Shown: positions 1-40,145 of the stretch, in pieces
How the letters are laid out: the number at the start of each line of letters is the position of its first letter
Position numbering within the stretch: position 1 is the first letter of the stretch
From: Gammaproteobacteria bacterium
GTDB lineage: Bacteria > Pseudomonadota > Gammaproteobacteria > Enterobacterales > Aeromonadaceae
Assembly (NCBI GenBank): GCA_018222825.1
Contig: JAAEZO010000008.1
Location: 1-40,145 of the forward strand
Length of the DNA stretch: 40,145 nt
Reading direction: 5' to 3'
Position numbers and translations under genes: made by a program
The notes under the pieces: model-generated
Seen by the model: the letters and a program-made list of their open reading frames with translations, nothing else
Databases searched by the model: none
What the model was told of the DNA's origin: nothing

Positions 1-847
1 TGGAGTTGGCGCCGGCCATGAAGCACATCGCCTGCATCTGGTCGTTCATCTTCTCACGACCAGCAGACAGCCGCACATGGCTTTGCGGCATCAGGATGCG
101 CGCCACGGCGATGGTGCGGATGAAGTCGAAGTCGTCCAGATCTTCCTGGTTTTCCATCGGGGTGCCTTTCACCTTCACCAGCATGTTGATGGGCACGCTT
201 TCGGGCTGACGTGGCAGGTTGGCCAGTGCCAGCAGCAGGCCGGCTCTATCTTCCGGACTTTCACCCAGCCCCACGATGCCACCTGAGCACACCTTCATGC
301 CGGCGTTGCGCACGTTTTCCAGGGTGTCGAGCCGGTCGGCGTAGGTGCGGGTGGTGATGATGTCGCCATAAAACTCCGGGCTGGTATCCAGGTTATGGTT
401 GTAATAATCGAGCCCGGCATCGGCCAGCCGATCCGCCTGTGCATCGCTGAGCATGCCGAGGGTCATGCAGGTTTCCAGCCCCAGGGATTTCACTTCCTGC
501 ACCATTTGCACCAGATAGGGCATGTCCCGCTCTTTGGGGTTACGCCAGGCGGCGCCCATGCAGAAACGGCTGGAACCGTTGGCCTTGGCCTCTTTGGCCC
601 GCTCCAGCACCTTTTCCATTTCCATCAACCGTTCTACTTCCAGACCGGTGCTGTAGCGGGCGCTTTGCGGGCAGTATTTGCAGTCTTCCGGGCAGGCGCC
701 GGTCTTGATCGACAACAGGGTGCTGACCTGCACCTCATTGGGGTCGAAGTGGGCACGGTGCACCTGCTGGGCTTCAAACAGCAGATCGAAGAAAGGGCGT
801 TCAAATAATGCGAGCACCTGCTCACGGGTCCAGTTTTGACGGCTCAT
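1..847 (-). CDS. bioB: Biotin synthase BioB (partial, C-terminal end outside window)
   Basis: Radical-SAM enzyme that inserts sulfur into dethiobiotin in the last step of biotin synthesis, in the cytoplasm. The protein starts [11 protein letters not shown] at an ATG preceded by AAGG. It carries the radical-SAM cysteine motif CPEDCKYC at residues 52-59, which binds the SAM-cleaving 4Fe-4S cluster, followed by PQSARY as in E. coli BioB (Cys53/57/60). About 282 codons are present and the family is usually about 345-350 aa, so roughly 65 residues lie beyond the left edge. It is divergent from bioA and shares a BirA-type operator with it. In relatives bioF, bioC and bioD usually follow bioB, but that part is not in the window. 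Identification is firm. Confidence 0.96.
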
Positions 848-889
848 GCGGGGCCTTATCCTTGATATCCAGAGGTGTTTTTCTTGGCT

Positions 890-917
890 AGTGTAAGCAC
901 GGATGCTAGCCTGTCAA
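890..917 (-). promoter_or_regulatory. Probable bioB promoter
   Basis: Reading leftwards, a perfect -35 hexamer TTGACA (plus-strand 912-917) is followed after 16 bp by TACACT (plus-strand 890-895), giving an RNA starting about 40 nt before bioB. The -35 lies inside the left half of the BirA operator, so bound repressor would block RNA polymerase. I found no equally convincing hexamer pair for bioA. Confidence 0.55.
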
Positions 918-943
918 CCAACAAGAAACACAATGGTTTACGT
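911..943. promoter_or_regulatory. BirA-type biotin operator between bioB and bioA
   Basis: An inverted repeat TGTCAACC (912-919), a 15 bp spacer, then GGTTTACG (935-942). The known BirA consensus is TGTAAACC, a 15 bp spacer, then GGTTTACA, so both half-sites and the spacing match with two substitutions. In E. coli the biotinyl-AMP-bound BirA dimer sits here and represses both divergent transcripts when biotin is sufficient. The same role is inferred here from position between bioB and bioA. Confidence 0.85.
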
Positions 944-954
944 CAGGTTACTTT

Positions 955-2217
955 ATGAACAATCAGGCATTCGATCTGCATCATCTGTGGCACCCCTACA
1001 CTTCGCTCACTCGTCCCCTGCCCTGCTACCAGGTAGAGCGTGCCGACGGCGTTTATCTGCAACTGGCCGACGGCCGACGGCTGGTTGACGGCATGTCATC
1101 CTGGTGGGCCTGCCTGCACGGCTACAATGTGCCCGAGCTGAACCAGGCCGCCACCGAGCAGCTCGGGAAGATGTCGCACGTGATGTTCGGTGGCCTGACC
1201 CACGATCCGGCCATCACCCTGTGCCGGGCACTAATGCAGGTATTGCCCAAGGGGCTGGATCGGTTTTTTCTGGCCGACTCGGGTTCGGTGTCGGTAGAAG
1301 TGGCACTGAAAATGGCTATTCAGTACTGGCACGGCCGCGGGCAACCCAAAACGAAATTTGTGACCCTGAACAAGGGCTATCACGGCGACACCTTCGGCGC
1401 CATGAGCGTGTGCGACCCCAATGGCGGCATGCACAGCCTGTATCGTGGCTTTCTGCCCGAGCATGTATTTATAAACAGCCCCCACAGCCGGTTTGACGGC
1501 GACTGGAATCCGCAGGACCTGCAACCGCTGGAATTGATGCTGGAGCAGCGTCATCACGAGCTGGCGGCGCTGATCCTCGAGCCCATAGTACAGGGCGCCG
1601 GCGGCATGTGTTTTTATCATCCGGAATATCTCAAGGGTGCCCGTGCGCTGTGCGACCGGTACGACGTTTTACTGATCGTGGACGAGATTGCCACCGGCTT
1701 CGGCCGCACCGGCAAGCTGTTTGCCTGCGAGTGGGCCGGCATAACGCCGGACATCATGTGCATCGGCAAGGCGCTGACCGGCGGCTACATGACCATGGCC
1801 GCCACCATAACCACCCAAACCGTGGCCGAGACCATCTGTAACGGCCCCGCCGGTGTACTGATGCACGGCCCCACCTTTATGGCCAATCCGCTGGCCTGCT
1901 CGGTGGCGGTGGCCAGCCTGGAATTACTGCTGAGCTCACCCTGGCAGGCACGCATCGCGGCGATTGAAGCGCAGTTGCAAACCGAGCTGGCACCGGCGCG
2001 GGAATTGCCGCGCGTGGCCGATGTTCGGGTACTGGGGGGCATTGGGGTGATTGAACTGCATGAGCCGCTGGAGGTGGCCGAGGTACAACAACAGCTGGTT
2101 GAGCAAGGCGTGTGGATACGCCCGTTCGGCAAGCTGCTGTATGTGATGCCGCCCTATATCATAACGCAGGATGAGCTGAGCAAGCTCACCCGGGCCATGC
2201 TGACGATTTGCGAGTAA
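955..2217 (+). CDS. bioA: Adenosylmethionine-8-amino-7-oxononanoate aminotransferase BioA
   Basis: Transfers the amino group of S-adenosylmethionine to 8-amino-7-oxononanoate (KAPA) to give diaminopelargonate (DAPA), the second-last intermediate before dethiobiotin. It is a PLP-dependent class III aminotransferase of 420 aa, the normal family length. Visible signatures are HPYTS near residue 13, [11 protein letters not shown] near 48, the cofactor aspartate region [13 protein letters not shown] near 241, and the PLP lysine in CIGKALTGG at residue 272 (Lys274 in E. coli). The ATG at 955 follows an AGGT element a few bases upstream. It is transcribed away from bioB across a shared BirA operator. 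No downstream bio gene follows on this strand. Confidence 0.97.
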
Positions 2218-2243
2218 AGACTCGCCACCGAGCAACAATCAGA

Positions 2244-2264
2244 GTCCGGCCAGAGCAGCCGGAC
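2244..2264. terminator. Hairpin between convergent bioA and tadD
   Basis: A perfect 7 bp stem GTCCGGC / GCCGGAC with a 7 nt loop lies in the 70 bp between the bioA stop and the end of tadD. Neither strand has a T-tract after it, so it is at best a weak or processing-type bidirectional terminator. Confidence 0.4.
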
Positions 2265-2287
2265 AGAGATGGAAGAATAGACCGTCG

Positions 2288-3238
2288 TTAACGTTTGGCC
2301 ACTGCCGACAGGGTTCTGACCTGATTGAGGTTGGCTACCGCTCTGGGGTAGTAGCGCGGTGAGGCATCGATGGCGCGCTGAAACAAGCTGCCGGCCTCAT
2401 CATAGGCGCCTTCCATCATGGCAATGTAACCCAAATCGTTAAGCGCCTCGGCCTGGGAGCCATTTTTACGCAGCGCAGCCAATGCTTCGGATTTACGGCC
2501 CCAGCGATAATACAGCAGGCCCAGGTTGCTCCAGGCACGACGGTATTGCGGATCCTGATTTACCGCCCGGGTCAGCGCCCGTTCGGCCTGAGGATATTCG
2601 CCTTCAAGGTAGTAGGAAAAACCCAGATTGGTGTGCAACATGGCCAGACCCGGCTGTACCTTGAGCGCACACTGATAATAGTGACGCGCCTGCTCGCCCT
2701 GCTCCAGAATGTCTGCCAGCAAACCCAGGCCGTTATAACTGCGCCAGGGTGACTGGTTATCGGTAACGCAGCGGGCTGTATCGCCTGAAGGTGCCTTGAG
2801 CCGCGCCATGTCGGCAGTCACCACCTCTTGCAGCAGGGTCTCGGCCTCATGATGACGCTTCATGTCCACCAGCAACAACGCCAATGATTCTTTCAGTTCC
2901 TGCCGTTTGGGTTCCGCCGCCATCGCCTGCCGATAGGCCTGCTCTGCCTGGCCGTTGTTATCACGTTGCTGTTCCAGCCGGGCGATATGAAAATAAATAT
3001 CCGCCGGCTCAAACTCGTCAAAGGCCAGCGCCTGGGTATAGGCATAAATCATGGCGTCCGGGTTGCCGGAGGTTTGCGACTGGGTCACCAGCATACGGGC
3101 CTCAGACGCAGTGGTGGGTTTAATAACGCCGGCACCGGGCGATTTGGCCCCGAACAGCCCGCTATCGTTGGTTTCATTGGTGCTGGCACAACCACTCAGC
3201 AACAACACCGTGACCAGCGCACACAGTTTATTATTCAT
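2288..3238 (-). CDS. tadD: TadD-like TPR lipoprotein of the Tad pilus locus
   Basis: Probable TadD, an outer-membrane-anchored lipoprotein with tetratricopeptide repeats that in Aggregatibacter and Pseudomonas helps secretin assembly and pilus biogenesis. The 316 aa protein starts MNNKLCALVTVLLLSGCAS; LSGC is a lipobox with Cys18 as the acylated residue. The chosen ATG has AAGGAT upstream; a longer reading from 3280 would add 14 residues ahead of the signal peptide. Helical TPR-like repeats run from about residue 60 to 300, for example EPADIYFHIARLEQQ and RAWSNLGLLYYRWGR. It is the last gene of the tad operon, separated from tadC by about 105 bp, and faces bioA. Confidence 0.85.
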   Translation of the reverse strand: MNNKLCALVTVLLLSGCASTNETNDSGLFGAKSPGAGVIKPTTASEARMLVTQSQTSGNPDAMIYAYTQALAFDEFEPADIYFHIARLEQQRDNNGQAEQAYRQAMAAEPKRQELKESLALLLVDMKRHHEAETLLQEVVTADMARLKAPSGDTARCVTDNQSPWRSYNGLGLLADILEQGEQARHYYQCALKVQPGLAMLHTNLGFSYYLEGEYPQAERALTRAVNQDPQYRRAWSNLGLLYYRWGRKSEALAALRKNGSQAEALNDLGYIAMMEGAYDEAGSLFQRAIDASPRYYPRAVANLNQVRTLSAVAKR

Positions 3239-3343
3239 TTTAAAATCCTTAAACCAGTCCATGGTCAAAGAAAGACACAACCCAAGGTTAGTTGGACCCA
3301 GATGGTTCGGCCAGTCGGTTAGCGTCTGTGGTGCAGATTATAT

Positions 3344-4288
3344 TTACATGTTGCCAAACACCTTGAAGACCTTGATTAGTGCCGGACCAATGGCGACGAT
3401 AAAAAACGAGGGCCAAATAAAAAACACCAACGGAAAAATCATCTTGGTACCAATTTTGGCTGCCAGTTCTTCCGCCTCCTGCTTGCGTTTAATGCGGTAT
3501 TCATCGGCATAGGTGCGCAGGGTTTCAGCAATGCTGGTACCCAGTTGCATACTCTGGTTGATGGCCGTACTCAGGCTGCGAAAATCATCCAGCCCGGTAC
3601 GCAGGATAAACTCGTCGAATGCCTGTTTCATACCAAGCCCCGCCAGCAGCTTGGCGGAGATCAGATCCAGCTCATAAGCCAAATCCTCGTGGCTCAGGCT
3701 GACTTCTTTTGCTACCCGCTGCAGTGCGGCCTTAAATCCCATGCCCGCCTCGGTGCAGACCACCAGCAGATCCAGCGCATCTGGCATGCCCATTTTTAGC
3801 CGGGTCATTCTTTTGTTGGCGAAGCGTTCCAGTACAAACACAGGTACCACGTAAGCCACATAAGCCACGGCCACCAGCAACAACAGCATAATGTTGATAG
3901 CCAGCGCAGTACTGGTCAGCATTACCGCAAGTGCCACCAGCACCGCCAGTATGACTAGCAATAGTCGCAGACCATTGAATACCCGGTAGGCCGAGTTTTT
4001 ATGAAAGCCCGCATGCACCAGCAGGGTGCGGATTCGGTTGCCGCTGAAGGTGCCTGCACTGCCGTTTTTGGCGATAACCAACCGCTGCTCCAATGTATCC
4101 TGTTCATCCTCCGTCTGCTGCTGCATGCGGTTCAACCGGCGTCGATAAGGATTGGTGATGCCGCCGGCCACCAGGGCCAACGACCAGAACAGGGTGATGG
4201 CCGACAGGGTCACACCGCCAATCAGCAACCATTGGCGCATTTGCGGGTTCGCCATGCCGGCGTTAAACAGTTCCGTTAACTCGGCCAT
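3344..4288 (-). CDS. tadC: TadC inner-membrane platform protein
   Basis: One of the two GspF-fold inner-membrane proteins that form the Tad pilus assembly platform above the TadA motor. The 314 aa protein starts MAELTELFNAGMANPQ. An N-terminal membrane segment lies near residues 22-42, two more at about 105-160, a cytoplasmic GspF/T2SSF domain follows (MGMPDALDLLVVCTEAGMG), and a last membrane segment is at the C terminus (FPLVFFIWPSFFIVAIGPAL). The start lies one base past the tadB stop codon, with the ribosome site GAGGTG inside the end of tadB, so translation is probably coupled. A longer reading to 4369 would run through tadB and is rejected. Confidence 0.93.
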   Translation of the reverse strand: MAELTELFNAGMANPQMRQWLLIGGVTLSAITLFWSLALVAGGITNPYRRRLNRMQQQTEDEQDTLEQRLVIAKNGSAGTFSGNRIRTLLVHAGFHKNSAYRVFNGLRLLLVILAVLVALAVMLTSTALAINIMLLLLVAVAYVAYVVPVFVLERFANKRMTRLKMGMPDALDLLVVCTEAGMGFKAALQRVAKEVSLSHEDLAYELDLISAKLLAGLGMKQAFDEFILRTGLDDFRSLSTAINQSMQLGTSIAETLRTYADEYRIKRKQEAEELAAKIGTKMIFPLVFFIWPSFFIVAIGPALIKVFKVFGNM

Positions 4289-4289
4289 G

Positions 4290-5264
4290 TTACACCTCGA
4301 TTTTAATAATGCGGCTGATCCACCAAATACCCAGCACCATGCCGATACCACCGTAAACAAGTAACTCATGTCCCTGCTCGGTGGTCACCAGCTCGTTGAT
4401 ATAACCGGGCGTGGTAAAGTACATCAACGCAAACAAGGAAAATGGAGTCAGCACCAGCACCCAGCCCGACATCCGTCCTTCTGCCGACAGGGTTCTGAGC
4501 TGTCGGTTGAACTTGAAGCGATCGCGAATAATGGTCGACAACTTGTCGATGTTTTCCACCAGATTGCCGCCGGTTTCCCGCTGTACCTGCACCGCACTGA
4601 TCAAGGCCATGTTAGAAATGCTCGGCACCCGCTCCAGCAGGCCGGTCATGGCCCGGCGAATATCCTTACGGTAATTGATATCGGCAAACACCAGGGCAAA
4701 TTCCCGCCCCAGCGGATTAGGCATCTGCTCACTGATAAGCTTGATGGTATCGGAAAAGGAATACCCGGCCTGCAAGCCCCGTTTCATGATGTCCAGCGCC
4801 TCGGGCAACTGTTGCTCGTACTCGGCCAGACGCTGATAATAATTACGCCGCAATTTGATGTGCGTTACCAGCCCCGGCACCAGCAGCGCCAGCAGTACCA
4901 TCAGCCAGCTGTGCCACAGCCACCAGCTCAGTACCGCCAACAGCAGGCTCAGTACACTCAGCCCCAGTACCAGCTGGTAGGCATAAAGCCGCGAGCCGGC
5001 CAGTTCCAATGCAAACGCCACCCGCTCCATCAGTGGCGAGGTTTCGACCCGGCGCAGCAAGGGCGAAAGAGCATCCAGCCGCTTGGTGCGATAGATAGAG
5101 ACTTGTTGCTGTTCACGATTTTCGGACTGAAGCGCCTCAATGCGCCGCTTGAGCAGAGCAGATCGGTTCAGGCGGGGCTGGGTGACCGGCACAAACATCG
5201 CCAGACTCAAAAACACCACCGCCAACGCCACCAGCGCCAGAAAAATCAGGGTATTGGACGTCAT
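4290..5264 (-). CDS. tadB: TadB inner-membrane platform protein
   Basis: Partner of TadC in the Tad pilus inner-membrane platform; it belongs to the GspF/T2SSF family. It is 324 aa. An N-terminal membrane segment follows the start (LIFLALVALAVVFLSLAMFV), a further hydrophobic pair lies near residues 95-130, the T2SSF domain follows (LPEALDIMKRGLQAGYSFSD), and a C-terminal pair of membrane segments closes it. It lies 11 bp after tadA and directly before tadC, the usual tadABC order. It pairs with TadA to convert ATP hydrolysis into pilin extraction from the membrane; this is family knowledge and not visible in the sequence. Confidence 0.93.
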   Translation of the reverse strand: MTSNTLIFLALVALAVVFLSLAMFVPVTQPRLNRSALLKRRIEALQSENREQQQVSIYRTKRLDALSPLLRRVETSPLMERVAFALELAGSRLYAYQLVLGLSVLSLLLAVLSWWLWHSWLMVLLALLVPGLVTHIKLRRNYYQRLAEYEQQLPEALDIMKRGLQAGYSFSDTIKLISEQMPNPLGREFALVFADINYRKDIRRAMTGLLERVPSISNMALISAVQVQRETGGNLVENIDKLSTIIRDRFKFNRQLRTLSAEGRMSGWVLVLTPFSLFALMYFTTPGYINELVTTEQGHELLVYGGIGMVLGIWWISRIIKIEV

Positions 5265-5275
5265 AAAACCTCCCG

Positions 5276-6583
5276 CTAAAAAAGGTCGCGGTGCAAGTCG
5301 TCATCACCAAACAAGCTGCGCGGCAACGCCATGCCGCGCCGGGCCAGACGATCATAGAAGTTGGGCATCACCCCGGTGGCTTTGTGGCGCCCCTGTACGT
5401 TGCCTTCTCCGTCGATACCGGTGCGTTCAAAGGTGAATATTTCCGACATGGTGATGGTTTCGCCTTCCATGCCGTGCACTTCCTGCATGCTGACCATGCG
5501 TCGTCTGCCGTCTTCCTGCCGTTCCAGCTGAATAATCAGATCCAGTGCCGACGCCACCTGGGCACGGATGTTTTTCACCGGCATGTCGAACCCGGTCATG
5601 GACACCATGTTTTCGAGCCGGCCCAGCGCATCGCGTGGGGTGTTGGCGTGAATGGTGGTCAGCGAACCTTCGTGGCCGGTGTTCATGGCGGTCAGCATGT
5701 CAAAAGCCTCGGCGCCCCGAACCTCCCCCACCACGATACGGTCGGGTCGCATCCGCAGGGTGTTTTTCACCAGGTCGCGCATGGCAACCTCGCCCCGGCC
5801 CTCTATGTTGGCGGGCCGGCTTTCCAGCTGTACCACGTGAGGCTGCTGCAATTGCAGTTCGGCGGAGTCTTCCACCGTGATAATGCGTTGGTTGGATGGA
5901 ATAAAGCCCGACATAATATTCAGAAAGGTCGTTTTACCGGTACCGGTACCGCCGGAGATCAGAATGTTGAGTTTGCCCTTAACCACTGCATCCATTACCT
6001 CGGCAATCGCCGGAGTAATGGTGCCGAAGTCGATAAGGGTATCTACCGCCAGCTTTTCAACGGTAAAACGACGAATCGACAGGGTAGGACCATTCAGCGC
6101 CAGCGGCGGAATAATGGCATTCACCCGAGAACCGTCTTTCAGGCGGGCATCCACCATTGGGGATAATTCATCGATACGCCGCCCCACACTGGACACAATA
6201 CGTTCAATCACCCCCATCAAATGGTCGTCATCAGTAAAGGTGAGCGGTACCCGCTCTATGCGCCCTCGTCGTTCCACGTAAATATTTTTGGCGCCGTTGA
6301 CCATAATATCGGCAATACCCGGGTCGGCCAGCAAGGGCTCCAGCGGGCCATGGCCCAGCACTTCGTCGAGGATCTGGCGCACTATTTTCTTGCGGGACTC
6401 CAGTGACAGAGGGGTAGACGAGTCCTGCATTAACTGAAAACACAGCCGCTCTATCTGCTCGCTGGCCTGTTCACGTGAAATGGTCTGCAGCATCGGCAAG
6501 TCCAGCATATCCATCAGCTTGTTATGCACCCGATGCTTGTGGGATTCTTCTTCGGTGTTGAGAATATAATCTTCCAGGTTCAT
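5276..6583 (-). CDS. tadA: TadA/CpaF secretion ATPase of the Tad pilus
   Basis: Cytoplasmic hexameric ATPase of the type II/IV secretion superfamily that powers Flp pilus assembly. It is 435 aa, typical for CpaF/TadA. The Walker A loop GGTGTGKTT is at residues 211-219, the Asp box [10 protein letters not shown] follows, then Walker B region [15 protein letters not shown] and the His box [12 protein letters not shown]. All catalytic elements look intact. The ATG is preceded by a GGGGG-type ribosome site. It sits between tadZ and tadB with short gaps, so it is clearly part of the operon. Confidence 0.97.
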
Positions 6584-6613
6584 CCTTGACCCCCTTGATT
6601 ATTCAATAATGAC

Positions 6614-7828
6614 TCAATGTCGGCCAAACAACTTGCCGAACAGACCGGATCGCTTTGGCGACGCAGTTTCATGAGGTGTGATCTCGCTGACGATATAATC
6701 GAATACGTTGACCAGCTTATGATTTTTTTCTATTTCCACCACCAGCTTGCCCAGATCGGTACAGTTTTCAGCCATCACAAAGTCATTGGGTAAAGTAATG
6801 ATATGAGTGATTTCGGTGGTCTGTTCGATTTTCTTTAAAGAAAGATCCTTTTTCTTGTCATAACGATTAACCAGCAGAATGATTTTTTCTTTCGGTATAC
6901 CCAGCTCATGACGCAATTGCCTGAGCAGACAAATGGTTTCCCGTAAGGCAGACAGAGACTGCTGCATCACCACCAGTATATGGTCGGCACACTCCAGAAT
7001 CGGCAAATTCCAGCTTTCGGGTCCACGCGACAGATCAATCACCACCTGCTGATATTGACTGCGTAACAGGTACATCAGCTGGGCACAATTTTTTGCCGTG
7101 GGCACCTGGTGTTCGGTTAGCGAGGCCGGTGAAGACGGCAACACATCGAGCCGTTCCCGGGCCGGGCTGACCATGCCGGTCAGTGCCACCGCATCCAGTT
7201 CGCTGGCCCGCTGCATGGCAACCGCCAGGCTGCCCTGTTTGTCGTGCACATTCAGATAATCACTCAAGGAGCAGTAATTGAAATTGGCGTCGACCGCCAG
7301 CACCTTGTCACCTTCTTCGGCTTCACTGAGCGCATGACCCAGGTTGGCAGAAATAAAGCTGGCGCCCGAACCGGACTTGCCGTTCACCACCACGGTCACC
7401 GGCGCCAGCCTGGCGCTGGCCGCCAGCTGATCCGCCACCCTGGTTATCGCCGCCCACAGTTCGGTCGGCTGGTAGTCGAAGGGTAAATAGTCAATAGCAC
7501 CCAACCGCATGGAGCGGCGCATCAAAGCGGTATGCCCGGGGTCCCCCACCACCAACACCGGCACCGACTTGGTCGTTTGCCGCTCCAGTTCGTCATACAC
7601 CATAGAGATCAGCGGATGATCCACCAGCAACAACAGCTGACGACTGCTTCTGGGCAAGGGATCCTGTTCCGAAAGCCGCCGCAACTGCAACTGACTGGAT
7701 TGGAGCTGAAGCTGCAGCTGAGACCATAGCCGGCCATCCGGATCAATCACGTTAACCTGCAACGGACAGGCCAGTGACGGACGAGTTGATAACACGCTAT
7801 TCAGCTCTACATTTTTGGCGTCTGTCAT
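6614..7828 (-). CDS. tadZ: TadZ/CpaE pilus localisation protein
   Basis: MinD/ParA-like protein that places the Tad machinery in the cell. It is 404 aa. An N-terminal response-regulator-like domain lacks an obvious phosphoacceptor pattern (VLVVGDPGHTALMRRSMRLGA lies inside it). A MinD-type domain begins near residue 150 with a divergent Walker A, NGKSGSGASF, where the usual GK(S/T) ending is replaced by GAS, as often seen in TadZ proteins. The start at 7828 overlaps the stop of the upstream pseudopilin gene as ATGA, and GGGAGG precedes it, which favours this ATG over one nine codons upstream. ATP binding may therefore be weak or unusual. Confidence 0.9.
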   Translation of the reverse strand: MTDAKNVELNSVLSTRPSLACPLQVNVIDPDGRLWSQLQLQLQSSQLQLRRLSEQDPLPRSSRQLLLLVDHPLISMVYDELERQTTKSVPVLVVGDPGHTALMRRSMRLGAIDYLPFDYQPTELWAAITRVADQLAASARLAPVTVVVNGKSGSGASFISANLGHALSEAEEGDKVLAVDANFNYCSLSDYLNVHDKQGSLAVAMQRASELDAVALTGMVSPARERLDVLPSSPASLTEHQVPTAKNCAQLMYLLRSQYQQVVIDLSRGPESWNLPILECADHILVVMQQSLSALRETICLLRQLRHELGIPKEKIILLVNRYDKKKDLSLKKIEQTTEITHIITLPNDFVMAENCTDLGKLVVEIEKNHKLVNVFDYIVSEITPHETASPKRSGLFGKLFGRH

Positions 7829-8358
7829 ATACCTGCCCCTCCCGTCTCTGTACAAATAATGTCACCATTAGGATTGGCTGTTGTCGGTTTGGTTTTACCC
7901 ATACTTTCGGTTCTAAGTGTGGTAGCAAAATCAGGTGCAATTCGGGATAAATCAACAGACAGGGGTAAAATCATTTCATATTGATAATCCACTATCCTGC
8001 TACGCACATAATGAGCGAAGTGAGGTGGCACCGCATCGGTTCCATTGGCATTAAGATATTTAAATTCCAGGTTGCTTGTCGTAAGTCCAGGTATAACTCC
8101 TTCCAACTGATTGACAACCGCAGCCCCTACCTTGCCATTTTGAACCTCTTCTACTCGGCACACCGTCGCAAGGCGTGCAGCTCGACGGGCCGCCTCATTT
8201 AACGAACTCCAGGTGTACATTAGCCGCCCCACTTCCATTACCGAAAAGATCACCAAAAAAACCAGAGATCCGACAATTGAAAATTCGACTATTGTGGTGC
8301 CTCGCTGCCGGGATAACTGGCTGGTTTTATATTTCTTTATACATGAATCACCCATCAT
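7825..8358 (-). CDS. TadE/TadF-like minor pseudopilin (second copy)
   Basis: Minor pilin-like protein of the Tad system, 177 aa. After a basic N terminus there is a prepilin-like junction RG followed by TTIVEFSIVG with glutamate at +5, then a hydrophobic segment and the EVGRLMYTWSSLNEAARRAAR stretch typical of TadE-like proteins (PF07811 by resemblance). Such proteins are processed by TadV and needed for pilus assembly. It overlaps the upstream tadE-like gene by 11 bp and tadZ by 4 bp, so the three are likely translationally coupled. Which of tadE and tadF it corresponds to cannot be settled by eye, so no symbol is given. Confidence 0.82.
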   Translation of the reverse strand: MMGDSCIKKYKTSQLSRQRGTTIVEFSIVGSLVFLVIFSVMEVGRLMYTWSSLNEAARRAARLATVCRVEEVQNGKVGAAVVNQLEGVIPGLTTSNLEFKYLNANGTDAVPPHFAHYVRSRIVDYQYEMILPLSVDLSRIAPDFATTLRTESMGKTKPTTANPNGDIICTETGGAGI

Positions 8359-8818
8359 TGAGCACCCTCATGGTCATACTGGTTGTCAATGGGAAATTTA
8401 ATGAAATAGCCTCACCGAAAAAAGTATTAAAGGTATCTCCAAACATCGGCACCCAGTCATAACTGACGTTCACTTTTACATAACGATCTTCACTTGCCGC
8501 GGGCATGTTAAATGGTTCGGAAAAGCTGACATCAGAATATTGTAATCCAGGCAACACCGTCGATGAACCGGCCGTTTCCTGACCGTAAAGTATCATGTTT
8601 CGGGTTCTGTTCTTCAGGGTGTCATCCAATACAAAATTATCACCTTCGGCGACACTGACCGTGCGCACACCGGCCCTGAGGGCCTTGGTAAGGGTATTGT
8701 ATTGATACAACATTCGACCAAACTCACCGATAGATAACAGCAGCAGCAATATCACCGGCAGTATGATGGTTGCCTCAACGGCAGCAAGTCCACGTTGTTT
8801 GGATAGTTTCAACATCAT
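8348..8818 (-). CDS. tadE: TadE-like minor pseudopilin (first copy)
   Basis: Minor pseudopilin of 156 aa with the TadE layout: basic N terminus, RG followed by LAAVEATIILPVILLLLLS (glutamate at +5 after the cleavage glycine) and GEFGRMLYQYNTLTKALRAGVR. The rest is a periplasmic domain with no recognisable motif. The ATG at 8818 overlaps the end of the tadG-like gene (ATGA) and GGAGA stands just upstream. It is the more canonical of the two TadE-like genes here. Processing by the TadV peptidase at 14104-14622 is inferred from the family. Confidence 0.84.
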   Translation of the reverse strand: MMLKLSKQRGLAAVEATIILPVILLLLLSIGEFGRMLYQYNTLTKALRAGVRTVSVAEGDNFVLDDTLKNRTRNMILYGQETAGSSTVLPGLQYSDVSFSEPFNMPAASEDRYVKVNVSYDWVPMFGDTFNTFFGEAISLNFPLTTSMTMRVLNDG

Positions 8819-10143
8819 GAATCTCCACTACCAGTATCTTTATACAACACCAGACGATCTGGACCATTCTGCAATTCACTGTAACCTGACCCCTCCGCTG
8901 TACAGTTCTTTACAAACTCGGCGACGATGTACTTTTCATTACCCGGGCCATCGGTTACCCGTTGGCTCAAATACATGCACATGGTACCCAAAGAAGGAAT
9001 CGCGTGTTTACCGTTCCCTTTATCTACCGGATTATTGCAATCACCGACGGGCACCTTTACCAACCGTCGTTTGGGCGAACAATAGGTCGTATCTGGCAGC
9101 TTGGACGTTGATGGATCCCCAATATAATCAACGTAACTCTGCAACTGATTGTATTTATCGGAAGAAGAAGCAAGAACAGCGCTGCCGGTATCCGTGCTGA
9201 AATCAGTATCGGTTAACTCTATTGTGTCCGGGTCGTTCAGCGGCACGGAACAATCGGCAAAATAAGCATCTTCTCCTCCATTGGCAGAGCCCGGTTCAAA
9301 TTGACCCATATTGCCGGAGTAATCTCCAAAGCGGGTATTCAAACCATGCTCTGTAGGGCCGGCCATATTACCGGTTTTCGTTATGATTTCCTCACCGGGA
9401 GAAATACAGGAGGCATCGGTTAATGCGCCGGCCAAGCCATCTCGAAAACCATCTGCGCCGTTCGCATCTTCCAAATCTACGGCCAGAAAGTTACCCGGTC
9501 CAACAGGAGTGTTTTGCGTCGGAGACTTGATCATGACCACATCACCCCGGTTATCTTCATCCGAAGGGTTAAAACCGTAATCATAATCATCGGGAATGTC
9601 CTCAACCGCAGGAGGATTAGTACTATTGATACACATCATTAACGGAATGATCTGGCAAGGCTCTCGAATGGTCGCACTGGCGCCGGCCACGGCCGATGCC
9701 CTGACTTGCCAGGTATCAATCAATAGTTGTGAAAAAAACTGATTCACGGGTACGGTATCAATGGTAACCCTGATATAGCGCGCATCTGCGCTATCAGAAT
9801 GCTCAAAAGGGACCGGCTCAAGGGAAAATTCAACGTTAACTACCTCTGACAATCTATCAACGTCAATATCTACCTGCTCGAAGCCATCTCCTTCCAGAAT
9901 ATTTTTTAGGGTATTTTCGACCACCACTATTGCATCGGCATGGGTATTATACTCGGGCAAACTCAGGGTCTTGGCACCACTTAGCGCCGCCGAGTCGACT
10001 GCATCCTGCACCCGGGTCTTGTTCAGCAGTAGATAACCCCCATCCAGTGCCAGAGCGGTAAAGCCGAGCAGGGTAAAGAGCGCTATCGTCACCAGGACGA
10101 GCACGGCGCCTTTCTGCTGTTTGCGGTGCGATAGCGCTTTCAT
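8815..10143 (-). CDS. tadG: TadG-like pilus assembly protein
   Basis: Large pseudopilin-like protein of 442 aa with an N-terminal TadE/TadG-like segment (KGAVLVLVTIALFTLLGFTA) followed by LDGGYLLLNKTRVQDAVDSAAL, the hallmark of the Flp assembly TadG family. The remainder is an acidic periplasmic region rich in Asp, Asn and Gly with several cysteines (for example EPCQIIPLMMC near residue 157), so disulfides are plausible. No complete von Willebrand MIDAS motif was recognised. The ATG has AGGAGG six bases upstream. In other Tad systems TadG anchors the complex in the inner membrane; the role here is inferred from family and operon. Confidence 0.82.
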   Translation of the reverse strand: MKALSHRKQQKGAVLVLVTIALFTLLGFTALALDGGYLLLNKTRVQDAVDSAALSGAKTLSLPEYNTHADAIVVVENTLKNILEGDGFEQVDIDVDRLSEVVNVEFSLEPVPFEHSDSADARYIRVTIDTVPVNQFFSQLLIDTWQVRASAVAGASATIREPCQIIPLMMCINSTNPPAVEDIPDDYDYGFNPSDEDNRGDVVMIKSPTQNTPVGPGNFLAVDLEDANGADGFRDGLAGALTDASCISPGEEIITKTGNMAGPTEHGLNTRFGDYSGNMGQFEPGSANGGEDAYFADCSVPLNDPDTIELTDTDFSTDTGSAVLASSSDKYNQLQSYVDYIGDPSTSKLPDTTYCSPKRRLVKVPVGDCNNPVDKGNGKHAIPSLGTMCMYLSQRVTDGPGNEKYIVAEFVKNCTAEGSGYSELQNGPDRLVLYKDTGSGDS

Positions 10144-10157
10144 GGTGAACCTCCTGA

Positions 10158-10427
10158 TTAGTTGGCGAAGTTGAGGGTAACCTGGGTCTTGCCCTCACCG
10201 GGAGATTCGGCACCTTTCACGTATTTGTCGTGCAACGAAACTCCGTATTCGCCATTGAGCGTAAGAGCGGCAATTTTGCCGTCGTTACGCACGCCGGCTT
10301 CGGGATCCATAATCTGTAGATCATCGAGTTCCTGCATGCTGTCGCCCATGGCAAAGTCGTAATAACGCTCGGTGGCACAGCCGGCAAGCACGCCAGAGGC
10401 CAGTATTATCAGTAGCATCCGTTTCAT
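10158..10427 (-). CDS. Small lipoprotein of the tad operon (possible RcpB/CpaD stand-in)
   Basis: An 89 aa predicted lipoprotein. It starts MKRMLLIILASGVLAGCAT, with lipobox LAGC and acylated Cys16. The short mature part is acidic and ends GKTQVTLNFAN, a possible beta strand. The ATG chosen has AGGAGA just upstream; an upstream reading to 10484 would overlap rcpA and put 19 residues before the signal peptide. It lies 22 bp after the secretin gene, where Tad loci of other bacteria carry the RcpB or CpaD outer-membrane proteins. It is much shorter than those and shows no recognised domain, so the function is only suggested by place. Confidence 0.72.
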   Translation of the reverse strand: MKRMLLIILASGVLAGCATERYYDFAMGDSMQELDDLQIMDPEAGVRNDGKIAALTLNGEYGVSLHDKYVKGAESPGEGKTQVTLNFAN

Positions 10428-10449
10428 CTGTTCTCTCCTGTAGGTCGGG

Positions 10450-11859
10450 CTATAACGACTGACCATAAGTCTGCTCCATGCCACCTTCGGTGACCGCTGG
10501 GCTCATGCCGGTATTGCCGTAAGACTCAGCCATCGGTGCCTGATCGCCCACTCGGTTGCGCTGTGACATTTTGCCCAGCAGGTAAAACTCCATGTCGTTC
10601 GGTTCAATGAAGCCATCGGTAGGCAGGGTAACTTGCTGCTTGTCGAAAGGGCGCACCAGGCGGGGGGTAACCATGATCACCAGCTCCGACTCACCCTTGG
10701 TGAAACTGCGGCTGGTAAAGAGGTTACCCAACACGGGAATGTCACCGGCAAAGGGTAATTGTCTGACCGACTCCCGCGTGTTTTCACTGAGCAGACCGGC
10801 AATGCTGATGGTCTGGCCGTCACCCAGCTCGACCGTGGTGCCGGCGCTGCGCTTGCTGAGGGCGGTGATGTCACCAAACAAGGGCACGCTGGCCGAGTTG
10901 GCCACCACCGGCTCGCTGACCGAGACGTTGAGGTTGAGGTTGATTTTGCCACTGCTCAAGACCACCGGCGTGAACTTGAGTCCCACACCAAACTCCTTGA
11001 ACTCAACCGCCACCCCGTCTTCGGTGGGCACCGGTACCGGGTATTCACCGCCAGAGAGGAACTCGGCCGACTGACCGCTGATGGCGGTAATACGCGGTTC
11101 GGCCAGCACCCGAGCCAGGCCTCGGGTTTTAGCCAGATCCAGTGCCACGTTAAACACGGTATCCGCACTGGCGAAGCCCGCGACCACGGTGTTGGAGCCA
11201 AAGCTGGTCAACTGATCCACGCTGTCGCGCAGCAACGAAAATCCCCAGTTGCCGGAACTTTCGAGCAGTTCAAAGGCCGACTCCCAGCTACGGGAGGTGT
11301 CACGGGCCACCTCGGCCACGGTGACTTCCAGCATCACCTGCTGGCCACCGCCCACACTCATCATGTTCATCACTTCGGAGCGGGCCACACCGCCCTCGGC
11401 CGCAACCACATAGCCCCGGGCCAGCTCATAAGCGGCGTTCATACGAGCAAGATCCGACACCTCGCCACTAACCACCAACTGCCCCTGGGAGGTATGCACC
11501 TGAATCGGCTCATTGGGTAAAAAACGATAGAGCCGTTCTTTCAGTCCCTGTAAGTCGTGGCTGACCTCGAGGTCGTATACCTGCATCAGGGCATCGTTCA
11601 TGTCCCATACCATCAGGTTGGTATGGCCAAGCGACTTGCCAACCAGATACAGCTCGCGATCCTGCAATACCAGCACATCGGCAATGGCCGGGTTGCCCAC
11701 CGACACCCGGCTGGCGGGCCGATCGAGCATTAACGAACGGGATTTGTGAATGGGTAACTGTACTTCGTTAGCCGCCTTGTCGAGACTGCCGCCGGCCCAT
11801 AACAACCCGGGCGACAGCGACAACAGCGCTGCCAGAGTGATCTTGCTCAGTGTATTCAT
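10450..11859 (-). CDS. rcpA: RcpA/CpaC secretin, outer-membrane channel of the Tad pilus
   Basis: Forms the outer-membrane ring through which the Flp pilus leaves the cell. The 469 aa protein begins MNTLSKITLAALLSLSPG with a Sec signal peptide ending near LLWA. An N-terminal domain has the CpaC pattern RVSVGNPAIADVLVL, a BON-like segment is at about residues 105-150 (LPNEPIQVHTSQGQLVVSGEV), and the secretin domain covers the C-terminal half with GDGQTISIAGLLSENTRES and PFAGDIPVLGNLFTSRSF. The start at 11859 has GGAGGTG just upstream; a GTG two codons earlier is part of that ribosome site and is rejected. It directly follows rcpC. Confidence 0.94.
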   Translation of the reverse strand: MNTLSKITLAALLSLSPGLLWAGGSLDKAANEVQLPIHKSRSLMLDRPASRVSVGNPAIADVLVLQDRELYLVGKSLGHTNLMVWDMNDALMQVYDLEVSHDLQGLKERLYRFLPNEPIQVHTSQGQLVVSGEVSDLARMNAAYELARGYVVAAEGGVARSEVMNMMSVGGGQQVMLEVTVAEVARDTSRSWESAFELLESSGNWGFSLLRDSVDQLTSFGSNTVVAGFASADTVFNVALDLAKTRGLARVLAEPRITAISGQSAEFLSGGEYPVPVPTEDGVAVEFKEFGVGLKFTPVVLSSGKINLNLNVSVSEPVVANSASVPLFGDITALSKRSAGTTVELGDGQTISIAGLLSENTRESVRQLPFAGDIPVLGNLFTSRSFTKGESELVIMVTPRLVRPFDKQQVTLPTDGFIEPNDMEFYLLGKMSQRNRVGDQAPMAESYGNTGMSPAVTEGGMEQTYGQSL

Positions 11860-11893
11860 AGCCACCTCCGTGTGAACCTTGTATGTATTATGC

Positions 11894-12700
11894 TCAGCTT
11901 TTTATCGGTATCTGCTGCTGACTGGTACCCTTGATCAAGTCCACCGACGACTGGCGCGGACGAACCCGGGGTTGCGGAGCCGGCACCACCGGCTTGGCAT
12001 CCGCCGTCGGATCAGGCTCGGTGACCAGCGCTGCCACATCCAGATCCTGCTCATCGTTGGGGTTACGCAAGGCCAGCTGAATGCGGCCGTTGGAGCTGGC
12101 GTTAACCAGTTTTTCTGCCTGTTCGGGGTCCACTTCCAGGGTGACCGCGCGCACCAGCTTGGGCCGGTTTTCATCGGTATGCTGGGTTTGGTCTACCGCC
12201 AGCACCTTGAGGTTTTTCAGCACGGTGCGGGTCATGTCACCTTCGGTAAACAGAATGTCGACCCGGTTACCGGGCAGCAGAAAACCGGCCACGCCAATCA
12301 CGTCGTTTACCCGTACCGTTACCGCCCGCATGCCGGGCTCAAGCAACACCGACAGGGTGCTGCCCTGCCCAATGGGCGTTAACCGTTCCTGACGCAGCAC
12401 GTCACCCTTGTAAAGGTTGTTTTTGGTTACCATACCCTGAGTATCTTCAAGGCTGGTTATAGCGCCGGGCGGCACCAGGCGGGAGTCAATTTCCTTTAGC
12501 TGAATATGAATAGCATCAAGCTGAACACCGGGGGCCAGATCAACCGCAGCCACCACAACCTGAGTAAGCTGGCCGCCACTTTGCTCAATCTGGCGGGCAC
12601 TGGCGGCACTTTGCTGTTCCAGCCAGTTATTGGCCATCCAGGCGGCACCCAGTCCGAACACGACCGACAGTAATAAAAGCATCAAGGTACGTATTTTCAT
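11894..12700 (-). CDS. rcpC: RcpC/CpaB pilus assembly protein
   Basis: Periplasmic SAF-domain protein that works with the RcpA secretin. It is 268 aa. An N-terminal signal anchor (LMLLLLSVVFGLGAAWMANN) is followed by an SAF domain from about residue 45 (VVVAAVDLAPGVQLDAIHIQ) and the CpaB region VNDVIGVAGFLLPGNRVDILF near 130. The proline-rich C terminus is probably flexible. It lies 34 bp before rcpA. The 89 bp upstream contain a TATAAT at plus-strand 12733-12738 (read leftwards) without a good -35, so a weak internal promoter is possible but not established. Confidence 0.92.
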   Translation of the reverse strand: MKIRTLMLLLLSVVFGLGAAWMANNWLEQQSAASARQIEQSGGQLTQVVVAAVDLAPGVQLDAIHIQLKEIDSRLVPPGAITSLEDTQGMVTKNNLYKGDVLRQERLTPIGQGSTLSVLLEPGMRAVTVRVNDVIGVAGFLLPGNRVDILFTEGDMTRTVLKNLKVLAVDQTQHTDENRPKLVRAVTLEVDPEQAEKLVNASSNGRIQLALRNPNDEQDLDVAALVTEPDPTADAKPVVPAPQPRVRPRQSSVDLIKGTSQQQIPIKS

Positions 12701-12789
12701 AACCCCATCCTTAGGTTCGTTACTACCACGTTATTATATAATTTTATTTTAGTCAGCTTGCTCTATAACGTGTTGCCTTCGCAGTATAG

Positions 12790-14025
12790 TCAGTGTACGC
12801 AATACATGCTCCAGGCTTTCTTCAAAATAGCTTGGTCAAGCGGTTCGCCAGCCTGACCATTAAAATGCATGATATCTCGGGCAATGCCGAGAATGTCACG
12901 GGGATAACAGGCAATCAGCGGTTTTTCACTTTTACCGTGTAGTTCATGCACCATAAAATGGAACAACGTCTCGTCGGCAACCAGCTGGTATTTATCAAGA
13001 TTCATCAGCCATATTTTTTTATATAATTCTTCTGCCATGGCTCGCAGTTCAATCTTGTAACCCAATCGACGCAAAAATGCCTCGTCGGCAATGGTGGCAG
13101 GATCCAGATTGGTAGAAAATACTAGGACCTGTTCGAAGGGAATGTCGAAATGCAGACCATTGGTTAATGATAAAAAATCACGCCGTTCTTCCATCGGTAC
13201 TATCCAGCGGTTAAACAGCTGATCGGCAGAAAATCCCTGACGTCCCAGATCGTCAATCAAAAACACACCGTTATTGGCCTTCATCTGCAAGGGTGCGCTG
13301 TACTGACGAGACTGGCGGTCGAAATGCACCTCCAGCATGTCGAGCCGAAGCTCGCCTCCCACCATCACCAGCGGTCGCTGACAGGCAATATAACGGTTGT
13401 CCATGTCCTCTTCGGGCGATGCACTACGCCAGTGATACAGGGGATCGAATATCGGAATAATGGTGTTCTGTACCGCAATGGCGTGGGGTACGTAAATCAG
13501 CTCATCAAAAATTTTGTTGAAACGATGGCACAGAAAACTTTTACCGGTACCGGCGTGACCATAAATCAGCAAGGGCCGGCGAGAGTTGAGCGCCGGCCCC
13601 AGAATATTGACCAGACCGGGGCTTATCACCATATCGCCCAGCGCCTGCTCCAGTTGGTCGCGACGAATGCTGCGCTCGCCCAATGCCTGGGCCATTACCA
13701 GACGGTTATAGGCTTCAAGCGGGATCGGCGCCGGGCCCAGATAACCGTCGCGGGCGCTCAGCTCTTGCGCCTCATATTGCCCCTTGGCGGTAAGTGCATA
13801 GCGGATCACATCGCCGGCCTTGCCCGACGCACGCACTTCAATCAATTGCAGGGCTTTCAGTTCCTGCAGCAGAGGTTCGATCACGCTGCCACGCAGGCAC
13901 AGCCGTTCGCTCAGGACCGGCAGGCTCAGGCTGCCTTCTTCCTGCACATGGCGCAGAGTCAGACGCAGCAGCAGCTCTTTCGACAGGCCGGTATCGGCCA
14001 GGGTTTTCGGTTTGGGCAGGTACAT
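12790..14025 (-). CDS. Tad-locus AAA ATPase with winged-helix-like N terminus
   Basis: A 411 aa cytoplasmic protein. Residues about 15-85 read as a winged-helix-like module (LLLRLTLRHVQEEGSLSLP, then a second helix and RYALTAKGQYEAQEL). An AAA domain follows with P-loop GHAGTGKS at residues 156-163, a Walker B region GVFLIDDLG near 250, and an arginine-rich segment FLRRLGYKIELRAM that could hold the sensor arginines. The ATG has a perfect AAGGAGGT seven bases upstream; a start nine codons earlier is less likely. It stands between tadV and rcpC in the same operon and is not among the classical rcp/tad genes I know from Aggregatibacter. Its job, remodelling or regulation, is unknown. Confidence 0.8.
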   Translation of the reverse strand: MYLPKPKTLADTGLSKELLLRLTLRHVQEEGSLSLPVLSERLCLRGSVIEPLLQELKALQLIEVRASGKAGDVIRYALTAKGQYEAQELSARDGYLGPAPIPLEAYNRLVMAQALGERSIRRDQLEQALGDMVISPGLVNILGPALNSRRPLLIYGHAGTGKSFLCHRFNKIFDELIYVPHAIAVQNTIIPIFDPLYHWRSASPEEDMDNRYIACQRPLVMVGGELRLDMLEVHFDRQSRQYSAPLQMKANNGVFLIDDLGRQGFSADQLFNRWIVPMEERRDFLSLTNGLHFDIPFEQVLVFSTNLDPATIADEAFLRRLGYKIELRAMAEELYKKIWLMNLDKYQLVADETLFHFMVHELHGKSEKPLIACYPRDILGIARDIMHFNGQAGEPLDQAILKKAWSMYCVH

Positions 14026-14103
14026 CCGTGTTACCTCCTTGAGCTGGGCCATGAATCTGTTATAGGGTCGACTTCAGCGAATCATGGTCGAAAAAATTCG
14101 AAC

Positions 14104-14622
14104 CTAATGCACCAGCGTAAAAATTCCGTATTGGTTCAGCACTACCGCCAGTACCGCCCCCAGTGCCAATGCAGGGCCGTAAGGCACCTTGAGCGCGGCC
14201 ATTTCACCCTCGACCGGCGCCAGATACTTCTTAGCACCTAGAATATAACCGTAACGCATAAAGCTTTGTTTGAAGCCTTCCCAGCCGACTTTATAAAAGG
14301 CAAACACCAGTACCAGCGGCAGGCCTATCATCAGGCCATAAAGCAGGGACTCGAGAAACAGCTTCCAACCGAGAAAGGCACCGATACCCAGTGCCAGCTT
14401 GACATCCCCCCCGGCCAGCAAGCGAAAGAAAAACAGCGGAAACAACAGGATAAAGGCATATACCAGACCAGTCAGGCTGAAAGCTAGCCCGTCCCCTAAT
14501 AGTCCATGATAAATCAGCGCCAGAAAAATAAACGGCAGGGTCAACCAGTTGGGAATCTTGTTAATAGTCAAATCCAGCCAGGATGCAGCCATCAACAAAG
14601 AAAACAAGGGTAGCTGTTCCAT
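14104..14622 (-). CDS. tadV: TadV prepilin peptidase
   Basis: Type IV-type prepilin peptidase of 172 aa that cleaves the Flp pilin and the TadE-like pseudopilins in the inner membrane. The two catalytic aspartates of this aspartic protease family are visible in ASWLDLTINKIPNWLT (first, near residue 17) and in the GGDVKL motif (second, near residue 91). The rest is a run of hydrophobic helices, as in CpaA/TadV, which lack the N-terminal methylase domain of PilD. A weak ribosome site GGTGA precedes the ATG. It follows the pilin gene after a hairpin. Confidence 0.93.
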   Translation of the reverse strand: MEQLPLFSLLMAASWLDLTINKIPNWLTLPFIFLALIYHGLLGDGLAFSLTGLVYAFILLFPLFFFRLLAGGDVKLALGIGAFLGWKLFLESLLYGLMIGLPLVLVFAFYKVGWEGFKQSFMRYGYILGAKKYLAPVEGEMAALKVPYGPALALGAVLAVVLNQYGIFTLVH

Positions 14623-14649
14623 AGCGTCACCATGCTTAAATAATTAACA

Positions 14650-14666
14650 GGGCAGACAAGCTGCCC
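14650..14666 (-). terminator. Hairpin between flp and tadV (partial terminator)
   Basis: Read leftwards, GGGCAG, a 5 nt loop and CTGCCC form a 6 bp GC-rich stem, followed by TGTTAATTATTT. The T-tract is imperfect, so this looks like an attenuating or 3'-end-stabilising hairpin that would let the pilin be made in excess of the downstream machinery. Confidence 0.55.
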
Positions 14667-14690
14667 TTCATCAATAATTAAAGTAAATAA

Positions 14691-14900
14691 TTATCGACAG
14701 CCCGTACCACTACCACCACTTGCTTGTGCATTATCCAAGGTACTACAAAGACCTGTAATAGTTTCACCAACATTATCACCTAAATCTGTAAACGCAGTAA
14801 CCACAGCTGCGGCGACCAAGGCACCCGCTACCGCATATTCCACAGTGGTCAGGCCTTCTTCATCATTCAGCAGGCGATTCAGTTCTTTTAAAATCAACAT
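14691..14900 (-). CDS. flp: Flp-type major pilin
   Basis: Structural subunit of the Tad pilus, 69 aa. The protein starts MLILKELNRLLNDEEG, where the terminal glycine is the TadV cleavage site, and continues LTTVEYAVAGALVAAAVV. Glutamate at +5 and tyrosine at +6 form the Flp signature, followed by the hydrophobic assembly helix. Mature pilin would be about 53 aa, with two cysteines near the C-terminal end. The ATG at 14900 has GAGG nine bases upstream; an in-frame reading from 14969 would add an unlikely 23 residues. It is the first gene of the tad operon. Confidence 0.93.
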   Translation of the reverse strand: MLILKELNRLLNDEEGLTTVEYAVAGALVAAAVVTAFTDLGDNVGETITGLCSTLDNAQASGGSGTGCR

Positions 14901-14943
14901 AATAATATCCTCGTTCCATCTTGAATATTTTAAACCGAAGCAT

Positions 14944-15027
14944 TTAAACTTTCGGCAATATAAAAACAATCCATCTCACTGCTACCAAGTAAAAACCGCA
15001 TCGTCCCACCTGGCTGTTCAAAAACAT
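14944..15027 (-). CDS. Candidate 27 aa leader peptide upstream of flp
   Basis: An ATG at 15027 is preceded by AAGGAGGT, a perfect ribosome site 11 bases upstream. The frame runs 27 codons (MFLNSQVGRC at the start, a hydrophobic stretch WIVFIL, ending PKV) and stops 43 bp before the pilin start. It could be a leader peptide or a very small membrane peptide. Short length and no homologue known to me keep this tentative; the ribosome site may instead be chance. Confidence 0.28.
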   Translation of the reverse strand: MFLNSQVGRCGFYLVAVRWIVFILPKV

Positions 15028-15055
15028 ATATACGGCTTACCTCCTTGCTCGCACG

Positions 15056-15061
15056 ATTATA
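15056..15061 (-). promoter_or_regulatory. TATAAT element 29 bp before the flp leader peptide
   Basis: A perfect -10 hexamer read leftwards. No good -35 is found at 16-18 bp, but the palindrome TTCCCGGAA (plus-strand 15082-15090) and a GGTT/AACC inverted repeat occupy the -35 region, a layout that fits an activator-dependent promoter. The activator is not identifiable from sequence. Confidence 0.4.
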
Positions 15062-15117
15062 TGGTTTTATTACTCCGGTTATTCCCGGAACCCAAGGTCA
15101 CTTCATTCACACTATTA

Positions 15118-15146
15118 GTTATAAACGGCAGGTCGGTTTTGTACAA
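15118..15146 (-). promoter_or_regulatory. Possible sigma-70 promoter of the tad operon
   Basis: Read leftwards, TTGTAC (plus-strand 15141-15146), a 17 bp spacer and TATAAC (15118-15123). The -10 matches five of six consensus bases and the -35 three of six, with ideal spacing. It would give a leader of about 210 nt ahead of the pilin. Confidence 0.4.
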
Positions 15147-15296
15147 ATCAGAACCCCCGTTTTATTACTGCAACTTTTCGACAGATTTTGGGGTAAACAA
15201 GCCAGATTCATTCGGATTTATATGTTGCATAAATAATATAACCAAAAAGGTGGGCTGCCGTATGAGCCGGATACTTCTAACAGTCGGTTCATTTAC

Positions 15297-15368
15297 CTAC
15301 CGTGGAAAACACCGCCTGTGCTGCCTGGTTCGCCGCAGTTCTTTGAATATCATGGCTTTATCACGCAT
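15297..15368 (-). CDS. Candidate 23 aa basic peptide
   Basis: An ATG at 15368 follows AAGGAGGG by about nine bases. The frame is 23 codons (MRDKAMIFKELRRTRQHRRC then FPR) with eight Arg or Lys in the second half, and a TAG stop. It lies between the end of the L,D-transpeptidase gene and the flp promoter region. No family recognised; it may be spurious. Confidence 0.22.
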   Translation of the reverse strand: MRDKAMIFKELRRTRQHRRCFPR

Positions 15369-15437
15369 TGCTTTAGCTCCCTCCTTACACAACGTGAGGT
15401 GTAACCATCAACCAACCCAACCATGCAGCCAGCTGCG

Positions 15438-16787
15438 TCATATGGTCTGGTTTTTTCGATAGATATCTTCGGCAAAGTGCAGCTGGCCGCCTTCATCGAC
15501 CCAGCTGGTGAAGTACACCAGAAACACCGGTATCGGCTGGCTGGCCGGCAGAATGCGGGTGTATTGATATTCCGGCAGTGACCAGCCCAGGTTTTGCACC
15601 AGCTGTGCCGGCTCGGCCAGACGCACGCAGCCGTGGCTCAGCGCCCGCTGCGCCTCGCCAAATGATCGTTTATCTGGGGTATCGTGCAAATAAATATTGA
15701 ACGGGTTGTTCATTTCAAACTTGAAGCGCCCCAAGGCATTGTTCGGCCCCGCAGCCTGAACCAGCCGCAGGCCGGCGGGCGGTTGCTGCCAGTCGATGGT
15801 GGCCGGATCCTGCCGGCCCGCTATGCCCGGCAGCCAGACGTCAAAGCCGTTGCGCCCCAAAAAGCCCCGGTCGCGCCTTTGTGCCGGCAACAGATCTTCA
15901 CGAATAATATTGGCGGTGGGCGTCCAGTCCGGATTGACCTTCAACGCCTCGATATGACTGCCCAACTCCGGCGTAGGCCAATCGGGCCGCCCTACTATCA
16001 CTTTCATTTCCAGGGCAGGGCCGCTGGGATTGAACAGCGTCAGGCGATAGGCGGGAATGTTCACCAGCACAAACCGTTCGGGGGCGGTCGGCGGCAGCAG
16101 CAGCCAGCGGCGCAGGTTGTGGCGCAGCTCGGCTCGAAGTTCGGCAGGAGACCGGTTCAGCAACGCCCGGGTTTCGGCGGTGAGTCGCCCGTTGGCTACC
16201 AGCCCCCGCCCCTGTTGCAGCCCTTTCAACAGTTCACTCAGGTTGCGATCCAATGCGTCGGCCCGTCCGCGCGGTGGAGCCGGGTTAAAGCCCAACTCGG
16301 CCAAACGACGGCGCAAGGCCGGAATGGCGGCATCTCGCTCACCGGGGCGTACCTCGGGACCCGCAGGCAACGTGGTCATGGAAACCGCATTGCCCAGGGC
16401 ATGATAATGACGCTTCAGTTGCTGATAAGCGGGATAATCAGGCTGTTGGCGGTGCAGGTAAGCATTCAGCTCGCCACTGCGCAAGGCCTGCTCGAAGCCG
16501 GCTGAACCTTGTTCAGGCGCAAGGGAATTCTGGGTGAATCGAGCTCGCCGTTCCAGCACTCGGCGCCACTGATGGCTGAGCCAGGCATCTCGTTCGGCCA
16601 CCGGCATTGCGGCCAGAGCAGAGGGTTCCGGAACCAGCAAATCGGTCAGTTGCTGCCCGGCCTCGTTCAACTCACCGTTGCCGTTATGCCACCAAAAGGG
16701 TTCGGCGGCACGCAGTGGTAAGCCAAACACCAATAGAACGGCCAGTAGCCATGCCGTAAACGAGTTTCTTGCCATCAAATGCAACAT
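15438..16787 (-). CDS. L,D-transpeptidase (YcbB/LdtD type)
   Basis: Periplasmic enzyme that makes 3-3 cross-links in peptidoglycan. The 449 aa protein begins MLHLMARNSFTAWLLAVLLV, a signal peptide or anchor ending near LRAAEP. A peptidoglycan-binding-like segment is visible near residues 155-210 (AIPALRRRLAELGF). The YkuD catalytic domain follows, with SHGCVRL containing the active-site cysteine at residue 387 and the upstream histidine in YLHDTPDKRSFG. E. coli LdtD is longer (615 aa), so the exact subfamily is not settled. The start at 16787 has GGAGG seven bases upstream and is preferred over an ATG ten codons earlier that would place charged residues before the signal. Confidence 0.9.
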   Translation of the reverse strand: MLHLMARNSFTAWLLAVLLVFGLPLRAAEPFWWHNGNGELNEAGQQLTDLLVPEPSALAAMPVAERDAWLSHQWRRVLERRARFTQNSLAPEQGSAGFEQALRSGELNAYLHRQQPDYPAYQQLKRHYHALGNAVSMTTLPAGPEVRPGERDAAIPALRRRLAELGFNPAPPRGRADALDRNLSELLKGLQQGRGLVANGRLTAETRALLNRSPAELRAELRHNLRRWLLLPPTAPERFVLVNIPAYRLTLFNPSGPALEMKVIVGRPDWPTPELGSHIEALKVNPDWTPTANIIREDLLPAQRRDRGFLGRNGFDVWLPGIAGRQDPATIDWQQPPAGLRLVQAAGPNNALGRFKFEMNNPFNIYLHDTPDKRSFGEAQRALSHGCVRLAEPAQLVQNLGWSLPEYQYTRILPASQPIPVFLVYFTSWVDEGGQLHFAEDIYRKNQTI

Positions 16788-16871
16788 CAGCTCCCCTCCC
16801 TGGGATCGTGATGGCATTAAGTATGGACAGAAAATGGCTAACTGCCTAAAAACCCGAGAGATGGCGCCACT

Positions 16872-17216
16872 TCACAGTGGATAAAAGTAAAACAGCAGCA
16901 GGGTGAACAGGGCCGCGGCAACCAGCAGCAGCAGGTAGATTTTCAGGAACTGCTGATGGCGCCCTCCCTTGAGATGCACCAGGGTAAAGGCGGTGACTGC
17001 CAGCCCCAGGATGCCAAACGTACCAACATGAAACCAAATGCTGTGCGGCGTCAGCCATTCGGTTCTTACGGCAATATCCTGGTAACGCAGATACCCGAAC
17101 TGCTGCTCCGGGCGACCGTAATGAAACACCAGCAGCAGCAGTGTATACAGGCTCCAGCCGCCGAGAGTCATGGCCACCAGCAACTTTCCCAGCCAATCGA
17201 TGCGTTGTTGTACCAT
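16872..17216 (-). CDS. Small three-helix membrane protein, function unknown
   Basis: A 114 aa protein with three predicted membrane segments: LLVAMTLGGWSLYTLLLLV near residues 12-30, VGTFGILGLAVTAFTLV in the middle, and YLLLLVAAALFTLLLFYFY at the C terminus. The chosen ATG has CGGAGG five bases before it; an ATG six codons upstream has a weaker site. It is divergent from asnS, and the next gene downstream on the same strand is the L,D-transpeptidase, about 85 bp away. I do not recognise the family and see no catalytic motif. Confidence 0.7.
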   Translation of the reverse strand: MVQQRIDWLGKLLVAMTLGGWSLYTLLLLVFHYGRPEQQFGYLRYQDIAVRTEWLTPHSIWFHVGTFGILGLAVTAFTLVHLKGGRHQQFLKIYLLLLVAAALFTLLLFYFYPL

Positions 17217-17332
17217 GGTTGCCTCCGGGTTCATCTTTTGCTTGAGTCCTGAGACTACAGAGGTAACATTAGCTTTCTTATATAGTCTATCGGCCTGACG
17301 CCGATTTAGTTAAAGCTGGAGAGCGATTTCAC

Positions 17333-18733
17333 ATGACCCACGCATCCGTTACTGATGTGCTGGCGGGCAAATATCCTGTTGGCACCACCCTGACTGTTAA
17401 AGGGTGGATTCGTACTCGCCGTGACTCCAAGGCGGGTATCTCGTTTTTGGCAGTACACGATGGCAGTTGCTTCAATCCGGTGCAGGCCGTGGTACCCAAT
17501 AACGTGGCGAATTATCAGAATGAAGTGGTGCGTCTGACCACCGGCTGTTCGGTTGAAGTCACCGGCACCGTGGTGGCCTCTCAGGGTCAGGGCCAGGACT
17601 TTGAACTGCAGGCCACCGACGTCAAGGTCATCGGCTGGGTCGACGATCCCGACACCTACCCCATGGCCGCCAAGCGCCACTCCATCGAGTACCTGCGTGA
17701 ATACGCCCACCTGCGTCCGCGTACCAACATGATGGGCGCGGTTACTCGAGTGCGTAACTGCCTGGCGCAGGCCATTCACCGCTTCTTTCACGAGAGTGGT
17801 TATGCCTGGGTCGCCACCCCGCTCATTACCGCTTCCGACTGCGAAGGCGCCGGCGAAATGTTCCGGGTTTCTACCCTGGATATGCAGAACCTGCCCCGCA
17901 CCGACAAGGGCGATATCGACTACAGCGAAGACTTCTTCGGTAAGGAAACCTTCCTCACCGTGTCCGGCCAGCTGAACGGCGAAGCCTACGCCTGTGCCAT
18001 GAGCAAGATTTATACCTTTGGCCCGACCTTCCGCGCCGAAAACTCCAACACCAGCCGCCACCTGGCCGAGTTCTGGATGGTGGAGCCCGAGCTGGCCTTT
18101 GCCGACCTGAACGACATCGCCAACCTGGCGGAAAACATGCTGAAGTATGTGTTCAACGCCGTGCTGACCGAGCGCATGGACGACATGAACTTCTTCGCCC
18201 AGCGTGTCGATAAAGACGCCATTACCCGCCTGCAAAGCTTTGTAGAGCAGGACTTCGCCCAGGTGGATTACACCGATGCGGTCGAGATCCTGCAAAACTG
18301 CGGCAAGAAGTTCGAATTCCCGGTGGCATGGGGTGTTGACCTGTCTTCCGAGCACGAGCGCTACCTGGCCGAAGAACACTTCAAGGCACCGGTGGTGGTG
18401 AAGAACTATCCCAAGGACATCAAGTCTTTCTACATGAAGCTGAACCCGGACGGCAAAACCGTGGCGGCCATGGATGTACTGGCTCCGGGCATCGGCGAGA
18501 TCATCGGTGGCTCCCAGCGGGAAGAAGTGCTGGAAGTGCTGGACAGCCGTATGGAAGAAATGGGCCTGAACCCGGCAGACTACGGCTGGTATCGGGATCT
18601 GCGCCGTTACGGCACCGTGCCTCACTCCGGCTTTGGTCTTGGCTTCGAGCGTCTGGTGGCTTACGTGACCGGCATGGCTAACGTACGCGACGTCATCCCC
18701 TTCCCCCGCACCCCGCGCAACGCCGACTTCTGA
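17333..18733 (+). CDS. asnS: Asparaginyl-tRNA synthetase
   Basis: Charges tRNA-Asn with asparagine in the cytoplasm. It is 466 aa, the same length as the E. coli enzyme. An N-terminal OB-fold anticodon-binding domain covers about residues 15-100 ([18 protein letters not shown]). The class II catalytic core follows with motif 2, [21 protein letters not shown], near residue 230 and motif 3, [12 protein letters not shown], at the C terminus. GGAGAG stands about ten bases before the ATG, and a TATAGT at 17281-17286 may be its -10, though no good -35 was found. A strong terminator follows, so it looks monocistronic. Confidence 0.98.
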
Positions 18734-18753
18734 TTGTCATTACAGATAAATGC

Positions 18754-18782
18754 AAAAAGCCCCGGTTTCGGGGCTTTTTTTT
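18754..18782 (+). terminator. Rho-independent terminator of asnS
   Basis: A stem of AGCCCCG and CGGGGCT around a GTTT loop, with an A-run before it and eight T after it, 20 bp past the asnS stop. Because of the flanking A-run it could also work in the opposite direction. Confidence 0.93.
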
Positions 18783-18839
18783 GTTTTACAGACATTGAAC
18801 GAACTGAAAATGGGGTTGTAGGGGCTAGTTTGCCTTTAT

Positions 18840-18940
18840 CGTCACCCTCGCGAAGGCGGGGGCCAGTGCCTTTGCAGGCGACTCACCGTCTGACCGTTCT
18901 GCGCCACAGGTCCTGGATTCCCGCCTTCGCGGGAATGACG
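18840..18940. repeat. Inverted pair of REP-like palindromes
   Basis: Two arms in opposite orientation. The left arm 18840-18865 contains CGCGAAGGCGGG and the right arm 18914-18940 contains CCCGCCTTCGCGGGAATGACG. Each arm contains its own small palindrome, and the pair could fold into one long hairpin. The core resembles the widespread REP/REPIN type of intergenic repeat seen in many proteobacteria. The left arm has diverged from the right. It lies directly after the asnS terminator. Confidence 0.75.
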
Positions 18941-18990
18941 GCAGAACCACTCTTTGATCTGGCAACAGGCGGCGCCGTAGTATCAGGGAT

Positions 18991-19088
18991 GACAAAGGGA
19001 TCTGCTCCGCCGACCTTCCGTTTCAGGGACGAAACGGAGAGCGTACATGGAGGTATTCACAGCGAGTCGACGGAGCGGGCCCTTTGTC
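18991..19088 (+). repeat. Structured repeat, copy C
   Basis: First of four copies of an apparently related element. The outer stem pairs 18991-19009 (GACAAAGGG and GCTCCG) with 19071-19088 (CGGAGC and CCTTTGTC). An inner hairpin TCCGTTTC / GAAACGGA (19017-19024 with 19031-19038) follows GCCGACC. The conserved part GAGCGTACATGGAGGTAT, five variable bases, then GCGAGTCG closes it. It sits between asnS and the purine permease, whose 3' ends converge, 38 bp from the permease stop. See copies A, B and D. Confidence 0.8.
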
Positions 19089-19125
19089 CGACGTTTACAC
19101 TATCCCACCTCACGCCTAATCATCA

Positions 19126-20418
19126 TCAGATCCCGAAGGCAAATTTCAGCGCAAACATGGCCGCCAGTGCCCAGACCACGGGGCTGACTTCGGCGGCACG
19201 ACCGGCCAGCAGTTTGACCGCCACAAAGCTGATAAAGCCGAAGGCGATGCCGTTGGCGATGGAAAAGGAGAACGGCATCATCACCAGCACCACCACGGCA
19301 GGCACCGCTTCGGTGATGTCATCCCAGTGCAGATGGCTAAGCTGGCCCATCATCAGCACCGCCACATACACCAGGGCGCCGGCGGTTGCATAGGCCGGCA
19401 CCATGCCCGCCAGCGGCGAGAACAGCAGTGCGGCAATAAACATCAGGCCGGTCACCACGGCGGTGAGGCCGCTGCGTCCGCCCACGGCCACACCGGCGGC
19501 ACTTTCCACATAAGAAGTGGTGGTCGAGGTACCCAGTACCGAGCCCGCGATGGAGGCGGAGCTGTCGGCCAGCAGGGCACGGCCCAGACGTGGCAACCGG
19601 CCTTTTTCATCCAGCAGTTTCGCGCGCTGAGCCACCGCAACCAGGGTACCGGAAGTATCGAACAGGTCGACAAACAGAAAAGCGAAAATCACCGACAGCA
19701 TGCCGATATTGAAGGCGCCGGCGATGTCCAGCTGCATAAAGGTCGGCATGATGGACGGCGGCGCAGAGACGATGCCCTGATACTGAATGTCGCCAAACGC
19801 CACACCCAGTCCGGTAATAATCAGAATACCGATCATTACCGCACCACGCATGCCGCGAGCGGCCATGCCGATGATCAGGAAAAAGCCCAGCGTCGCCAGG
19901 CCCACCTGCAGGCTGGTGACATCACCCAACCCCACCATGGTGGCCGGATTACCAACGATAATGCCGGCATTCTTGAGGCCAACCAGCGCCAGAAACAAGC
20001 CAATACCGGCGGCAATGCCGATTTTCAGCGGGCCGGGAATGGAGTTGATGATCCATTCACGCACCTTGAACAGGCTCAGCAGCACGAAGATACAACCGGA
20101 AAAGAACACCGCGCCCAGGGCGCTCTGCCAGCTATAGCCTTCGGTCAGTACCACAGTGTAGGTAAAGAAGGCGTTCAGACCCATGCCCGGTGCCAACGCA
20201 ATGGGATAGTTGGCCACCAGCCCCATGATGAAGCAGCCGATGGCCGCCGCCAGACAGGTCGCCACAAATACGGCGCCATAATCCATGCCCGCCTCGGACA
20301 AAATCGCCGGGTTGACGAAGATGATATAGGCCATGGTCAGAAAGGTGGTGATGCCCGCTACCACCTCCTGCCGCACGTTAGTACCTAATTCCTTCAGGTG
20401 AAAGTATTTATCTAGCAT
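19126..20418 (-). CDS. Purine permease, NCS2 family AzgA-like
   Basis: Inner-membrane proton-coupled uptake protein for purine bases (adenine, guanine or hypoxanthine), resembling the E. coli GhxP/PurP group. It is 430 aa, the usual family length. About 12-14 membrane segments are visible. Recognisable motifs are GITTFLTMAYIIFVNPAIL near residue 22, APGMGLNAFFTY near 78, a conserved TSTTTSYVESAAGVAVGGRSG region near 285, and LFDTSGTLVAV in between. The substrate cannot be assigned by eye. A good promoter lies upstream, but no ribosome site precedes the ATG. Its 3' end converges with asnS. Confidence 0.9.
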   Translation of the reverse strand: MLDKYFHLKELGTNVRQEVVAGITTFLTMAYIIFVNPAILSEAGMDYGAVFVATCLAAAIGCFIMGLVANYPIALAPGMGLNAFFTYTVVLTEGYSWQSALGAVFFSGCIFVLLSLFKVREWIINSIPGPLKIGIAAGIGLFLALVGLKNAGIIVGNPATMVGLGDVTSLQVGLATLGFFLIIGMAARGMRGAVMIGILIITGLGVAFGDIQYQGIVSAPPSIMPTFMQLDIAGAFNIGMLSVIFAFLFVDLFDTSGTLVAVAQRAKLLDEKGRLPRLGRALLADSSASIAGSVLGTSTTTSYVESAAGVAVGGRSGLTAVVTGLMFIAALLFSPLAGMVPAYATAGALVYVAVLMMGQLSHLHWDDITEAVPAVVVLVMMPFSFSIANGIAFGFISFVAVKLLAGRAAEVSPVVWALAAMFALKFAFGI

Positions 20419-20453
20419 AGGGGGGATCTACTGTATGAATAAAAGAACTTAAA

Positions 20454-20482
20454 ATTATCGACTTAAAAGACCCCTTTGGCAA
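20454..20482 (-). promoter_or_regulatory. Sigma-70 promoter of the purine permease
   Basis: Read leftwards, TTGCCA (plus-strand 20477-20482), a 17 bp spacer, then GATAAT (20454-20459). Both hexamers match five of six consensus bases. The predicted start lies about 30 nt before the permease ATG, leaving a short leader with no Shine-Dalgarno. Confidence 0.72.
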
Positions 20483-20554
20483 TCATCCTGCACCAGCGGC
20501 GGCCCGTCAGCGGCAAATAAAACGGGCTAACCCAGCTCCCCACTTCTCCCCGGC

Positions 20555-20596
20555 TTGACTACGATCAACTATCCTTCTGGTCATCGCTGTTAGGCT
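20555..20596 (+). promoter_or_regulatory. FNR-like class II promoter of torECAD
   Basis: TTGAC, TACG, ATCAA at 20555-20568 matches the FNR consensus TTGAT-N4-ATCAA in nine of ten bases. A weak -10, TAGGCT, sits at 20591-20596. The implied start near 20603 puts the box centre at -41.5, exactly the class II activator position. FNR senses absence of oxygen, which suits TMAO respiration. The -10 matches only three of six bases, so activator dependence is expected. Confidence 0.6.
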
Positions 20597-20608
20597 TCTT
20601 TCAGTGCT

Positions 20609-20634
20609 TGTCGCATGCCGTTCTTGATGCGACA
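20609..20634 (+). other. Leader hairpin in the torE 5' untranslated region
   Basis: A perfect 8 bp stem TGTCGCAT / ATGCGACA with a 10 nt loop, starting about six bases after the predicted transcription start. It may protect the 5' end or be a regulator site; no T-tract follows. Confidence 0.45.
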
Positions 20635-20705
20635 CAGGCAACTCTTTTTACTACCTACTACGCTCATGAGCAGAACACCGACTCCGGAACGTCAAGGACA
20701 TCACC

Positions 20706-20876
20706 ATGAACAAGACCCCTTCCACTCCAGCTCACTCCCGTCGCCGGGAATGGCTGACATTTCTGTTGATTACCGCGGTTTTCTTTCCCCTGCTCAGCAT
20801 AATGGCGGTGGGCGGATACGGCTTTATTGTCTGGATGCTACAGATCTTTTTCGGTCCTCCCGGTCACGGTGTATGA
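20706..20876 (+). CDS. torE: TorE/NapE-type small membrane protein
   Basis: A 56 aa single-pass inner-membrane protein. It starts MNKTPSTPAHSRRREW, has a hydrophobic segment FLLITAVFFPLLSIMAVGGY, and ends with FIVWMLQIFFGPPG, the strongly conserved pattern of TorE/NapE proteins of Shewanella and relatives. Its exact role is unresolved; it is usually first in tor or nap operons. AAGGA lies about nine bases before the ATG. It is followed by torC after 37 bp. Confidence 0.88.
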   Translation: MNKTPSTPAHSRRREWLTFLLITAVFFPLLSIMAVGGYGFIVWMLQIFFGPPGHGV

Positions 20877-20913
20877 CCTTCAACGCCCTTTCGATCCTTG
20901 AGCGAGAACCGCT

Positions 20914-22101
20914 ATGTTGACCTTACTTAAAAAAATCTGGAATACCCTCAAGCGCCCCCCGGTGCATATCAGCCTGGGTGTGCTGACCCTGGGCGGCTTT
21001 GTGGCCGGCGTGATTTTCTGGGGCGGCTTCAACACCGCGCTGGAAGCCACCAATACCGAAGAGTTCTGTATCGGCTGCCATGAAATGGAGGCCAACGTCT
21101 ATCAGGAGCTGCAGGAGACCATTCACTGGTCCAACCGTTCCGGCGTTCGTGCCACCTGCCCCGACTGCCACGTGCCTCATAACTGGACCGACAAGATTGC
21201 CCGCAAGATGCAGGCCAGCAAGGAAGTCTGGGGCAAGGTGTTCGGCACCATCGACACCCGGGAAAAATTCCTCGAAAAACGGCTGGAGCTGGCGCAGCAC
21301 GAGTGGGCACGCTTTTCGGCCAACGGCTCGCTCGAATGCCGTAACTGTCACGATTACAACAGCATGAACTGGGACGTGATGTCCGACGAAGCCAGGCGCT
21401 TCATGAAGCCTGCCGCCGAGCGTAACCAGAGCTGTCTCGATTGTCACAAGGGCATAGCCCACCATCTGCCGGAGCAGATGACCTTCAAGGATCCGGCACT
21501 CGACCAGCTGGAGCAGCGCGCCCAGGGGCTGAGCCCGGATGAAGGCGGCAACTACTACACCGTCAAGGCCGTCACCCTGTATCTGGATCCCGAACTGACC
21601 CAGGAAGCCGGTGAGCTGGAAGCGGCCAGCCCGGTCAAGCTGCTGGAAGAAAACGGCGACAGCGTCAAGCTGCAACTGTCCGCCTGGCGCAAGACCCGTG
21701 GTTTTGGCCGCGTGCTGTATGAAGACTTCGGCATGAACATCACCAGTCTGGTACTGGAAAAAGAAGTGGCTCAGGACGAAACGCTGGTACGAGTGCTGGA
21801 TGACGCCAAGGTGGATGAGCTGACCGGTCTGCCCTGGGAGCCGGTAGAAGTAGCCCTGTGGACCCAGCCCGGCGCCCTGCTGCCCGAAGCCGAAGACCTC
21901 TGGGGTTATGCCCGTGATACCTATCGCAGCGCTTGCAGCGTGTGTCACTCCCAGCCGGCAGAAGCACACTTCGACGCCAATACCTGGCCGGGCATGTTTG
22001 CCGGTATGGTCGGCTTCACCAACATGGATGCCGATACCCAGGCGCTGGTACTCAAGTATTTGCAGAAACATTCGTCCGACTATTCCGACGGCGCACACTG
22101 A
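20914..22101 (+). CDS. torC: TorC pentaheme c-type cytochrome
   Basis: Membrane-anchored electron donor to TorA; it takes electrons from menaquinol. It is 395 aa. An N-terminal anchor near residues 18-38 (ISLGVLTLGGFVAGVIFWGG) precedes the NapC/NirT domain with four CXXCH haem sites: CIGCH at 52, CPDCH at 82, CRNCH at 142 and CLDCH at 174. A C-terminal monohaem domain holds the fifth, CSVCH at 341. Five haems and this layout are those of TorC. In relatives the apocytochrome also acts in Tor signalling, but no torS, torT or torR is in the window. Confidence 0.96.
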   Translation: MLTLLKKIWNTLKRPPVHISLGVLTLGGFVAGVIFWGGFNTALEATNTEEFCIGCHEMEANVYQELQETIHWSNRSGVRATCPDCHVPHNWTDKIARKMQASKEVWGKVFGTIDTREKFLEKRLELAQHEWARFSANGSLECRNCHDYNSMNWDVMSDEARRFMKPAAERNQSCLDCHKGIAHHLPEQMTFKDPALDQLEQRAQGLSPDEGGNYYTVKAVTLYLDPELTQEAGELEAASPVKLLEENGDSVKLQLSAWRKTRGFGRVLYEDFGMNITSLVLEKEVAQDETLVRVLDDAKVDELTGLPWEPVEVALWTQPGALLPEAEDLWGYARDTYRSACSVCHSQPAEAHFDANTWPGMFAGMVGFTNMDADTQALVLKYLQKHSSDYSDGAH

Positions 22102-22125
22102 TCACGAGTTGACGAGGCAAAGAAT

Positions 22126-24594
22126 ATGGCAATTTCACGCAGACATTTTCTCAAGGGACTGGCCGCCAGCTCGGCAGCGGCCCTGATCGGCCAGAGCCTG
22201 CTGGTGCGCACGGCCCAGGCGGCGGTCTCCGCCGAGGGAAGCTGGAAGATGGCCGGCTCTCACTGGGGTGCCTTCAAGGCACTGGTGAAAGGGGGTGTGG
22301 TCAGCGAGGTCAAGGCCTTCGAGCTGGATAAACACCCCACCGACATGCTGAACGGCATCAAGGGACTGATTTACAACCCTTCGCGTATTCGCTATCCCAT
22401 GGCGCGGCTGGACTGGCTGAAAAACCGCGAAAACAGCGACCGTACCCAACGGGGTGACAACCGCTTCGTCCGTCTGACCTGGGACGAAGCACTCGACCTG
22501 TTCCATGAAGAACTGGAGCGCACCCAAACCCAATACGGCCCCTGGGCACTGTATGCCGGCGCCACCGGCTGGCGCCAGACCGGCCAGTTTCACAGCTGCG
22601 GCAACCACATGCAGCGGGCGGTCAACCTGCACGGCAACTTCGTCAGCAAGGTGGGCGACTACTCCACCGGTGCCGGCCAGGTGATCATGCCCTATGTACT
22701 GGGCTCTACCGAGGTATACGATCAGGGCACCTCCTGGCCGCTGATCCTGGAGCACACCAAAACCCTGGTATTGTGGGCCAACGATCCGTTCAAGAACCTG
22801 CAGGTCGGCTGGAACTGCGAAACCCACCAGTCCTACGGCTATCTGGAACAGCTCAAGGCCAAAATCGCCGACGGCAGCATCAAGGTGGTCAGCATCGACC
22901 CGGTGCAAACCAAAACCCAGGCCTATCTGGGCTGCGAACAGCTCTATATCAACCCCCAGAGCGACGTGGCCTTCATGCTGGCCATCGCCCATACCCTGTA
23001 CAAGGAAGAACTGTACGACAAGAGTTTCCTCGGTACCTACACCCTGGGTTTCGAGCCCTTTATCGACTATGTGCTGGGCAAGACCGAAGACAAGGTGGAA
23101 AGAACCCCCGAATGGGCGGCGGCCATCTGCGGCATAAAGGCCGACCGCATTCGCGAATTCGCCCGCCAGCTGGCGAGTGATCGCACCCAGCTGATGTTTG
23201 GCTGGGCCATTCAGCGTCAGCAACATGGCGAGCAGCCCTACTGGGCCGGTGCCGTGCTGGCGGCCATGCTGGGCCAGATTGGCCTGCCCGGCGGCGGCAT
23301 CAGCTATGCGCATCACTACAGCTCCATCGGCGTGCCGGCAACCAATGCCAGCGCCCCGGGCGGTTTTCCCCGCAACCTGGATCCGGGCAAGACGCCGTTG
23401 CACGACAACAACGACTTCAACGGCACCAGCCGCATTATTCCGGTGGCCCGCTGGATCGACTGCCTGCTGGAGCCGGGTGGAAAAATCCAGTACAACGGCA
23501 GTGATGTCACCTTCCCCGATATCAAAATGTGTATCTTCAGTGGCTGTAATCCCTGGCACCATCACCAGGATCACAACCGCATGAAGCAGGCATTCCGCAA
23601 ACTGGAAACCGTGGTCACCATCGATTATTCCTGGAACGCCACCTGCCGCTTCTCGGATCTGGTGCTGCCGGCCTGTACCCAGTTCGAGCGCAACGACATC
23701 GACATCTATGGCTCCTACGCCAAGCGTGGCCTGCTGGCCATGCACAAGCTGGTGGACCCGCTGTTCCATTCCCGCAGCGACTTCGATATTTTCACCGCCC
23801 TGTGCCGTCGTTACGGCCGCCATGAGGAATACACCCAAGGCAAGGACGAGCGCCAGTGGCTGGCCCAGCTGTACAACGAATGCAAGGCCGCCAACGATGG
23901 CAGCTATGCCATGCCCGAATTCGACGAGTTCTGGGAGCAGGGCTATGTGGACTTCGGTGAAGGCAGCGACTGGGTACGCCATGCCGCCTTCAGGGAAGAC
24001 CCGGAAGTCAACGCCGTGGGCACCCCCTCCGGCTTTATCGAGATCAGCAGCCGCAAAATCGGCAGCTACGGCTACGAAGACTGCAAGTCTCACCCTATAT
24101 GGATGGAAAAAACCGAGCGTTCTCACGGGGGGCCGGGCTCGGACCAGTACCCGCTGTGGCTGCAATCGGTTCACCCGGATCAGCGACTGCACTCGCAGAT
24201 GTGCGAGTCCGACGAATATCGGGCCACCTATGCGGTGCAGGGACGGGAGCCGGTGTATCTGAGCCCTGCCGATGCCGAGGCGCGTGGTATCAGCGACGGC
24301 GATCTGGTACGGGTATTCAACGGCCGAGGCCAGCTGCTGGCCGGGGCCCGAGTATCGGATCGCTTCCCGTCCGGGGTGATCCGTATTCACGAAGGTGCCT
24401 GGTACGGCCCGACCGATGCCAGCATCGGCGCGCTCGACACCTATGGCGACCCCAACACCCTGACCATGGATGTGGGCACCTCCAGACTGGCCCAGGCCCC
24501 CAGTGCCAACACCTGTCTGGTGGAAATCGAGAAATTCACCGGCCCAGTGCCTGCCGTGACCTCCTTTGGTGGTCCTGAAATGGTGGAAATTTAA
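22126..24594 (+). CDS. torA: Trimethylamine N-oxide reductase TorA
   Basis: Periplasmic molybdoenzyme of the DMSO reductase family that reduces TMAO to trimethylamine as terminal electron acceptor. It is 822 aa, within the family range. A twin-arginine signal SRRHFLKG starts at residue 4 and cleavage is likely after AQA at residue 32. The expected molybdenum-ligand serine is Ser180 in [10 protein letters not shown]-terminal cofactor motifs such as [13 protein letters not shown] are present. There is no N-terminal Fe-S cysteine motif, as expected for this subgroup. GAGG precedes the ATG. It overlaps torD by one base. Confidence 0.97.
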
Positions 24595-25241
24595 TGACAC
24601 ACAACACCACGGCAGGCGAAAGCCTGCCCCTGTCGGCAACCGAATACTGGCAACAGCAGGCGTTGCTGTGCCAGTGGTTTGCTACCCTGCTGTCGAAAGA
24701 GCTGAACGAGGCCGAGGTGCAAGCCTACCAGGCCGGCGATGCAACCCCCTTGCTGGACGAACTGGCCCTGCAGCCGGCGCTGTCCGAACCGGCCAAACGA
24801 CTGCGTCAGGCCATCGGCACCCTGTCGCTGCTGCAGCACGCGAGGCTGGAGTTGGCTGCCGACTTCGCCGGCCTGTTTCTGAGCGATGCCCGTCATGGCC
24901 CCGCACCTTATGCCTCGCTGTATCAGGACAACGGCAACTTCAATGGCCCTGCCGCCCAGCGCATGCAGCAGCGGCTGGCGGCGGCGGGTTACGCGGTGGA
25001 TGGCGACTTCAAAGAGCCGCCGGATCACCTGGCGGTGATGCTGGATTATCTGGCCGAAGGCTATCGACGACTGGCTCTGGCGTCTTCGCCTGAGGCTGAA
25101 GCCGACCTCAAGCTGTTCGTACAGCAGGAGCTGGCCAGTTGGCTGCCCGAGTTGAGCCGCCGCGCTAAAAACACCGACACCGCCAGCGACGTCTATCCGG
25201 CGCTGCTGGCCCTGGTGACGGCTTTTTGTCAGCAGCCCTGA
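24594..25241 (+). CDS. torD: TorD chaperone for TorA maturation
   Basis: Cytoplasmic system-specific chaperone that binds the TorA signal and prepares the apoenzyme for cofactor insertion before Tat export. It is 215 aa, all-helical by composition, with the family pattern EPPDHLAVMLDYLAEGYR (E(P)xDH) at about residues 141-158. The start overlaps the torA stop as TAATG, so translation is coupled. It is the last gene of torECAD, followed by a strong terminator. Confidence 0.93.
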   Translation: MTHNTTAGESLPLSATEYWQQQALLCQWFATLLSKELNEAEVQAYQAGDATPLLDELALQPALSEPAKRLRQAIGTLSLLQHARLELAADFAGLFLSDARHGPAPYASLYQDNGNFNGPAAQRMQQRLAAAGYAVDGDFKEPPDHLAVMLDYLAEGYRRLALASSPEAEADLKLFVQQELASWLPELSRRAKNTDTASDVYPALLALVTAFCQQP

Positions 25242-25268
25242 ATTATAGCCGTATTGGCATCACCCATT

Positions 25269-25295
25269 AAAAAGCCCCGCCGGAGCGGGGCTTTT
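25269..25295. terminator. Bidirectional terminator between torD and hupE
   Basis: Stem AGCCCCGC / GCGGGGCT around a CGGA loop, with four or five A before and four T after, between converging operons. It can end both torECAD and the urease operon. Confidence 0.9.
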
Positions 25296-25316
25296 CATTA
25301 GTTTGAGCGTAACGAC

Positions 25317-25880
25317 TCACATCGCGGATATCGCCGCCAGCATTCCGGCGCCCGCCATGGCTGCCCCAGTCACTCGCACTAGAGTGGCATGCCACTTGGC
25401 GGCGGCCAGCCAGCCAATGCCATGCAGCGCCACGGTCGCCACCATAAAACCGGTCACATAGCCGGTAACCAGCCGGAAAGCCGGCAGCTCGAGTCCATGC
25501 GCATTGCCGTGCAGCAGACCGAACAGGGCACAACACATCATGGTTGCAGCGGAAAAACCACCCACGCCAACCGCCAGCATCAGACCCAGCACCACCAGTG
25601 AAAGCTGAATACCGGTTTCCACACCGGCAATGCCAACCCCGCCGATGCCGATCAATGCCCCTGCCAGCATGAAACCGACAAACAGTACCGGCAACTGCCA
25701 GTGCGGCCGCTCTCGGCCTGCGACCGCCAGCATGCCCACCGCCACCATGGCCAGCAGATGATCCCAACCCAGCAAGGGATGCAACAATCCTGAAATAACC
25801 CCTTGAGTTTCATGGCCGGTATGGGCGAAGGCCAGGCCGGGAGCAAGCGCCAGCAGGCCGGTAAGCGTTTTCTTTATCAT
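25317..25880 (-). CDS. hupE: HupE/UreJ nickel permease
   Basis: Inner-membrane nickel uptake protein that supplies the urease active site. It is 187 aa with a signal peptide ending LAFA and a His-containing start of the mature part (HTGHE). Six or so membrane segments follow. The two family motifs are present: HPLLGWDHLLAM near residue 34 and FGLLHGNAHGLE near residue 119. The AAGGAGA ribosome site overlaps the ureG end, with a 2 bp gap. Such proteins are called UreJ when in urease operons. Confidence 0.93.
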   Translation of the reverse strand: MIKKTLTGLLALAPGLAFAHTGHETQGVISGLLHPLLGWDHLLAMVAVGMLAVAGRERPHWQLPVLFVGFMLAGALIGIGGVGIAGVETGIQLSLVVLGLMLAVGVGGFSAATMMCCALFGLLHGNAHGLELPAFRLVTGYVTGFMVATVALHGIGWLAAAKWHATLVRVTGAAMAGAGMLAAISAM

Positions 25881-25882
25881 GG

Positions 25883-26524
25883 TTATTCTCCTTCAATTTC
25901 AAAATCGTCGGGCAGCGGGCGCAGCATGCCTTCGCGCTGAATAAAATGGATGATCTCGGCTACACCGTCGCCGCGCATCAGGTTGGTAAAGACGAAGGGC
26001 CGCTCGCCCCGCATCCGTTTGGCGTCCCGGTCCATCACCTCCAGCGAGGCGTTAACCATGGGGGCCAGATCGGTCTTGTTGATGATCAGCAGATCGGACT
26101 TGGTGATGCCCGGGCCGCCCTTGCGGGGAATCTTGTCACCGGCGCAAACGTCAATCACATAGAGCGTCAGATCCGACAGCTCGGGGCTGAAGGTGGCCGA
26201 CAGGTTGTCACCGCCGCTTTCCACCAGCACCAGCTCCAGATCCGGGTGCCGTTCTTGCAGGGTATCGATGGCCGCCAGATTCATGGAGGCATCTTCACGG
26301 ATGGCGGTATGCGGACAACCACCGGTTTCCACCCCCATGATGCGATCTTCGCTCAGCGCCTGATGACGCAGCAGAAACTCGGCATCTTCCCGGGTGTAAA
26401 TGTCGTTGGTGACCACCGCCAGGCTGTAGTGCTGGCGAAGGGCCAGACACAGCTGGCGCAACAGCGCGGTCTTGCCCGAGCCCACGGGCCCGCCCACGCC
26501 CACGCGCAAACATTGTGTTGTCAT
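25883..26524 (-). CDS. ureG: UreG urease accessory GTPase
   Basis: GTPase that powers nickel delivery to apo-urease in the UreDFG complex. It is 213 aa starting [12 protein letters not shown]. The P-loop GPVGSGKT is at residues 12-19, the nickel-binding CPH of this family is present in [15 protein letters not shown], then [15 protein letters not shown] and the guanine-specificity NKTD. The ATG at 26524 has GGAG six bases upstream; the frame stays open to 26569 but that part overlaps ureF. It starts 2 bp after the ureF stop. Confidence 0.97.
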
Positions 26525-26526
26525 GA

Positions 26527-27192
26527 TTAACTCCGAAATAAACGAGAATATTGGGTTTCGTGCAGGCAACTGGCCTGAACCTGTCCCGGCAGGCTCAACC
26601 CCAGCTGCTCATCGCTTAGGGTGGCTGCCAGCCGGTGGCTCTCGAGCAATGCCGGCTTCAGCAGCAGCAACAACCGCTGGGCCGCCGTCTGCCCCAGCGG
26701 CAGGGTTTTGCTGGCCACCGTCAGCTGGTTTTCCAGCCAGCTCCACAGCCAGCCCAGCGCCGCCCATGGCGGGCTCAGGCCCCAGTGGCGGGCCGCCAGG
26801 CTGTATACCGCCATAAAAGCCGGTTGGGGTGGCAGCGTGGAGACATCGAGCCCCTGCCCCTTGAGCAGCCGCGTCAGCGCCATGGCTTGTTGTTCGTCTT
26901 CAAACAGTAATTCGCGGGTTTCCCGGCTGGCACGCAGAAAATCGCTCCACATCGCCAGCTGCTCGCGGTCGCCCCGCGCGTCGGCATCCGCCAGCCGCAG
27001 CAATACCGGCACATCCAGATACGCCAGCCCTTGCAGCATACCGCCGAGCCAGCTCTGCAAATCGGCTTCATTCTTGACCCAACCGAGCTCAATCGCCGAT
27101 TCAAGACCGCTGGAGTAGGCAAAGGCCCCTATCGGCAGCGCCGGGCTCGACAGGTGCAACAGCGCCAGCAGCTGATCACCATCAGTGGTCAT
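26527..27192 (-). CDS. ureF: UreF urease accessory protein
   Basis: Helical adaptor that links UreD and UreG during nickel insertion. It is 221 aa, with the typical start [21 protein letters not shown], then [13 protein letters not shown] and a long helical body. The ATG at 27192 lies inside the histidine codons at the end of ureE, an 11 bp overlap. The frame remains open upstream in ureE, but those residues are nonsense for this family. Translation coupling to ureE is likely. Confidence 0.94.
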
Positions 27193-27667
27193 GGCTGTGG
27201 CCTTGTCCGTGGCTATGGCTATGGCTATGGCTATGACCATGATGCCCCAGATAGGCACCGGACTCGGGATCGAAGGGGGCCGAGCCCGCTTCCAGCCGCA
27301 GGCCCAGATGCTCCGCCAGATGTTCCAGCACATGGTCGGGCTGAAACCGCAGCCAGCGCTCGCCCAGCTGCAGGGTGACATGGCGATTGCCCAGGTGATA
27401 ACAGGCGCGGGCAAAGCCGGCCCAGTCGTCGGCATGGGCGGTGATCACCGGCTCTTGCTCGGCCACCACTTCAAACACCCGGCCCTCTTCGCTTTGCAGT
27501 TTATCGCCCTGGGCCAGCACCTGACCCCGCTCCAGAAACAGCCCCAGCTCGGTGCCGTTATCACTGGTCGCCTTGAAGCGACCCTTCTGCCGAAGTTCAT
27601 AAGGCAGCGTCAGCCGGTCTTCGGCCGGGTGGTCGCTCTGACCCAGATTTTGGGTAATTCTCAACAT
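27182..27667 (-). CDS. ureE: UreE nickel metallochaperone with His-rich tail
   Basis: Dimeric nickel carrier that hands Ni to the UreDFG-urease complex. It is 161 aa. An N-terminal peptide-binding-like domain is followed by a nickel-binding domain with ITAHADDWAGFARACYHLGNRHV and FQPDHVLEHLAEHLGL. The C terminus has a His tail [20 protein letters not shown] with ten histidines. The tail is coded by near-perfect 6 bp repeats. AGGAG precedes the ATG. It follows ureC after a 139 bp gap that holds structured repeat copy A. Confidence 0.96.
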   Translation of the reverse strand: MLRITQNLGQSDHPAEDRLTLPYELRQKGRFKATSDNGTELGLFLERGQVLAQGDKLQSEEGRVFEVVAEQEPVITAHADDWAGFARACYHLGNRHVTLQLGERWLRFQPDHVLEHLAEHLGLRLEAGSAPFDPESGAYLGHHGHSHSHSHSHGQGHSHDH

Positions 27668-27690
27668 TGACGGCTCCTGTAGTGTGGAGA

Positions 27691-27793
27691 CGGTGACAGG
27701 AAACCGCTAAGCCGACCGTGACATGCCACGGATGGCATGTCCGAGCGTACATGGATGTATCTACCGCGTGTCGGCGTGCGGTTCCTGCCACCG
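27691..27793 (+). repeat. Structured repeat, copy A, between ureC and ureE
   Basis: Outer stem of about 16 bp pairs CGGTGACAGGAAACCGC (27691-27707) with GCGGTTCCTGCCACCG (27778-27793), one mismatch and one bulge. Inside it are GCCGACC / GTCGGC, an 8 bp hairpin ACATGCCA / TGGCATGT (27721-27728 with 27733-27740), and the conserved GAGCGTACATGGATGTAT, five variable bases, GCGTGTCGG. It lies inside the urease operon, so on the minus-strand mRNA its complement would be transcribed. Confidence 0.82.
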
Positions 27794-27806
27794 GCTGTCC
27801 TCATCA

Positions 27807-29513
27807 TTAAAACAACATATACAGCTGTGCCAGCGGCAGTACTTCGGCCGGCTCACACGTCAGCAGTTCGCCATCACACCGCACCTCGTAGGTCTGGGCA
27901 TCCACTTCCAAATGCGGGGTGGCGTCGTTATGGATCATGTCCTGCTTGCGGATATTGCGGGTGTTGCGGCAGGCCACCAGCCGGCGACTCAGCCCCAGCT
28001 CACCGGCCAGATCCCGTTTCAGCGCCGCCTGACTGACAAAGGTCAGACTGGTGGCGGCGGCCGCCAGCCCCTGGGCCCCAAACATGGGCCGGTAGTGCAC
28101 CGGCTGGGGGGTGGGAATGGAGCCGTTGATATCGCCCATGGGCGCATAGGCGATGGCGCCGCCCTTGAGGATAAGCGCCGGCTTGATGCCGAAAAAGGCC
28201 GGGTTCCACAACACCAGATCGGCCAGCTTGCCCACTTCCACCGAGCCCACCTCGTGAGCGACGCCGTGAGTAATGGCCGGATTGATGGTGTATTTGGCGA
28301 TATAACGCTTGGCGCGAAAATTGTCACAACCCAGAGCCTGGTCTTCGGGCAACAGGCCGCGCTGCTGTTTCATCTTATGGGCGGTCTGCCAGCTGCGGCA
28401 CACCACTTCGCCTACCCGCCCCATGGCCTGACTGTCGGAAGAGATCATCGAGATCACCCCCAAGTCCTGCAGAATATCTTCGGCGGCGATGGCCTCCTTG
28501 CGAATACGGGAGTCGGCAAAGGCCACATCTTCGGGAATATTCGGGTCCAGGTGGTGGCACACCATCAGCATGTCCAGATGCTCGTCCACGGTATTGACCG
28601 TGTAGGGCCGGGTCGGATTGGTGGACGACGGCAACACGTTGGGCAGGCTGCAGGCCTTGAGGATATCCGGCGCATGACCGCCGCCGGCGCCTTCGGTGTG
28701 ATAGGTATGAATGGTGCGGCCCTTGAACGCCGCCAGGGTGTCATCCACGAAGCCGGACTCGTTAAGGGTGTCGGAATGAATGGCAATCTGCACGTCGTAT
28801 TCTTCCGCCACCGACAGGCAGCAGTCGATGGTGGCCGGCGTCGAGCCCCAGTCTTCGTGCAGCTTGAGGCCCATGGCCCCCGCATCCAGCTGCTCGCGCA
28901 GCGGCCCGGGCTGACTGGCGTTGCCCTTGCCGAGAAAGCCGAAGTTCATCGGAAGCTGGTCGGTGGCCTGCAGCATGCGGGCCAGGTGCCAGGCCCCCGG
29001 GGTACAGGTGGTCGCCTTGCTACCGGTGGCCGGGCCTGTGCCGCCGCCAATCATGGTGGTAATGCCGGAGCAGATGGCCTCTTCTATCTGTTGCGGGCAG
29101 ATGTAATGAATATGGGAGTCCACCCCCCCGGCGGTGAGGATCATGCCCTCACCGGCAATCACTTCGGTGCAGGCACCGAGGTTGATGGTCACGCCATCCT
29201 GAATGTCCGGATTACCGGCCTTGCCGATGGCAGCAATGCGACCCTTGTTGAGGCCGACATCGGCCTTGACGATACCCCAGTGATCCAGGATCAGAGCATT
29301 GGTGATCACCGTGTCCACGGTGTCGGCATCGCCGAGCTGGCTCTGGCCCATGCCGTCGCGAATCACCTTGCCGCCGCCAAAGGTCACTTCGTCACCGTAG
29401 CGGCTGTAATCCCGCTCGACCTGAATCCACAAGTCGGTGTCGGCCAGCCGGATTCGATCGCCGGTGGTGGGGCCGTACATGTCCGCATAGGCGGTGCGGC
29501 TGATCTTACTCAT
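27807..29513 (-). CDS. ureC: Urease alpha subunit UreC
   Basis: Catalytic subunit that hydrolyses urea to ammonia and carbamate with a di-nickel centre. It is 568 aa. Every catalytic residue is at the classical Klebsiella position: His134 and His136 in DSHIH, carbamylated Lys217 in GLKLHEDWG, His246, His272, Cys319 and flap His320 in VCHHLD, and Asp360. GGGAGG precedes the ATG at 29513, which overlaps the ureB stop by 8 bp. No sign of decay. It is part of ureDABC. Confidence 0.99.
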
Positions 29514-29826
29514 GGGTCCCTCCCAACGGGCCCATCACCTCACCTCGAAAACCATAGACCCTGCGCTTTCCACCCAGCGCCACCAGGCTCACGGTACGAT
29601 GTTGCCCCGGCTCGAAACGCACGGCGGTGCCGGCGGCAATGTCCAGCCGAAAGCCACGCGCCAGCTCACGGTCCAGGCTGAGTGCCGGATTGACCTCGGC
29701 AAAGTGATAATGCGAGCCCACCTGTATGGGCCGGTCGCCGGTGTTGGCGACGCTGAGTGTGCGCCGTTCGCGGCCGGCGTTGAGCTCGATGTCGCCCGCG
29801 GCCAGTTGAATTTCTCCCGGAATCAT
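29506..29826 (-). CDS. ureB: Urease beta subunit UreB
   Basis: Structural beta subunit of the (alpha beta gamma)3 urease. It is 106 aa starting [19 protein letters not shown]. The family motifs [17 protein letters not shown] and [16 protein letters not shown] are present. The ATG at 29826 has AGGA about six bases upstream. The frame stays open far upstream through ureA, but that extension overlaps ureA and is not real. It overlaps ureC by 8 bp. Confidence 0.97.
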
Positions 29827-29834
29827 CTCGTTTC

Positions 29835-30137
29835 CTATTGAATGGGATCGTGCAGGGTCACCAGTTTGGTGCCGTCGGGAAAGGTGGCTTCTACCTGCAC
29901 CTCGTGCACCAGCTCGGCAACGCCGTCCATCACCTGCTCCCGGCTCAGCCAGTTGCGGCCCTCGCCCATCAGCTCGGCCACGGTGCGCCCGTCGCGCGCC
30001 CCTTCCATGATGGCGGCCGACAGATAAGCCACCGACTCGGGATAATTCAGCTTCAACCCCCGGGCCAGACGGCGCTCGGCCAGCAGGGCGGCGGTAAACA
30101 GCAGCAGCTTGTCCTTTTCTCTTGGACTCAATTCCAT
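29835..30137 (-). CDS. ureA: Urease gamma subunit UreA
   Basis: Small structural subunit of urease, exactly the usual 100 aa. It starts [20 protein letters not shown], with [20 protein letters not shown] and [20 protein letters not shown] as family signatures. GAGG lies seven bases before the ATG. It is separate from ureB, as in most bacteria, and starts 9 bp after ureD. Confidence 0.98.
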
Positions 30138-30146
30138 CTTTTTTCC

Positions 30147-31013
30147 TCAGGTCAGCCAGATACGGGGAATACAGGCCGGGCGTGCCAGCAATAGTGGACG
30201 GATCAGCGCCCAGGCCTGCCACATGCCGTCGCGGCAGCGATTCATGTCATCGCCCAGATAGCGCACCAGCAGCACGCCCAGCCGTTCGGTCACGGTAAAA
30301 TCGGGGCTGGGCAGCGCCTCACGCAATGCCGTGTTCAGCGCCTCATTCAGTCCGGGTCCACTCGCCAGCAAGGTGCCGAATACACACCCACCTGCCAGCC
30401 CCACCCGGCTGCGGCGAATGTCGGTGTCACCGTTCAATTGCAGCCGTTCATTGAGCAGCATGCGCCCATCGCGCCACAGGCGAATGCGCTGGCTCAGGCT
30501 ACCCTCATCAAATATTTCGCCGGCAGCGGGACGACCCAGACAAACCAGATCCCAGCCGATAAAACGGGCATCGCGACTCAGCTCGATGCGAGTATCCAGC
30601 ACCGCATTGGCACCGCGATAGACGATGGTTTCCTGGGGTAGCCATTCGCATTCGGCGTTATCACTCAGTTGCAACAATACCGACTGCCCCTGAGCCACAC
30701 CGTCGCTGTCCCGGCCGTAGATTTTTCCCGCCGAGGGAATGGTCAGCAGACTCTGGCTGCCGGCCTCGGCGGCTACCTCGATATGCAAGCGATCGCCGGA
30801 TACCAGACCACCGGGCGGATGCAGCACATAAAGATGACAGACACCGCCTTCCGGATAAAAAGGCCGCTGAATGCGCAGGGGACCGGCAAACACCAGTTTT
30901 TTGAGCCGGGTCTTGCCCGCCGCCGGCACCAGCCGAAGCTTGAGGTGCGCCCGCCACTCGCGATCGGGCCCGTAGCCACGGGTTGCAAGAGTCGGCGCAT
31001 CACTGAAAGTCAT
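30147..31013 (-). CDS. ureD: UreD urease accessory protein
   Basis: First accessory protein to bind apo-urease; it forms the nickel tunnel with UreF. The body is typical: [19 protein letters not shown], then [22 protein letters not shown], and the conserved end PRIWLT. The start is uncertain. The frame is open to 31046, with ATGs at 31034 and 31013 and none with a good ribosome site. The sigma-54 promoter upstream predicts an RNA start near 31041, which excludes the 31046 start and leaves only about 7 nt before 31034. I therefore chose 31013, giving 288 aa ([15 protein letters not shown]). Confidence 0.88.
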
Positions 31014-31051
31014 AAGCAGAGCCGTTGTTATCATGCAAGTACACAATCCAA

Positions 31052-31068
31052 CGCAAAATCAGGGCCAA
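31052..31068 (-). promoter_or_regulatory. Sigma-54 promoter of the urease operon
   Basis: Read leftwards, TTGGCCCTGATTTTGCG. It has GG, exactly 10 bp, then GC, the invariant -24/-12 spacing, and matches TGGCAC-N5-TTGC in nine of ten specified bases. The predicted start is near 31041. With the IHF site and two NtrC-like sites upstream it forms a complete nitrogen-regulated promoter. Confidence 0.78.
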
Positions 31069-31086
31069 CTATGAAATAGCCTTTAA

Positions 31087-31099
31087 AATCAATTTATTA
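31087..31099. promoter_or_regulatory. IHF-like site in the urease promoter
   Basis: Plus strand AATCAATTTATTA fits the IHF consensus WATCAA-N4-TTR without mismatch, inside an A/T-rich tract. It is centred about 52 bp before the predicted sigma-54 start, between promoter and activator sites, where IHF bends DNA in such promoters. Confidence 0.65.
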
Positions 31100-31151
31100 A
31101 TTAAAAAAACACCCTCAAGAAGAAACCTGAACCGAGAGACAGGTGCGAAGA

Positions 31152-31168
31152 CTCACCATCACGGTGCA
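31152..31168 (-). promoter_or_regulatory. NtrC-like site 1 (proximal) of the urease promoter
   Basis: Read leftwards, TGCACC, GTGAT, GGTGAG, ten of twelve matches to the NtrC consensus TGCACC-N5-GGTGCA. Its centre is about 119 bp before the predicted start, close to the -108 of glnAp2. Confidence 0.65.
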
Positions 31169-31182
31169 ACAAGCAGGGCAAG

Positions 31183-31199
31183 CTTGCCAATATGGTGCA
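31183..31199 (-). promoter_or_regulatory. NtrC-like site 2 (distal) of the urease promoter
   Basis: Read leftwards, TGCACC, ATATT, GGCAAG. One half-site is perfect and the other is poor (eight of twelve overall). The centre is 31 bp upstream of site 1, three helical turns, almost the spacing of the two glnAp2 enhancer sites. It overlaps a 12 bp palindrome GGCAAGCTTGCC at 31177-31188. Confidence 0.5.
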
Positions 31200-31202
31200 A
31201 TC

Positions 31203-31238
31203 AGCGGGTTCCCCCTCGGGGAAGACTCGGTCACCGCT
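31203..31238. other. Extended hairpin upstream of the urease control region
   Basis: TTCCCC / GGGGAA around CTC (31209-31223) lies inside a wider AGCGG / CCGCT pairing. It lies between the prpD terminator and the NtrC-like sites. No T-tract is present; the role is unknown. Confidence 0.35.
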
Positions 31239-31264
31239 ATCTCTCAGAGCATAGGCCTCAATAA

Positions 31265-31288
31265 CAAAAAAGGCCCCACAAGGGGGCC
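31265..31288 (-). terminator. Rho-independent terminator of the prp operon
   Basis: Read leftwards, GGCCCC, a short loop and GGGGCC are followed by six T. It stands about 65 bp past the prpD stop and separates prpBCD from the urease control region. Confidence 0.85.
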
Positions 31289-31353
31289 AAGGCACTGATC
31301 ACGCGTAACAAGCCGGACTGAAGCGAACATTCGGCTCATGGTCTGGCTAAGGC

Positions 31354-32805
31354 TCAGTTAATCACCAACAACGCCATGAATTCGTTAACCGGAGTTGCCT
31401 CAAGCCGCTGCCGATCGAGGCACAATGCCAGAATCTGCCGACAGCGCGCCGGCGGAAAACGGGTTTGCAGGTTGCGCATGAACTTCTGCTCCAGCACCGG
31501 TATCGCCTCGCTCCGGCGGCGGCGATGCCCGATGGGATACTCCACTTCTACCTTGTCGGTGTGACTGCCGTCCGTAAAGAACACCTGAATGGCGTTGGCG
31601 ATGGAACGCTTGTCGGCTTCAAGGTATTCGGCGCTGTAGCGCGGCTCTTCCACTATGTCCATTTTGTTGCGCAGGATATCGATACGGGGATCGGCGCGGT
31701 GAAAGTCGTCTTCATAGTGTTCTGCCGCCAGATCGCCATAAAGCATCGGCACCGCCACCATGTACTGCAGGCAATGATCCCGGTCCGCCGGGTTGGCAAG
31801 TGGGCCCTCCTTGGAAATAATGCGAATGGCCGACTCGTGGGTACGGATTTGAATTCGGTCGATGTCTTCGAGCCGGTCCTTCACCTGCGGGTGCAACTGC
31901 ACCGCACATTCCACCGCAGTCTGGGCATGAAACTCGGCGGGAAAACTGAGCTTGAACAGCACGTTTTCCATCACGTAGCTGCCAAAGGGCTGATTGACCT
32001 GAAGGCTCTTGCCCTTGAACAGCACGTCATAAAAACCCCACTGGGGCGCCGTGAGTACCGAAGGCAGCCCCATCTCGCCCTTCATGGTGATCATGGCCAG
32101 TCGCACCGCGCGGCCGGTGGCATCCCCCGCCGCCCAGGATTTTCGCGAGCCGGCGTTGGGCGCATGACGATAGGTCCGCAGGGCGCCGCCGTCGGCCCAA
32201 GCCTGCGACAGGGCATCGATAATCTGCTCGCGATTGCCGCCCAGCATCCGGGTGATGACGGCGGTGGAGGCCACACGCACCAGCAGCACATGATCCAGCC
32301 CCACCCGGTTGAAACTGTTTTCCAGCGCCAGCACGCCCTGAATTTCGTGAGCCTTGATCATGGCGGTGAGCACGTCACGCATGGTGAGGGGCGGCTTGCC
32401 CTCGGCTACCGCCACCCGGCTCAGGTAATCGGCGATGGCGAGAATGCCCCCCAGATTATCCGACGGATGGCCCCACTCGGCTGCCAGCCAGGTGTCGTTG
32501 AAGTCCAGCCAGCGGATAAGGCAGCCGATGTTGAAGGCGGCAGTCACCGGATCCAGCTCGTGGGAGGTGCCGGGCACCCGGGCGCCGTGTTGCACCCTGG
32601 TGCCCGGCACCAAGGGCCCCAGATGCTTGGTGCATTCGGGAAAGCGCAACGCGAGCAAACCACAGCCCAGGGTATCGGCCAGGCAGTGCCGGGCGGTGTG
32701 ATAGGCCTCATCCGAGATGATCTCGGTATCGGCCACATAGTCGGCAATGGTAACCAGTAATTGATCGGGCTCAGGTCTCTGGTTCAGATCAACATTGGTG
32801 ATCAT
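31354..32805 (-). CDS. prpD: 2-Methylcitrate dehydratase PrpD
   Basis: Dehydrates 2-methylcitrate to 2-methyl-cis-aconitate in propionate catabolism. It is 483 aa, equal to the E. coli enzyme, with very high resemblance: [20 protein letters not shown], the [14 protein letters not shown] stretch, and [20 protein letters not shown]. The start at 32805 (MITNVDLN) has AAGGA seven bases upstream and is preferred over one five codons earlier. It is the last gene of prpBCD, 361 bp after prpC, and that gap holds two structured repeats. No acnD or prpF is next to it, so this is the PrpD-type pathway. Confidence 0.97.
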
Positions 32806-32872
32806 GATGTGTTCCTTCAAATCAGCGGTGTTACTGGATAATGTGGCTTGCTGGAAAAGCTGCCGAGTCGGC

Positions 32873-32966
32873 CAAAGGGTCTGCTCAGTCGACGCGCTAT
32901 CAATAAATCCATGTACGCTCTCCGTTTCGTCCCTGAAACGAAAGGTCGGCGGAGCAACTCCCTTCG
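32873..32966 (-). repeat. Structured repeat, copy D (inverted), between prpC and prpD
   Basis: Read leftwards it begins with CGAAGGG and TGCTC, then GCCGACC, a hairpin TTCGTTTC / GAAACGGA (C to T change tolerated as a G-U pair), the conserved GAGCGTACATGGATTTAT, five variable bases, GCGCGTCGAC, and closes with GAGCA and CCCTTTG. The 8 bp inner stem is nearly that of copy C, 13.8 kb away and in opposite orientation. Confidence 0.8.
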
Positions 32967-33040
32967 TCCTCCTTCGAGCTTCACATCACCTGCTGGTGAT
33001 GCCAACACCGAACTCCGGCGTCAAAAAGAGGCGGCAGGGA

Positions 33041-33121
33041 TTGCCTCTGCCGACCATCACATGCCATGGATGGCATGTGTGAGCTTACAGGGAGGTACTT
33101 GTAGCGTGTCGGAGGAGGCAA
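33041..33121 (+). repeat. Structured repeat, copy B, between prpC and prpD
   Basis: Outer stem TTGCCTC (33041-33047) with GAGGCAA (33115-33121), then GCCGACC, hairpin ACATGCCA / TGGCATGT (33059-33066 with 33071-33078), GAGCTTACAGGGAGGTAC, five variable bases, GCGTGTCGG. Side hairpins GAGGC...GCCTC flank it on both sides (from 33029 and to 33133). It differs from copy A in the outer stem but keeps the pairing. It lies about 75 bp from copy D in opposite orientation. Confidence 0.78.
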
Positions 33122-33166
33122 CCCGGTTGCCTCTTTCACGCGATAACAAACCGGCAGGCTGTCGGC

Positions 33167-34279
33167 TCACCGTTTCTCTATCGGTATCCACTCTTGGGGG
33201 GGCGGGCCCACATAATCGGCATTGGGCCGAATGATACGGTTATGGGCCCGCTGCTCCATGATGTGTGCCGTCCAGCCGGTGACCCTACTGAGAACGAAAA
33301 TCGGGGTGAACAGCTTGGTCGGTATGCCCATGAAGTGATAGGCGCTGGCATGATAGAAGTCGGCGTTGGCGAACAGTTTTTTCTCCCGCCACATCACCTC
33401 CTCTACTCGCTCCGAAATCGGATACAACACTCGATCGCCCGCCGCTTCACTCAGCTTTTTGGCCCAGGGTTTGATCAGCGCATTGCGCGGATCCTTCACC
33501 GTATACACCGCATGACCGAAGCCCATGACTTTCTCTTTACGCTTGAGCATCTCCAGCAGCGCGGCCTCGGCTTCATCCGGCCCGCTCCACTGCTCTATCA
33601 TCGCCATCGCCGCCTCGTTGGCGCCGCCATGCAGCGGGCCGCGCAGGGTGCCGATGGCGGCGGTCACCGCCGAATGCAGATCGGTGAGGGTCGAGGCACA
33701 GACCCGTCCGGCAAAGGTAGAGGCGTTGAATTCATGCTCCGCATACAGCACCAGCGAGCAGTTCATCACCCGTACATCAAGCTCGGGCGGGGCTTCGCCG
33801 CGCAACATATGCAGAAAATGGCCGCCGAGGCTGTCGTCCTCGAGGGCGGTGTCGATACGCACGCCGTCGTGCGCATAGCGATACCAGTAGCAGAGCATCG
33901 AGGGCAGCAGCGACAGCAGGCGTTCGGCCGCCTCCTGCTGTTCGCCGAACTTGTGTTCGGTTTCCAGGTTGCCAAGCACGGAGCAACCCGTACGCAGCAC
34001 ATCCATCGGATGCGCCGACGCCGGTATCAGTTCAAGCACGGTACGCAACGCCGCCGGCAGACCACGATTGGCGCGCAGCCGTGCCTTGAAGGCATCCAGC
34101 TCCCCTTTATTGGGCAGATAGCCCTTCAGCAGCAGAAAAGCCACCTCTTCGAATTGGGCATGAGCGGCCAGATCGGCAATATCATAACCGCGATAGGTCA
34201 GCCCTGAGCCGGTCTTGCCCACGGTGCACAGGGCCGTCTGGCCGGCGGTCTGGCCGCGTAATCCTTCGGCGTTAGTCAT
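33167..34279 (-). CDS. prpC: 2-Methylcitrate synthase PrpC
   Basis: Condenses propionyl-CoA with oxaloacetate to 2-methylcitrate; a citrate synthase homologue. It is 370 aa. Catalytic regions are visible: [12 protein letters not shown] (first active-site His) near residue 213, [13 protein letters not shown] (second His) near 250, and the C-terminal arginine-rich [18 protein letters not shown]. The ATG at 34279 has a perfect AAGGAGG upstream; a start seven codons earlier is inside prpB. It overlaps the prpB stop by 8 bp. Confidence 0.97.
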
Positions 34280-35201
34280 GCTTGCCTCCTTGTTGGTCAT
34301 CCGCAGCGCCGGTTACCGGAACTGCCGGTGTGGTTTGAGCCGAGTGCTCGAACAGGGCGTCCAGTCTGGCCTCGTAATCATGATAGCCGAGGGTCTGATA
34401 AAGCTGCTCCCGGGTCTGCATCTGCGCCAGCAGATCACGCTGATGGCCCTGACTCAGGATCTGGCGATAAACGGTTTCTGCAGCCTGGCTCATGGCCCGA
34501 AAGGCCGACAGCGGATACAGCACCATATCTACTCCGACCTCGGCCAGCTCGGGCTGAGTGAACAAGGGGGTTTTGCCGAATTCGGTGATGTTGGCCAACA
34601 CCGGCACGGGAACCGCCTCGCAAAAGCGACGGTATTGATCCAGGCTTTCCATCGCTTCGGGAAAGATCATGTCGGCACCGGCGGCGACACAGGCAAGGGC
34701 GCGATCTATGGCACTGTTCATGCCCTCTACCGCCAGCGCATCGGTACGGGCCATGATGGCAAAGCGCGAGTCGGTGCGAGCATCCACCGCCGCCTTGACT
34801 CGGTCCACCATTTCATCACGCGAGACGATGGCCTTGTTGGGTCTGTGCCCGCAGCGCTTCTGAGCTACCTGATCCTCGATATGAATCCCCGCCACCCCGG
34901 CCCGTTCCATCTCCCGCACGGTGCGGGCGATATTAAAGGCACCACCGAAACCGGTATCCACATCCACCAGCAACGGCAACTCGGTGGCTGCCGTGATACG
35001 GCGGGCATCTTCCAGCACCTCGCTCAGGCTGGTGATGCCCAGATCCGGCAGCCCGAACGAAGCATTGGCCACCCCGGCGCCAGACAGATACAGCGCCTTG
35101 TGCCCGGCCTGCTCTGCCTGCATGGCACTGTAGGCATTAATGGCGCCGACGATGGCCAGCGGCGGAGTCCCTTGCAGCGCCTCGAATAAACTGAGCTTCA
35201 T
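34272..35201 (-). CDS. prpB: Methylisocitrate lyase PrpB
   Basis: Splits 2-methylisocitrate into pyruvate and succinate, the last step of the methylcitrate cycle. It is 309 aa. The catalytic motif KRCGHRPNK has its cysteine at residue 117, and the metal-binding aspartates of [11 protein letters not shown] are at 80 and 82. AGGAGA lies close upstream of the ATG. It is the first gene of prpBCD; the transcriptional regulator prpR found beside this operon in many bacteria is not in the window. Confidence 0.97.
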
Positions 35202-35526
35202 GGCTGTGTCTCCTGGTGGTGGGCACGCCGAGGTGCCAACGGTTCGCCATCTCTGGCGAGCACGGCATTCAGGGGCTGGTAATGTGTAAACAGGATAAGT
35301 GCAGGGCAGGAATGACGGGCAGGACCTCGATAACGGGCCTGAAACAGCGGGTACTGAATTGGTTTACGCAATACGACCATGATTTATCGACACTTTATTG
35401 GCACACAAGCTAAAAGTAGCAGCTGGTACGCCTAGCAAGATGGAATCGGTCGATAAATAGTGAAAGGTCGATCCTGAACACGCCGGACTTCACATGGCGG
35501 ATTCAGGATCGAAAAGAATGCCGCCG
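35202..35526. other. Control region upstream of prpB
   Basis: These 325 bp hold a perfect 10 bp inverted repeat, ATTTATCGAC at 35382-35391 and GTCGATAAAT at 35449-35458, separated by 57 bp, which could be a pair of operator half-sites. A hairpin GGCAC / GTGCC lies near 35221-35236 in the leader. I found neither a sigma-54 site with the right spacing nor a good sigma-70 pair. The 35469-35511 hairpin belongs to the next gene. A 60-codon open frame here lacks a ribosome site and is not called. Confidence 0.45.
35469..35511 (-). terminator. Large hairpin after the GGDEF/EAL gene
   Basis: Perfect 10 bp arms CGATCCTGAA / TTCAGGATCG with an inner CGCC / GGCG pairing, 16 bp past the stop. The run after it is only ACCTTT, so termination may be partial. 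The arm sequence could also be a protein site. Confidence 0.5.
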
Positions 35527-37422
35527 TTATGCCGAGCGAGAGCGGCGCTGGTCTTGGGACAGCAAATCGTTCATCGCCTCAACCGGCATGGGTTTGGCCA
35601 GCAGATAGCCCTGACCCAGCCCGCAGCCCAATTGCTGCAACAGCGCCTGCTGCTCGGGCAACTCGATGCCTTCGGCGGTCACCGTCATGTCCAGACTCTC
35701 GGCCAGAGAAATAATGGCCTTGACCAGATTGAACGCCCGGGGATCGGTCGACAGGTCGGCCACAAAGGATTTATCAATCTTGAGTTTGTTGATCGGCAGC
35801 TGTCGCAGGTGGCTGAACGACGAATAACCGGTGCCGAAATCATCCAGCGCTATCTCTATTCCCAGCTCACGCAGTTCCTGTAGTGTTTCAACCGAACCGG
35901 CGGTATCCCACAGGCTGGTGTCTTCGGTGATTTCCAGTACCAGAGTCGAGACATCAAGACCGGTATCGCGCAATACCCCACTGACGGTCCGTGCCAGCTC
36001 CCCTTCCATGAAGATATTGGGACTGATATTGACGTTTACCTTCAGCCAGTCGAAACCGGCCTGATGCCAGCAGTGCAGCTGGCGACAGGCCTGCGACAAC
36101 ACCCACTCATTTAGCCGGTGCGCCAGACCATGCTGTTCGGCAACCGCAATCAACTCGAGGGGGCTGATAAAACCATGCTCGGCCGAATTCCAGCGCAACA
36201 GTGCTTCCACCGACTCGATAGCGCCGCTGTTCAACCGAAAAATCGGTTGGTAGTGCAGCGCCAGCAGATTCTGCTCAATCGCCGCTTGCAAGGATACGGC
36301 CAGCTTCTGACGGCGCAGCCGGCGCTCGTCCATCCCCGGCTCGAACATCTGCACCATGGTCTTGCGGCTGTGTTTGGCATAATACATGGCGGTGTCGGCA
36401 TGACTCAGCAGTTCAGGCACGGTAGTGCCGTGCTTGGGATAAAGACTGGTGCCGATGCAGGCCTGAGGCGACAGACAGCCATCGGGCAATTGCACGTCGC
36501 GCGACAGCGACTCGAATAACCGCGTCGCCATCAGTTCGGCGTCTTCGATATGTTCAAACTGCTGGATGATCACGAATTCATCCCCGCCCAGCCGGGCCAC
36601 CTGGCCTTGTTCACCGATGGTGTCACTCAGCCGAACGGCAATCTCCCGCAGCAGGCTGTCCCCCACCTCATGACCCAGGCTGTCGTTGATGGCCTTGAAA
36701 CTGTTCAAATCGACCATGTGAACTGCCAGCGCACCTCGTTCCCGCTGAACCCGGCTCAGCGCCTTGTCAATCAGCTGATAGAAATACATTCGATTGGGCA
36801 GACCGGTGAGCATATCGTGATAGGCCATGTGGCGGTTACGGCGATTCTCCCGTAACAACAGCAGTAACATCAGGCCGCCACTGAGCAGCAGGCCACCCAG
36901 ATAGAGGCTGGAACGCAGCCGTATATCCTGAATAATATCAAGCTGTTGCCAAACCTTGTCACCGGAGAAACTTTCGACATTGATTTCTCGTGCCAACTTG
37001 CGATAGTGCGCCAGCTCCTGTCGCAACGCCGTAATTTCGGCCCTGTCACCCGCCGTTAACGCATACACCCGCCCTTCCCAGCGTTCGAGCTGACGGGAAA
37101 AGCTTTCCAGCATCGGCAGTATGCCCGGCTGCTCACGCACCGGGCGATTTTCTTCTCCGGTCAGCAGGGTGTCGATTCGGCTCCACAACAATTCGAAGCG
37201 CAACTGGGCGTTCTCTTCGTCTGCGGTCTGGGCCATCAACGCCGTCAGCGATTGATCAAATTTAAGCAATTCCATTTCCAGTTCGGAGCTGGACCAGCCA
37301 ATGCCCTTGATGGTGGCCGACACGTAGCGCACCACTTCCAGATCCCGGTAATAACCGTAAAGCGAGCTGGCACCAAATAGCAGGGTAATGATGGTAAGAC
37401 TGATCAACTTGAAGGTTTTCAC
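35527..37422 (-). CDS. Membrane GGDEF/EAL protein (c-di-GMP turnover)
   Basis: A 631 aa inner-membrane protein that may make and break cyclic di-GMP. One membrane segment lies at residues 6-23 and a second at 174-190, enclosing a helical periplasmic sensor of about 150 aa. The GGDEF domain keeps its signature at 279-283 (ARLGGDEFVII). There is no RxxD inhibitory site at the usual place, where GEQG stands. The EAL domain keeps EAL at 406-408 (ESVEALLRW), VNVNISP, LEITED, and ALDDFGTGYSS. Both sites look intact, so the net activity cannot be told. The start is a GTG overlapping the stop of the gene before it (GTGA), with no separate ribosome site. Confidence 0.92.
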   Translation of the reverse strand: MKTFKLISLTIITLLFGASSLYGYYRDLEVVRYVSATIKGIGWSSSELEMELLKFDQSLTALMAQTADEENAQLRFELLWSRIDTLLTGEENRPVREQPGILPMLESFSRQLERWEGRVYALTAGDRAEITALRQELAHYRKLAREINVESFSGDKVWQQLDIIQDIRLRSSLYLGGLLLSGGLMLLLLLRENRRNRHMAYHDMLTGLPNRMYFYQLIDKALSRVQRERGALAVHMVDLNSFKAINDSLGHEVGDSLLREIAVRLSDTIGEQGQVARLGGDEFVIIQQFEHIEDAELMATRLFESLSRDVQLPDGCLSPQACIGTSLYPKHGTTVPELLSHADTAMYYAKHSRKTMVQMFEPGMDERRLRRQKLAVSLQAAIEQNLLALHYQPIFRLNSGAIESVEALLRWNSAEHGFISPLELIAVAEQHGLAHRLNEWVLSQACRQLHCWHQAGFDWLKVNVNISPNIFMEGELARTVSGVLRDTGLDVSTLVLEITEDTSLWDTAGSVETLQELRELGIEIALDDFGTGYSSFSHLRQLPINKLKIDKSFVADLSTDPRAFNLVKAIISLAESLDMTVTAEGIELPEQQALLQQLGCGLGQGYLLAKPMPVEAMNDLLSQDQRRSRSA

Positions 37423-37964
37423 GGTTCGCGTGCGTCCAGAGTCTTTAACTGCCAGATCAGCAGTTCATGATAACGCTTGGTGTTGAATTGCGGATGGTCC
37501 GACAGGGGCAACATCAACCAGACCGGTCCCTTGTGCCGGATTTTCATCGGCTTGCCGTCGAGGTGTGTCGTCAGCAACAAGGGCGTATCTGCTACCAGCT
37601 CTCTGTCGATATCATGATGATAATCGTTAAGCGCCACCGCCCTGACATCACTCCCCTCGGCGCCGACTCGCCGCAACAAATCACTCATCAGCACGCCGCG
37701 AAAATGGTGCTGTCCTTCCGTCCAGGGGGTATGGGTTCTGAATTCGTGCTGCGGCAATGCCGCCAGCATGTCCATGTCAAACTCGGCTTTGTCGTCGGCA
37801 TTGGTCACGGTCAGGTTACCGGTCACGGTCAGCACTACCCTGCCCTCGGGTGAGGGCAAAGGATCGCCGGCAAACGACAGCGAACTCCATGCTGCCAGCA
37901 GCAGCCCGAGAGCTGACGCTGGCAAGAAACGACGACCTCGCACTTCACTCATCCCTGGCTTCAT
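37419..37964 (-). CDS. Periplasmic protein of the molybdopterin-binding (SUOX-like) fold, no cysteine
   Basis: A 181 aa secreted protein with a signal peptide ending near LSFAGD. The body resembles the oxidoreductase molybdopterin-binding fold (for example FRGVLMSDLLRRVGAEGSD, VALNDYHHDI, and RHKGPVWLMLPLSDHP). It contains no cysteine at all, so it cannot hold molybdenum as sulfite oxidases do. That favours a binding or sensing role over catalysis. GAGGGG precedes the ATG. It overlaps the GGDEF/EAL gene by 4 bp and probably feeds a periplasmic signal to that protein's sensor domain; this is inference. Confidence 0.78.
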   Translation of the reverse strand: MKPGMSEVRGRRFLPASALGLLLAAWSSLSFAGDPLPSPEGRVVLTVTGNLTVTNADDKAEFDMDMLAALPQHEFRTHTPWTEGQHHFRGVLMSDLLRRVGAEGSDVRAVALNDYHHDIDRELVADTPLLLTTHLDGKPMKIRHKGPVWLMLPLSDHPQFNTKRYHELLIWQLKTLDAREP

Positions 37965-38288
37965 TATTTCCCCTCAAAAAAGACTCAATAGAGCATGTAA
38001 CCATAGCAAATTTTTTGATAACGATTTTTAATAACAACTCGGTTAATACCGAGTCTGACAGGATTGAAAATCGATGTCGAGCCAGAGGTGAGGCCCATCC
38101 GGCAAGCTCGAACGAGACATTGATCCATTTGAATCTAACCTTCAATTTTCAGGAACTGCCGGTCATGATCGAGCCCCACCGATTCAATATCACAATAAAG
38201 ACCCAAAAAGATCCATCCACTCTCGTTACCAATAAAAAAGCGCTACGTTCATTAACGAGCAAGCCCGGCATTACCGGGCTTGCTGTGT
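37965..38288. other. Intergenic region upstream of the SUOX-fold gene
   Basis: These 324 bp contain an inverted repeat CTCGGT / ACCGAG around TAAT at 38038-38053, a possible operator, and the hairpin at 38258-38284. No convincing promoter hexamers or ribosome-bound small gene were found. Open frames on the plus strand here run into the antisense of the flanking genes and are not called. Confidence 0.4.
38258..38284. terminator. Hairpin after the metallophosphatase gene
   Basis: A perfect 11 bp stem AGCAAGCCCGG / CCGGGCTTGCT around a 5 nt loop, 4 bp past the stop read leftwards. A short GTTAATG follows on that side and TGTGTTT on the other, so the T-tract is weak on both strands. Confidence 0.6.
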
Positions 38289-40145
38289 TTACAGTCGGTT
38301 CAGGGTCACACCCGGTTCGGGCAATGCCGTCAGCACCGGTCGGCGCGCTCGCACATAATCGATAAAAGCCCGCGCATCGGTGTTGCAGGCAACCCCGGCC
38401 GTTTTGCAGTTCAGCGGCTGATTGAGGTAGTGCACTTCGATGGCTCCCTGCCCGTTTTTGCTCAGCCTGGCCACCGGAAACGCCGCCGGCTTGCCATTGA
38501 CGAACGCCAGATCCAGCCGGTCGGTGAACGCCTGCTGCGAGTCAAACAGCGTATTCCATCCCTCGTTGCCGGAGGCATGGTAACCATTCAGCGCCACCTG
38601 ATAGCGGGCATCCGGTTCAATTCGCTGCCACTGGCCGTTATCCAGGTATTCGATACGATTGAGATAACCCCGTCCCCGGCTGGTTTCGTTGAAGATATAA
38701 CGCAGCCCGGCCCCGTAGGGGAAGCTGCCGCGATCGGCAGCCGATGGCAAAGCGGTGTTAATGGTTTCCAGCAGCAGTCCGGCAACCTGACGGCCGGTGA
38801 GCGACACCAGGCTGATGGGGTTGGCGAAGGGCAACAGCTCCAGGCCAACATTGCCCTCTTTGAGTACACCCGGCTCCAGGCTGTTACGCACCGAGCCGGC
38901 GGCCACCAGCGCAAAATCGGCACGACGGCCGGTCACCGCCTGCACTTCGGGAGTATTGACCCAGTACAGCTGGCTGGCCGCCACCAGGGGCGCGACCTGA
39001 GAACCCCGGCCTTCGACCGGCAGCCGCACATGGGTTAACGGCAGAGGAACATGACCAACCTCGTCACCGTAGGCTTTGGCCAGCGCCGGACGATACTGCT
39101 CATCGATATGGGCACGCAGCGCCGCATCTTCCGCCACCACCTTGATATTGGGCTCGGCCTCGATGGCGGCCCTCAGTCGCTGCTGTTGCGCTTCGCTCAA
39201 TCGGTATTTCTCGCCCCGGCGAATATCGCGGTAGAAGACGTTATCCGACAACAGGGTGTTGCCCCCTTCACAGCGGCTGACCCGCCCGTCGGGAGTAAAG
39301 GTCACACTTACCTGTCCCATAGCCTGGGCAAACTGGCCGGCCTGCACCACGCAGGTAGTACCGAGTCCGTCCGGGTTGTTGAACCGACGCGCATAAGGTT
39401 CGCCACTTCCCCAGCCGAGGTTGCTGAAGTCACCGAGCAGACTGTGGGAATGGCCGCCGACGATGAGATCGATGCCATTGACCTTCCGGGCCAGACGTTG
39501 GTCGCGTTCCAGCCCCAGGTGGGTAACGGCAACGATGTGTTTAACCCCCTGCTCACGCAGGGCCCTGACGGTGCGCTGGGCACTGTCGACTTCGCGCTCG
39601 AAACGCAGCTTGCCGACATGGGGGCTCAGGTTGGCCATGTCTTCCAGCACCAGTCCCATCACCGCCACCACCGGACGTTTACCGGCGTCCTTGACCCGCT
39701 CGACCCGCTTCTTTTTGCTGCCGTCGAAGGCATAAAGTACGTAAGGCTTGAGGTTGTCCAGGCTGTTCAGATCAGGATCCTGGCTGGCATCCAGATTGGC
39801 GGCCAGTACCGGAAAGTTGACGTTCTGCACAAAAGCAGACAAGCGGCCGTTATCGAGAGAAAACTCATCATTACCCAAGGCCATGGCATCCAGCTGCATT
39901 TGGCTCAGCAGGTCGGCGTTCATCGCGCCACGGTTGAGTTTGAAATAGCCGGTTCCCTGCCAGGCATCTCCGCCGTGTACAAACAGTAGCGGCTGATCAT
40001 TCAGCTCCGCCTGCTGACGCAAGGCCTTGACCTCACTCAACAGCCGAGGATAGCCACCCAGACGGGTGTACACCGCCTGATTACCCAGCTTCAAGCGGGC
40101 ATCGGTCGGGTCAAAATGTGAATGGGTGTCGTTGATATGGGCCAG
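38289..40145 (-). CDS. 5'-Nucleotidase/UshA-type metallophosphatase (partial at right edge)
   Basis: Usually a periplasmic enzyme that removes phosphate from nucleotides. The gene runs off the right edge; 618 codons are visible and the frame is open to the last base, so the true start and any signal peptide are outside. The N-terminal metal-binding motifs are HINDTHSHF at the edge, FVHGGDAWQG, VAVTHLGLE and GGHSHSLL. The C-terminal substrate-binding domain has LPFANPISLVSLTGRQV and NEGWNTLF. The usual GNHEFD motif reads GNDEFS near residue 85 of the visible part, changing both catalytic dyad positions (His117 and Asp120 of E. coli UshA). The activity is therefore uncertain. Confidence 0.88.
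   Translation of the reverse strand: MAHINDTHSHFDPTDARLKLGNQAVYTRLGGYPRLLSEVKALRQQAELNDQPLLFVHGGDAWQGTGYFKLNRGAMNADLLSQMQLDAMALGNDEFSLDNGRLSAFVQNVNFPVLAANLDASQDPDLNSLDNLKPYVLYAFDGSKKKRVERVKDAGKRPVVAVMGLVLEDMANLSPHVGKLRFEREVDSAQRTVRALREQGVKHIVAVTHLGLERDQRLARKVNGIDLIVGGHSHSLLGDFSNLGWGSGEPYARRFNNPDGLGTTCVVQAGQFAQAMGQVSVTFTPDGRVSRCEGGNTLLSDNVFYRDIRRGEKYRLSEAQQQRLRAAIEAEPNIKVVAEDAALRAHIDEQYRPALAKAYGDEVGHVPLPLTHVRLPVEGRGSQVAPLVAASQLYWVNTPEVQAVTGRRADFALVAAGSVRNSLEPGVLKEGNVGLELLPFANPISLVSLTGRQVAGLLLETINTALPSAADRGSFPYGAGLRYIFNETSRGRGYLNRIEYLDNGQWQRIEPDARYQVALNGYHASGNEGWNTLFDSQQAFTDRLDLAFVNGKPAAFPVARLSKNGQGAIEVHYLNQPLNCKTAGVACNTDARAFIDYVRARRPVLTALPEPGVTLNRL

Follow-up and report, generated by a model that had tools for sequence, protein, structure and literature searches.

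A dispersed structured repeat

What is the small structured repeat that occurs four times in the window (the whole 40,145-nt stretch of DNA analysed here), and what might its copies do in their host, a marine bacterium of the Oceanisphaera/Zobellella group? All four copies placed by the initial annotation were located. Two are single: w1 (18990..19089, + strand, 92.7 bits), which comprises an outer stem, hairpin 1 and hairpin 2 and lies between convergent genes, and w2 (27691..27793, + strand, 75.8 bits), which lies in a gap flanked by a ureC-like ORF (27807-29513, − strand) and a second ORF (27182-27667, − strand) and is antisense to both. The four-copy picture needs correction for the other two: w3 (32872..32967, − strand, 83.0 bits) and w4 (about 33030..33130, + strand, 78.4 bits; antisense to its neighbours, as w2 is) are the left and right arms of one divergent heterodimer. 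With the linker between the arms (32968..33029), this unit of ~270 bp (32867..33136) recurs elsewhere at 70-86% identity. In an Rfam scan of the window at gathering, the sole match was 5_ureB_sRNA, antisense within the ureC-like gene.

In each copy a variable outer stem surrounds two hairpins, both apices of which follow C-A-N-G-G-A-N-G. The apices of hairpins 1 and 2 are, respectively, CAGGGACG (19024..19031) and CATGGAGG (19046..19053) in w1, CACGGATG (27727..27734) and CATGGATG (27750..27757) in w2, and CATGGATG (33065..33072) and CAGGGAGG (33088..33095) in w4, all on the + strand, and CAGGGACG (32928..32935) and CATGGATT (32906..32913) on the − strand in w3. The two GGAs lie 19-22 nt apart in nearly all two-motif copies, as counted over five copy sets that overlap in part. 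Two unrelated inner stem sequences had been described, and both were found in the window copies. The 'constant core' GAGCGTACATGGA is present, yet with the next bases it forms the second hairpin, which itself covaries: TACA-NGGA-TGTA has the alternatives CCCA/TGGG, TCCA/TGGA and CACA/TGTG. What had been read as five free bases is a bulge (TTNAC) ahead of the closing GGC. The sequence said to be shared by the copies stands with two amendments, w4 reading GAGCTTACAGGGA and the second apex of w3 having lost its closing G; the spacing, described as identical, is not quite so, because hairpin-1 length varies by 1-2 nt between types.

The host genome holds ~100 copies of the repeat. A covariance-model search of this genome gave 102 matches at E<=0.01, and the core pattern, allowing 3 mismatches at most, gave 39 matches, with none for the reversed pattern. 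In a separate count, 4 of 109 matches were removed as complementary-strand overlaps. Of the 369 genomes sampled from the host's class, 71 contain the family. Site occupancy varies: two genomes (G007 and G012) have the w3/w4 dimer site without the unit. Searches by blastn with one copy each against phages and plasmids found no match; separately, one viral contig was matched by an exact pattern of the repeat.

Covariation and loop conservation

The paired changes had been attributed to selection on structure rather than to copying alone, a view supported both by covariation and by comparison of orthologous sites. Over 21 copies the covariation score was 0.239, against 0.103 ± 0.009 after shuffling. 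With 121 distinct copies from other genera (set A4; 9 of 130 rows dropped as identical) it was 0.691 against 0.171 ± 0.006, in an alignment fitted to the covariance model, which favours structure. Double changes were seen in 28 of 30 pairs in this set (shuffled mean 23.7), and the number of pair types, one of five measures, did not stand above the shuffles (91 vs 89.1). Stem covariation is strong, and the copies are real and structured.

Where the loop of these 121 copies is aligned, the letters C, A, G, G, A and G were present at 97-100% at both apices. The hairpin-1 stem columns carried 0.1-0.5 bit, yet were 83-100% paired (these column statistics do not use G002, set A5, whose hairpin-2 columns are shifted by one). 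We then compared orthologous copies in 22 pairs, 72 of 94 candidates having failed identity, flank or gap thresholds. The fixed apex letters changed in 4/264 cases against 18/87 at N positions (P = 9e-9; the P-values are optimistic because the 22 pairs are not all independent, some having a copy in common or being two arms of one unit), and the flanks, admitted only when 70% or more alike, in 411/3080. Given so few changes relative to the N positions and flanks, the loop looks conserved after insertion.

The effect is clearest in loop 2 (fixed 0/132 vs N 12/43) and persists when pattern-fetched loci are excluded (4/132 vs 10/43, P = 1.5e-4). For loop 1 alone the contrast is weaker (4/132 vs 6/44, P = 0.017, rising to P = 0.078 when thresholds are relaxed). 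Of 114 copies from other genera, 108 have T at the last N of this loop, so not every 'N' is free. Changes in the hairpin-1 stem at orthologous sites (8/351) were almost as rare as those in the fixed apex letters, which themselves look to be under selection. Letters beyond the loops are also conserved (GAGC, the bulge and GCG); this pattern suggests another recogniser.

A predicted ligand of CsrA

The paired GGA hairpins of the CsrB and RsmX-Y-Z sRNAs are ligands of the global regulator CsrA. Each of these sRNAs comes from a single gene with many sites and a promoter of its own, whereas the window family consists of ~100 dispersed two-site copies, and no promoter-like match was found at the window dimer (scan of 32820-33180). 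The available text of PMC3791407 gives the CsrA consensus as ANGGAN and RUACARGGAUGU. The apices match an ANGGAN hexaloop closed by C-G, with the exception of w3 apex 2. Stretches of G000 selected because copies lie in them, 714,882 stranded bases in total, contained 76 close CANGGANG pairs, none of them outside the repeats.

The genome has one csrA gene, encoding 63 aa. Across the sample, a csrA hit was recorded in 66/71 genomes with the repeat and 247/298 without it (P = 0.04), a weak co-occurrence that is confounded by kinship. In one genome (G235, 98% complete) copies were present but no csrA hit was obtained. The repeat RNA is probably a ligand of the CsrA family, a prediction in which we have good confidence; that a dispersed sponge is the role for which the repeat was selected is a more tentative proposal, to which we give somewhat less than even chances.

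Relationship to catalogued repeats and RNAs

The initial annotation did not recognise the family and compared it with ERIC. A literature search by raw sequence returned no title on such a repeat among the matches listed. The family is nevertheless not new, but known piecemeal under three older names: the window copies can be aligned with the printed Yersinia element YPAL/RU-2, a catalogued repeat, and some relatives reach the Rfam models RF01731 and RF02770. The resemblance to ERIC did not hold up. Local scores of w1-w4 against printed RU-1/ERIC (14-17) were equalled by 67, 183, 235 and 130 of 300 shuffles, and no CANGGANG occurs on either strand of it.

Each of w1-w4 aligned to printed YPAL/RU-2 better than all 300 of its own shuffles. 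Printed RU-2 has the same two hairpins, with apices CAAGGATG and CATGGATG, a paired CANGGANG, and, as in the window family, a GAGCC...TATTTACGGCGT core and an enclosing stem. The two differ in outer arm sequence and in length (about 167-168 bp for YPAL/RU-2; ~100-115 nt for the window arms and ~270 bp for the dimer unit), and the window family, unlike YPAL/RU-2, often forms divergent heterodimers and its loops are not confined to AYGGAY. The review passages on YPAL (PMC2229807) describe a mobile, intergenic element whose sites can be filled or empty, with target duplications ranging over 3-26 bp, and which is 'co-translated', in the review's word, with upstream genes. In the window family, sites lacking the unit were seen, but they are too diverged for target duplications to show.

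TwoAYGGAY (RF01731) shares with the window family two GGA terminal loops in one multistem fold, and was previously proposed as a CsrA binder (PMC4333381, in the text available); the available descriptions of it mention neither dispersal nor mobility. Its gathering threshold of 43 bits was passed in 2 of 20 loci scanned (L487, 44.7; L467, 44.0), both from one genus of the host's order, and a third locus (L490, 36.8 bits) fell below it. The model had no match at gathering in the whole window, and none to w3/w4 at E<=10. AYGGAY occupies both loops in w2 only and not in w1, w3 or w4, the rule across the superfamily being ANGGAN. Ysr224 (RF02770, gathering 70) matched on the complementary strand, passing in 2 of 20 loci (G607, 82.4; G718, 74.7 bits) and matching further loci below gathering. 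It is modelled on the opposite strand, with TCC loops and no GGA, and the accessible text of PMC12112432 reports it as multi-copy and expressed in Yersinia ruckeri. We found no publication joining YPAL to the TwoAYGGAY or Ysr224 names. That the family is of the YPAL/RU-2 and TwoAYGGAY type we regard as very likely.

Genomic placement, dimers and alternative explanations

Copies sit downstream of genes and seldom in divergent gaps. Among the 199 units flanked by a gene on either side, 88 lay in convergent, 103 in tandem and 8 in divergent gaps, compared with 114, 233 and 129 for gaps of at least 100 nt at the same loci (the count omits 34 units that fall at the end of a contig or stretch, G015 and G019 were covered only in part, and sites common to several genomes were counted more than once). 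Single copies in tandem contexts were sense to the genes in 44 cases and antisense in 29 (P = 0.10), the corresponding counts for the window's genome being 16 and 14, and the antisense copies were largely intact too (21/29). It is chiefly this lack of significant strand bias that speaks against a simple sense-mRNA role.

Divergent dimers are frequent, and their arms have different stems in 109/110. Same-stem dimers numbered 0/17, 0/19, 0/27, 1/16 and 0/31, where 4.1, 8.0, 7.2, 4.0 and 2.8 were expected (arms up to 150 nt apart; dimers with an unreadable stem omitted). At L134, same-stem arms lie 168 nt apart, past that limit.

The strand result also suits a REP/REPIN-like element, in which a transposase would read the folded single-stranded DNA and keep the loops and bulge, with no host RNA role. 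REP/BIME/REPIN with RAYT are likewise extragenic, with divergent dimers and a preference for heterodimers (PMC3733652, in the part seen), and the high copy number, the letters conserved beyond the loops and the variable occupancy of sites would fit as well. The window arms are, however, ~3 times longer, have loops under selection, and lack the GTAG or CGTC tag by a 20-40 bp palindrome. No model match, even at E<=1, lay within ~1.5 kb of 30 Y1-transposase genes (30 of 68 examined), and a RAYT/REP identity was rejected for want of a linked RAYT gene in this set. Moreover, three genomes with 49, 80 and 42 copies (G009, G012 and G022) have no Y1_Tnp hit, the sole RAYT-like gene here is apparently flanked by a different, GTAG-type repeat, and N letters drift at shared sites where fixed apex letters are kept. 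We consider this account unlikely.

Less probable still is a robust 3'-end hairpin alone, stabilising mRNA or acting like a terminator, with incidental ANGGAN loops. The downstream placement and the well-kept stems at shared sites agree with it, as does the suggestion, in the same review passages, that YPAL might affect upstream transcript stability (PMC2229807). Stability alone does not fix C-A-N-G-G-A-N-G amid freely varying stem sequences, though, and the scanned window dimer had no terminator-like match.

A MITE of an IS with terminal inverted repeats starting ATACCAATC, although compatible with the CsrA-hairpin reading, is very improbable: a ATACCAATC-like motif lies no more than 100 nt from the left end in 10/24 G000 dimers (5 at both ends; background 32/1200 stretches), but is absent from 47/57 singles and 14/24 dimers there, 47/50 units in G002 and 82/84 in other genera, so that a later carrier in one lineage is more likely. 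We also noted 21 inverted pairs of this motif with a separation of 600-3500 nt.

Model and implications

We therefore favour, as a likely reading overall, a mobile structured element, non-coding and of the YPAL/RU-2 and TwoAYGGAY type, that offers ANGGAN hairpins to CsrA; we infer the binding, transcription, titration and route of movement. RNA from the GGA strand would fold into an outer stem and two hairpins presenting two ANGGAN hexaloops 19-22 nt apart, the form in which a single CsrA/RsmA dimer grips two GGA sites. Copies settling 3' of genes would be carried in read-through transcripts, with CsrA binding at mRNA 3' ends as the likely effect. Locally, 3'-end stability may be altered; jointly, the copies would form a genome-dispersed CsrA titration load. 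In a divergent dimer, differently stemmed arms would each fold alone, and one arm would always be sense, whatever the direction of transcription.

More speculatively, and a little short of an even bet, YPAL, TwoAYGGAY and Ysr224 may be a single mobile element, present across the class, which has seeded gammaproteobacterial genomes with hundreds of paired hairpins that bind CsrA, as a dispersed CsrA/Rsm sponge and a means of 3'-end rewiring; its divergent heterodimers would have evolved to let both arms fold while keeping one of them in sense at all times. If so, a mobile element scatters a regulator's binding sites, ~200 per genome, across many families of one class. CsrA titration would have to be counted differently, an old class of 'junk' repeats would gain a function, and three catalogue entries from separate fields would merge.

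Structure and identity of the repeat

The four copies in the window lie where the initial annotation placed them, at 18990-19089 (+; w1), 27691-27793 (+; w2), 32872-32967 (-; w3) and 33030-33130 (+; w4), and have a single anatomy. From the exterior, this comprises a variable outer stem, a GCCGAC/GTCGGC stem, hairpin 1, GAGC, hairpin 2, a TTNAC bulge and GCG. The 'constant core' noted previously is present and is hairpin 2 itself. The fold scored above shuffled controls: the covariation score was 0.239 versus 0.103 ± 0.009 in an alignment of 21 copies (double changes at 14 of 31 pairs), and 0.691 versus 0.171 ± 0.006 among 121 distinct copies from other genera (slid controls ≤0.114; 90.0% of cells paired). 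The pair-type count in the latter alignment was not above shuffles. Its hairpin-1 stem columns hold 0.1-0.5 bit, yet are 83-100% paired.

The initial annotation likened the copies to ERIC but did not recognise the family. RU-1/ERIC can be rejected, since w1-w4 score 14-17 against it, within the range of 300 shuffles each. The family is recognisable: RU-2/YPAL, as given in PMC2759123, forms the same core fold and aligns with the window copies at scores of 26-50, above every one of 300 shuffles per copy. Among 20 loci of other genomes, copies in two passed the gathering score of TwoAYGGAY (RF01731), and copies in two more gave above-gathering matches to Ysr224 (RF02770) on the opposite strand. 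The window copies did not reach the TwoAYGGAY score, and we therefore file them as a variant of a YPAL/TwoAYGGAY/Ysr224 superfamily. According to a section of one review (PMC2229807), YPAL is a mobile element whose sites occur both filled and empty, and it is 'co-translated' with genes lying upstream. The table in Weinberg 2010 grades TwoAYGGAY as a probable RNA with an improbable cis-regulatory role, occurring in human gut, gamma-Proteobacteria and Clostridiales. Our literature search found no paper joining YPAL with TwoAYGGAY, Ysr224 or CsrA; PMC9029176 mentions both CsrA and Ysr224.

Two neighbouring features were observed. A CGTC-type-like palindrome, TTCCCGCCTTCGCGGGAATGACG, lies just upstream of w1 (18918-18940). 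An Rfam 5_ureB_sRNA match (29079-29362) is antisense within a ureC-like ORF (27807-29513, -), and so may reflect coding similarity alone.

Spread among genomes

The covariance-model search proposed in the initial annotation returned many copies, both in the window's own genome (G000; a 3.19-Mb draft of 330 contigs, the window being contig C64) and in its relatives. In G000, a loose pattern found 39 copies versus none with the reversed pattern, the model gave at least 102 matches at E ≤ 0.01 (150 of 990 candidates scored), and the fetched stretches hold 105 non-overlapping copies. Counting G000, matches occur in 23/23 genomes of the genus and 29/41 relatives (7/19 genera). A model of the other-genera copies matched at least 71 of 369 class genomes and at least 64 of 272 genera (12 candidates scored per genome). 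Of 398 genomes sampled across the phylum, 32 matched, every one listed being of the same order or class, with the number outside the class not given. Carriers named among the matches listed are Oceanisphaera, Zobellella, Oceanimonas, Halopseudomonas, Rheinheimera, Arsukibacterium, Lysobacter, Arenimonas and Xanthomonas.

Dimers, movement and inserts

w3 and w4 form a divergent unit (32867-33136) that recurs elsewhere at 70-86% identity; G007 and G012 have the site without the unit. Target duplications were not visible at this site, where divergence is too high to show them. Divergent pairs in G000 and G002 have arms mostly ~78 nt apart. Dimers with the same stem numbered 0/17 in G000 (expected 4.1), 0/19 in G002 (8.0), 0/27 in G015 (7.2) and 1/16 in G019 (4.0); the 0/31 in other genera (2.8) is not significant by itself (P = 0.06).

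A partner transposase was sought among Y1 enzymes only: there were no repeat matches beside 30 of at least 68 Y1 genes, and G009, G012 and G022 carry 49, 80 and 42 copies yet zero Y1_Tnp matches. One RAYT-like Y1 gene (L228:400-1300) has its own flanking repeats, read as GTAG-type and unrelated to the window repeat.

Outside some dimers lies a terminal motif, ATACCAATC...GATTGGTAT (ends in L235, L237, L250, L252 and L257), suggesting dimers nested in an IS-derived MITE in the G000 lineage. The hairpin-1 apical loop holds the same ~45-nt insert, starting near CCGGAAAATGCTCCTGCC, at seven places in G000 stretches (L255:4552, L259:321, L261:7771, L272:768 and L275:391, strand unmarked; L271:720 and L059:226, -), as if a further small element targeted this loop. 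A different, longer insert beginning GGGGCAGCTTG breaks hairpin 2 of some copies (L051:240-403; L069:1639-1803; L059 near 226, -).

Placement relative to genes

Using a simple purpose-made gene finder, none of the 105 G000 copies fell within genes. Of 199 units in four genomes with a gene on either side, 88 lay in convergent, 103 in tandem and 8 in divergent contexts; the corresponding counts for comparison gaps of ≥100 nt in these loci were 114, 233 and 129. Where a single copy sat in a tandem context, it was sense in 44 cases and antisense in 29 (p = 0.10). Singles with both apices intact made up 45/48 of those in convergent contexts, 37/44 of the sense and 21/29 of the antisense. These orientation counts and the intact antisense apices are what weighs most against a role as sense RNA alone.

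Apex loops and CsrA

Both apices read C-A-N-G-G-A-N-G, with fixed letters 97-100% conserved where aligned in the 121 other-genera copies. Retrieval of the named loci used a pattern that includes hairpin 2 but not hairpin 1, so the hairpin-2 conservation is in part a product of the search. In 108/114 other-genera copies, loop 1 has T as its last N, a position that is therefore not free there. Across five sets that overlap in part, two CANGGANG motifs occur in 79/105, 103/121, 64/71, 119/137 and 87/97 of the distinct copies, with GGA-GGA distances of 19-22 nt in nearly all copies having two. The G000 stretches, all picked for holding copies, contain 76 close CANGGANG pairs in 714,882 stranded bases, none outside repeats.

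To follow copies after insertion, orthologues were paired between genomes through their flanks; 22 of 94 candidate pairs, not all independent, were kept (copy identity ≥0.80, both 70-nt flanks ≥0.70). Fixed apex letters changed at 4/264 positions versus 18/87 for N letters of the same loops. The hairpin-1 stem (8/351) was thus nearly as conserved as the fixed apex letters; changes were 6/88 in the hairpin-2 stem, 60/1008 in the remainder and 411/3080 in flanks. Loop 2 alone gave 0/132 versus 12/43 (p = 1.3e-8) and loop 1 alone 4/132 versus 6/44 (p = 0.017), the latter not significant under looser thresholds (p = 0.078); leaving out pattern-fetched loci gave 4/132 versus 10/43 (p = 1.5e-4). The apex letters that CsrA would read stay fixed, whilst most of those it would ignore drift. 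One G015 copy (L180:283-329, orthologous to L059:375-456) has lost both hairpins and kept its outer stem.

G000 has one csrA gene (63 aa), with the RNA-contact residues Leu4 and Arg44. csrA is present in 66/71 repeat-bearing versus 247/298 repeat-free class genomes (p = 0.04, hand count from two listings), a comparison confounded by kinship; G235 (98% complete) has repeat copies and no csrA match. The recognition motifs of CsrA/RsmA are given within PMC3791407 as ANGGAN, with the SELEX form RUACARGGAUGU, and a passage of PMC4333381 already proposed CsrA binding by TwoAYGGAY on motif matches. The present data establish the fold, its spread and the conservation of its loops. The repeat anatomy is best read as a predicted CsrA-binding structure, and a genome-dispersed CsrA sponge is plausible, though unproved.
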